Shown here in pieces: positions 1 to 64,000 of a stretch of DNA of 64,000 nucleotides. The stretch covers positions 17,531,971-17,595,970 of the forward strand of contig NC_003070.9 in assembly GCF_000001735.4 (NCBI RefSeq), read 5' to 3'. How positions within the stretch are numbered: position 1 is the stretch's first letter; the number at the start of each line of letters is the position of its first letter. The translations under genes and the position numbers were made by a program. The notes beneath the pieces were generated by a model. That model did no database searches. It had not been told where the DNA came from and saw only the letters and a list, made by a program, of their open reading frames with translations. The DNA comes from Arabidopsis thaliana. Taxonomy: Eukaryota; Streptophyta; Magnoliopsida; Brassicales; Brassicaceae.

Positions 1-1869
1 AATGCAAGGTTGGGCTTGGCTTATGCTGTGAAATTTAGATTCGGTGCGATCTGCAGCTCGGCTTATCCTATCTAAATACGCAATAGGAGTTTGTCTTAGA
101 GACGAAGTGACAATGATGAGCTAGACGGAGAATTTAGTGATGACTTGAAGCTTGTTCTTGAGTTTTTTGTGCAAGGTTATCCTCGGCTTATATTCTGCGA
201 GGTTTTCCTTGGCGTTTAAGCTTGGTTTCGAAACGTATTATGGGGCAAGGCGTCCCTTGACTTATCCTGTATACGTTGAACTCGAATCACAAGGCTTACG
301 TATGAAGTATGCGAGACTGACTCGTCGTACTTTATAGGTGCGGCGCTGGTGTCCGGCTTACCCTGCGGATGCCTCTAGGTCAGTGAGAACGTGCGAGCGG
401 ACTCGGCTTATATTGTTCTGCCTTACTATCAGCTTATTTGGTGCGAATCTGGGTCGGCTTTAAATCTTTAAGTGTAAGTTTTAGCTTACTTAAGTAAAGA
501 TGTGGATTATTTCTTCGGAAATAGGTTTTTAGACCTGTCCGACGAGCACCACTGCATCCATGTGGGAACGCGTTTTAGAATCGAACTCCTCGCCAGGGAG
601 ACGATGTGGGGATGACAAGTGTTACTCGTAAAAGTTAGACTTGGAATAGTAACTTGTGTGCGCGTTAAAAAAAATAACGTTTAGAAGAAGTTGCATATGT
701 ATCACGTAGAAGGGATTAAACCAATTGTTGTCTATATAGCAAATGAGCTCGGCAGGCGAGCGTTCTTTTTTTTTTTTTTTTTTTTGATTTTGATGTGCGC
801 GCTTAGAGCTGAGCGTATCCGTCGTCGCGGAAATTCGGGTTCAGGAAACCAACACAAGGCTTGTCACGCTTAGCCATGTTGATCTGCCAAAGAGGATTAG
901 TGACGTTGGTAAGTTGGGTTTAGGGACTGGGTGGGTCGTTTTCATGCTAGGCGATGAGCTCGGCTTTAGATCTCAATGAGTTGAGCAGATCGAGGCTTGT
1001 GGAGAGATCGACATAGGGAGAAGCGAGCTCGTCATAGAAGAAGTTTGGTTTGCAGATTACTTTGATCACCGTGAGCTATCCTTTGCGACAATTCCGTTAA
1101 GTGTGGAGCTCGGCTTAGAGTATGCTCGACGAGTTGGCGAGATTCGTTTGGGAGGCGAGCTTGAGGAGCCGGAAGCGGAGCTCGGCGAAGATGATGTGCG
1201 GTCTAGCGAGGTTGAGAGATTCGTTCCACCTTCAGTTATCGCGGATTTAATGCGGATCTCAATGGATTGGATCTTAGCGACCGTGAGGGAGAGTTTAGCG
1301 AGTATGGCGGACTGGGTTGTCTCATGGTGGGGAACGGGTTTGACAATTTGGTTGTGAATAACTGAGACAAGGGTGCACATAGTGAACATGAGAAAGAGCT
1401 TGGTCGTATGATTAAGGAGCGACGTGTTGGCGAGTGTTAGGAGATTTGTGTTGTGGAGATACTTTCTTAGGAAAATTGGCTAACTTTTTCCCTCTTTCTT
1501 TTGAGAGGTTTGGCCATGCGATATTGCCTATTGTCGTTGCTCCAATGAGTTTGGTACTTCAGAGATTTTTGTGTTTTGCGCCTTGTCGACAAGACTTCTT
1601 CTCTGGTCGGTGAGACCTTTTGACAGGTTTTATGCTATTACTTCCCAAGGTCAGAGCAACTTCAAGTCGTCGGGTCGACTAGTTGGTCGAGTCGGCAAGG
1701 CCTCCTGCACCTGATTGGTGTGGTTTCCTTCACCTGGTCGGCAATTTTATTCACTTGGTCGGCTTGACTTCTTCTAAAGTTGGCATTGCTTCTTCATCGG
1801 GTCGGCGAGCTAGACAAGTTGGACGAGTTGTGCAGTTAAGCGATGAATCGACAGCTACACGACGAGTTA

Positions 1870-2655
1870 GATGAGCTATAGAGTCAAGGGACGAGCCGAC
1901 ATTTAAACGAGGAGATGGACGAGCTGTGGAGTCAAGGGATGACCTGACATGTATGCGAGGAGATAGTTTCTCAGGAGATGTGAAGAGCTTGGAGACGAGC
2001 TAAGAGACTTAAGGACGAGTTGAGAAGCTTGAAGACGAGCTCGATGTGGTAGTTGGACGAGGTGTTGTCAGTTGACGAGCAAGAACTGTCGGGTTGACAA
2101 TTTAACAGTCGACAAGCAGGAACTGTAGGATTGATGAGCTCACAGTTGAGAGCAGGAATTCTCGGGTTGACGGCTTTCAAATTGACGAGCGTTTGACGAG
2201 CAGGAACGGATGGATAAACGAGAAGAAATGTCAAATTGACGAGATCAGCGTTGCGAGCAGGTATATCGGATTGATGAGCTAATAGTTGACGATAGAGAAC
2301 TTTCGGATTGATAAGACGGAACTGTCAGATTGATGAGGTGATAGTTGACGACCACATAGTCTTATTGATGATATAACTGTGAGGTGGACAGGATTCTCAT
2401 GACGTTGAAGCTCCGCAGTTAGGCCGTTTTGAGATGAGCTGGCGGTTAGGCGAACTAAGTAGCTAGGCGACGAGCTATCAGTTAGGCGACGAGCTAGTTG
2501 GTAAGTGACGAGCTGGCTGCTAGGAGACTAGCTATCAGTTGGACAACGAGCTGGCTACTTGGCGACGAGCTAGCTTCTAGGCGTTGAGTTGACCGCTAGG
2601 CGACGAGCTTGATGCCATGCGACAAACTGGCGGCTAGGCAACGAGCTGGACGAAG
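1870..2655 (+). repeat. degenerate tandem array built on GACGAGCT
   Basis: From about 2430 to 2650 the motif GGCGACGAGCTgg recurs roughly every 22-23 bases with many substitutions. From 1870 to 2340 a looser version alternates GACGAGC with GGAACTGTCGG-like text. The array lies inside the Gypsy-like fossil and shows no coding character. Such arrays are a feature of long non-coding internal regions in some plant Gypsy elements. Its role here is unknown. Confidence 0.6.
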
Positions 2656-3639
2656 AAGATGGTGGCTATCGAGTCGGGTCGAGGTCGGTTAAGACGAGTT
2701 TGTCAAGTTAAGTCCTCTTGGTTGCAGTTTTATTGAGATTGGAATAGTCAGTCTTGGCAGCCTTTGAAGGAAGATAGCAGGTGCAGGTGAGTAACCGGGT
2801 CGGCTTGAGGGGTATGCTTGATTCCCTACTCTTTCAACGGTTATGTTGAGGTGCTCGGCCGTCTTTGCATCATGTTGGTTGATTCAGTTGAAGAAAGGTC
2901 TAACTTTGGTGCTGAGCAGAGTTATATCCTTCATAGTAGTTTGTAATTTTTAGAGCTCACGATCGCTCGCACCGATATAGTGGTCTTCTATTCGGTATGT
3001 TCGAGTGTCGATGTTCGGCCGGTTGTCACGGTTCAGCGCATTTTCACGGGTGTGCTCGTCGATGGACCCAACAACGATAGAAGCAGGCCTATTGCGTCGG
3101 TTCACCGGTCTTTCCATGAAAAGAGTTACTGGGGCGGGACTGTTTTGTCATCGCTGAGCTGTCGACCGGCGCGAGCTGCGGAGGACTGGAGTTGCTCGAT
3201 CTGATTCTACGATGCCTTCTGGGCAGCGACAATCACGTTGATGCGTTCGGTAGTTCTTGTGTTCTGTAAGTCGAGTCGGTCGAGGAAAGATCGGATGACT
3301 TCGTCAAGATTGGTTCTTCGTGAAGTTGTTTCTCCGAGTTCGGCAGGAGCTGCGACAGGAGCTGCGGCTGGAACTGCGACATGAGCTGCGGCTGGAACTG
3401 CGACAGGAGCTCCGGCTGGAGGTGGCGTCGTTGGCCAAACTGGTGGTGGCGTCGTTGGCCGAGCTGGTGGTGGCGTCGTTGGCCGAGCTGGTGGTGCGGC
3501 ACGAGGCGCGATGGTTCTGACTCCTTGTTCGTTCGAGGTTTCCGTCATCTCGTCGTGGCTCTCCGGGATTACTGGCAACATCGTAGCTGCTCGTCAATAT
3601 CAGAAGAAAACTCTGCCTAGCCCCACGGTGGGCGCCAAT

Positions 3640-4167
3640 TGTTTGTACCGAGGTTGTAACAATAATTATTAAGGGGTTTGGGGAGAACGGAGTAGCTTCT
3701 TTATTAATGACGAACGAAAAGACAATAATTAACAGAACGGAAAACCGTAAGTACAGAACGGAGAACCGAAAGTACAGGTCGGAAAATCGATATTAATGGT
3801 CGGAAAACCAGAAAATACAGAACGGAAAACCAGAAAATAAGAGATAAAGAGGTAGGCAGCAATTCTCTCTTAAATCCTCTGAGTGGTGACTTAGGTTCTG
3901 GATCCCTCTTCTTAGTAGTGTCTCCTCTTATTTATAGGCAAGAAGCTGATCTAGGGTTCTCTTAGTCTCTCTAGCGATTTCTCCGTTTTGCCCTTCTGAA
4001 TTTATCGGGCTGGGCCAAACCGTGATGGGCCGAGCTGTGATGGGCCGAGCAGTCATTCTGATGGGCCGTTGTTCTGATGGGCCGTTCTTCCTTGTTAGTA
4101 GCTTTCTTGACTTGTTCTATTTGTGTTTGGGCCGAATTGGGCATGGAGGGCAAAGCCCGTATCCCAC
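3640..4167 (-). repeat. LTR of the Gypsy-like fossil
   Basis: The 528-bp repeat starts TG and ends CA on either strand (minus strand begins TGTGGGATACGGGC and ends GGTACAAACA). It directly abuts the primer-binding-site-like sequence. A TATAAATA motif on the minus strand at 3929-3936 is placed as expected for the element's own promoter. The second LTR is outside the window. Confidence 0.65.
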
Positions 4168-4640
4168 AATCTCATTGGCGGTCCGACACTTCACCTAGAA
4201 CATGACAGAGAAATCGACTCGATGTACATTGAGGGTATTAAATGCGTAATAGACATGAAACCATGCACACATCTAAATTCTCATGTACAAAAAGACACTC
4301 TAAAAACATGCCCCGTATCTGCTCTTATACAAATCGTAGTGCAGTCGTCCGTCGACAGGGGTATACTTGTACATCAATTTTCATCAAACATGAGCTTCAC
4401 CAATTCTTATGTCAAGTCGCTTGATATCAACATATGATATCATGTAATTCTATATACTTTCCCTCTTCCCGCAGGATCCAAAAAGTTGTGCAGAACAAAA
4501 GATCATCCGAGAATATCATCTTTCATACACTAAAACGATTACTTTGAATCCGAATTCTTGATCTAGCTTAATTTAGTTTAATACTCATGTATCGTTATTT
4601 TTAGTAGTATCAAAATAATTTGAAAAAAAGATGGAAAAGA
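4168..4640. other. intergenic, unexplained
   Basis: This stretch lies between the LTR boundary and the 3' side of the transporter gene. Base composition is mixed. One 104-codon open frame (4123-4437) begins inside the LTR and has no recognisable domain, so I do not call it a gene. The part from about 4640 to 4863 is probably the 3' UTR of the minus-strand transporter. Confidence 0.5.
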
Positions 4641-4863
4641 GAAAACCACGTTGGGAAAATTCCAGCTAGGGATTCAACAGAGGCACACAAGTGTGATTCT
4701 TCAAAATTCCAAATTCTTTATATTGAAAAGCTTACTGAATTATAATACACATTACATTGTTCCAACTTCAAAACATAGGCACTCTTAAACAAAACACAGA
4801 AATACAAAATCTCTTAAAACTTCAAACTTCCCAACCAAACAAAACCACATAGGCTATTACTAC

Positions 4864-7516
4864 TTAGTTAGGCGGCTTGAAGAACTTGAGCTTAAGTCCA
4901 TTGGTAACCATACTCCAGATCCCACCTATGGAGAATGCCAAGCTGAATGCAACTCCCAACCAACCTAATCCCCAATGGAAATACCAATTGAAACTGTATT
5001 TCGCCGGTTTCTTAATCAAGACCCACATGAAGCAAGGATAAGCAAATGTGACCGGGAGAGTGAGTCCACCGAGCAACCCCGCAAGACTAGACAGAAAAGG
5101 GAGAGCAACACCGATGAAAAACGAGACAAAACCAAAAAAGACTCGGAAACCTGATCTGACCCAAATCGAACACGGCTTGTTGGTTCTGCTTGTGTAGCCA
5201 GCTTCAAAGCTGTCAAAGGCAGGCATGGAGTATATCTGAAAACTGCTCAAGCAGCTGAAGACTACTAGGAGAAATGCCGTCGCTAATAAGCCTCTCGGGA
5301 TATCGTGAATGTGGAATGCATACAAAGCAGCAAGCATACCTCCTGAAGGCATCTATAAGACCAAGAAAAAATAACTTCAAACTAATCCGGAAATTGAACC
5401 AAAGATCAGAAAACGAACTATAAATAAATGATATTAGTGTTCCTTTTGAATTCTATATTTCACTAACATGAACCAAACACCAGATAAACATCCTTCACTG
5501 ACAAGACATAAACAAAAGATATAGTAAATGGAACTTACAAGGTTCCCATAAGCCCAAAAGCCTCCGATGGAGATTGGAAAGATACACAGAGCAATGAGGA
5601 AGTAAGAGATTTTGGCTCCTCTCCACATTGGTACGTGAGCAGGATGCTTAAACGTTGATGGCATCGTCGACTACAAAGTTTTCAATACTCAGAATAAATC
5701 ATAAGTCCAATATGTGCATTATCTATAGACAGAAATATTTTGCATATTTTACCTGAATTTCCAAAACCAAGTTGTGACCTCTGAAGGCAAAAGCTATAAT
5801 GCCAAGAGCATTCAAAACAGCGAAGAGTGAACCAGAAGTCGAAGGCATAGAAAGAGGCTCGTATGAGATAGTGGCTGGTCTTGGTTGGCTCACAGAGAGA
5901 ACCCAAACCATTGTGGAGTAAGTTATTGCAGTCACTGCTCCTATTAAGGAGAGTCCCGCAATAGAATTGAGGTTTGGTAGCTGAGACAGAACGATGCAGA
6001 GAGATGTAAACACCAAATACCATTCAACTGTTGTTAACGGATTCGAGGTGCATAATGGACCGCAAACTATCTGGAAGAAGAGTTTCATTGTCTCTCCACC
6101 GATCAGAATCAGCGCTGTCGCGGTTCCTGCTGATAAGTAAACCGTAGGAAACAATGCAAGCCATACTCCTAACCTTTCTCCTGTTCCAATCAAGAGTACA
6201 AGATTTAGTAATAGCAACTTAGCAAGACACAAAATTAGTATCAATAATAATTGTCACTATTGATGCATTATTTCATCATTCTTAATGTAAAACTAAATTT
6301 ATCATTTTACCAAAAGCAGCTTGTGCAAGCTCGACATATCGATTGTAGCGTTTCCCGGGGACAGCTTCGTGCAACTGAACCAGAATCCACAGTGTGTAGA
6401 GTTGCCAGCAATATGCTATTGTTAAAGACAGTATTCCCCAACTCCTGTAACAACAATAATTCACTTCTTGAAGTTTGGAAATAATATATGTGCATTTTCT
6501 TACATAAGAATCTCAAATACATGATCATTGCAATATCATTATTCATCACTAAGCTATTTAAGTATTGAACTAGCCAAATGCTCCACCTTAACAAGTTATG
6601 TATAGTTTCAAATATTAGAACTTGCAATAAAAAATATTTATCTAAATATAAGTTTATAAGAAGAAATAGTCATCTATTATGACGTCAACTACATGCCCTA
6701 CTTATATATACACAATAAATACTTTTCAGAAAAGTGTTTTTTGCCGGAAATTAACAAGAAACAAAGTAGACGATAAAGAAGGCTCTGTCTTAATCCAAAT
6801 TAAAGCAAAAAAGTATGTCTGTGAGTATCCACATGTGTAATGATGGAAGCATGACAAATTAAAAAGAAAATATCTACTGCTAAAATTGAAATGTTTTCAA
6901 AGTTAAAAAGTAAATTAGTCAATATCCTATTATTATTTCCGACAAGAAAAACATTTTTGATTTTTGCCCAAACAAGTAAAGTGAACCCTGAAACTGGATC
7001 TGAGCACCACAGAGAGTCGAATAAACCCTCGCCGTTCACTAAACAAAAATAATCTTGAAACACTAAACACAAAGTTCAAGAAAAAACTCAAAAACAAGAA
7101 AAAAGATTATTGGAAAAATCAAGAAAAACGCAAACGCACCAGCCAAGAAACGCAAACGCGACGGGAAGAACAAGGGCTTGAAAACCAACACCAGCGTTGA
7201 GATTGTGAAAAGCAGCGTAATGAGCGTTTCCATTACGAGATTCAGTGATTGGAAGCCAAGCATCTTGTGGGTTTAGCTTAGTGAGATGACCAACTTCTTC
7301 AAGATACCCTTTCATGTTCACAAGAACTCGTTTCATTGGTGTACCAATCGGACTCAAGAACCTCGGTGATATGAACGAAGTCGGAGTCCATGTCGCCGAC
7401 GATGGTTTGGTGGCCGGACGAGGTGATCTTTGACCGGAGGGAGTTAGAATCTCCGGTGTTGAAACTCGTGGTGTGGCTGGTATTGATATTAGCTCTGTCT
7501 CGGGTCTTTCGTCCAT
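4864..7516 (-). CDS. LHT8: Lysine/histidine transporter-like amino acid transporter (LHT8/AATL1 type)
   Basis: The protein belongs to the amino acid/auxin permease (AAAP) family: proton-coupled amino acid import, usually at the plasma membrane. Five exons join in frame on the minus strand: 7140-7516, 6311-6444, 5753-6180, 5539-5670 and 4864-5352. All have GT-AG borders and together encode 519 residues, the length I recall for Arabidopsis LHTL8 (At1g47670). The start MDERPETEL is chosen over an upstream in-frame ATG because it matches that protein. Residues 1-90 are a Ser/Thr/Pro-rich cytosolic extension (TPRVSTPEILTPSGQRSPRP). The rest is about ten or eleven hydrophobic helices, with family motifs such as NLNAGVGFQALVLPVAF in exon 1 and GHNLVLEIQSTMPST across the exon 3/4 junction. 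Substrate range cannot be read from sequence. No disabling change is seen. Confidence 0.95.
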
Positions 7517-7588
7517 TGGAGCAGGTGAAGAGTGCGAGAAGAAATGATGTTTTTTTTTTGTTCTCACTATCACTCTCTCTCTCACTCA

Positions 7589-7603
7589 CTCCCTATTTAG
7601 AGG
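7589..7603 (-). promoter_or_regulatory. TATA-like element of the transporter gene
   Basis: The minus strand reads CCTCTAAATAGGG about 75-85 bases upstream of the chosen ATG, followed by a GA/CT-rich leader typical of plant 5' UTRs. It is a weak match to a TATA box, supported only by position. Confidence 0.35.
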
Positions 7604-8500
7604 GGTGGTTTTTTTTAGGACAACTTTATTGGTATTGAAACAAATTTTTATTTAATTACAAGAAGAGGACAGATTAACTAACGAAATTTACAATTAAATG
7701 ACAATCAAAGTTGATAATTAAAGAACATGACATGATTATTTATAATGGTCTCAACAGTAACAATTTTTTTTTTGTAACATTACGACAAAAGTAACCTTCC
7801 CCATCAATACAAAAGTTCTGAACATATGTTTGTTTGACCAGTAAGTACTAAGTATTATGATGGTGAGGTCAAGTTTTTGAACATTATGACCAATTTGTTT
7901 ATTTTTTAGCAAAAAATTGACATGAAATAGGTGTTGATGATCATAATCACTTTAAGTTAGCTGAAATATTTCACCTTATCTGAGTGGAAAAATAACATTG
8001 ATATATGTAAATTAAAAAATAACAATGAAATATGTAGATTAAAAAGTAACACTGAAATATCTTAGCAAAGTAAAAAGTAACACTTCAAACATGTAAATGA
8101 AAAAATAGAGAGAAGAATTTTTGAGGCCAAGCAAAATTTGCAACTCACCTTACTCTTTCATAAAAAAATTCAATACAACAATTTAATTTTACCAAGGGAT
8201 TAGAGATATCGATTATATAAGGGAGTGAATGCACTATAACACCCTTCATAAACCACCATTAACTCAGTTTAAATATTTGATACAAAAATTTATCTTTGTT
8301 CTTTCTCTAATATGCATTATACAAAATAACTATTTAAAAGATTCGCAAACTCATTTCTTCAGTTTTTTACTTAAAAATAAGATAAATACATTTTGGAGTT
8401 GGATCTAAACTCAACATCACTTTTTGGATGATTGAAGATTTACAGGATATGCTTGTCTGAAAATAATAGATTTGGAGTTAGCAAAATCTTTGTATTCTAG
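7604..8500. other. AT-rich intergenic spacer
   Basis: Very AT-rich, with a local run of AAAAAGTAACA(C/T)TGAAATATG-like near-repeats around 7985-8100. No open frame of gene quality and no RNA gene seen. Confidence 0.6.
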
Positions 8501-8714
8501 TGATAAAATAGATACGAGTAAGCAAAATAAATTGATACACATAATTGTAATGAAGTTTGGTCTTTCAAACTACATCCATGGAATTACATAATTGCAAACG
8601 TATAAACCAAATCCATTTGCTCTGACCTACCACTAAGCTAAATTACATCTAAATTTAGAGTTTAGTCATGATTTGAAAAGGAAGAGTTACAAATTATGTC
8701 CAACTTGACGTTAT

Positions 8715-9620
8715 TTGTATTTTATTTTCTTGTATCTCTTCTACCATCTACTAAAAGGAGATATCTTGCTCTTCAAGTTAGGAATTATCCAACATCACTT
8801 GTCGATGGACTTTCTACTGAAGCTACAAGGACATGACATGCTCGGTTATATCATATTGGAGTTGATTCACAGAGAAGATGTTGGAGAAGTACATGAAGAA
8901 GATGATGGCATGGAGGATATCACTAAAAAATACCATAATGAGGTTGGTGAAGTAGTTCAAGGAGTACCACAACTGAGAAGGTCGGGTCGACAAATAAGTC
9001 AGTCGCGGTACCTTGAAGACTATGTTATGCAGTCCGAAACAACTTATGGATTGTTCCACCAAGCTTATGTTAAAAGTAAGAGACGTCAACTTTCAACAAG
9101 TAATGAGCCAAGAGGCTAAAGATGTGCTTTAATGGAGGAAAGATGTGAAGAGGAGTTTGAATCAGTCAACAAGAACAAGATGGTTCCTTGTTGACATATT
9201 CATTCAAGTTTTGATCGGTTCAAAAGCTTTTCAAGAGTTTTAGAGAAGCAAGTCGGCTTGTCTATTAAAACCTTTTGTACCGATAAAGGAGGAGACTTTA
9301 CTTCAAGGGAGTTCAATCGATGTTGCATAGAGGAGGAGTCTCCAGGTATCTAATGAAGATTCTAAATGATATGTGGAGAGAAGTCGTACGTCATTGAAAG
9401 ATCATGGGACTACATCTAAAGAAACTAGATGAAGAGTCAAGAAGTATAATCACGAGGCTGCATCTCAAGAAGGTAGATGATTGGTCAATCTTGGAACTAA
9501 GTCAGATTTTAGAGATGTTTAAACCAAGTTGGGTTTTATTAGAGAATATCAAAACAAGCAAGGTCATGGTATTTGGGTGTTTTGTACTAGTCATTGAAGT
9601 ACAAGTAATATTTAGCTAAG
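8715..9620 (+). mobile_element. Ty1/copia fossil fragment, unit A
   Basis: Short pieces resemble a copia polyprotein: an RRSGRQISQSRYLEDY-type linker, the start of a reverse-transcriptase region, then an integrase-like stretch. The piece order differs from a normal copia element, so this is a rearranged relic. No LTRs are recognised around it. It is broken, with many breaks, and old. Confidence 0.65.
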
Positions 9621-10508
9621 AAAGCTGAAATGAGTATGATACATTGCAACACACCGAAATTTAATTAGCCCACGATATATCATAAACAAAAATTTTTCCA
9701 CACAATTTTAACTAAATCAACATGTTTCGACATGTCAAAATATCATAATAAGGTTTTAATCCTTGTTGTAGTACCAAAATAATAATATTTATAATTTATA
9801 TTAAAATATATCTCCTCGAGGGTCAAATGAATTTATTCCAATTACTATAAATAGTATATTATTTTAGAAAAACATGAGACTTTAAATGTATATAAAGTAG
9901 TGTTATGCATATTATTAGTCAAAATTTTGAATTTTTCATAGGTAGAAAAATATTTGTTCATTCAAATATGGGATGTGATTTATATATAATATCAATGAAG
10001 ATTTTTTCCAAAAATTATCTTTAGAATATATTGTAGATATTACTGAAACAATGATAGGCAAAAAAATATTATTGAAATATTAGGAATTATAATTCAAAAT
10101 TTTCTACTCCAAACTTTTTCTATAATATATCTTACCATCCAAGTTCATTTGAAGTTCAAATTGTATTGAGGTTATCTAGGCAAAGATATTAATTACTTGT
10201 ATTTTATTCCTCTTTTTGTCCAAAATACATTTATAAACCTTAATCTTTAATTTCCCTAACTATGATTTCATATAGTTAATCTCATTGTGATTTATACATA
10301 ACTCCATTGGAATCTATTGGATTCATGCTCCACCAGTTCTTACACTTGAATTGCAAAACATTATCAAAACAATCCTTAAAATATATTTTTCTGTATGCAA
10401 TTATTTATTTTAAGTGAAATAAGACAAAATTTTATGTTTTCCTAAATTTTCTATTCACTACAATAATATCATGTTCACGGTTCGATTTTAAATATATCTA
10501 TTATAAAG

Positions 10509-10686
10509 TTTGAAAATAAAAGATTTTACGCACCAAAAGCCCGTTAACCTTTATCTTAAATTTACATGACAATATTAGAAAGTAATTAATAAAGTTATTT
10601 GAAAATAAAAGATTTTACGCACCAAAAGCCCGTTAACCTTTATCTTAAATTTACATGACAATATTAGAAAGTAATTAATAAAGTTA
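10509..10686. repeat. 89-bp perfect-looking direct repeat (two copies) in unit A
   Basis: The stretch beginning TTTGAAAATAAAAGATTTTA occurs at 10509 and again at 10598 with no visible difference. Units B and C have a single copy, so this is a late duplication private to unit A. Confidence 0.9.
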
Positions 10687-11166
10687 TTATATCTTCTAAG
10701 AAATGGCCCGTTTGAACAATAATTTAATAATGATTGACAAAAAAGAAGAAGTTATTACCTCTTTTATTATTTGATCACAAAATATAGCAAAGGTATTCAT
10801 CGATTAACTAGGTTTTGATTTCTCACTTCAACAATTAACATACAAGATCCTAGAGTTATTCAGGAGTTCTTAATTCTTTTTTTGATATAACACCAACCCT
10901 AAATATTCAGTTTATACACAGATCTATTAGTCTATATTTTTATCAAAAATTTCTTTAGAGAAGCTATTAAAAAAGAATCTAATAACAACAACAAATAGTT
11001 CTGAATTTAGCGATCTGTCATATTTTGAAGGAAAAAAGGAAAACCTCTTTTTTAATTAAATTAAATAACTTATTAATAAGTTGCAATAAGACAGTTACTG
11101 AGGAATAAAAATTCGGATAGAATAATAAAAACTACAAAACAAAAGATTTTGATACAACATTTATCC

Positions 11167-11346
11167 TCAATTATCATCCCATATACTCTTCCATCGTTTT
11201 GATAGAGCCATAGTTCTCACAGCTTCGTCTAAAGGAAGTTTTAATATGATTTTACCCAAAATTTCGTTTGGGAGATCGCTAATGCGATCTTTAGTGTTGT
11301 CTACATCAACTACAACACTTCTTCCTCGTGTATCAGACGATGATTG
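11167..11346 (-). pseudogene. N-terminal F-box fragment, unit A
   Basis: The translated minus strand has the same F-box core as the copies at 14384-14575 and 17529-17720 ([14 protein letters not shown], then [11 protein letters not shown]), but the ATG-bearing first codons seen in the other copies are missing. It ends at the same in-frame stop. The downstream LRR/FBD part of such proteins is absent. Confidence 0.6.
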
Positions 11347-11988
11347 AAATATATTTTTTTGTGAAGAAGAAAGAAAAGAAAAGTGAAAATATTTCTTACT
11401 TTAGATTATTCATAGGTAGGAAGAACATGAGATGAGAAGGTTTATATGTACATGAGGTAGTTTGTAGTTAATTACGAGGAGATAAGATAAACTAAATATA
11501 GACCATACAATATATTTGGGTTGTTGTAAGAAAATAAAAACCAAATCAAGTAAGAATAATTATGATTCCATTTAAACAATTTGTATTCCTTTCACACTCA
11601 AAATTAGGAAAAAAGTTAACACTTTCCAACCTAAAATATATAGGGAAAATTGGCTATAAAGGATAGATACAACAACTTTTGTCCATATATACCTTTTTTG
11701 TAGATTGGTAAGAAAGATTTGAGAAAATAAATACGAGTATGCAGAATAAATTGATACACATAATTGTAATGAGGTTTGGTCTTACAAACTATATCCATGG
11801 AATTAGAACCCGTCCAAAAACAAAACAAATATAAACAAAAGTAATTACACAATTGCAAACGCATAAATTAAATCCACCTGCTCTGATCTACCACTAAGCT
11901 AAATTACATCTGAATTTATAGTTTAGTCATGTTTTGAATAGGAGCAAGCACCTTTTTAGCCTATTATGAATAGGAAGAGTTACAAATT

Positions 11989-12930
11989 ATGTCCAACTTG
12001 ACGTTATTTGTATTTAATTTTCTTGAATTTCCATTCTTGTATCATCTTCTACCATCTTCTAGAAGGAGATATCTTGCTCTTAAAGGAATTATCCAACATC
12101 ACTTGTCGATGGACTTGCTACTGAAGCTACAAGAACATGGCATGCTCGGTTATGTCATATTGGAGTTGATTCACAGAGAAGATGTTGGAGAAGTACATGA
12201 AGAAGATGATGTCATGGAGGATATCACTAAAAAAACCACGAGAATGAGGTTGGTGAAGTAATCCAAGGAGTACCACAACTGAGAAGGTCGGGTCGACAAG
12301 TAAGTCAGTCGCGGTACCTTGAAGACTATGTTATGCAGTCCCAAACAACTTATAGATTGTTCAAACAAGCTTATGTTAAAAGTAAGAGACGTCAACTTTC
12401 GACAAGTAATGAGCCAAGAGGCTAAAGATGTGCTTTAATGGTGGAAAGCATGTGAAGAGGAGTTTGAATCAGTCAACAAGAACGAGATGGTTCTTTGTTG
12501 ACATATTGATTCAAGTTTCTAATCGGTTTAAAAGCTTTTCAAGAGTTTGTAGAGAAGCAAGTCTGCTTGTCTATTAAAACCTTTCGTACCCATAAAGGAG
12601 GAGAGTTTACTTCAAGGGAGTTCAATCGATGTTGCATAGAGGAGGAATCTCTAGGTATCTAATGAAGATTCTAAATGATATGTGGGGAGAAGTCGTACGT
12701 CATTCAAAGATCATGGGACTACATCTAGAGAAACTAGATGAAGAGTCAAGAAGTATAATCACGAGGATGCATCTCAAGAAGGTAGATGATTGGTCAATCT
12801 TGGAACCAAGTCAGATTTTAGAGATGTTTAAACCAAGTTGGGTTTTATTAGAGAATATCAAAACAAGCAAGGTCATGGTATTTGGGTGTTTTGTACTAGT
12901 CCTTGAAATACAAGTAATATTTAGCTAAGA
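11989..12930 (+). mobile_element. Ty1/copia fossil fragment, unit B
   Basis: The same rearranged relic as in unit A, carried along by the tandem duplication rather than inserted separately, since the breakpoints match. Broken and old. No LTRs. Confidence 0.65.
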
Positions 12931-14383
12931 AACCTGAAATGATTATGATACATTGCAACACACCGAAATTTAATTAGCCCACGATATATCATAAACAAAT
13001 TTTTTTCACACAATTTTAACTAAATCAACTTGTTTCGACATGTCAAAATATCATAATAAGGTTTTAATCCTTGTTGTAGTACCAAAATAATAATATTTAT
13101 AATTTATATTAAAATATATCTCTTCGAGAGTCAAATGAATTTATTCCAATTACTGTAAATAGTATATTATTTTAGAAAAACATGAGACTTTAAATGTATA
13201 TAAGCTAGTGATATGCATATTATTTGTCAAAATTTGAATTTGTCATAGGTAAAAAAATATTTTTTGATTCAAATATGGGATGTGATCTAAATATAATAAC
13301 AATAAAGATTTTTTCCAAAAATATTCTTTTGAATATATAGTAGATTTTACTGAAACAATGATAGGCAAAAAATATTATTTAAATATTATGAATTATAATT
13401 CAACATTTTCTACTCCAAACTTTTCTTATAATATATCTTACCATCTAAGTTCATTTGAAGTTCAAATTGTATTGACGTTATCTAGGCAAAAATATTAATT
13501 ACTTGTATTTTATTCCTCTTTTTGTCCAAAATACATTTATAAACCTTAATCTTTAATTTCCCTAACTATGATTTCATATAGTTAATCTCATTGTGATTTA
13601 TACATAACTCCATTGGAATCTATTGGATTCATGCTCCACCAGTTCTTACACTTGAATTGCAAAAAATTATCAAAACAATCATTAAAACATATTTTTCTGT
13701 ATGCAATTATTTATTTTAAGTTTAATAAGACAAAATTTCATGTTTTCCTAAATTTTCTATTCACTACAATAATATCATGTTCACGATTCGATTTCAAATG
13801 TATCTATCATAAAGTTTGAAAATAAAAGATTTTACGCACCAAAAGCCCGTTAACTTTTATCTTAAATTTACATGACAATATTAAGAAAATAATTAATAAA
13901 GTTATTATCTCTTCTATGAAATGGCTCGTTTGAACAATAATTTAATAACGATTGACAAAAAAGAAGAAGTTATTATCTCTTTTATTATTTGAGCACAAAT
14001 ATAGCAAAGGTATTCATCGATTAACTAGGTTTTGATTTCTCACTTCAACAATTAACATACAAGATCCTAGAGTTATTCAGGAGTTCTTAAGTCTTTTTTT
14101 GATATAACACCAATCCTAAATCTTCAGTTTATACACAGATCTATTAGTCTATATTTTTATCAAAAAATTTTTTAGAGAAGCTATTAAAAAAGAATCTAAT
14201 AACAACAACAAATAGTTCTGAATTTAGCGATCTGTCATATTTTGAAGGATAAAAGGAGTACATCTTTTTTAATTAAATTAAAAAACTTATTAATAAGTTG
14301 CAATAAGACAGTTACTGAGGAATAAAAATTCGGATAGAATAATAAAAACTACAAAACAAAAGATTTTGATACAACATTTATCC

Positions 14384-14575
14384 TCAATTATCATCCCATA
14401 TACTCTTCCATCGTTTTGATAGAGCCATAGTTCTCACAGTTTCGTCTAAAGGAAGTTTTAATATGATTTTACCCAAAATTTCGTTTGGGAGATCGCTAAT
14501 GCGATCTTTAGTGTTGTCTACATCAACTACAACACTTCTTCCCCGTGTATCAGACGGTGATTGCGATTTCTCCAT
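14384..14575 (-). CDS. 63-residue F-box-only open frame, unit B
   Basis: The frame starts MEKSQSPSDTRGR. The F-box follows from about residue 26 ([14 protein letters not shown]) to [12 protein letters not shown] at residue 63 and a stop. This is the N-terminus of an F-box/LRR or F-box/FBD protein; full members run to roughly 400 residues, so the substrate-binding part is missing. A TATATAAA-like box lies about 110 bases upstream. The copy in unit C differs at about nine residues without losing the frame. It could be a truncated pseudogene or a small protein able only to bind SKP1. Expression is unknown. Confidence 0.5.
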   Translation of the reverse strand: MEKSQSPSDTRGRSVVVDVDNTKDRISDLPNEILGKIILKLPLDETVRTMALSKRWKSIWDDN

Positions 14576-14686
14576 AGGTTGAATTGTTAAAGAAATATAT
14601 TTTTTTATGAAGAAGAAAGAAAAGAAAAGTGAAAATATTTGTTACTTTAGATTATTCATAGGTAGGAGGAACATGAGATGAGAAGG

Positions 14687-14696
14687 TTTATATATA
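14687..14696 (-). promoter_or_regulatory. TATA box upstream of the unit B F-box fragment
   Basis: The minus strand reads CATGTATATATAAACC about 110 bases before the ATG at 14575. Unit C keeps it (17832-17841). Unit A has an altered version (TATATGTAC). Confidence 0.45.
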
Positions 14697-15234
14697 CATG
14701 AGGTAGTTTGTAGTTAATTACGAGGAGATAAGATAAACTAAATATAGACCATACAATATATTTGGGTTGCTGTAAGAAAATAAAAACCAAATCAAGTAAG
14801 AATAATTATGATTCCATTTAAACAATTTGTATTCCTTTCACACTCAAAATTAGGAAAAAAGTTAACACTTTCCAACCTAAAATATATAGGGAAAATTGGC
14901 TATAAAGGATAGATACAACAACTTTTGTCCATATATACCTTTTTTGTAGATTGGTAAGAAAGATTTGAGAAAATAAATACGAGTATGCAGAATAAATTGA
15001 TACACATAATTGTAATGAGGTTTGGTCTTACAAACTATATCCATGGAATTAGAACCCGTCCAAAAACAAAACAAATATAAACAAAAGTAATTACACAATT
15101 GCAAACGCATAAATTAAATCCACCTGCTCTGATCTACCACTAAGCTAAATTACATCTGAATTTATAGTTTAGTCATGTTTTGAATAGGAGCAAGCACCTT
15201 TTTAGCCTATTATGAATAGGAAGAGTTACAAATT

Positions 15235-16175
15235 ATGTCCAACTTGACGTTATTTGTATTTAATTTTCTTGAATTTCCATTCTTGTATCATCTTCTACCA
15301 TCTTCTAGAAGGAGATATCTTGCTCTTAAAGGAATTATCCAACATCACTTGTCGATGGACTTGCTACTGAAGCTACAAGAACATGGCATGCTCGGTTATG
15401 TCATATTGGAGTTGATTCACAGAGAAGATGTTGGAGAAGTACATGAAGAAGATGATGTCATGGAGGATATCACTAAAAAAACCACGAGAATGAGGTTGGT
15501 GAAGTAATCCAAGGAGTACCACAACTGAGAAGGTCGGGTCGACAAGTAAGTCAGTCGCGGTACCTTGAAGACTATGTTATGCAGTCCCAAACAACTTATA
15601 GATTGTTCAAACAAGCTTATGTTAAAAGTAAGAGACGTCAACTTTCGACAAGTAATGAGCCAAGAGGCTAAAGATGTGCTTTAATGGTGGAAAGCATGTG
15701 AAGAGGAGTTGAATCAGTCAACAAGAACGAGATGGTTCTTTGTTGACATATTGATTCAAGTTTCTAATCGGTTTAAAAGCTTTTCAAGAGTTTGTAGAGA
15801 AGCAAGTCGGCTTGTCTATTAAAACCTTTCGTACCCATAAAGGAGGGGAGTTTACTTCAAGAGAGTTCAATCGATGTTGCATAGAGGAGGAATCTCTAGG
15901 TATCTAATGAAGATTCTAAATGATATGTGGGGAGAAGTCGTACGTCATTCAAAGATCATGGGACTACATCTAAAGAAACTAGATGAAGAGTCAAGAAGTA
16001 TAATCACGAGGCTGCATCTCAAGAAGGTAGATGATTGGTCAATCTTGGAATCAAGTCAGATTTTAGAGATGTTTAAACCAAGTTGGGTTTTATTAGAGAA
16101 TATCAAAAGAAGCAAGGTCATGGTATTTTGGTGTTTTGTACTAGTTATTGAAGTACAAGTAATATTTAGCTAAGA
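15235..16175 (+). mobile_element. Ty1/copia fossil fragment, unit C
   Basis: Third copy of the rearranged relic. Its first ~500 bases are nearly identical to unit B, while the later part differs by scattered substitutions. Broken and old. No LTRs. Confidence 0.65.
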
Positions 16176-17528
16176 AAGCTGAAATGAGTATGATACATTG
16201 CAACACACCGAAATTTAATTAGCCCACGATATATCATAAACAAATTTTTTTCCACACAATTTTAACTAAATCAACTTGTTTCGACATGTCAAAATATCAT
16301 AATAAGGTTTTAATCCTTGTTGTAGTACCAAAATAATAATATTTATAATTTATATTAAAATATATCTTCTCGAGGGTCAAATGAATTTATTCCAATTACT
16401 GAAAATAATTTTTGATTCAAATATGGGATGTGATCTAAATATAATAACAATAAAGATTTTTTCCAAAAAAAATCTTTTGAATATACAGTAGATTTTACTG
16501 AAACAATGATAGGCAAAAAATATTATTTAAATATTATGAATTATAATTCAACATTTTCTACTCCAAACTTTTCTTATAATATATCTTACCATCCAAGTTC
16601 ATTTGAAGTTCAAATTGTATTGACGTTATCTAGGCAAAAATATTAATTACTTGTATTTTATTGCTCTTTTTGTCCAAAATACATTTATAAACCTTAATCT
16701 TTAATTTCCCTAACTATGATTTCATATAGTTAATCTCATTGTGGTTTATACATAACTCCATTGGAATATATTGGATTCATGCTCCAACAGTTCTTACCCT
16801 TGAATTGCAATAAATTATCAAAACAATCCTTAAAAAATATTTTTCTGTATGCAATTATTTATTTTAAGTTTAATAAGACAAAATTTCATGTTTTCCTAAA
16901 TTTTCTATTCACTACAATAATATCATGTTCACGGTTCAATTTCAAATGTATGTATCATAAAGTTTGAAAATAAAAGATTTTACGCACCAAAAGCCCGTTA
17001 ACTTTTATCTTAAATTTACATGACAATAAGAAAGTAATTAATAAAGTTATTATCTCTTCTAAGAAATGGCTCGTTTGAACAATAATTTAATAACGATTGA
17101 CAAAAAAGAAGAAGTTCTTACCTCTTTTATTATTTGAGCACAAATATACCAAAGGTATTCATCGATTATCTAGGTTTTGATTTCTCACTTCAACAATTAA
17201 CATACAAGATCCTAGAGTTATTCAGGAGTTCTTAAGTCTTTTTTTTATATATCACCAACCCTAAATCTTCAGTTTATACACAGATCTATTAGTCTATATT
17301 TTTTTCAAAAATTTCTTTAGAGAAGCTATTAAAAAAGAATCTAATAACAACAACAAATAGTTCTTAATTTAGCGATCTGTCATATTTTGAAGGATAAAAA
17401 GAGTACATCTTTTTTAATTAAATTAAATAACTTATTAATAAGTTGCAATAAGACAGTTACTGAGGAATACAAATTCGGATAGAATAATAAAACCTTCAAA
17501 ACAAAAGATTTTGATACAACATTTATCC

Positions 17529-17720
17529 TCAATTATCATCCCATATACTCTTCCATCGTTTTGATAGAGCCATAATTCTCACAGCTTCGTCTAAAGGAAG
17601 TTTTACTATGATTTTACCCAAAATTCTGTTTGGGAGATCGCTAATGCGATCTTTAGTGTTGTCAACATCAACTACAACACTTCTTTTCCGTGTATCACAC
17701 GATGATTGCGATTTCTCCAT
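17529..17720 (-). CDS. 63-residue F-box-only open frame, unit C
   Basis: This is the counterpart of 14384-14575, starting MEKSQSSCDTRKR and containing [14 protein letters not shown] and [12 protein letters not shown]. It has the same length, the same stop and a retained upstream TATA box. The change of the conserved Glu in LPNEIL to Arg falls in the first F-box helix and may weaken SKP1 contact (inference). Pseudogene or small F-box protein. Confidence 0.5.
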   Translation of the reverse strand: MEKSQSSCDTRKRSVVVDVDNTKDRISDLPNRILGKIIVKLPLDEAVRIMALSKRWKSIWDDN

Positions 17721-18014
17721 GGGTTGAATTGTTAAAGGAATATATTTTTTTGTGAAGAAGAAAGAAAAGAAAAGTGAAAATATTTGTTACTTTAGATTAT
17801 TCATAGGTAGGAGGAACATGAGATGAGAACGTTTATATATACATGAGGTAGTTTGTAGTTAATTACGAGGAGATAAGATAGATTAAATATAGACATAAAA
17901 TATATTTGACTTGTTGTAAGAAAATAAAAACTAAATCAAGTAAAATTAACTATTATTTCATCCAAACAAATTGAATTTTTATTCCTTTCACACTCAAAAT
18001 TTGGAAAAAAATAT

Positions 18015-18092
18015 ATAGGGAAAATTGGATATGTAGGATATCTACAACAACTTTTGTCCATATATACCTTTTTAGTAGATTGGTAAGATAGG
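18015..18092 (+). repeat. GGGAAAATTGG-type end repeat (possible MULE terminus relic)
   Basis: GGGAAAATTGG followed by ATATCTACAACAACTTTTG and TCCATATATACC closes unit C. Equivalent stretches lie at 11641-11722 and 14887-14968. The GGGAAAA start resembles Mutator-like terminal inverted repeats in general. No transposase or matching target duplication was found. Confidence 0.35.
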
Positions 18093-18325
18093 TTGTTATA
18101 AAATTTTAAACCCAAATCTACCCTCATTCTCTCTCAAATGACTAAACCTACCATATATAATGTTTCTACATATTCGTCGTCGTTTGACTCCCCCGTTCTT
18201 GCATCTCTTCTTCCTACTTTCACATATTAATTCAGTCCTCCAAGCTTCAACATATATAAAGAAGAATTCATATTTTAGACCGGTTTATTTTTTTTAAGTT
18301 TCAAAACAAGATTGAGAGAAGAAAC

Positions 18326-18421
18326 ATGGAGCTTACGCCTACGACAGAGTTTCTAGCTGCAATGGCTAAGATGTCACCGCAAGATACAACCCGGAACATG
18401 CTTTCTAAACCGCTGATTTGA
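18326..18421 (+). CDS. 31-residue open frame with gene-like leader, unrecognised
   Basis: The frame MELTPTTEFLAAMAKMSPQD runs to a TGA at 18419-18421. Upstream are a CATATATAAAG TATA-like box (about 18250-18260) and a GA-rich leader, which is why I note it. Downstream DNA keeps coding-like composition to about 18540 without a continuous frame. It may be the 5' stump of a truncated gene. No family recognised. Confidence 0.3.
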   Translation: MELTPTTEFLAAMAKMSPQDTTRNMLSKPLI

Positions 18422-19218
18422 TGTTATCGATCAGTGATCACATTAAATTCACTAGCTGAATTGCGGTTTAGGGCCGCGTTTTGTTCTCATGTGATGCTCG
18501 ACGTATCGTCTAACAGAATCGAACCGTCAAATCCCTATACGTAAGTATGAAAATGGATAGAAGTAAAAAACCAAAGTAACCATTATGCTAAGTTTCTTCA
18601 AATGCAAGGAAATCAAAAAAGGTACAAGAAAAAAAAAAGTTACGTTGACGAGGTTGAAAATTTTGCAGAGTTTGATATATAAGTCCTTTCTGTTCCCTTT
18701 GTTTTAGTTTGAGAGATCCAAAAGGTGTTAGATCATGAAATTTAAAGTCACAAGAGTTTTTTCTAGAGTTACCAAATTATATCTTCTGAAATTTACTTCA
18801 AAGTGACTTTGTTTTCATGCATAGAGCATGAAATGTTCTTAGAAGGTGTTAGATCGATTAGATACAAGTTCTTGAGAACATATTATTCTTACAATCTCCA
18901 CACACCACTAATTACGTAAATGTGCATCACACCACTAATTACGTAAATGTGCATCTATTAACCAAAGGCACACATTGTGGAATAGAAGAAGAAAGAAAAA
19001 ATATAGTAAATTTTGGAGACAAATAAAAGTAAAATGACTACAAATATTGTTAAACATGGAAAAAAAGGAAAAACTAGCTGCTAGGGTTTGGACGACTTTG
19101 CTTTTAGTGTTTCTAAAATATTTAGAATACGATCTCTCAATTCTGTAAATCGTAATAAAAACAAAATAAATTACATTTAAAACGTAATCTATAATAAATA
19201 TTTAGTTTTCTTATCTAA

Positions 19219-20520
19219 CTAGATCATAACCCGTGCTGTATAGCACGGGCATTAATATTTTGTATAAATTAAATTGTATACTTTGTTTGAATTACATAAG
19301 AAATAGTATAGTATAAAAGTGATGCTATAATATTTTTCAATGTTTTTACTATTTGCATATAATGCTGCATTGAATTGACTTTTTTTAAAAATGTTATTTT
19401 TATAATAAATACAACATATGTAGTTTTAAGTAAATGTGTAAAATTTATATACAAGTTGTTTTGGTAAGAAACATGTTTCTTTTGTATTAGAGGATCTAAT
19501 TTTTGGCCTAACTTAAAATTAGTCTTTGTATAGTATTTTGGTTATACTATTTGTGGATCTAATTGGAGCCTATATTAGATTATCTTTGATAGGGCTGACG
19601 AAAAAACGGACCCGATAACCAACCCAATAATTGAACCAAAAAACAGGGTTAGGGCGAGTTAAAATTTTAGGAAATTTTCTTATTGGGTAGAGTTTTAGTA
19701 AATCCGTGTATATCCGATTGGTCCGGAAATTACTCGTTATCCAAAAAGAGTATTCAAAAACCCAAACATTAATTTAATATCCAAAATATTAATTATATTT
19801 AATCGTAATATTATCTAATTATCTAAGATTATAATTATAAGTCTAAATATGTCAATTAATTTTGGACCTAAATATCCAAAACAACTAAACTATTCAAAAA
19901 TTATTTGTTATGTTTGTCAAAATTTAGTAAAATATATTCAAATATAATTAAATTTATTAAAACTTAACAAATGTAAAAGTTTTTTTTGTTTGAAGACCCG
20001 CTATCTAAATACAAATTTCTTGTTTCTATTTTTTTGGGTATTTTTTGGGTCTATAACTTTTTATCTAAACTGACCCAAACCCAACTGGATCCGACCCAAA
20101 CCAGAACGGAATATTTAGAATTATTCTATTGGGTAGTAAATCATATACCCATTAATCCCAAACCCAAACGGGTTCTACCCGAACACGAATGGGTTACTCA
20201 TAGGCTTATATTTTAGTTAAACTAAAAACTTTTATTGTAAAGATGATTATAAATATATGATATTATTTTATTTGATTTTAAATGCATAGTAAACTGCGAG
20301 TCGTATATGTTTTGTTGATATTATTTATATTGTTTAGTGTTTAAAATTATACACTTGTATTTTGATTGTTAATTTTAGAGTTTCACCTTTAGTATACCAT
20401 CTTGTATTAATATCGATTTAACCCCGTCAATTCTAGGATTTTCCAGCTTGTATTAAAAATTGAATCACATCATACACATAAAAAAATCTAATATGTTATT
20501 AATTATTGTAGTATATAAGA
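19219..20520 (-). mobile_element. Helitron-type non-autonomous element (3' end clear, 5' end tentative)
   Basis: Read on the minus strand, a CCCGTGCT...AGCACGGG hairpin is followed 7 bases later by CTAG and then T, the Helitron 3' signature (hairpin 19231-19250, CTAG at 19219-19222). A candidate 5' end, TCTTATATACTAC on the minus strand, sits at 20520 with an A/T insertion site, but it is chosen by eye. The body contains a stretch rich in degenerate CCCAAACCC/CCCGAA words (19590-20190). No Rep/helicase coding. Confidence 0.5.
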
Positions 20521-22380
20521 TTATAAATTTTTAAAATAATATGTATGAAATTGAATATAAATATTCAAATTATGACCCATTACTCAGTAGAAAATTTTCT
20601 TAAATCTATTTTTGATCCGTTACAATATTTTTTCATGTATTGAACAGTTTATATTCGTTTTTAAAAATTCAAATTATGGCGTATGCGAAAAAACTCTAAT
20701 TATTTTTTATAACGATGATATTAATTTTTCGCAAAAATAGAATCATATAAAGATAAGAGGTGAACTATAATAATTAATAAAAAATTAATATGATAATTTA
20801 GATATCAAATCTAATTTGTTGATTTTAATTGGTTACTTTTTTGGAAATTAATAATGTATTTCGTTTTTTAATTAAATTTAACTAATTAAATTAGTATTTG
20901 ACTTTTTAATTTTTAAAGAGATGAATTAATTTACTCTTTAAATTTTATTTCTAATGGCATACCTATGTAATTACTTACAAAAAATAAGGTTACATTTAAA
21001 ATGTACTTCCCAAATAATATAGTAGGATTATTCACTATCTATATTCAGAGTTTTCTAAAAGTTCAAAAACTCAAATCTAGATTATGGTATAATGTCAGTT
21101 CTAAACGAAGATTACGCTTTTTAACATTAGCAAACGATGAAGTAATTCGTAGAATTGTTATTCCAAATTATTTAGTTCATAGAGTAATTCCAAGAATACG
21201 TGTTCTAAAAATTTTAGAAATCGGATTTTCAGACTTTTGAATTATTTAGAACGAAAAAAAAAATCAAAATTCGTAAAATCTTTACAAAAATGTAGAATTC
21301 ACATTCTGAATTTCGTATAACGCTAGAAAACGTGTTCTAACAAATTCATACAAACTTTATCTATTAAAAAAAATCACTCTTTTCCAATAAAATTAAAAAA
21401 AAATTACACTTCACAACATCTCCATTCTTCTATATTTACATGTTAGAGTGAATATTTGTTTTGAAAACAACTTAAAATGAAGTGTAAGGGTATTTTAGTC
21501 CAAATTGACATTTTTACCAAAAAAAAATAGATGGACAATTTTTTTTGTAAATATCTTTTTAGTAAATATTAAATCTGTGTAGCCAAACGCTAGTTTTAAT
21601 GGTTAGGTTTTTCAAGTGTTATTTACAAATAAAGTTAGCAAAAAATATCACTAAAAATAAAGATTTAGATATATGAGCCAAAACTTCCTTGATTTCTTAC
21701 ACATGAAGAAGGAGATATATTGCATGAGTTGGAACTATATATGTGTAATCTTATTTATCAAATTATTCAACCAAAAATTAAAATATTTGAAAGAAAATTT
21801 TTATTTAAAAATATAACTTGAATTGAAACTTCAATTTATAGTAACTACTACATGGCAGTGGAAATACAACTCTATAATTTGTGTAGCATATCTCGAAGAA
21901 AAGTCTATTATCGAGTGAAACTACAACTATATAACATAATCAAAAAGAAAAATAAGTTTGAGACTTGATCAATTGAATTAAATGATTTTAACCCAAACAA
22001 AATTGTACAAACAACATATTTAAAATACACTTAAGCTTTTTTAATAAGACTATGTTTATGTCACATCACAAAATTAACATTTCAAATAACAAAAAAAAGG
22101 TACATTAACGAGTAAAGTCATGTTATTTAAGTATTTGATGTGTAAGTATTATGAGAAAAAACAATAATATTTTCATGTAGAAGCTTCTTAATCGCAGTTG
22201 GACTTTTTAAAATAGTGGACTATGTTATTTTCAAAAGTAATCATAATGGTAGTCAAAAGAAATAATCATAATGTATAACTACAAATGAGATATAACATTA
22301 ATGGTAGTCAAATTTTCTAAAATATTTTATAATTTAGTCCATAATTTTTACCAGGGTCATAATATAAAATAAATATACTT
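20521..22380. other. AT-rich gene-free stretch
   Basis: Extremely AT-rich. A 79-codon open frame at 21001-21240 has the Lys/Ile/Phe-rich composition expected from random AT-rich DNA and is not called. The only structured item is the end repeat at 21480-21580. Confidence 0.6.
21480..21580 (-). repeat. inverted copy of the TTGTCCATCTAT-type end repeat
   Basis: The minus strand reads ATATTTACAAA...ATTGTCCATCTATTT, matching the plus-strand repeat at 25758-25850 and more loosely the ends at 11641, 14887 and 18015. It is a dispersed family, probably a DNA-transposon end. Confidence 0.4.
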
Positions 22381-22423
22381 GATTCTCTACTACCCGAACT
22401 CCATAACAGTTTGGGGTTCTTGA

Positions 22424-22681
22424 TTCTCTAGTACTACCACTGTAGATGCTCAGCTCGAGCACGACAAATCTGGTACCACTATTTTACTTGATATTCGCTG
22501 GCTTCTGCTCGACATCACAAGAGAAAACACAAGGGAAGAATATGCCCTTATTGAGAAAACTCAAGGGAAAAAACTCAACTTTATTGAGAAAGTGGGGAAG
22601 GTTGTGATGGAAGAGATTCAAAAAATGAGTAGCACCCTAACTACTTATATGAGCTTTAACGGCTCATTGATCAACATTTGA
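22424..22681 (+). pseudogene. open frame of coding-like composition without a start, unrecognised
   Basis: An 85-codon frame with balanced residue use (AQLEHDKSGTTILLDIRWL, later EYALIEKTQGKKLNFIEK) stands out from the AT-rich surroundings. It has no ATG and stops at 22679-22681. A second short frame follows 22 bases later (22704-22829). The helical, charged text recalls a small lumenal or mitochondrial helical-bundle protein, but I cannot name a family. Likely a gene fragment. Confidence 0.35.
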
Positions 22682-22703
22682 TATTATTAAATCATCTTCG
22701 TCA

Positions 22704-22829
22704 ATGGATGATTTGGCAGCTAACTGCGCTCACTATAATTTACCGGCGATTGTTCCTCATTTGCCGCCAGGATTAGCTCCAGCTCATTTCGCCTATTTGT
22801 CTACGATTGGAGCTACTTTCAGATATTAG
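22704..22829 (+). CDS. 41-residue open frame, unrecognised
   Basis: MDDLAANCAHYNLPAIVPHL continues with a Pro-rich LPPGLAPAHF and ends ATFRY at TAG. Its composition is gene-like for such AT-rich DNA. With the preceding 22424-22681 fragment it may be one broken gene in a shifted frame. No promoter or family recognised. Confidence 0.25.
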   Translation: MDDLAANCAHYNLPAIVPHLPPGLAPAHFAYLSTIGATFRY

Positions 22830-22949
22830 GATTTCATGGATATTTTAGATATTTTTGGATATTTAATCTACTTTTAAATAGAAATATTCAAGATTTCTAG
22901 ATATTTTGTGTACTTTCAAATAGTTTAGTTATAAAAAATTTGATATTTG

Positions 22950-23100
22950 GGAACTTTGGGTAATCCGAATCCAAATCCGAAATATTATTGTTGAACCCGA
23001 TTGGAACCCAAATGACTTATATACCTCTAAATCCGAAAACCCAAAAATCCAAAATATTCTATCCGAATCTGAACGGATACCTGAACGCCTACTCTGAAGC
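22950..23100. repeat. degenerate CCGAA/CCAAA-word stretch
   Basis: Runs of AATCCGAATCCAAATCCGAA-like text, similar to 19590-20190. Probably another copy of the same dispersed repeat. No coding. Confidence 0.45.
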
Positions 23101-23118
23101 ATTAACATTAACGTTCTA

Positions 23119-23765
23119 AGAGCATCTCCAACCATGACCATCATTTTAAGGATGAGAAACCTTCAAAATGAGGGTTTAAGGGTCACTTGCTCCAACAACA
23201 TACCCGCAAATATATTTCTAAAATTTGTTTATATTTACATTCTAGTCCTCAATATTAACAATAATGTTTTATAATGATAAAAGTTTATATAAAAAAAATA
23301 GAAAACATACATTTCAAAAATATTATGTCAAACAATATTAGAAAAACAAAACTTCACAAGTTACTACAAAATTATATATAAATTAGAAAAAATATAAAAT
23401 AAAACTCGTGTGTTCATGTTTATAATTATTATTGAAATGTTAATTATAATGTGTATTAAATTGTTCAGTGTGATATCATTGTTGTATAAAATTTGTTTTG
23501 AAACATTATATCTTTTATGTTTTAATAATTTCAATTTTAAATTTCAATGTATTTGAATTATATGGTTATATTTGAAATAATTGAACTAAATATAACTATT
23601 TGTAAAATATATAAATTATAAAGACTAAAATGAAATATAAGAAAGATTTTAAGGGTATTTGAGGTTGTACTATTCACACCCTAAAAAAATAAAGGGTTGA
23701 GGGCTTGTTAGAGTTCAAAAAGCCCTCAAATTTAAGGATTTGAGGTGTTGTTGAAGGGTTGCACA
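23119..23765. mobile_element. candidate non-autonomous DNA transposon (GAGCATCTCCAAC type)
   Basis: The left side reads AGAGCATCTCCAACCATGACC, a word often found at plant MITE ends and seen again at 28893. The right side carries the partly complementary GGTGTTGTTGAAGGGTTG with internal CCCTCAAAT...ATTTGAGG pairing. The interior is non-coding and AT-rich. Ends are degraded and no clean target duplication is visible. Confidence 0.35.
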
Positions 23766-24258
23766 CGCTTCTCTTCCTTCATTCTCAGTAGGTTACCGTC
23801 CTTGGAACCAATGCCTAAGATTTGCCCTTGCGGTCTGGCCTTAGTCTAAAGACTTATAAACTGTTTGATTTCATTTTGAATTTACTAAACACAATCGAAC
23901 TAAACAAATAAAACGTACTATTTTTTAAAAATATTTTAGTTACATCTTTATATTTAAAATAATTTAATCATTTTATGTAAGTATAATAAAACAAACAAAA
24001 AAATGTATAATATAACAAAATTATTCTTTATTGTACTCACTTAAAAACGTTTAACTAAAATAGAAATGATTCAGAAACGAAAACAAAAATCAAACCAAAT
24101 GCAAAAGTAAACCGTATTTTCTTTCGATTTTAGTGTCCCGTATATAAAACCAATAAAATTAGAAACCTGAACCAAACCGTAAACTTGATTGCCCCTCAAT
24201 ATAAGGACAAGGATTAGTCGAGTTATGTAAACATAAAAGATTTGTGTCAGAAAAACTA

Positions 24259-24457
24259 CAGTATAAATTCTATAAATTAATACTCTATAAATTAATAACT
24301 TTTATAAATTAATAAATTCTTTCGGTCCCGAGTTAGGACCAGTGTAAAATGTGACACAAATCGATAAATTAATAAAATAATAATTTTTTTGAAAGTCCTA
24401 TGTAAATATATGGTCTCATCAATATCATAAATTAATAATTGTATAAATATATATATA

Positions 24458-24493
<36 letters not shown>

Positions 24494-24803
24494 AAAAAAA
24501 TTCTTTATAATATTTTTTTGCTTAAATTCATATTTGTTCTTTGTTTGACTATAGTTTTCATATTTTACTGTATCAAAATTTTTGGTGTTATTTTCTAAAC
24601 ATTATTATTATGTTTTACTTGTAACTGATTTTAGAAAGATATTTTCTACAAAGAAAGAAATCTTATAGAAATTTTTTAAAAATTTACCAAATTAGGAAAA
24701 TCTCTTTATATATTTATTATTAATTTATCGATAAATTAATACCTCTCTAAATTAATAAAATTTTGCAGTCCCAACATTATTAATTTATAGAGGTTTTATT
24801 TAG
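24259..24803. mobile_element. Emigrant-type (pogo-like) MITE
   Basis: The left end TA-CAGTATAAATTCTATAAATT and the right end ...ATTAATTTATAGAGGTTTT mirror each other, with several further ATAAATTAATA words inside each arm. The ~545-bp length and TA flank fit the Emigrant/Lemi1 family as I recall it. There is no transposase. The right tip is degraded. A (TA)n microsatellite sits in the middle (about 24462-24490). Confidence 0.6.
24462..24490. repeat. (TA)n microsatellite
   Basis: About a dozen uninterrupted TA units inside the MITE. Confidence 0.9.
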
Positions 24804-26230
24804 TTAGTGTCATAATATCAAATGCTAAAAATATATATAGCATCTTGAGAAGAAAACCATCTTATTTCTTAATTAGAAAAGACCATTTCTAAATTATTAT
24901 TTTAGTTTAGTCTCTATTTAGTTTTTGTTATCACAGACTTGAGAATTAAAATTCATAAAAAGATGTGTAGATGGTCTGGTCGAAGACATGGTTTATAATA
25001 ATCGATTGCTTCCACCGAGAGATAAACACAACAAGTCATCGATAAGCAAAGCACATATTCACACTTTTTTTTAATTCATATACATTCAAGTTCATTATAG
25101 GCTTACACATCATTTCAAAAGATTTTGTCAATTCATCTTTTTTCCTCTTGCCGATGTGCCACCTTCTTCGCTTGGCGCTTCGACGTGTGCGGTGAGCGTA
25201 TTTTCTTACACATATTATATTACACTAAAATGTCAATAATCGCGAATGTTTGCGGCAGTTGAGATGAACAAATTAGATTAGTTTTAATTTATAATTCACA
25301 AACTATATTTATAAATTATAATGAGAGTACAATAAAAATAATTGAAATTATCGTAACTAAATATAAACGGTTTTTACATATAAGTAAAGTTGGTTTACGG
25401 CAGTTTATAATTCACACAAAAAATAAAGCGAACTAAATTGCTAACTAATTTGTCCATTCTAACAATATCACCAGTCAAACTTAATATTTGATAGGTTTTG
25501 ACAATCTAATAAAAACCGTGAATAAAAAAGAGTAATCTAAATTTATTTTATATTAAGACTGCAAGTTTTGTGGATTAAGTCAGCATATTTTTTCTATATT
25601 TTTATAACGATTTATGAAGAAAATTGAAAATAACATTTTTGAAAAATCAATGATAAACATTTTATATCAGTTTTACTATGTAATGAAGGTTTAGTTTTTT
25701 TAAAAAAACATCTGTATCAGTTCTTTTTCAAAGGCGAAATTTAAAAACAAAAAATATTTGGGAAAACTAAATTTAAAGGATATCTACAAAACAAAATTGT
25801 CCATCTATTTATTTTTCTTGTAAATTAGTCAAATGTAGGTTTTTCAAAAAAAAATTAAGTCTTATTTACCCTTATTTTATTTTATAATTAAAAAAAATTA
25901 TAATTTTCTAATTTATTTATACAAAAAAAATAGTAATTTTAAGTAAAATTTTAAGAATCTAAATCCTCTAAATGTATAAGAGTTTTTCAAAACCCTATTT
26001 TTTGTCTCTCTTTCTTCTTTACTCGGTTTAAAAAAAAAACATTCAGCTCTATAAAAAAAATTCATAACGAAATAGTCATAACGAAATTTTTTCATATGCC
26101 ACCAGATAGTCAAATACCATTGACCGACGTGCTAGAAGAAAAAAAATAAAAAAATTTGACCGACATGTCATTTATAATCTTTGTATTTAATTATTATTAT
26201 ATAATTTTAAGATATTTCTCTAAAATAAAT
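24804..26230. other. AT-rich spacer upstream of the serpin gene
   Basis: No gene found. A short GC-richer patch (25140-25205) has no sustained open frame. The repeat at 25758-25850 is annotated separately. The 60-70 bases before 26301 are the likely serpin leader. Confidence 0.5.
25758..25850 (+). repeat. TTGTCCATCTAT-type end repeat
   Basis: GGGAAAACTAAATTTAAAGG then ATATCTACAAAAC and TTGTCCATCTATTTATTTT. It is the plus-strand relative of 21480-21580 and of the ends of the triplicated units. Confidence 0.4.
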
Positions 26231-26300
26231 ATATCAATCGTCTTCTCCTAAACCCAGCAAATTCGTTTACCAGTCATCACCACCACAACCTCCGGCGAAA

Positions 26301-28091
26301 ATGGACGTGCGTGAATCAATCTCACTGCAAAACCAAGTCTCCATGAATCTCGCAAAACACGTAATCACCACCGTCTCTCAAAACTCCAACGTCATCTTCT
26401 CACCGGCTTCAATCAACGTCGTACTCAGTATAATCGCCGCTGGATCCGCCGGCGCTACCAAAGATCAGATCCTCTCGTTTCTCAAATTCTCTTCCACTGA
26501 TCAACTTAATTCATTCTCTTCCGAAATCGTCTCCGCTGTTCTCGCTGACGGTAGTGCTAACGGTGGTCCTAAGCTCTCGGTGGCTAATGGCGCCTGGATC
26601 GATAAGTCTCTCTCCTTTAAACCTTCCTTTAAACAGCTCTTGGAAGATTCGTATAAAGCTGCTTCGAATCAAGCTGATTTTCAATCGAAGGTGAGTTTTC
26701 TGATTTGATTACTTGGTTCTGTGATCTAGACTTAGTTCTTCAGGTACAGAGGAACTTTGTGTGGATTGTAATAGAATCACTCTTAGGCCAAAATGTGGAA
26801 TTTTTGTTTCTGAATTTTACACTTGAGGATCTGTATATGATCGTATTAGGGTGGCTTGTGATTTGATTCTACAGAAATCTTGCTCTCGAATTCGTTTTAT
26901 TGATTGCAATATGATTACTACATTTTGATTCTGCTTCCTAGGGTGTTGTAAATACTAACTTTGTGTGGATTTTAGTAGACACAATCAAAGGCCAAAATGT
27001 GGATTTGTTGTTTTCATTATGTTACCCTGAGGATCTGTATAGGTTCATTGTTTCTTATGGATCTTTTGGTTTTGTGTGAAATTTGAGTGGCTTGTGATGT
27101 GATTACTACGTTTTGATTCTGTGGCTGTGTCTAGGGTTTCTTATGCATCTTGGTTTGTGTGGAATTTTGAGTGGCTTGTGATTCGATGTACTGATAGGGT
27201 TAAGGTCGATTATTCTGTTTTGAAGGCTGTGGAAATGAGGTTTTTAAAAGGTTTGTGATTTGATGTACTGATTGGGTTTATGTTTGATAATTTTTGTTTT
27301 TGAAGGCTGTGGAGGTGATTGCTGAAGTGAATTCATGGGCTGAAAAGGAGACAAATGGTCTCATCACTGAGGTTCTTCCAGAAGGATCAGCTGATAGTAT
27401 GACCAAACTGATATTTGCAAATGCATTGTACTTCAAGGGAACATGGAACGAGAAATTCGATGAGTCGTTAACACAAGAAGGCGAGTTTCACCTTCTTGAC
27501 GGTAACAAAGTGACTGCACCATTCATGACCAGCAAGAAGAAACAATACGTAAGTGCTTACGATGGTTTCAAAGTTTTGGGACTTCCTTACTTACAAGGAC
27601 AGGATAAGCGACAATTCTCCATGTACTTTTATCTTCCCGATGCAAACAACGGACTGTCTGATCTTCTGGACAAAATAGTTTCCACTCCTGGGTTCTTAGA
27701 CAACCACATCCCACGCAGACAAGTTAAAGTCCGCGAATTCAAGATTCCAAAGTTTAAATTCTCTTTCGGGTTCGATGCTTCAAATGTTTTAAAAGGATTG
27801 GGACTGACTTCGCCTTTCAGCGGTGAAGAAGGTTTAACTGAGATGGTTGAATCTCCTGAGATGGGGAAGAATCTATGCGTATCGAACATTTTCCATAAAG
27901 CGTGTATCGAAGTGAATGAAGAAGGAACAGAAGCTGCAGCTGCATCAGCTGGAGTTATAAAGCTAAGAGGATTGCTTATGGAGGAAGATGAAATAGATTT
28001 TGTTGCAGACCATCCGTTTCTATTGGTGGTCACAGAGAACATAACAGGAGTGGTTCTGTTCATTGGCCAAGTTGTTGATCCGTTGCATTAA
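26301..28091 (+). CDS. SRP1: Serpin (AtSerpin1 type), serine/cysteine protease inhibitor
   Basis: Two exons (26301-26690 and 27306-28091, GT-AG, phase 0) encode 391 residues, full serpin length, which I recall as At1g47710. The fold starts at MDVRESISLQNQVSMNLAKH. Conserved blocks include NVIFSPASINVVLS and ANALYFKGTWNEKFD. The hinge EEGTEAAAASAGV leads into the reactive loop IKLR-GLL with P1 Arg351, then the C-terminal HPFLLVV...GQVVDP. An intact Ala-rich hinge means an inhibitory serpin. Arabidopsis Serpin1 is reported to trap metacaspase 9 and the papain-like protease RD21 through this Arg. It has no signal peptide, so it is cytosolic by default. The 615-bp intron is made of repeated pieces. 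No defects seen. Confidence 0.97.
26750..27290. repeat. internally repeated serpin intron
   Basis: AACTTTGTGTGGATT...GGCCAAAATGTGGA...GAGGATCTGTAT occurs near 26752 and again near 26957. GTGGCTTGTGAT and GATGTACTGAT(A/T)GGGTT recur several times up to 27280. The intron appears to have grown by local duplication. Confidence 0.7.
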
Positions 28092-28500
28092 TCTAAAGCT
28101 AATGTGGAAGTTTTTGGTTTTACTTAAAATAAATGAGTCATTGGTTTTGAGGACTCATCTTTATGTAACATCCTTTGTCTTGACTCTTTGATGTGTGTAA
28201 GAATAATAGTGATACATAACAGCTTTTCTTCTGTATTTGGATCACATGTACTGAACTGATAGACATACATACATGTGATGCATCTTAATGATTCACTGTA
28301 TTGGGTCATTCATGGTTACATACACGTAAACCTCTGTCTACTAATTGAATTTTACTCGACCAATTCAGATTTATCTTACACTCTACTAACTTATTGGCAG
28401 CAAAAAAATAAATAAATGAAAAGAATCCATTAAATCCGTAGACATTAGCTTTTTTTTTCAACTCAACATTATTCTATTTGCCATTTCCTAAATATATTCA
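28092..28500. other. serpin 3' region
   Basis: Contains the probable serpin 3' UTR (AATAAATGAG at about 28128 may serve as a polyadenylation signal), then AT-rich spacer. Nothing else seen. Confidence 0.4.
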
Positions 28501-28519
28501 TAACTTTAAAATGATTATA

Positions 28520-28712
28520 ATAAATGAAAAAAGGTATTTTGGAATACCTTGATTGGTGTCACATATATGTATGTGATATATATACGCAGACATATATATA
28601 TTTATGTGAACAAGACAGAGGTTTCGATTTGCATGCATTGCTATTCGATCCCTGATGGATAACCACTGAACCATGAATGACCAACCACCAAACCGGATGA
28701 ATAGCTGCAGTC
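28520..28712 (-). mobile_element. tRNA-derived SINE-like copy 1
   Basis: On the minus strand a box-A-like CCGGTTTGGTGG (complement of 28684-28695) and box-B-like GGATCGAATAG (28641-28651) are spaced as in a tRNA-derived SINE head. The distal part ends with a GGTATTCCAAAATACC hairpin and an A/T-rich tail. The same order is repeated at 29150-29362, which supports a defined element. No clean target duplications. Confidence 0.4.
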
Positions 28713-29149
28713 ATCGCTGTTTCATCTGATATGTATCCACATAAAACGGATAACTTATATTATTTGTAACAAATATAGACATATTGATCCTATAAAGTTT
28801 TAAATTAAAAAAATACTTGCATAAATATGGACTTTTCTGCTAATCAGAGTTCTCTTATACTTTTTTTTTTTGTTTTTTTCATCTGTCATCTTAGAGCATC
28901 TCCAACGGTGAAAATTTGGAGTTCTCTTGTGGGTCTCTCTTGATTATGTTGAAAAAAATTAAATCAAAACTGATATGTATCCACATAAACCGGATAATCT
29001 TAGAATTATTTACCAAGCGATGGATTTTGCAATATGAGTAGCAAAAACTATAATAAACTGTAAGAAGACTTGCAACAAGATAATCTTATCATTCTTGGTT
29101 TCTTTTGTGTACATAACACTTCTTTTTGCTAACAAATAAATTTCAATAA

Positions 29150-29362
29150 TAAAATAATTGGAAAAAGGTATTTTAGAATACCTCAATTGGTCTCATACAT
29201 TTCATCGAGTATTAATTTATAGAGGTTTCACTGTATATGGACACACACACACAAATTTAAGAAAGATGAATCATCAACTTTTGGGTGCATGCTATTCGAA
29301 CCCTGGTGGGCAAACACTGACCAATGAATGACCACCGAGCTGGGTGAATAACTGCAATAAGG
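29150..29362 (-). mobile_element. tRNA-derived SINE-like copy 2, carrying an Emigrant end
   Basis: Box A CAGCTCGGTGG (complement of 29332-29342) and box B GGTTCGAATAG (29292-29302) each match the pol III consensus at about nine of eleven positions. The tail hairpin GGTATTCTAAAATACC matches copy 1. Between body and tail lies a 24-base Emigrant-type terminus (29210-29233) that copy 1 lacks. Confidence 0.45.
29210..29233. mobile_element. solo terminus of an Emigrant-type MITE
   Basis: TATTAATTTATAGAGGTTTC then ACTG, flanked by TA. This equals the family's terminal inverted repeat. Only one end is present, so the rest was lost or never arrived. Confidence 0.5.
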
Positions 29363-29543
29363 ATTCTTCAAACAATTATATATACCTACTAAGAAAATTA
29401 TATAGTATATAGTAATACAACGTTCACAAAAATCATAACCTTTACTATACATAAACGGTTTTTAAGATGGTTAACTCTCATTCTCTAGATGATAAACATG
29501 AAGTGAATGCAACATACTTGTAATTTCCCAAGAATATCTCGTC

Positions 29544-30889
29544 CTAAATATAGTCAGAAAGACGGTCACGACGTGTTTTTTCTTCATCGTAAAAGCGGTT
29601 TTTCTGGTCGAACAATTCAAGTCGTCTAGTAATCCAGTCCGGTAAATCTGAGCAAAGCCAGAGAGCTTCACCTGTATCTTTATGCTTAAAGTCGGGTTGC
29701 TTTGGGTTCTTCTTATTTCTCCTGTTGTCCCACCAATCGTATGGATTCGAAAAGAAGACTTGCCACAAGTATATCTCATCTTTCTTGGATTCTTCAATAT
29801 CATCCTCTAAGGAAACACCAAAGCACACAAGTAGCAGGCAATATTTATCATCTTATCTTGTAAAATGTATACAACATTCAAAACTAATGAATGAAACTTT
29901 TTATAAACCCTAAGTACACAAAACCAGAAGATATAAAACCTGTTTCAGTGTGAATTCAGCTTGGTACAAGGTTCTTTTAATCAACGTGGATTCATATTCA
30001 CTACCAATAGAGACGATGATACGTAGAAGAGATAATAACCTGTTTTCGTTTTTGGGTTTTTGGATATCTGAGAATCTAAGACGTGACTTGGTGGAGCCGC
30101 CACATAATTCACTTCTGCCACTTTAACCTGCAATAATTTACCAGCCTGGTCAATCTTAGCTACACACAGATACACGAAGTTGCTTTAAAACATATATATA
30201 AACGACTCTTGACTACACAAGAAGCTGATGGTAATAGAACTGGGACATTTTGCTAATATAGAGTTTAAGTTTGAACTTGAACCTGATAATCGAGATTTAA
30301 GCCACTATATACATCGCTGGAGCTCTTGCTGTAAGACTCAAGACGGCCTGAGACAAGTATATGATCATTTAGCTTCAGATGCGCAATACAAGTCCGTGCC
30401 ATTGCGTCCCACATTCTAAGTGATATCCTGTCATTAAATATACAACACATTAACAAAAGACTAAGACTTTAACAATCACAAGGCTTACGAACAATACAGG
30501 ATTATGCACAGATTGAAATCAAACAACATTAAGACTCAGTTAATCAAGAACCCTAATCGTCGAATAAGCAACAGACTATGAGAATCGAACAAACCTGACC
30601 TAAAGCTCCGGTTTGGATTGAGAGGGTCTTTGACTCTAAGAATAGTGAAAACACCGAACCTATCAGGTCCGGTGTTCATGACTTGAATAGATCGATCAAC
30701 GAAACCCATAAGACTCACGGAGTTCACAAGATTGAATTTAAGCTTGGTAGATAGTGGTTTCTTGAACAAACGCGCATGGTGATAAACAGCACTTTCTCCA
30801 TCGGAGAAGAAACGAGATTTTGGGAAAGAAGAAGAGATTTGAGAAGCAGTGCGTTGGATTAAGCTTCCGAGTTTGAAGAACGTGTTCAT
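29544..30889 (-). CDS. OSB1: Organellar single-stranded DNA-binding protein OSB1
   Basis: Four minus-strand exons (30600-30889, 30283-30427, 30040-30127, 29544-29806) join in frame to 261 residues, the length I recall for OSB1 (At1g47720). The N-terminus MNTFFKLGSLIQRTASQ is Arg/Ser-rich and suits a mitochondrial presequence. The middle is an SSB-like OB fold (NSVSLMGFVDRSIQVMN through LNDHILVSGRLESYS). The C-terminal exon carries one plant-specific PDF motif (WQVFFSNPYDWWDNR through PDFKHKDTGEALWL). The family binds single-stranded DNA; published OSB1 mutants accumulate recombined mitochondrial genomes. No defects seen. Confidence 0.93.
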
Positions 30890-30899
30890 CTACTGGGGA

Positions 30900-31228
30900 A
30901 ATTTGAGATTTTTAGGGTTTTTAAGTTGGCGGCCATTTTTGTTTCTAAATTGCTGATTTGATCATTCGGAAACAGAGGAGGTCTCTGGTTTCTTGTTATT
31001 GGGTTTTGAGTGAAATATTTGATTCTAGGCCCATTATGGGTTTAGGCCCATTCGATTTGGATCTAGAATTGATTGTAAGAGTGATCGTCGAACCATTCCA
31101 AAACCTCTTGGAGATGTTGAGTTTGTAAAGTAACAAAATCCATTATATAGATCACAAAAGAACTTTGATAATGAAAACAACATATGATTATATTGAAAAA
31201 AAAAACAAGAAAAAAACAACATGTGATA
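30900..31228. other. OSB1 upstream region
   Basis: Holds the OSB1 5' leader and promoter (no clear TATA box) and an AT-rich stretch with no gene. GGCCCATTATGGGTTTAGGC near 31028 contains GGCCCA words, common in promoters of plant housekeeping genes. Confidence 0.4.
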
Positions 31229-31882
31229 TCTTATTATATAAAGTACACGGTTTTGAAAGTTACTAACTCACGAGATCATGACACGTGTCAAGTATATCAT
31301 TGACATGTTGATATATGTCAAAAAAAAGTTTCTTTAAAAAAAAGAAATAAACATATTTACATATACTAATTTATATTTCTATATCTAAAAAATTTAACTT
31401 ATAACTTCTTTTAATTAAAAAGGAAAACTAACAATAAGATGAAGGGTATAGAATTAAATTGTATTTGTATTGAAAAATTGGATTGTATTTGAATTGTATA
31501 CAATCGAATTAAATTGTATTGTATTATGATAAAAAAGATATTTAAATTGTATTGTAAAATCGAATTTGTAAGATTGAAATTTAGTTTAAGGAAATACTAA
31601 ATTAAATACTGAAAAATATGAGTTACTATTTAAAATTCAAATATCATCAATAAGTTGGAGTGTATAGAATTAAAAAGCAGTTTATTATGATGAAAGAGAT
31701 AGTTAAAATGTATAGTAAAATTGAATGTGTATGGTTGAAATTTTATTTAATTCAAAAATTACTAAATTAAATATTAGAAAAGTGTGTGGATCACTATTTA
31801 CTATTCAAATTTTAAATATTATCGATAAATATTTGAATAAATTTATATCTTACACCCGCCTAAATAGGCGGGCATTATCTAG
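31229..31882 (+). mobile_element. Short non-autonomous Helitron with both ends
   Basis: The 5' end TCTTATTATATAAAGTACAC follows an A. The 3' end has the hairpin CCCGCCT-AAAT-AGGCGGG (31855-31872), six bases, then CTAG and a flanking T. This A/T insertion without target duplication is the Helitron signature. At 654 bp it has no coding capacity. Confidence 0.75.
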
Positions 31883-31960
31883 TAAAATAATAAAGTTGCC
31901 TAATAAAACTGTACACTAAAAAAATAAGAAGAAAACCAAGAAAAGGAATTTCAAAGTCCA

Positions 31961-33172
31961 TTACAAAGACATGAGAGTTTCAATGTGATTGGGGAAAAAG
32001 TGGAGTCTACGTATAGGTTTGTCTTCAAGTCCATTGCGTAGTCGAAAACCTTTATCTGCAACTCCTTTGTATATGACTCTTCTAAACGTCTCTCTTATTG
32101 CATCAAAATATATAACATGAAAACGTTCGAGCACAGTGTTTGGTACGTAAATCAGTTCACCATCATTAGTGATACCTGTTAGATTGAAATAGTTCTCCAA
32201 ACCCGGCTCATAATGAGAAATAGGTAAATAGGTATGACACGACCATTCGCGCTGCTCTACATTCTCCAAAACCCACATTGAACGACTATTCTTCTCATGA
32301 TTGAAACCAAGACAAGCTAACCTTCCTTTATAAGACATCATCATCACAAGCCCAAAATTCTCATCCCATGGTAATTCTATCACATCGAACCGTTCAGATC
32401 TTACATCGAAACTCAATATCACCCGACCAGAATTAGTATCAGCTCGATAATATATAACACCGTTGATGCATCTGGATTGTCTATAACAAACTCCACCATG
32501 GAATGTAAAAGGGCTATTTTTGTGGTTGGTTTTAACAGTTCTCCATTCTTGATCTGATCCCAATGTTAACACCCGACACTCATAAAAAGCATTACCATAC
32601 GGCATGCACACTACTTTGTGTTTACCATCAACTGGATCGTACCCTAAAGAGACTTTTATATTCTTCCACCTCTCATCCAGCTTGCGTAAAGGTTTGAACT
32701 TTCTCATAGTAGGGTTCCAAATTATAGGGGTTGCTGCTTTTCGAAAGCAGATCAAGCCGTGGACCGACTCGGTTAAAGTGGTGACGCAACAACGTTTTGG
32801 ATAGGTTGTATGGTAACTATCAATAATCTCAGAAGAAGAATAAGAATAAGACTCGTTCGGATTCTGATTGTGTTGAGGAATCGTGAAAACAAAGAACTTG
32901 TCACCTTCTTTGAAAAAGAACATGAGATTCGGCCGAGTTTCAAAGGAGTTGGTGAAATATGGAGCGGTGGTGATTGATGACCAAAGCTTTGAAACACAAC
33001 GAAACCTCACGACAGACTTCGCAGGCAGCCTTGAGAATATCTCCGAGGTTAGATCGAGAGGTAAGGATGATGATGAAGATTTTCCTCTGCTTCTTTTTCT
33101 CTGGATATTTTCGGTCTTCTCTTCTCTTTGCTCCATCTTGGAGAAAACCCTAAGTCGGTACTTCCTTTCCAC
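31961..33172 (-). CDS. F-box protein with FBA (type 3) domain
   Basis: Single exon, intact. The start could be the first Met (403 residues) or the Met at 33136 (MEQREEKTENIQRKRS, 391 residues). I favour the second because the related gene at 42936-44122 begins [10 protein letters not shown] at the equivalent place. The F-box ([20 protein letters not shown], then [11 protein letters not shown]) is followed by an F-box-associated domain with VHGLICFRKAATPIIWNP, LGYDPVDGKHKVVCM and VILSFDVRSERFDVI. Such proteins are presumed substrate adaptors of SCF ubiquitin ligases via SKP1/ASK. Substrates are unknown. It belongs to a fast-duplicating family with relatives at 42936-44122, 57326-59280 and 59940-60600. 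Confidence 0.9.
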   Translation of the reverse strand: MERKYRLRVFSKMEQREEKTENIQRKRSRGKSSSSSLPLDLTSEIFSRLPAKSVVRFRCVSKLWSSITTAPYFTNSFETRPNLMFFFKEGDKFFVFTIPQHNQNPNESYSYSSSEIIDSYHTTYPKRCCVTTLTESVHGLICFRKAATPIIWNPTMRKFKPLRKLDERWKNIKVSLGYDPVDGKHKVVCMPYGNAFYECRVLTLGSDQEWRTVKTNHKNSPFTFHGGVCYRQSRCINGVIYYRADTNSGRVILSFDVRSERFDVIELPWDENFGLVMMMSYKGRLACLGFNHEKNSRSMWVLENVEQREWSCHTYLPISHYEPGLENYFNLTGITNDGELIYVPNTVLERFHVIYFDAIRETFRRVIYKGVADKGFRLRNGLEDKPIRRLHFFPNHIETLMSL

Positions 33173-33239
33173 GATTTATGCTTATATGTCTCAACTTTTT
33201 CCTTTTCCACTAAATTGGAAAAGGAAAAAATGCTTATAG

Positions 33240-34630
33240 GTGTTAAACTTCCATTTCCTAAACATCTAGACCGAGATAAAAAAAAATAGGCTCTATCTGA
33301 CGTGATGTCAATACTTCTTGGAGGGAAATCGACTGTTTTCCCACTAAATTTAATCGTAAAAGATGTACAAAGAAAGACTTAAAATACCAAGACTCTTAAC
33401 CAGAGTTGATAACAAAACTATACATAAAGCACTAAACCAACTAAACTAATCTAGTGATATTTAATAATATACAAAATTTATACTGGTGTGAGAAATAAAT
33501 AGATTTTTTTAATAATATTTGAATTGTAATAGTAATCTACATTTTTTCTTTCATTTAATATAAAGAATTTTTGAACAAAAATTCAAATTTAACACATTCT
33601 ATTTTGCAATATAATTTAACTATTCATTTCATGATAATAAACTGGATATTAATTTTATACACGTCATTAATGAATAATAACAAAACATTTTAGTTATACA
33701 CACGCTCTATCTTATTGTGTCTAGTTTTACTTTTGATATTTAATTTTTAAATAATAACCCACACACTTTCAATCTTAAATGTTCTAACTCTTATCTCTAA
33801 ATATTCTTAAATCACTTTTTTTTTTTAATTTAGGAAAGATAAAAAAAGAGGAATGATTGTCGTAGATTCATTTATCTTAATCTTCATGAGTATCTTATCC
33901 ACTAACCGCGAGTAAGTTATCTCCTCTATTGATGATGTCCTAAACGATATACCATACAAACCAACTATTTTTGAATTTCATTGATATGCATCTCCGGTTT
34001 TTGAATAATATCCATCATAATCAAAATATATGTTTATTGGAAGGTTGCTCATTCTCCTGAAAAGAAAATATTAGTTGTTATTTCAAAAATATCAGTTGTA
34101 CCATATATACTACTTCAAACAGTTATATCAGATTCATAAATGGAGAGTGAGGAGGTCCTAAAATTATCGTTCTTCCAAATCAAAAATTATTATTTATTAG
34201 AGTAAAAAGTTGCGCTAAAGGAATTTCTTATCTTGATTCTTTTACATAAAGTATGCTCTGTTAGAAAAAAAAAGAATTCAAAGACGTCAGAAATCAAAAT
34301 ATTCCCAAAAAATAATGGTTTTAGATCTCTCCAATCAACTAATTGAACCAACATCAAAATTTTAAAATACGCGAATAGTATATCAATGCTGTGTATCAAA
34401 ATCTCATAATCCAAAATACTCTATCCAAACTCGAAGAGAATACACCCATATAACCATATCAATAGAGAATAATACAAAAACTGATTTAAAAGCGTTTTGT
34501 AGCGAAACACAATTTTAACCATCCCAAAAGCCTTTTTGGTACTGTTACCAGAGTAAGAGACGATAAAATACAAACAAAAACAAAACATGCAACCAAAAAA
34601 AATAAAAAAGAAGAGACAAAGGGGAGAGAG
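33240..34630. other. AT-rich intergenic spacer
   Basis: No gene-quality frame. It separates the minus-strand F-box gene from the plus-strand PPPDE gene and so contains both promoters. No clear TATA box for either. Confidence 0.5.
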
Positions 34631-34706
34631 AGAAAAGAAGAGCGAACAAATTCCTTCTTTTTCCCCTCTTTCTCTCTCTCTCCCACTCTCTCATCTTCTT
34701 CTTCTT

Positions 34707-34784
34707 ATGATTTTCAACTTATTACAACAACAACAACAACAAAATAATCTTGCAAAGTTTCAGTCTCAGGTGGTTCACAGTTAA
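34707..34784 (+). promoter_or_regulatory. uORF1 in the PPPDE-gene leader
   Basis: A 25-codon frame (MIFNLLQQQQQQNNLAK...) lies just after a CT-rich tract (34650-34700) that looks like the transcript start. Its stop TAA shares a base with the next ATG (TAATG at 34782-34786). It would be on the mRNA if transcription starts in or before the CT tract. Confidence 0.5.
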
Positions 34785-35913
34785 TGCTACTTGCAATGAT
34801 GAATCCATCCCAATTTCGTAAGTTAATCTTCTCTTCTGAAAATTGAATTTGGTGTATCAATTCTTACATTATCTTGAAGATTCATCTCTGAATTTCTCAA
34901 ATTTATGGGGGTTTTTTGTTTGTCGGAATTGCCGGAGAAATTGGAAAAAACGAGATCTTTGAGTAAAGGGTTTGTTTAATCTTTAGTCTTTATTGCTTTC
35001 CTTAAGCTAATTTTGGCAGATCTGGAACATAAACCCTAGAACAAGACCAAATCAGTGTCTCCTTACTCTTAGGGATTTTAGTCTCTGTGATACCTTAAAT
35101 GTGTTTATAAATTGACTGTGCTTAATGGGTCACATTTGATTTGCAATAAAAGTTTCACAATTCTTCCATTTTCAGTAATGTAAGCTCCAGTTTTCAAGAT
35201 TTACTATTTTGGGGAACTAGTTAGGTTTGTAGGTTTATTAGATCTTAGAAACACTAATGTAATGCTGTTTGTTTGGTACTCTTTAATATTCACTATTCAT
35301 CTTAATGTGGAATCAAATTTGCTTTTTTTGGTCAGACTCAATTAGTTGGAATGAGTTGTTGAACCATTGACTTGTCTCCTAAGCTCTTACTTAATCTATC
35401 TGTATCATCTTCTCCTGTCTATTTCTCTTTATTTAATACATAACTCGTTCATGATTGCATCTGACATGGTAGCAACTCTTTGTGAACAAGACTTGATTTT
35501 ATAACACTGTAACATGACCACACTTTTTCCTTTTGATCTCTGTATATTTGGGGAAGTAAGGATTTGGTTTAACAATGATACAAAATCACAGTTTAGATGA
35601 CTCAGTCTTGTCTTTTATCATTAAGATGGAAAAAATGAGACCAATCTTGTCTTGCTTTATTCTAAGATGCATGCTCTATTATATTTTATGCTTTTGTATA
35701 TATAACTGATTGAAGCCGGCCAATGGAGATTGGTGCTGACTTTTTAAATGAGCTGTTGTTGTATTTCAGCCAACTAGCATAAGATAAAATAAAATAGGAA
35801 AATTTTTCATTTCAGTCTCTTAAGTTCAATGAAAACATAATGTGGCACAGAGGTCTTTGCTTTTGTACCTTTCAGAATCTTTTATTGATTGATGATGTTT
35901 ACATACAGGATAA
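34784..35913 (+). promoter_or_regulatory. uORF2, spliced, in the PPPDE-gene leader
   Basis: MLLAMMNPSQF is encoded by 34784-34817. After the 1091-base leader intron (GT at 34818, AG at 35907-35908) the frame ends at once with GA-TAA (35909-35913), giving 12 codons plus stop. The main ATG follows 19 bases later. Confidence 0.5.
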
Positions 35914-35932
35914 CCTCTACTGAGGCATCCAA

Positions 35933-37065
35933 ATGTTGAACGGAAAAGAAGAGCCTAAGCAGAAGAAAGGTAAGGTTTTGATTTGACATTTGTGTGATTA
36001 ATGTACTAATTAGAGATCATAATGTGTTTGCTACTTTTCTTATGTGGCTCGGTTCTTCATCGGCAGGTTGGTCAGAGTCGCTGCTAGAATTTCGGTCAGG
36101 GTTTGGGGAAAAGATGAAAGTTGTGTCGAAGAAACGTTGGAAATCTCTTGGTCCTCTTCATCTGAAAAGCAAATCAGTTGCACGGTTTTGCTTCTTTTCG
36201 AAGTTGAAGTCAAACAACCATGGTCCAGGCCGTGCACCAGTGTATCTCAATGTTTATGACTTGACTCCTATTAACGGATATATCTATTGGGCAGGCCTTG
36301 GTATATTTCACTCTGGTGTAGAAGGTAAGCTTTAGGCGCTCGCTTGTGTTTTCTTGTTCATATGGTTGAAGTATCCAAAGATTTGCATCTCTGGTGTACT
36401 TATAGTTACTGCTATAGCTAACTCTGAACATTTGGCGTTTACAGTTCATGGAGTAGAGTATGCTTTTGGTGCCCATGATTATGCAACGAGTGGTGTTTTT
36501 GAGGTTGAACCAAGGCAATGCCCGGGCTTCAAGTTCAAGAAATCGATATTCATTGGAACCACGAATTTAAACCCAACACAAGTGAGAGAGTTTATGGAAG
36601 ACATGGCTTGCAGTTACTACGGGAATATGTATCACTTGATTGTTAAGAACTGCAACCATTTCTGCCAGGACGTTTGCTACAAGCTTACCGGGAAAAAGAT
36701 CCCAAAATGGGTGAATCGGCTTGCACAAATAGGTAACAAATGTTTGTTGCATTTGAGAATTGTTGAAGAAGTCTTATTTGAAAGACTAATTTACTTTTTT
36801 TTCTGCAGGTTCTGTGTGCAGCTGCATACTTCCCGAGTCCCTCAAGATAACAGCGGTCTGCCACGATCCAGACGGGCAAATCCCGGAGGAAGAAAACGAA
36901 AAGAGAAGTCTTAGAAGCTCATTCAGCTGTTTATCATCCATCTCCATGAGACAAAAACAGCTTTCAACATCATCATTGTTCCTACAATCACCTCTCAGAG
37001 GCTGCTTACCTCCTTGGCAACTCAAACGCTCAAAATCTAACAGCAGCTCCTTGAAAGAAAGGTAG
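35933..37065 (+). CDS. PPPDE/DeSI-type putative thiol peptidase
   Basis: Four coding exons (35933-35969, 36067-36324, 36445-36732, 36809-37065) encode 279 residues starting MLNGKEEPKQKKGWSESLLE. I recall this as At1g47740. The PPPDE fold runs from VYLNVYDLTPINGYIYW to the QIG junction. The papain-like pair is visible: His94 in GIFHSGVEV and Cys168 in VKNCNHFCQD. Family members include de-SUMOylating and deubiquitinating isopeptidases; which activity applies is not readable here. The Ser-rich C-terminal tail (about 205-279) is likely disordered. The first coding exon lies beyond a long leader intron, and two uORFs precede it. Confidence 0.93.
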
Positions 37066-37417
37066 ACATTCCAACAAAAACCATTGCGGTCTCTCATTCG
37101 TTTCGTTAGCAACACAAACCACGATTTATCCTTCTTCTATCTTTGTAATGGAGTTCGAAAACAGATTTCCCGCGCCATCGCTTTTCATTTGATTTTAACA
37201 GGCTTTCATAAGCCATTCTTCATCTTCTTTCTGTTTGTATTGCTTCCAAATTTGAATCTTTTCTCATTTTCAAAATCATGTATTGCATCAACGCTGTTTA
37301 TATCTAAACTAGCTCTCTTAGTTCAAACCACCGAAGAATCAAAACGAAACCTTTATTCGATAAGCAAATACTATAATTCAATCGAAAAACGAACGATGAA
37401 CATCATCATCATGATCA

Positions 37418-38164
37418 TCAACAAGAGATCCAGTTCTTATGAGTACTAACAATAGCAGAAAACAAACCTGCAGAAGATATCACATTAGGAGCCGATAACA
37501 CTCCCTTACCATCACGAATATCAGCAATCGTCATCAAACCATCAGCAAGATCCTGCAAAATAGATAAAACCTTCAATGTCTTCTTCTCCTTAATCATCTT
37601 CATCTTCTCATCTTCACCATCACAAGCTAATCCTCTCGAAACCGAGATCTCGATCGTCGAAGCAACACAACTCTCTTCATCATTCAATTTCCTCAAATCC
37701 CTAATCTTAATCGAAACACTTCCTACATAACCAACCAATTCAGCCCAAGCACTAATCTTCTGAAGCCATTTCGAATGTTTCGCATCGATCAGTCCTGATT
37801 TCGTTAACCATATGAATTGTTCAACGAAATAGTATAATCCTTCACCACCGTACGCGATTATGAGTAAGACGAGCTCGTGATTTGAATCCCATCGTGAGGA
37901 TCTTAATGCGTTGATGTCTTGTACGAATTTTCCGAGACGGAAGGCTTTGCGACTGACTCCGACGCTTGATTCGAAGCTTTTGAGTCGGGGGATTATGGAT
38001 CTGGTTTCTGGGATTAGTGATGATGCGAGGATGATTTTTGTTGCGTAACGAGAGATTTTCAGGAGTTTGTCTACACCATCTCTTTTGGAGAGATATGTTT
38101 CGAGATGATTTAGGAAATCTCTGTCTTTTGGTTTGGTGATTTTCTCTGGAGCTTTCGTAGCCAT
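37418..38164 (-). CDS. PEX11A: Peroxisomal membrane protein PEX11A
   Basis: One exon, 248 residues, starting MATKAPEKITKPKDRDFLNH. The family acts at the peroxisome membrane in elongation and proliferation before division. Recognised by LETYLSKRDGVDKLLKISRY, RLGKFVQDINALRSS and the hydrophobic C-terminal segment around ISSAGLFSAIVSTHKNW. Length and sequence fit what I recall of Arabidopsis PEX11a (At1g47750). It converges with the PPPDE gene: 352 bases separate the two stops. No defects seen. Confidence 0.93.
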   Translation of the reverse strand: MATKAPEKITKPKDRDFLNHLETYLSKRDGVDKLLKISRYATKIILASSLIPETRSIIPRLKSFESSVGVSRKAFRLGKFVQDINALRSSRWDSNHELVLLIIAYGGEGLYYFVEQFIWLTKSGLIDAKHSKWLQKISAWAELVGYVGSVSIKIRDLRKLNDEESCVASTIEISVSRGLACDGEDEKMKMIKEKKTLKVLSILQDLADGLMTIADIRDGKGVLSAPNVISSAGLFSAIVSTHKNWISC

Positions 38165-38299
38165 TGGAGGAGATGGAGCTTTTTCAATTGTTGTTCTTCA
38201 CGGACGCGAAGATGAAGAAGAAGGAGAATTGAAGATAACCGGAATCGAGTTTGATTAATTGGTTTGCGTGCCATTCCCGAATTGTCCGGTTTAATTAAT

Positions 38300-39345
38300 G
38301 CGGCCGTGGAAAATGTATAAAATTGGTTTGATCTATTTTTCGCAAACAGCTTGAGAAGAAAGTTGGACTTTATTGATCTAGATACGAAAAAGGTCAATAC
38401 ATTGGCTGCATAGGGACCTTATTATTATATCTTCCTTTGACCTACTAGGGTCGACTCAAAAATGAAGGTGGACTGATCGGTCCCAAGTATATATAGACCT
38501 ATCGGTCTCTGATTGTCTGGATCAGTTTCCACACCAGTTTCATCTGATTGACATGTCTTAAGTAGATTGGCCATAACGTCTTATTTCACTGTTAGATTTT
38601 CTTCAAATCACTTGGAAATAAAAGCAAAGATCATCACCTAGCTTGTATCACAATATGAGGAAGATATAACGGTGGAAAATCTTCCACATGACGCGAAACT
38701 CCAAACCCTTATACATGATCTCACATCTCCAAATGCGTGTTTGCATCCCAAAATGTTTTTTCCTCCATATCAATCTAAAACCTGTAAAGGATTAAAGAAA
38801 ATCTTGAAACGCACTTTAACTCAATAAAAGACATGTTATCGGCTACATGTAAGGTTGTCATAATGCTCATGTTGTTCATCTCCAAAACGAGTTTGATAAT
38901 GCATGATTTCGGTTAGACTATTCCCTTTACAATGCATGAATTTTCGATGATTTTTGAAGCCTTAGTCCATTGGTCTCGGATCGCCATGTCATTTGTCGTA
39001 GATTGCTAACTGATGTTGCCGGTAAAGTATTTTTGAATATATCCTCTAACGTTTCGTTGTCGAGTTGATTAATGTAGATATTTTTCATGGGTCTTCGGCT
39101 GAAAAACAGCTCAGTACGGAAAGTTGGTGCTCCAGCTAAAATTCCATGGAGTTAAATAGGGTCTCTAGATTTGCACTGAACTTGTTTTAGGGTTTTCGAT
39201 TGCATGGTCGAATCACAGATCCATCCAACACCTCTGGTGTATCGGGTGAGGAATCTTCTAGTTGGATGTGGGTCCATCCAACACATCTTGTGCATCACAT
39301 GAGGAATCTTCTAATTCGATATCCACATCAATTTATTTGACCTTT
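38300..39345. other. intergenic; no gene seen
   Basis: Mixed-composition DNA without a sustained frame. Contains the 53-bp direct repeat described separately. A few stretches (38870-39180) have moderate GC and may be very old coding relics. Confidence 0.4.
39220..39325. repeat. 53-bp direct repeat, two diverged copies
   Basis: TCCATCCAACAC...GAGGAATCTTCTA(G/A)TT occurs at 39220 and 39273, about 80 percent identical by eye. Confidence 0.75.
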
Positions 39346-39955
39346 TGTAACACCCTGGTTTCACAAAATATGGTGGTGCATGCAGAGAAGTTTTAAAAAT
39401 TTGATTTGACCACCTATATCATCAAATTGCACTTATTTTCAGTCAAACATCTGAAAAGAACTTCATAATTAAGCGTGCTTAAGTTAGAAAAATTACAGGG
39501 AATGACCTTCCAAGAAGTGATTGTCGCAACTGTATATGAGCGAGGATAAAACACGAGAAAATATAATGTGGTGATATGTAGGATCGGTAAACAAGCCTTT
39601 AAAGCCTCGTAAACGTAATGGATCGGCTATCGGGTAAGAGTGAGCCCGTGAGCCGAGAGAGGACGTGGGGTCACTAAGAAAGATGGAGGTCGGGGAGTTA
39701 CAAACGGTATCAGAGCCAAACCCAGACGAATGTGGAGTTAAGAGGGTTAACAAAGTCGATTGTGACGGTCTTGATGCGCAACCAGGACGATACGATCTGC
39801 TAGAGGGATGAATTGTAACACTTTAGTTTCATGAAATATGGTGATGCATGTAGAAATGTTTAAAAGAATTGATTTTGACACCTATGTCTTTTGATGGGTG
39901 AATTTAGGAGAAGTGATTATTGTCGGATCCGTGTGAGTGAAAACAAAACATGAAA
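39346..39955 (+). mobile_element. TRIM (terminal-repeat retrotransposon in miniature) fossil, Katydid-like
   Basis: The first LTR is 39346-39702 (TGTAACACCC...GTTACA). The next bases carry GGTATCAGAGCC (39706-39717), the complement of initiator Met-tRNA. Only about 110 internal bases follow, with a purine run, before a shorter second LTR begins TGTAACACTTTAG at 39814. No coding capacity, as normal for TRIMs. The two LTRs differ by many changes, so it is old. The Katydid name is from memory. Confidence 0.7.
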
Positions 39956-40410
39956 TAATAAAATAAAAAACTCCTTTTAATTTAGAAAAAGTTGTTACCA
40001 AGTTTCATCAGTTTTTTATTTTCATTTTATTGATATGTCGTGGCTAGTGCGCATGTTTGACGCGTGTGAGTTTGCATTTTAAAATAAAATTTGTATATAT
40101 GGAATGATATGTAGAGATACTAAATCTAATTTATAATTATTACAAAATTTGTATTTTTCCTAAATATTTTCTAATGAAAGATAAGCATTACAAAATTTAT
40201 ACTTTCTTCAGAAAATATATCTTAAGAATTTGTTTGGAATACCAACTCTTGACTATTATGATAAATTTGTGTAGTCAGAGTTATAAAGATATTTATGGTA
40301 GTAGTTAAAAGATAAATATATTTAAAAGGTAAATTCAAATATTTTAATAAAAAAAGGATAACAAAGATAAAAAATTATAATTAATGCGTTAAACCTACTT
40401 GAACCAATCC
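39956..40410. other. AT-rich promoter region of the MADS-box gene
   Basis: No gene. Ends in the TATA box at 40414-40421. Confidence 0.4.
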
Positions 40411-40413
40411 ATC

Positions 40414-40421
40414 TATAAAAT
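40414..40421 (+). promoter_or_regulatory. TATA box of the MADS-box gene
   Basis: CTATAAAATGG about 65 bases upstream of the ATG at 40481, with an A/C-rich leader between. Confidence 0.6.
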
Positions 40422-40480
40422 GGAGTAGAGTAGTAACAAAAACAACACCAACAACAAAAACATCTCTCTAAAACTAAGAA

Positions 40481-41189
40481 ATGGGTCGTAGAAAAATAGA
40501 GATAAAATTTATTGAAGATAGCATCGAAAGGAAAGCGACGTTTTCAAGACGCCGAAATGGCATTTTTAAGAAGGCTGATGAACTCGCGAAGTTGTGTAAT
40601 GTAGAGATTGCTGTCTTGGTCATCTCCCCCACTAATATACCATACACATACGGTTATCCATGCTTCAACGATGTGGTTGAGCGTATTCAAAATCCTAGTG
40701 CTTCGTCCAAACTCAGGAGTCTCATGAAAGAATTGGAACAAATCAAAGAGTTTCAGGAGGTATGTTTCCCATCATTAATATAATCTCATCCGTTAGTTTT
40801 CCTTCTTCTTCGTTCTCAACATATAGATTACAAAGATGGGTTTGCTATTATACACAGAATTAAATAATCATTATTTATTTTATATTATATAATATTTTTT
40901 TTGTCAATTTTAGGATTTGAGGAAGAAACAGCAAAGAAACCTTGAAAAGTCCAATATGAAAGAGAATGTAGATCTGAAATTGGAGGACTTAGTTGCTTTC
41001 AAGGCGAAACTCGAGGCCTATCAAGCAGGTTTAAAGAGGAAACATGTAGAGATGGAGGATTTGTCTTCTCCATCGATACTCTCAAAGAATACAAAGAATA
41101 AGATGATGAGGACCGAGTATTCGTCTGGACAGAGCAAAGGAATGTATGAGTTTCGGGCTTTCGGCCCAGGATTTCTTGGAACTATTTAG
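40481..41189 (+). CDS. AGL102: Type I MADS-box transcription factor (AGL102)
   Basis: Two exons (40481-40759 and 40914-41189, GT-AG, phase 0) encode 184 residues. Residues 1-60 are the MADS DNA-binding and dimerisation domain (MGRRKIEIKFIEDSIERKAT, then FSRRRNGIFKKADELAKLCN and VEIAVLVISP). The rest is a Lys/Glu-rich helical region without a K-box, the type I layout. I recall this as At1g47760/AGL102, probably the M-alpha group. Such genes act mostly in the female gametophyte and endosperm. The intron just after the MADS region is unusual for type I genes, most of which lack introns. No disabling change seen. Confidence 0.9.
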
Positions 41190-41697
41190 AACAATCGTCA
41201 AAATAAATATAAATATATAATTATTTATATCATATAAATCAATTACCGTTTATTTTTCTTTCCAAAAGTTTAAGGAATAAATTTTGGTTGCTTTAGTTTG
41301 AAGGAAGTTGTGTCCTCCATCTTGTTATCTTTTCAATCGGATTTTCGTAATGAAATGTTTTTTATATATAAATAATATACAATATATGTGATAATTTTGG
41401 AAAATATGTCAAAAAAATGTGAACTTTCAAATTTAGAACAAAAAAACATGAATTTTCGAAATGTCACTTAAATACCAAAGTTATTGTTGACTTTAGAATT
41501 AAATAGATAACTTTCGTTGATTTTGCCATTTCGGGTAAAACGTTACGTCAACTGACGAAAAAAATAACAGAATTAAGTCTTTTTTTTGTCATAAGATATT
41601 ATTTAAGACTTAAACGAGCCAAAATTACGGGAAATTAACAGAATTAAGTCTTCGGTTATAAATTCTGTTAACTTATAAAACAACGTCGTTTCAATTT

Positions 41698-41785
41698 CTT
41701 TTTTTTTTTACAAGTTGAGGAATTGAACCCGCAACCTGTGAGATATAACAACTTTCCTTTACCGACTTAGCTCGCAGTTATTTAT
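41698..41785 (-). mobile_element. short tRNA-derived SINE or retroposed tRNA-like sequence
   Basis: On the minus strand GCTAAGTCGGT (complement of 41761-41771, box A) and GGTTCAATTCC (41719-41729, box B) are spaced like a tRNA-derived pol III promoter, and an A-run (T-run on plus at 41700-41709) follows. It does not fold as an intact tRNA by eye. No SINE body beyond the head is visible. Confidence 0.5.
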
Positions 41786-41835
41786 ATGTTCTCAGAAACA
41801 TACATATTTCTATAGGTTATAACAAAATGCCCAAA

Positions 41836-42075
41836 TTAATAAAAATTTAGGGTTTCGATCCCCTTTTTCACAGTCTTCCCAATTTTAAAAGTTCTTTCCA
41901 AGAGGGAAGTCGATTGATGACGTATCCTCCGAAAATGATGAGTAAATCTAGAGAAAGCTTGATCAGAAGATGAGAAGATGGTGGATTCTTTAAAATCGTC
42001 GAGGTTTAGATCTTGATTCGCGATCTTTAGAGTGAGCCCCATAGAGATGTAGCCCGAATCGGAAGTTGATGCCAT
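41836..42075 (-). CDS. 79-residue protein, unrecognised
   Basis: MASTSDSGYISMGLTLKIAN begins a frame with balanced composition (later SDQAFSRFTHHFRRIRHQST) and ends LNFY. It contains no membrane segment or known motif. Support for a real gene is the promoter-like TATA box (42243-42252, minus strand) and an A/G-rich leader of about 135 bases. It could be a small host gene or the front of a decayed transposon gene. Confidence 0.4.
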   Translation of the reverse strand: MASTSDSGYISMGLTLKIANQDLNLDDFKESTIFSSSDQAFSRFTHHFRRIRHQSTSLLERTFKIGKTVKKGIETLNFY

Positions 42076-42242
42076 TGATGCGTTTATCGAGCTTTTGTTT
42101 AACCTATATAATTATCTATGTTAAGCAGTATGATGTTTTTAAACTAAGAACTTACTTCTAAGAAGCAAGAGAGAGGAGAGACTTTAGAATTTAGAGTGTT
42201 TTGTCTTTGAGAGCTTGAGAAATAATGAGAGGCTGGGTCTCT

Positions 42243-42252
42243 TTATATAGTA
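42243..42252 (-). promoter_or_regulatory. TATA box upstream of the 79-residue frame
   Basis: CTATATAAAGAGAC on the minus strand, about 170 bases before the ATG at 42075. Confidence 0.45.
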
Positions 42253-42254
42253 GA

Positions 42255-42760
42255 GGAAAATAGGATTTTGTGAGAATATTCTCAGGATATGCATGACATA
42301 TTTTGAGACTATCCTAAGAATATTTTGAGACTATTCTGAGAATATTTCCATAAGATTCAACTCAGCAAGCCCAATAACTCACAAGCATGACGGTCCGCAA
42401 GCCCGACAGCCCTTGAGTCGACGATGGGACGTCCCGACAACCCGCAGCCCGGCTCATCCTAGTTCGGTTCGGTTCGATCAGGTTTGGCCCAAGTGTCCCA
42501 CTTTACACCCTTATTTCTTATTCAATACAACTCCGTTTTTGACGTATGAGTATACCATTTTGTAGTACTCTTTACCCGCTTTCCAATGCACTAATGTCCC
42601 GATAATTCCGTTCAGCCGTTTGGTCGAAATTTGGCGGAAAAGTCACCGGAAAGGTTTTGTCAAAAAAGTTCCAACAGGTATATGCGTAATCTTGGTGCAA
42701 TTCACTTATAGGGCCCAAAAAGATAAATAAAAGTCTTTAGAAAGATAAGGATCGAGTTAC
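42255..42760. other. intergenic; no gene
   Basis: Holds a short repeated TTTTGAGACTAT(C/T)CT(A/G)AGAATAT(T/T) pair near 42300-42345 and a GC-richer stretch 42370-42700 with no continuous frame. The stretch from 42760 on is shared with 59690-59830. Confidence 0.4.
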
Positions 42761-44120
42761 TACTACTAAATGATTGATGTTGAATTTGTGAAATGCTGTA
42801 GGGAATTGGCAAGGGAGGAAGATGACACGTGATAGAATCAAAGTAAGGGATGAGAACTTATAAGAAAAAAAAATCATAATTAAACTTGCAAAAATGATCA
42901 TTCTAAAGGAAGAACAAAAAAGAAAAAAATTAAAATTATTGCAAAGACATTTGACTCTCAACGTGATCCAAGAAAGCACAGAACGCAAATATAGGTCCAT
43001 ATGGATCTCCATTATTGACCCTAGCTTGGTCGTCTGCAATTTCTTTAAGTTCGAATCTTCTAAAGGTTTTTTTCACCGGATCAAAAAATAAAATATAATC
43101 CATCTTTCGAAACGTGGAAGATACGAAAATAAATTCACCATCATGAGTGCAACCTTTTAGTTGGAAAAAGGTTCTTAATCTTTCATCAAAGTGACCAAAA
43201 GGTGCAAGAATATCTTTACTCGACCACTTGTCTTTTTTTGCGTCCTCCAAAATGCACAATGCTATGTAATCATCCTTCGTGGTACGTTTTTCAACACAAG
43301 CTATCCTCCCCTCATAAGTTATGAGAATTTCCCTATAAATATCCGCATGTAATTTTATCATGTCGAATTTTTCAGATCTGACATCAAAACACATTAAAAC
43401 CCAAGCATGTGTATGATAAACTTGAGCTATATAATATACAACCCCCTTGATGCATCGACCAGAACTCTGATAGTCAGAACAATGCTTATGGTACGTTTTT
43501 ACCGTTATCCATGAGAATTCTTGAGCTGGTCCTAATGTTAACACTTGACATACATCAGAACTTCTTCTAAAAGGCAAGCACATTACTTTGTGTTTACCTT
43601 CAACTGGATCGTATCCTAGAAAAACTATTATATTATTCCAGCTTAATCTGGGTATGGGTAAAGTTATCAACTGTCTCTTGCTAGGGTTCCAAACTATCGG
43701 CATTTTTGATGTCTTAAAGCAGATCAAGCCCTGGACAGATTCCGTAGAGGAATAAATACTACATCCTTCTGGTAATTCCATATGATAACGATAAAGAGCT
43801 GAGAAGAAGAGTAAGACCTTTTAGAATTCTGAAGTGAATGAAGATGTTGCGGAATTGAGGACACAAACAACTTGTCATTTTCTATGAAGCAAACTAAAAG
43901 ACTCGGCCGTGGGGACCGAGTTTCGAACAAGTTGATGAAATATGGATCGGTGGTGATTGATAACCAAAGCTTCGACACACAACGAAACCTCGCAATAGAT
44001 TTCTCAGGTAGCCTTAAGAGTATCTCCGAGGTTAGATCCAGAGGAAGGGACGAAGCTGATTTTGATTGTGTTCTTTTACTTTTCGAGACTACTTTTCTCT
44101 TCTTCTGTTTTTGTTGCTCC
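42760..44120. repeat. segment duplicated (partly) at 59690-60600 and 61130-61260
   Basis: The 3' flank word AGGGAATTGGCAAGGGAGGA occurs at 42799 and 59741. The coding part [11 protein letters not shown] matches the relic at 59998-60366. A shorter echo (ATAATCAAAGTAAGGAATGA) lies at 61143. Confidence 0.8.
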
Positions 44121-44122
44121 AT
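42936..44122 (-). CDS. F-box/FBA protein gene with an apparent frame break
   Basis: The N-terminal frame (from 44122) reads [20 protein letters not shown], then an F-box ([31 protein letters not shown]). The FBA part is in another frame from about 43787 down to 42936 ([50 protein letters not shown]). The switch falls within CAGCTCTTTATCGTTATCAT, and adding or removing a base there would restore continuity with paralogues. So this is a recent pseudogene, a sequence error, or a gene with a very small intron. Apart from this break, roughly 390 residues are open. I recall an annotated F-box locus here (At1g47765). Confidence 0.75.
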
Positions 44123-47100
44123 CTTTTGTAGTCAAAACCCTAATTTGTTCAGGCTGTGTTGCTTTCAACCTTTTCTCAATATATACATATATATATATAT
44201 ATATACGTACATCCTATGCATTAGGTTTTATTTTCTACTTTTATTATTTATTTGAAGATCTTATATGATAAATAAGGGTTTGTTCAAAAAAAAAAAAAAA
44301 ATGATAAATAAGGGTTCTCCTTCAAACTTATACTTTGAGAAGTTGACATGTAGCACTTTTCCTTTTGACATTTGTCATTTCTTTTATACTTAAATCCAAC
44401 ATTTATTTTTATCTGATTTGATTGTATCATTATATATTAAAAAATTCAAAAGTTTTAAATCAAAAAGAAATATACAATGATTTGTTTTCAATATATTTAA
44501 TATCATTATATTGAATATCTATGAGAGACACATTCTTTGTTATATTTATAATAAAACAAACTTAATATTAAGTAAATTTATAAATAATTACTTTAAAACA
44601 TATCTTATATTCTAATAGTTTTAGCAAACTATTTTGCAATGTCTTTTTAGTAATTTTGTTTTTAATGATTTGTCATTTATTGATATTCAAATACAGAGAA
44701 TTTAAATTATGATTTCACAAAAACAATTATATGTATAAGATATCAAAGAAGCAATTTCCTTTGGCATCATTATATTTTAATTTGAATTGACTTTGTAATA
44801 AATACAAAATATAATGTGAAGAAGAAAAAAAAAAACAAAAATAATAAATATTTATAACATAAAAAGATATAAAAACAGTAAAAACTAATGAGAATGAAAA
44901 ATATTAATTTTAATTTTTAATCAACTAACTGAACACTATACATCCATTTGCTTCTAACTAAGTCGTTCGTCCGCACTATACGTTGTTACAAGATCCATTT
45001 GCCATTCCCCATTTTGCCAAAACCTACAATTAAAACTCAATAATTTATAGCCTTGTAGTCACGTAAACCCTCATAAATGGCTAAATAATAGAGCACTTTC
45101 AGAAATTTATTTTTAAGATCAAATTTCTTTGATAAGATACAGAGAAAATTGTCCTTTCAAGCTGCATGATCTCCGGTAAAATATGAGATATGATACTATT
45201 TATCACCGGATTGCATAAAACATTTTGTGATTTGTCTGGATAACTATTTAATTAACGTGTTAACTAATTCATTGCGATAAAATTTTATATATTATGTGTT
45301 AAATGCATATTTATCGTGTTAAACCAGTTATCATATCATATAAATTAATGTGAAATATCAATTTAAAATTTTGAATTATCATTTACTTTATTTATCAAAC
45401 AATTGGGTAAAAATATATATAAGTTAGATGATTATCTACTGGATTACTATGTTAACAACCAGGTTAAATCATAATGTATCGCGGTAACTTTATAAATATG
45501 AGATAAATTAGTATTTATCGTGTTACCTCAATTATTATATCATAAATAAATATAACGAGTTACATATAATATAATATTCGTGTAGATAATTATTTAATTA
45601 ACATGTTAACTACTACAATATCGTAATAGATTATAAATTATGTGTTAACTATTCATTTATCATAATTTAAAACAATGGTAAATAAAATTGTAACGGACTA
45701 ATATTTCATTTAGCAAAGTATCTCACCATTTTTCTAAATGACGTTTGATTACGAGAAAATTTTGATTGAATCGATTTCAACACTTTGAAAATTCGATTGA
45801 TGACATCAATTGCGATGTTTTGTACTAGAAAATTGTAGGTGGAGCCTTTGATGCTTCAGATCTAATAAATCACTCTCGCTTAACTCCAAATCAAACTGCG
45901 GTCTCGTCGTCATCATCGTCTTCCCTAACTCTCGACGAAGTGATAGCCGTCTGACAGGAAATCAGATGACAAACGGTTAGGACTGAGTGTGTTGGTTATC
46001 TCCGACGATCCACACTGCCGCTCGTTGGTTATGGAAATAAGCTACGGAAGCGGCCGGAGCTCCAGTCATCTTCATAGTCTCTATGTCTCGTAAACCAGCG
46101 CCGTCACAAATATATCACACAACTCTCTGATTTGTTTTTCCGGCCAACTTCTGATTTTAATATTTTTGTTTCGATTTTATATTTATATTGCTATTATTAT
46201 TATCATCGTTTTGTGGCCAACTTCTGATTTTAATATTTTTGTTTCGATTTTATATTTATATTGCTATTATTATTGTCATGGTTTTGTGTCGTCGGAAAAA
46301 CAGAAGAAAGAAGGAAGAAGATAAAGAAAGTAAAAGGGTAAAAGAGTCTAAAAGATGGTGATGTTGCATTTGTACAGTGACCAACAGTGACGTTACAGGT
46401 TTGGTTTTATTTTTATTGATTGAAGAGAATAATTGAGAAGTAATTAAGAGGTGTAGACATGTGCCGAAAGTACATGATGTCTAATGTCATTGTATGCAAA
46501 GTTGTGAAAAAAATCTTGTTATATTATATAAAATATATACATGGACATATCAGACCTTAATCATATCTCATGGATTTTTTAATCTCAAAAACTTGAAAGG
46601 AAGTAAATCTTCAAAAAATATTATGTCAATTGATTTTTGTTATGGAAATAGAAAAAATAGTCACCAAGGTTTGAGGAGCTAGAAATGGCCGAAACACTTA
46701 TCGACGTATCGTAATACTTTTTGAGTAACGTGTTTTACCCTCCATTCACCGAAATAACTTTTATGCATGCGGTCCAATGGTTCAAACAAAATTAAAAACA
46801 GTTATTCCACTAGGGTTACAGAAACATGTAACAAAACTCTCACTAATGCAAAACAGAACAAGTGTGGTTTAGTAGTTCTAAAGAAGCAGCACGAACATTG
46901 TAAATGTCGTTAAATGTAAAGACAAGTGGTGTAGAATAATAGTAGTTTAGTGCTGGGGATGATGACTATGTGACTTTATTTTGTGTTAGAGAAGAGACAC
47001 TTGCGGATTTACTTCAGCACGACAAAGCAAATCCTTATGAGATTGACATATACATTACGATTAAGGTTGAGGCCAAAATGATGTTATGGAGACCAAATTT

Positions 47101-48130
47101 ACAAAAGAAAATACTTATAAACGAATTATACTGTTTTTATTTAGTTGACATCAAGCTTTGATTATAAGAAAACGCATATGAGTAAGAACCAGTTTAATAC
47201 ATAAATTATAGGATTTCATTTAAGGGTCGAATATAATAAAATTGTGATCCTTGGCATTTGTATCCAAAAGCGCGCAGTAATGGTTTCTTATTCTTCATAA
47301 CCATGATCAGAGTAACAGATGGGTAGACATCCTCATAGAACGAAATAATAATCAACTGTTACTGGCATATCAAACGAATATATTTTCTCCCATGTCATTT
47401 CAGAATTGTCTAATTAATGACCATATCTCTTGTCTTGACCACTTCTTTTGAGATACATAGATTAAACTAAACAACGAACGAAATTGTTAGATACATGTAA
47501 AATGCATTCCTCATCATGTAGAGAGAGATTTTCTCTGAATCAATGGTTTATGCAACGAATCGTATTAAGGTGATGTTTGTTTGTGCATCTAGATTGCATT
47601 CAAATGCTATATTTAGATGATGAATTCAATCTGTGTTTGTTTCTATATTTGGTTGTTCATTTAGATGCTCACCGTAAATATAAGTTTTTTGGGTTTAATT
47701 TTTGTAAATTTGCATCTCCATTTCGATGTGTTTACTAATAACAAAATGACTCAAAATAACATCTTTATGTTCTAAAATATATTGACAAGTTTAAAACTTA
47801 TGTAATTTTCGGAAAAATATTAAAAATTATTAATTTTTATTTTCATAACATAGTTAAATTGAGTCAATTATATTTGTAAAAACTTAAAAACATAATAAGA
47901 AAATATATTTTAAATATATATGATAAAATCAATCTAAAAAATATACATTTCCAATTAAATAATGATAAAATTTTCATTAATAAAAATTCCATTTTAATAG
48001 TTTGATAATTCTAAATCTAAAACATTAGATATATCATATTTCCAATTAAAAAATAATAAAAAATTTCCTTAAATAATTTAGTTTTTTTAATTTTCCGTTT
48101 TTGTTAATCTAAACCCCAAAGGATTAGTTT
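44123..48130. other. long AT-rich gene-poor region
   Basis: No gene of good quality. A (TA)n tract lies at 44165-44205 upstream of the F-box gene. A GC-richer island (45836-46135) on the minus strand has a 34-codon frame MTGAPAASVAYFHNQRAAVW that soon stops, perhaps a gene stump. Small frames elsewhere are AT-driven. Confidence 0.5.
46142..46287. repeat. 73-bp tandem duplication
   Basis: GGCCAACTTCTGATTTTAAT...ATTATTAT(T)ATC/GTCAT starts at 46142 and again at 46215 with about two differences, so it is recent. Confidence 0.9.
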
Positions 48131-50365
48131 TGGTTGGTGGTTTACACAACGTTTAAACTACTCTAGCATGTATGTGATTCTAACTCAAAAGCGGGAAACA
48201 AATTTTGAAAACTCAGGGTCATAACCGTAAATTAACATGCTGATTGTTTCAAAAGAACGGGATAAATAGCTCTGGCCTCACTACTCTATTTCGCAACGTT
48301 AACTCTTCCCCTTCCACAAGTAACGGTTAGCGAATGTTGAAATTTCAAAATTCATTTTTTCAAATCCTCTTTCAGAAAATCGCGTTGGGGTTTACATAAT
48401 CGCATGGAGAAGCGATTTTTCATTTTCTATCTTCTTCTGATTCTTAACTCCGATCAATTGAATTGCGTCTCTGATTCGTTGGGTCAATTCAAATCGGGAT
48501 CAAAGGGTTTTGATTTTGGGTCGGTGATGATCTGACGATTGATGCAAGGATTATTACTTGTCTATTGATTTGAGTCCTGATCGTGTGATAGTCCTACGAA
48601 ATCGAAGAAGGTACGAAATGTTTCGATCTCTCTCTCTTCTTGGTTAATTTGGGAATCTAGGGTTTGGATTTGGAATTTGCTTTCGTTGATTTCTGTTGGA
48701 ATTTAGAGGTTTGATAGTTCTGGGATCTTTCTATTAGGGTAATGTTTAACTTGTTCGATAGGTTTTAAATTTGGTGATCGGATAACAGTTGAACAGAGTC
48801 TACATCAAAATTTCTCTCTTACTTGTTGAATTGATGAGTCTAGATGGTCAAAAAAACCCAACGATTTAGAGAATTTCCCTCACGTCCATGATTTTGATTG
48901 TACCGTTTTGGGATTTTAAGGAAGAAATCATATTCGCATAATCTGGACTAATGGATCTTTTCTTTGGTTGTTGCGTCATTATGAGTCCATCACTGTCTTT
49001 ATCTGTGAATTTGTGAAGATTTATTTGAAAAAGGAAAGAAATTGTTGATTGTTATATTCATGCCAGAACAATCTGTGAATTTGTGTTTCTTATTTGCATG
49101 TTTATGTCCCCATTTCCGAGATCTAATTAGTCTTGTGGTCATATGGTTCAGCAATCAAGTGGCAATGCATATCTCAATTTGGAGACGGGAACAAATGTAA
49201 GTTTTGAAACTCTGTTTTAAAGTATAATTTGTTGCCTAGATGATGCATTAGAGTCTCTTTCTATTATCTTAATGTGTTCTCATGAGTGAGATTGTTTTTC
49301 TAACTTTGATAGTTATATTAGTAAGCAGTTAGATTTTGGCTCTGTAAGGCCTGGCATTTATTTTTGTAGATAAACTACCGGATAAAATAATGGTAGTTTT
49401 CAGAGTTTTTGTAGTTTTCTAATGGTCTTGTACTGCTAATGTGTATATAGTGTACTGCTAACATAATGGTTCTTTACTAGGATAGGCGATTCTTAAGTGG
49501 AAAAGAACCAAATTTAAGAAAGCTATTCAATCTCTCCGTAAAAAGAAGGGTCAGGTAGATAAACACACTTTGATACAATGTTTTTCTACTAATTTCTAAC
49601 GTGTTCAAGTGATATCAACTAAAAAAGCATATCATATAGATCTCGATTTCCAAGGTACAGTACTGCCATTAGCAACAAGAAGCCATTTTAATAAGTCTAC
49701 AGGACAAAAAAATGTAAGGCTACACTTGATTTTATTGCAAGAAAATCCATTGTTATATATTTGTATTTTCTTTTACTTAAGTTCTTGCTCTTAAACTTTT
49801 GTTTACATCTTCTATGATCTTGTCATGTTTGTTTTTAGCATGTTTTGAAATACTGTTAAATCAAATTTGCTGCCAAGATGATGGTTGGATTCTCTTTTCG
49901 ACATCTTAATGCGTTTCAAGCGTTTTGCAGTTTATATTCCTCTAGAGTGAGATTCTTTTTCTCTCTTGAAGAGTTATGTTTTCAGTTGGGTTCTTCATTA
50001 TAAAGTATGATCCGTAAAGATTTGAAGTAAAAAAGAGTAGCATGCAGTCATATTTTGGCTCTGTTTTATTTGATTTTGGCATTGATTCGTGGTTTTATTT
50101 TATTGTTTGTGTTGTACTTTCAGGTGAAATTTTGGTTTATTAGCCAAGAGGCAAATGAGGGGTCGTGTTTCCTGCCTCTTGCTAATAATTTTGAGGTCAA
50201 GAGAACAAAATTTCGAAAGTGAATATGTAACCAAGTGCATATGAGAGGTTAGATATCGCTTCATTTATTCTCATATCTATTGTGTCATGCATAAGTTCTC
50301 AGGATCATCTCAACAGGGTGTTTAAATTTGATTAGCCAAGTTGTCTTGGCTTTGTTTGGGTTACT

Positions 50366-50600
50366 CACACTATCTGAAAACACACAATTTCACAGACACA
50401 AAAAATTACTCCATCACAATGCACTCAAAATCAAAACACACCCAAACACAAAACAAACTCAAACATACACACACAAAACTCAAACAAGCACATCTCACGT
50501 AACAAAAATCTAAACACACTCAAACACAACATAACAAAAGAAACAAAATACAGCACACCACAAAAGTAGATACCAAAAAGGGACAAAACAACAAAACTTC
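50366..50600 (+). repeat. CA-rich array 1
   Basis: Purely A/C-biased text (ACACACCCAAACACAAAACA and variants, ACTCAAACA) follows the lead-in TTGGCTTTGTTTGGGTTACT. Almost no G on the plus strand. Non-coding. Confidence 0.8.
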
Positions 50601-52943
50601 ACGATCAATATCTTTTTGTACTTGTAAGAAGTTTGAGATTCTGTTGCCAATTCATTTTCAGGTGAAGTATCGTCCTCTTCTCATTTCTTTGTCCTTTACA
50701 ACTATCAATTATTTTGTCACATTGAATCTAATTACTTTTTATGCTGCTCTCAAAGTGAAATTTAAGCCAGTACAAGCGAAAACAATATCATGCATACAAA
50801 AGTAAAGAGGTAATCAATACATTTACTTACATATGTTTAATACTGTCATTTCTTGTGAAGGGATACTCTGTGATGATTCTAAATCGAAGGAAAAAACACT
50901 AGAGTTTTAAGGTGAAGTTTCTCGCTTTCTTCTCATCTACTTTTGAGTTTTGATTTTGAATATGTAACCAAGTTCATACAAGTTCACATAGGACAAAACC
51001 TGTTGTAAAAGCTGGTTTTTGTATATCATATGTTCAAGATTTAACCAAGTTTTAACCTGTTATTAATATGTTCAATATTTCAGCTGTGGACATTGTGTCC
51101 TTGTCAAGATAAACAGAAACAGTAGGAGCCAAGCAGTGGGATCCCCACTTGGATTAGTGAGTAAGATTTCCAGCAGTTTCTTTATTAGCACTGTTTTATA
51201 GTCTTATTTAATAGTCGTATGTATTTAGTAACTGCTATAAGAATGGTTTTGTCTCAAGATGGAGGAGGACTCTTGAGGTGAAAAATAACTTGGGAAAGTG
51301 ATTCAGTCGCCTCGGTAAATGGAGGGTCAGGTAGACAAACTATCTTTGTCTCTTTTCAAAATTTTTGTAGTTTTTCTATGGTCTTGTGTATGAAGTAAAC
51401 TGCTAATACAATGGTTTTGTACCAACGAACAAAACTTAAGAAAGCTATTCAGCCTCCGTGAAAGAAGAAGGGTCAGGTAGATAAATGTTCTTTCTGAAAA
51501 TGTTTGATGTGTTTAAGTGATTATAACTTGTAGGAACTAATAAAACATATCATATTTCTGTTTTAGATCTCGATTTTCAAGTACAATACAAACGAAGTCA
51601 GGGATCAGATTCTAGCTGTTGGAGAGTCTTTCTCACATGGGACAACCAGATAGTTTCTCCGTGCTAAGGTGACTAATTTTCTTTATCCCCTCTTACAAAA
51701 CTTGACACTCTCTTGTTCTATATTATCTTTCTAACTTGAATGGTTGTGTTTTTTGGTCAGGTTCTTCGATCCGTCAAAGATTGAATAACAAAAAAACAAA
51801 GAACTTAGTCAGGCTCTGTAAGATTCTTACCATAATTTTTTAGCGATGATTTTGTAATTTTTTTTTATTGTTTGTATGCCGTGTTAGCGTTCTGTTTGCT
51901 TTGCTAACAAAATGCTTTGAATACTAGATAGTGGAAATTTATTCTACAAAGAACAAATTTCTTGCCAAGAGCAAATGAGAGGTCATGTATCTATCAGCTG
52001 CACATAGCAACATTTTCAGAGTCGATTTTCTAGCCAAGGGCATATGAGTGGTCAGGTAAAATAATTAGTTTCCTCTCTTCTCTTGTGTATTCTCTCATAC
52101 ATTCGTCCCTACAGGTTATTTGCATTTGATGAGATACCTTGGCTTGTTTACTCAAACTAATGTTTTTTATGGTATCGTTTTGGCTCTGTCTTGGAATTTA
52201 AGGAAGCCATCATATTCGTATAATCTGGACTAATGGGTTTGGTTATTAGTCTATCACTATCTTTATATGTGTTTCTCTAGAGATTGATTTGGAAAAACTG
52301 GTGAATTGTTATATTCATACAAGAAGATTCTATGGCATCACATACATGGTTTATCTCGATATCCCGTGTTTCAATAATTGCATGTTTATGTTTCGAGCTC
52401 TTATCAATCTTGTGGTCATATGATTCAGCAATCACGTGGCAATTCATATCTCAATTAATTTGGAGACAGGAACATTGATGTAAGTTTTAAAACACTCTTT
52501 AAATTATATGTGTTCCTAAGATGATGCAGTGTCCTTAATGTGTTCTTAAAGTGAGATTGTTTTTCTAACTTTGATAGTTATGTTTTTCAGTTGTATTCTT
52601 CGTTAACTCATTATCCGTCAAGATTAAAAGTAGAAAATATCAGCAACCAGTCAGATTTTGGATCTGTAAGACTCTTACCATGTTTTTTTTTCTTTCTTGG
52701 CAATGATTTTGTGGTTTCATTTTATTGTCCAATTTGTATGATGTACTTTCAGGTGAAATTGTGGTTCAATAGCCAAGAGAAAATGAGGGGTTTTGTTAAC
52801 TGCTTCATGGAGATATCTTTGAGGTCCAAAGAACAAAAATTTCGAAGGTAAAACATGTGGGAGGTCAGATATCTTTCTCTTTACTCTCATGTCAATTGTG
52901 TCATGCATAGCTATCTTGGCTTTATTTTGGTTACTCACAATAT

Positions 52944-53190
52944 CTGGAAACACACACTTTCAAAAACACGGAAAACACTCAAACTCAAAACACAAAACAC
53001 ACCCAAAGACAACAAAACTCAAACATAAACACACAAAACTCAAACTCTACAAAAAAAAAATCACATCACACGCAACAAAACTGTAAACGTACTCAAACGA
53101 AACAAATCTCATAATCAACATAACATAAGAAATAAAATACAGCACAACACAAAACTAGAGACATGAAAGAACAAAAAAAAACAATCAATA
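52944..53190 (+). repeat. CA-rich array 2
   Basis: Same composition and the same lead-in as array 1 (TTGGCTTTATTTTGGTTACT at 52916). Diverged but aligned in order. Confidence 0.8.
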
Positions 53191-54687
53191 TCTTTTTTTC
53201 TTTATAGTTAAAAACTTTGTGATTCTGTTGCTAAGTCAATTTCAGGGGAAGTTTCTTTCTCTTTTTTTTTAGTCTTTTACAACTATTAATCATTTTTTGG
53301 TCACATTGAATCTAAGTACTTGTTATGCTACTCTAAAAGTGAATTCCAAGCCACACAAGCTCAAACATTGTCATACAAAAATAAATATATTTACTTAGAT
53401 ATGTTTCATCAAGTGATTTCATGTCAAGGGATACTCATTGATACTTCAAAATCCAAGAGATTCACAAGTTTCAAGGTGAAGTTTCTTTATTTCGTCTCAT
53501 TTACTTTTTCTTCATACAATGTTCTTATTAATACTTATTTCACAAAGAATGTTTATCATACGTAATAAACATGTTTTGTGGATATTGTTTCCTTGTCAAG
53601 AGTAACAGAAACAACAAGAGCAAAGCAGCCGAATTCCAGCTTGGATCATACTTAATAAATTCCAGTAAGTTTCTTGATTAGCATTATTTCTGTGGTTTAT
53701 TTGTAGTCTTATATTCTTATTAACTGCTATTAGAAGGGTTTTGTATCAAGATGGAGAACTCTTAAGCTGATTATAACTAAACTTAGGAAAGTGTTTCAAT
53801 TGCCTCGGAAAAACAAAGGATCAGGTAGATAAACTATCTTCATCCCTTTTTAGAGTTTTTGTAAACAAATCATGGTCTTGTGTATATACTGCTAACATAA
53901 TGGTTTTCTACAAAGATAGACGATTCTTAAGCGGAAAAGAACCAAATTTAAGAAAGCCATCAAGTCTCCTCGAAAGAAGAAGGGCCAGGTATATATATAA
54001 ATTACACACACTGATACAGTGTTTTTTGGAAATGTCTGACGTGTTTGAGTGGTTTTTAACTTGCACGAACTAATAAGGCATATCACATTTCTCTACTAGA
54101 TCTTGATTTCCATGGTACAATACTAACGAAATCAGGTATCAGATTCTTCTTATTGGAAATTCTCGTGCAGATGAGACAACATATATATTCTTTAGTGCTA
54201 AGTGATTAAATTTTTTCATCACCTCTTACAACAGTTGACACCTCTTGATATTTTCTAAGTTGAAGGGTTATGTTTTCTATTCGGGTTTTACGTTATACAG
54301 CATGTTCGGTGAAGATTAAAAGAACAAGAGATGCAAACCTGTCAGCCTCTGTAAGAATCATACCATATTTTATCTTGGCATTGATTTTGTAGTTTTTTAA
54401 ATATATTGTTTGTATGTTGTGTTAGGATCCTGTTTTGCTCTGCACATAATTTTTGCTAACAAAATGATTTGAATTCTAGAGAGTGGATCCTTATTCTGCA
54501 AAGAACAAAGGTCCCAAGAGCAATTGAGAGACGATTTTGCAGCAAGAGCATATGAGAGGTCAAGTAAAGTAAAGTTTCCTCTATTCTCATGTGTATATGC
54601 TCAATTCTCATGTATTCTTCCCTACAGGTTATTTTCATTTGATGAGCCTAGGTGTCTTGGCTTGTTTTGGTTCCTCAAACTATCTAG

Positions 54688-54880
54688 AACCACACAACTT
54701 CACGAATACAAATACATGCAATCACCTAAACTCAAAACACACCGAAAGACAACAAAATTCAAACAGAAACACGTGAAACTGAAACACGATACAAAAAAAA
54801 AACACGTAAGGCAGATAAACTCAAAACACCCTCGAACACAACACAACATAACACAATAGTAAAATTCAACACAATACTAC
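54688..54880 (+). repeat. CA-rich array 3
   Basis: Third copy with lead-in CTTGGCTTGTTTTGGTTCCT at 54656. Confidence 0.8.
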
Positions 54881-56557
54881 TATGCCATTATGTTGCCAAG
54901 TCAATATCAGGTGAACTCTCCTTCCCTTTCTATTTTAGTATCTTACAACTATTGTTGGTCATATTGAAGTTCATTATGTTTTCTTAACAAGTTGGTAAAT
55001 TTTTATGTTATTTGAAAGAGGAATTCAAGCCAATACGAGGGAAAACTGTGCTTTGCATACAAAAACAAAGAGGTAATCATTAATCAATGTAGATATGTTT
55101 TGCTTTGTCAATTTTTACGTTCTGTTCATGTGAATGGAAATTCGGTGATGATTCAAAATCCAAGAAAAGAAACGAGAACCTTACTTTTGCTTTAAACAAA
55201 ATATAAATTCATACTTCGCAAAGGAGAAATTAACACAATTATAACTAGTTTCCATCATACTTTGTAAACCTTTTCAATATCACTATGAAGATGAACATTT
55301 TTTTTAGTTTTCAGCTATGGACAAGCAGTCAAATATATAGGCTTGGATCAGGTTAACTAGTTAAGTAAGATTTCCAGTAAGTACCTTGGTCTTTTGTCTT
55401 TACTCATAGTTTACTGGTAACATAATGAGTTAGATCACGAAATATGATTCTGTATTTGGTCAAATTAGGATTCTTAAGCTGAAAAAACTAGATTCAAGGA
55501 AGCAATTCAGTTGCCTCGAAAAATGAAGGGTCAGGTAAATATACTCTCTTGTTCTCTGTTAGATGTTTACTGGTATTATTCACAATCTATAATATGTATA
55601 ATTTATTGTGTATTTACTTTATTCCATATTTCTCGTGGTATATTATTTTCTTCAGTACTAGTGCATTACCATCAAAGAAATGACATGAGTTTGTTTCTTG
55701 ATGCAGAACGTTTGTGGTGTTTATGAAGCTCTCCGTTTGGATGAAAACCAAGTAAACAACCGATGCACTGATTTTTATATAATGTTTGGGAAAGATTTGA
55801 ACTTATTTTAAGACAGAAATTAGAACTTATTTTGATCTTTATTTTTTTAGGTAAAATACTAAAGATGTTAGAGATAAGATGTTAGCTGTTAGAGAAGCTG
55901 AAGCTTTTTGAACACAAGACGACCACTTGATATTCCCTCGTCACTTCCTTTTAAGGTAATTCAATCTCTTTGTCTTCTCTTACACCACTTGGCATTATTT
56001 TGCAGTGTGTATAGTCTTTCTTTAGTACATTTATGAGGAATCATATGATGGTTCATAATACTGCATTAGAAAACTAAAAGGAAAAAATGTGAGCCAACAG
56101 TCAATCTCGCATTAGAGTAGACTCTGGAGAATTCGTCGTAACTTTCTTTCTTCACATAAATTTTGTAGTTTTATCTATTGTTCAATGTCTTCAGTTAAAC
56201 AATTAGTGTCCTAATTACTCAGCTTATAGTTTACTGCTAACAGCATTGTTTTGTTTTCAAGAAAGAGGATTTTTATGCAGAGAAACATAACTTCAAGTAG
56301 AGATTTATCTGCCAATGAGAAAATGAAAGGTCAGGTAAACATGTAAACTCTTTAAATCTTTTTTTCTCGTCTTTCTTGCTTCATGCATATGTTTTGAGCA
56401 ACAACAGAAACAAAACTTCAGGAGAAAATTCAGTCACCAAGAACAAATGATGGACCAGGTAAATAAACAAACTCTTTTTCTCTTCTTCTCGTGTCTTCTA
56501 CCTTATGCATATGTCTCTGAGCTACATACGGTAAATTAAATATAACTCGTTTGTGTT

Positions 56558-56745
56558 GCTCACATTCGAGCACAAATCAACGTAAAGCACAAAAACTCAT
56601 ACCACGTTTAATAAAAATAAAAATTCATAACCAAATCACAACACAAGAAACGAGGAAAACGAAAACATCACACTAAACGCAACAACCTCAAATACAACAT
56701 AACAAACGAGCAGGAAAAAAACATACACAACAAACTAAATAAATC
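56558..56745 (+). repeat. CA-rich array 4
   Basis: Fourth, most diverged copy with more G, lead-in CGTTTGTGTTGCTCACA. It ends just before the right inverted repeat. Confidence 0.65.
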
Positions 56746-56807
56746 ACAACGTCGTGTGAGTTTGTATAACTAATCCCATACATGTAAAACGTTGTGTAAA
56801 CCACCAA

Positions 56808-57325
56808 TATACATTCTTTGAAAACTGTTATCCTTTTCTATTATGTTAAATTATATATTTACACACAAATCGCCTTAAATCACATACACGACGACTAGTC
56901 CCTAGCGGCTAGCGCTTTCTTTCTTGAACACTGATTATTATAACACGATCATATGTTCTTCATTTGTCATAGTGGGAACGCTTAACCAAAAGCCTACACA
57001 AGACAATCAGTTATGCAAAATAAATGATAATTCTTCTTAGATTCGTTTTTGCAGAAGCTAAATTTAAACGGATAATCCAAATTATATTCAAATCATCCAA
57101 GGAGAAAGCTCGGAACTACTAAGTTCGAAGAAAGTGGAGAAATGGGTATGGGTCATGTTCCCATATTCTTGGAACAGAGGAAAGTAATGATTAGTGTTGA
57201 CTTTCCTATCGCCTACAAAAACTTGGGCTTTTCTAATTTGTAGGGCCAAGAAAGACAACCTAATTTTCTACTTACGTGATATAGAAGTTTACAAGTGATC
57301 TCTAGGGCTTCAGAAAACAGAGGCG
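56808..57325. other. spacer before the F-box pseudogene
   Basis: Moderately AT-rich. No gene or repeat recognised. Confidence 0.4.
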
Positions 57326-59280
57326 ATGAAGAGAGGACACAAACAGACCTCACTATCGTCGACACTACGACTTCTTCACTGTGAAGCCAATTACCTCTCG
57401 ATGGTACGGTTGAAATACTAAAAAGACTGCCGGTGAAATCTCTTTCGAAGGTCCTATGCATTTCGAAGCTATGGTCATCAATTATTAGTAGACATAGAGA
57501 CATCATAGAATCGATTGTGAGTCGTTCTTTGGCTCAGTCTCCACGTGATGCTTAGCTTATTTCATCTACGGACTACGGCCACACTTCAAACAACTACTTA
57601 CCTTCGAAATAGAATCAATATTATTATATTAATATCCCTGAAGGATTAAGGCATTACATCCGTGGCTTGATTTTTTGTTGGTCAGACTCTCGTCATGGGG
57701 GTGTTATATATAAATCTACCACGAGGCAATCCTTTTACTTACCGAAGAATAAATCCATGCATATGGGCACTTTTTTTCTTTGGTTGGTAAAAGGTTAAAT
57801 TTTTTGACAGAATTACATTGATTACAAGAAACGCAATTAAACAATCTACATAAATTAAATACAACATTACAACTCAAAATGCATTATATCGCTTCGATCG
57901 TACGAGGAGAAACACCGTTTCCGAGCTCGCAAGGCTCAAAAATTTGCGTGCTGCCACAACACGAAGTAATGGAATCCTCATCATAGTTGCCATGAACTAA
58001 TGGATCCGAGATTTGTCCACAAAACCTCGAGAAAGAAGCTTACAGCTTCTCCGAGGACTAACGCAAAAACGCATAGGCAGCCGCGGACTTCTACACTAGC
58101 TCAAAGAGATAATGATGCCACTTAGACCTATTCGACGCCTCTATTCTACACTCGACAACCTTAGCAATACAACTAGAAGCTCATTAACACATAAAAATCC
58201 CAACTCGACTACAACTTAACAACAAAACTCAACCTTAACGCAACCAAAGACTAGCGATTGGGACAAAGACAAATTTAGATGGAGGAGCCATAGCCATGGC
58301 TGAAGAATTTGCCACCTTCTTCAGCCCTCTAAAGGAGGAAAGAAGCACACCACCAAAAACACAAACCACTACGCCTCTAACCGCAATGAACAATCCAAAG
58401 AGCCAAAAAAGACTACGAGGCTTGCCTCTAGAAGAGCGACCCGTCAGATCCAAATACGCAACCATCAGAGCGGGAGAAAATTAAGGAAAGAGGGACCCGA
58501 GAAGAGAAGAATCGCCTTACCGAAGCTCACCAACTTGCCAGAAAGGGACTGTGGTACCTGAAAAAACGGCGATGCACCCGATTCCGCAAGTCTAGAGGAT
58601 GGTCCCGCCGATAGGAGCCGCACTTGCTACAAACTCCGGATATGGGCACTTGCTCTCAAGAATCAATACAAAGTATTGTATGGAGAATTCATGTCAAGTT
58701 TTTTCACATTGCGATCCCACGACGAAGCAGTGGAGGAATATCCTAGGTGTTGGACCTCACTTTCCATTGAAAGGTGCGGTTTACATCCACAGGGCTATCT
58801 ATTACCAAGTAGAGACTATATATGACACTACTTCTCGATATAAACTGATAAGTTTTGATGTTAGATCTGATAAAAACACTGATGGATCACTGTTCGTATC
58901 CTATAAACTACCCAAGGGAAGTTAGGATTGTGTGTTGCGACCAGAGTATGGAAATTTGGGTCATGGAGACACAAGGATGGTCCAAGATTTGTTTTTATGT
59001 GATGGAGGGTTCAATAAAATGGCGCATCTTGGAGGCTACTATGGTGGTGAGATCGTTTTGGTCAAATGGCTTTTTATTTATTTTTTGGGCCCTAGAAGTG
59101 AACTGCACTAAGATAATACGCTTATCTACCCTTTAGCTTCTCCCGTGGAGCACCTTTTCAAAGGTTCATATGCATTGTTTGCAATAGCCGTCTATGACCA
59201 CACGTTGGTCGAGGATTTCGCGAAGCCCGTCAACATGGTCGAATCCGTCAAGGCTTCAACAGATTTTTCAAACCTTGTGA
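57326..59280 (+). pseudogene. F-box/FBA pseudogene split by a LINE-like insertion
   Basis: Pieces of one F-box gene lie in order on the plus strand. An MKRGHKQTSLSSTT start (57326) is out of frame with the F-box (PLDGTVEILKRLPVKSLSK, ISKLWSSII; 57394-57545). FBA parts follow at about 57600-57760 (YYINIPEGLRHYIRGLIF) and, after the insertion, 58652-58925 (CQVFSHCDPTTKQWRN, KGAVYIHRAIYYQ, LISFDVRSDK), with a C-terminal tail near 59140-59290. Several frame changes and stops break it. The minus-strand frame at 57213-57506 is only the antisense of the F-box. Confidence 0.8.
57773..58639 (-). mobile_element. LINE-like retroposon, 5'-truncated or short
   Basis: The insert is flanked by a 12-base duplication, ATATGGGCACTT (57761-57772 and 58640-58651), and begins on the plus strand with TTTTTTTCTTTGGTTGGTAA, the complement of a 3' tail ending in A. 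This is the mark of target-primed reverse transcription. The 867-bp body has a 76-codon frame (58235-58465, minus) with two hydrophobic stretches and no recognisable RT. It could be a LINE 5'-truncated past its RT, or another retroposed sequence. The perfect duplication implies a fairly young insertion. Confidence 0.65.
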
Positions 59281-59939
59281 ACTTTTTTTAAAAGTGAACA
59301 CTTCTTTGCAAAACTCATGAAGCCTCTATCTTTATTTTCTTGTACTATCTTAATTCTAATTTGTATGGACTTTCCTCTTTTGAATGGAAATTATTGTTTG
59401 GCAAAAAAAAGAAGTTTAAGAGATCAGGGCGATCTTAGTGATCCCTAAGCAAAAGAAAAAAAAAACTTCATGCGTCTCTTAGAGTCCATGTATATGTAAA
59501 AGTAACCATATATAGTCTCGCTTTTGTGGCTTTGCACTTTCCACCATTGTCCTCCTCAACAAACGTAGTTCTCTAATGTAATGAGCAACAGATAGAGAAG
59601 AAGAGAAAAGTATGCCAAAGAAAAGAACCAAAACATATTGAAGCGCATTATTATTATACTGTACAAGTTGCAAGTCAAAGTCATTAAGAAGGAAGAGAGG
59701 TACTACTATTGAACGGTTATGATGAATTTGTAAAATGCAGTAGGGAATTGGCAAGGGAGGAAGATTACACGTAATAAAATCAAAGTAAGGAAGGAGAACT
59801 TAGAAGAAAATAATAATCATAATCTTGCACAAGTGATCATTCTATCATTTATGATCATTTTACTTTGACCAAAAAAAAAGAAGATTATTCTTAAGGAAAA
59901 AAAAACCAAGAAATTAAATTATGACAAAGACATTTGACT

Positions 59940-60600
59940 CTCATTGTGATCGAGGAAGGCATGGAGCCTTGGAACTTTGTTACTGAGCCTAGATTTGTCA
60001 TCTGCGATTTCTTTTATTAAGTTTGAATCTTCTAAAGCTGTTTTTCACCGGATCACAAAATAAAATATAATCCATCTTTCGAAACGTGGACGATACGTAA
60101 ATAAACTCCCCATTATGAGTGCAACCTTTTAGTTTGAAACATGTTCTCAAACTTCCATCATAGTGACTAGAAAGTACAAGAACATCTTTACTCGACCACT
60201 TGTGTTTCTCTGCGTCAGCCAAAATCCACAATGTGATACTATGCTTCCGGATACCATCCTTCATGGTACGTTTTTCAACACAAGCTAATCTCCCTTCATA
60301 AGTTAAGAGCTCTATCGTGCTAGCGTTCCAAACTGTCGGCGTTGCTGATTGTTTAAAGCAGATCAAGCCCTCGACAGATTCCGTAGGGGGAGGTTACGAA
60401 GTCCTTGTGGGAATTCCATATGATAACAATAAATAGGCTCGTTGGAATTCTGAATCGAGGACACAAACAACTTGTCATATTCTTGGAAGAAAACCAAAAG
60501 ATTCGGCCGTGGAGACTGGAGACCTAGTTTCCAACAAGTTGATGAAATATGGATCGGTGCTGATTGATAACCAAAGCTTAGACATGCAACGAAACGACTA
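59940..60600 (-). pseudogene. F-box/FBA relic, partial duplicate of the gene at 42936-44122
   Basis: The C-terminal half is open over 59998-60366 ([20 protein letters not shown], later [20 protein letters not shown]). Compared with 42936-44122 it lacks the middle of the FBA domain: after TPTVWNAS it jumps to [12 protein letters not shown]. Upstream to 60600 only pieces of the F-box C-side remain, in other frames. The 3' flank is also shared. Confidence 0.8.
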
Positions 60601-60713
60601 AAATTATATCGTTTTGCTTAGCCAAACTCTATGTCACGCTTCTAACTGAGGATACGACTAAAACTAAATTGTTTTGCTTAGTCACACTCGATGTTACGTT
60701 TTTAACTCAGTTA
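60594..60713. repeat. 60-bp tandem repeat, two diverged copies
   Basis: ACGACTAAAA(T/C)TA...TTTTGCTTAG(C/T)CA starts at 60594 and 60654. It lies at the broken 5' edge of the F-box relic. Confidence 0.8.
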
Positions 60714-61860
60714 CGTTAAAACGGTTAACTCTTTATAGATCAAAGTACGTAGGAAATGGCTATCAGACTTGAGGATTAGATAAATAATTTGAAATTTTTT
60801 TGTTTCATATTTAAAAGGGCTTTGTGCAAAAACACTTTCAAAATCGTCCATTTATGTAACTAAACTCTCCACCTCCGAAAAATGTTGAATAATCTTACGA
60901 AATAAAAAATAATACGCAATATACTCTTATACATTTATTGTAAACATATTCACGATCACATATTATTTTATTTTTAAAAATCTAAAGATAGAATTAAACT
61001 CCTCGTTTTAAGGACTTCGATTTGGCTAATTGGTTGAGGTGAGATGATTCCCTGTGCAGTTCATGTTTACACAAAAAAGAAGAAGAGACAAGAACCATAA
61101 TTTGTTATTTTTATTACAAAGAACCATCGTAGTGACACGGGATATAATCAAAGTAAGGAATGAGAAATTATTAAGCAAAATTCATAAATTAGCATAAATG
61201 ATGATTCAAAAGAAAACAAAAATCAAATGGCTACACGTGATTCGGAAAAGCAATGGAGCGGATACATACATCGGTTTGTAACTTCATCATTAAGATTTTT
61301 TTTCTTTTTTTGGAATATAATGCTAGCTAAATTAGATTTAAAGAAAAAATAAATGTTTCTATAACTTGTGAATCAAAAAGTTGCTTAAAGAACGTAAAGC
61401 CAAAAACTTTTATAGAAAACATGAATCAAATGTTATACTCTCGATGAAGCTATTGTTGGAAGCTTTCCTCATACCGTTTATTTTCCTGTTATATCTTGAT
61501 TTTCACCTGTTTAGTTATGAATTAGGTATTAGGTTTAGAGTTTTTTTAATTATTTCTAAAGTATTTTTAAAAAAAATTCAAATATTTTATTGAGATTTAA
61601 TTGGAGATAATTAAGCATTTTGGAGGAAAACCGAAAAAAATAAGAAATTAAGCTGAAGAGACAAATCTAGTATCGGATCATGCTATCAGTGTCGACAAAC
61701 ACTAGATCTTCGTCATGCATCCAACTTTCAAAAGAGGAAATTAATTTTACTTACTGTAAACTTTTATTGATAGAGATCTTCGTCATGCATGCAACTTTTA
61801 AAAGTAAGATTTTTGTCATGCATCGAACTTTTAATACAAATATTTTCTCCATAACATTCA
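60714..61860. other. spacer with a third echo of the F-box flank
   Basis: At 61130-61260 the sequence GTGACACGGGATATAATCAA...AAGCAATGGAG echoes the 3' flank and last codons of the F-box copies. The rest is AT-rich. Three near-copies of ATCTTCGTCATGCAT(C/G)CAAC lie at 61708-61830. Confidence 0.5.
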
Positions 61861-61867
61861 TTCATTG

Positions 61868-61875
61868 TATAAATA
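61868..61875 (+). promoter_or_regulatory. TATA box of the thioesterase-like gene
   Basis: GTATAAATACAC about 115 bases before the ATG at 61983, with an A-rich leader. Confidence 0.6.
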
Positions 61876-61982
61876 CACAATGTACCCCCTTACAATCCAT
61901 ACGTTTTCGAATTATACATAAAAACATTCAAAAGAACAAAAGAAAAAACTCTTCGGAAACAAGAAGTTATTCATATCAAAGC

Positions 61983-63896
61983 ATGGCTTCTAGTATGTTT
62001 TTATCTTTGCTGTGATATATTGTTCATGCTTCTTCCATTCTTTTCAAAGTTGTTGGACTATTTTCTCTCATATATTTATTGCGTCACTGATTAATGAATC
62101 TGCGTATGTTGAAATTTTTACAGCTAGTAGAAATGTTATTAAATTTGAAGACGTTCTATCTTTTGGACCCATAGGAACTCATAAGGCCACTATAGTCTGG
62201 CTGCATGATATCGGCGAGACAAGCGCAAAGTAATAATAATAATCTCACATTCTTTATTAATTTTTTTTTGGTATATACTCAAAAGATCAAAAAGATATAT
62301 ACCATAAACATGTTTTGGATAAATTCAATTAAATTATATTATTAAGCTTAAAATTTTTTATTTTTTTGGCATTATCTGTACAACTACTAATTGTTTTTAT
62401 TTTTTTGACCTTTATATGTATATAAATGGTAGGCACCACAAACAATAATAAATAACATCTATTGTATCTTTCTATTGAATTTATCTTTTCTTATGACATA
62501 TTAAACTCATTTCACTAAAAATGTATATACTTTGAATCTTGTTTGTCTTTGTATTCGAAGTTTTTCTCACTGTATTCAAATAAATAATTTAGAGTTTTGT
62601 TTAAACTGGTTTCTATTTACTCTATAGTTTTTAAAACAAAAATACTTTGTTTTCGTAATTTAAATAGCTCCCCGAATTTCATTGGTCCGGCTCTGATACC
62701 TCTATATCAATTATGTCTGCAGTTCAACTCGATTTGCAAGACAGATGGGTCTTAAAAATGTATGGATGGATGAACAAGAACGTTTTGTCACAATTCTTAT
62801 ATCCTAAAAGAAATTTGATTTAAGTTTCTAAGAATAAGTATATATATGATTCTGTGTAGGTTAAGTGGATTTGCCCAACTGCTCCTAGACGCCCCCTTAC
62901 TATCCTAGGTGGAATGGAAACCAATGCATGTAAGATCACTTAACTTAAAATTTTATCAAAAACATCATTTAATGTTGCTAATATTCTATTATTAACAATA
63001 CTATATCTACAATCTTCTTTGGTGAATCAGGGTTCGATATCGCAGAACTTTCTGAAAACATGCAAGATGATGTGGCGTCATTAAATCATGCTGCTTTATC
63101 TATTGCTAACCTTTTATCTGAAGAACCCACAAACGGTAACTTATACTTTTTTACACTCTAAATTAATATACATACTTTAGACCTTATATATATATATATC
63201 AAATTTATAAATCTCTGGTCTGAATAGTGATGATAGGAATAGGAGGTATCGGCTTTGGTGCAGCGCAAGCTCTCTACCTTGCGAGTAAGGGTTGTTATGA
63301 CACTAATCAACGGCTTCAAATAAAGCCACGAGTTGTTATAGGGCTCAATGGTTGGCTTCCTGTCTGGAGGTAGCGTCTTCGAGTACATTTTATTACTAAT
63401 GTTTTTCAATAATGTCACTCACTTATTACTAATTTTTGTAACTGAAGTTACGTATATTTTAAACATGAAAAACCTAAATCAATCTTGTAGAAGCTTACAA
63501 AACAACATAGCATCAAATCCCGGGGGTAGAGATCGTCCTATATCACTACCAATCTTACTTGCACATTGTATGTGTATCATCTATTTAACTTTTCTACAAT
63601 TTAGATAACCATCGCGAGATCATGAAAACTGAAAACAATTTTGGAATCTTATAGGTGTTACAGCTAATTATGTGGTGCCGTACGAATTTACACACAAATG
63701 TGCTCATTCCATTCTCATGGCTGGATTTCAGAGCACGCTAAGAAAATACGAAGGGTCTAAACATGAATTCTTTCTCTTTACTTTGGTTTAATTACCATTT
63801 ATTCGAACAGATGCCTCTAAATATGGTTTTGCCATGTACAGGGATCATAATTGGGACGAGGTAAAGCAATGGCTCAAACGTTACCTTCGGCTCTGA
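61983..63896 (+). CDS. Acyl-protein thioesterase-like protein, catalytic residues lost
   Basis: This is a relative of plant acyl-protein thioesterases (alpha/beta hydrolases that remove palmitate from proteins). Supported exons: 61983-61992, 62124-62229, 62860-62929, 63031-63135, 63228-63369, 63491-63567, 63655-63754 and 63842-63896. Phases agree from 62860 on. The exon linking KATIVWLHDIGETSA to VKWICPTAPRRP is not clear. Other family blocks: NAWFDIAELSENMQDDV, VVIGLNGWLPVW, VVPYEFTHKCAHSILMAG. The nucleophile motif GGFSMGAA of the family reads GGIGFGAA (no Ser), and the DDVVPY aspartate is Asn (NYVVPY). So hydrolysis is unlikely. It is a pseudoenzyme or pseudogene. I recall 'thioesterase-related' loci here (At1g47780/47786). 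Confidence 0.7.
62689..62700 (-). other. initiator-Met tRNA primer-site-like 12-mer in an intron
   Basis: GGCTCTGATACC is the exact complement of the GGTATCAGAGCC primer site seen in the TRIM at 39706. Flanking sequence to about 62800 has TGTC... text that could be an LTR edge. It sits where an exon of the thioesterase-like gene is expected. A single 12-mer is weak evidence of a retroelement relic. Confidence 0.3.
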
Positions 63897-64000
63897 GGAT
63901 TAACACTAAACTCTAAATTAAAAGAAAAAGGAATTGGAGACCAGAACTATAGTACAATATATATACATTATATATTTAAACGTTTTATATGTTTTTTCTT
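63897..64000. other. 3' region of the thioesterase-like gene
   Basis: AT-rich with AAATTAAAAG and TATATATAC words. Probable 3' UTR. Nothing else seen. Confidence 0.4.

Follow-up and report, generated by a model that had tools for sequence, protein, structure and literature searches.

A decayed, internally repeated gene-like segment between two probably related inverted arms in Arabidopsis thaliana

Helitrons are able to carry gene fragments. Their termini are described by a rule of 5' TC and 3' CTRR with insertion between A and T (PMC7385966). Pack-TYPE elements, i.e., Pack-CACTA and Pack-MULE, are non-autonomous transposons with terminal inverted repeats (TIRs), and a published definition relies on TIRs, target-site duplications and the presence of similar elements, with singletons being removed (PMC8903248). 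The same paper gives the ends of Arabidopsis CACTA elements as CACTACAA (PMC8903248). For Arabidopsis Pack-CACTA, hybrid elements were reported in which host DNA is enclosed by ends taken from elements next to each other (PMC13317346).

Here, a segment of 8674 bases between outer arm edges (48134-56807) within a 64-kb window of A. thaliana DNA is analyzed, where the window is the whole stretch of DNA that was studied (Table 1). It resembles the Pack-TYPE TIR transposons in having inverted ends around gene-like DNA without a transposase, and it differs from them in having no target duplication, no known terminus and no second copy in the window. With the hybrid founder of Pack-CACTA elements it shares related inverted ends around host DNA, for which insertion as a unit is unnecessary; however, its ends are not CACTA ends (PMC13317346). 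In analogy to Arabidopsis Helitrons it is devoid of a target-site duplication. Its ends are TTGG...CCAA, in contrast to the Helitron rule of TC...CTRR inserted into AT (PMC7385966). Decayed tandem-duplicated plant pseudogenes show the same tandem exon-intron units, frame-breaking gaps and absence of a domain, whereas the segment is in addition bracketed by inverted arms. The reading that we favour, tentatively and with somewhat less than even confidence, is that a decayed tandem-repeat host locus lies between two oppositely oriented, separately arrived relics of one repeat end.

Table 1. Coordinates of features in and at the borders of the segment (window positions).
Feature	Position	Strand	Remark
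Left arm	48134..48187	+	first 21 bases are an exact inverted copy
Right arm, inverted	56757..56807	-	exact copy occupies its outer 21 bases, 56787-56807
Putative E2F-like site	48191..48198	-	GCGGGAAA as read on the + strand
Putative gene-start-like stretch, 5' leader-like	48200..48620	+	read by eye
Exon-like block	49482..49553	+	ends GGTCAG/GTA
Further exon-like blocks	ends near 51329, 51475, 53823, 53987, 55533, 56333, 56457
Tandem unit 1	49900..52149	+	52160-52584 is also similar to its upstream part, from 48888
Tandem unit 2	52500..54667	+	78.0% identity to unit 1 over 2007 aligned columns
Tandem unit 3	54543..56530	+	more diverged; overlaps the coordinates of unit 2, edge not fixed
CA-rich array 1	50360..50600	+
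CA-rich arrays 2-4	~52940-53180, ~54680-54870, ~56560-56745

As claimed in the first-pass annotation, the words at 48134-48154 and 56787-56807 are perfect inverted copies of 21 bases. No third copy of the word was found across the window with up to three mismatches allowed, and zero was also the mean in 100 shuffles. Altogether 15 exact inverted 21-mer pairs are present in the window and the arm pair alone is neither an AT-only run nor a palindrome-like word, the remaining 14 being AT-only runs or lying inside one palindrome-like word at 24718-24741. The base composition predicts 0.003 inverted matches of 21 or more bases per 64 kb, and 60 order-1 Markov simulations gave a figure of 0.05. As there are many such windows per genome, some such words are expected in a genome, and the exact 21-base word alone could be due to chance after selection. 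Inward of the 21-mer the arms continue with a 10-base indel followed by CATGTATG(T/G)GATT and with a 7-base indel followed by C.AACTCA. Across these two indels, 41 of 44 bases of the aligned arms are identical, which bears out the claim that the similarity carries on inward past an indel. The score of the inner side was equalled by 0.05% (40 bases), 1.1% (60 bases) and 11.6% (100 bases) of 20000 random stretches, that of the outer side by 4.7% (40 bases) and 28% (60 bases), and similarity of the arms beyond the outer edge is not convincing. The arms share their outer edge, as terminal inverted repeats do, and they are probably related to each other.

Aligned with each other, the left and right arms reach a score of 29.25, compared with 16.5 for the next best site in the window and with a top score of 19.0 for shuffled arms (20 shuffles per arm). 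Together with the 40-base inner extension this makes it unlikely that the arms are alike by chance and that the segment is merely a decayed tandem-repeat gene or the locus of a non-coding transcript, even if the expected number of such words per genome, the fading of the inner extension with longer flanks and a coarser test on 400-base stretches, in which a score of 24.5, that of the arms, was equalled or exceeded by 40 of 1873 random pairs, would agree with that reading. The pair had been described as a longer decayed repeat rather than chance; the inward relatedness stands, and the non-randomness is probable. The inverted pair is real and probably non-random, and the repeat locus that it encloses is old and decayed.

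The CA-rich arrays and the repeated exon-like blocks reported inside the segment are both real. Self-comparison pairs 49943-50944 with 52547-53508 and 51085-52149 with 53577-54667, with weaker third copies from 54543 on. Unit 3 is 59-60% identical to unit 1 or 2 in a forced alignment, with local pieces mostly at 70-80%. Assuming 7e-9 substitutions per site per year, the divergence of units 1 and 2 corresponds to 18.6 million years, a figure that gives a rough scale only. The best conserved part between these two units is the CA-rich array (186 of 222 bases, 83.8%), perhaps owing to its composition or poor alphabet alone. Array 4 scored 53.5, 64.5 and 50.75 against arrays 1-3, compared with maxima of 45.25, 46.0 and 41.25 for shuffles, which preserve base counts only. 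The alignments of array 4 extend past the right arm, so the exact end of the last unit is not fixed. A block is found behind each of arrays 1-3 but not behind array 4, where the best match to it within 56501-58500 has E 0.057, and thus the last unit ends in or near its array, adjoining the right arm.

The blocks ending with GGTCAG/GTA recur, some of them just 124-164 bases apart, a spacing that points to small duplications nested within large ones. Between units 1 and 2, identity amounts to 76.3% (350/459) in the exon-like blocks and 77.5% (1028/1326) in the other sequence, in a comparison of six blocks that were all taken from unit 1 and had edges set by eye, some of them off by 1-2 bases. 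Nine of the 11 gaps within exon-like blocks are not multiples of three, and protein-coding constraint on the blocks was not detected in this comparison. The longest stop-to-stop frame of the segment has 128 amino acids, where 200 simulations gave a median of 109 and a 95th centile of 144. For ATG frames, the longest has 67 amino acids, against a simulated median of 87. The segment shows no sign of coding constraint since the duplication.

All 36 stop-free pieces of at least 55 amino acids in the segment and three hand-joined exon peptides were scanned against Pfam. None of the 36 pieces reached a family cut-off and no transposase was found; 32 of them and the hand-joined exon peptides were without any match. 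The other four gave matches below the cut-off, namely JAB (E 0.051), ABC2_membrane_2 (E 0.028), CMV_1a (E 0.22) and Orthoreo_P10 (E 0.16), and with E between 0.028 and 0.22 these were taken as chance and not as real domains. A coding gene or transposase within the segment was rejected, as the frames are of chance length and no Pfam match reached the cut-off. The claim of almost no transposon coding is accordingly true for the 36 pieces compared with Pfam, a scan that short exons would escape. A PDB search with one exon peptide of 50 residues was empty up to E 5. A known structural RNA was likewise rejected, as nothing in the window reached the gathering score of an Rfam family and ARAGORN predicted no tRNA.

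Near the left arm, the sequence suggests a putative gene-like start. It would consist of the putative site at 48191-48198, which resembles the E2F consensus, and of a donor-like AAG/GTACG at about 48611, recognized by eye. One more TTTCCCGC is present in the whole window, on the opposite strand.

A transposon that had inserted as a unit would be expected to leave a footprint. No target-site duplication of 2-12 bases was found with symmetric edge shifts of 0-7 bases. When the edges were moved independently by up to 12 bases, a single 4-base match was obtained, whereas 1000 random edge pairs averaged 5.6 exact matches of at least 4 bases, with none in 88 of these pairs. As arms that are identical at 41 of 44 bases should have retained most of a target duplication, its absence weakens the transposon reading of the segment. 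The arm ends start with TTGGTGG and do not agree with CACTA (En/Spm) termini. At the arm edges, the TTGG and CCAA ends and the G as left flank base do not correspond to Helitron termini, and the arm ends fit neither TA nor TTA/TAA target duplications. In the VANDAL21 group the anti-silencing target motif YAGTATTAY is found in many copies, whereas it occurs once in the whole window, at 56055. We do not claim the arms as members of any TIR superfamily.

One large Pack-TYPE-like non-autonomous TIR element, which would have captured part of a repeated host gene, inserted as a unit and later lost its target duplication, could explain that the arms are similar inward only with a single outer edge, that the gene-like interior is free of transposase and that the tandem units stop short of the right arm. 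It is, however, an unlikely origin, given the missing 2-12-base duplication next to arms of such high identity and the single 4-base match at independently shifted edges. It had been proposed that the segment could be a non-autonomous transposon with a captured gene; the related arms with their shared outer edge and the non-coding interior, which looks gene-derived and has no transposase, speak for this proposal, whereas the absent target-site duplication and the lack of agreement with any of the terminus rules checked speak against it. Units 1 and 2 differ by 22% and the arms at 3 of 44 bases, so the internal repeats and the arms need not be equally old.

The missing target duplication and the indels between the arms would also be in agreement with a templated inverted copy, in which break repair copied about 50 bases from one edge to the other and a deletion truncated the last unit, with no mobile element involved. 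The presence of two copies of the arm sequence within the window also speaks for it, and filler DNA is reported at plant break junctions. Still, the template would be 8.6 kb distant, and it is left unexplained why the copies share an outer edge and why each of them sits at a border of the repeat locus, so that we regard such a copy as rather improbable.

According to the preferred reading, i.e., a decayed host locus between two separately arrived relics, the interior would be an old multi-exon, gene-like host locus with units of roughly 2-2.5 kb that is non-coding now, and the blocks may be former exons. The arms would be relics of about 50 bases from the end of one candidate repeat family in opposite orientations. 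They would be derived from a transposable element and may have come as separate pieces, either as ends of related elements that were neighbours or as two fragments of one dispersed repeat, and the 8.7 kb would never have inserted as a single unit. The missing target duplication is expected when the two ends stem from different insertions; likewise, a hybrid founder would presumably be without matching target duplications. The chance that arms at the 78% identity of the units reach 41 of 44 is P = 0.007, which fits arms that are younger than the internal duplication, in a comparison resting on 44 bases. It counts against the preferred reading that no second arm copy is present in the window and that the last unit ends near the right arm, which a single capturing element explains too. 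As an insertion footprint is missing, the segment is probably an ordinary genomic fossil of old, decayed and internally repeated gene-like DNA.

If the arms prove to stem from the end of a dispersed repeat, this would add another case of repeat ends bracketing Arabidopsis host DNA, seen at a stage prior to mobilisation or in its absence. If not, the locus cautions against calling a transposon from nothing more than unusual DNA within an exact inverted repeat. Only as an extremely unlikely, speculative reading do we mention a family of large non-autonomous elements that would be undescribed, with TTGGTGGTTTACACAACG ends and no target-site duplication, carrying a non-coding host locus that would be spliced, would have expanded by itself and would possess a promoter of its own.

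Searches with the end sequence of the arms gave no useful match in viral contigs (18 bases) or prokaryote genomes (21 bases). A blastn search of 48134-56130 (7997 of the 8674 bases) against plasmids returned one match of 70%, between a CA-rich array and an E. coli plasmid, which was dismissed as composition.

The serpin piece at 27291-28091 matches residues 5-266 of PDB 3LE2 (Serpin-ZX) over 262 residues with zero mismatches, and PEX11, PPPDE-peptidase and F-box genes are also found in the window. This set presumably corresponds to about AT1G47710-AT1G47780 on A. thaliana chromosome 1. No literature on AT1G47770 or the letters of the end sequence was found in a search with most subscription journals outside its scope. 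AT1G47786 alone among six guessed neighbouring locus names appears there, in one paper, and AT1G47780 has a single entry in a table that lists genes enriched in the embryo sac. A location of AT1G47780 inside the segment was considered and dropped: a stop-free piece resembling by eye the start of a thioesterase, which had no Pfam match and presumably belongs to this gene, lies outside at 61994-62230. F-box pieces flank both sides (43724-44131 and 57385-57552), with an F-box-associated domain at 59998-60393. Related F-box genes or fragments are located on both strands around the segment (31961-33175, 42936-44131, 57385-57552 and 59998-60617). Directly left of the segment, a 73-base unit is present in two tandem copies with 97% matches (46142-46288). 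Farther away, 8501-18104 is an overlapping array of large direct repeats of ~2-2.6 kb that are 89-97% identical, in which the stop-free piece 8709-9119 has no Pfam match, and 1859-3836 contains dense short tandem repeats with periods of 12-57, partly within two overlapping minus-strand frames.
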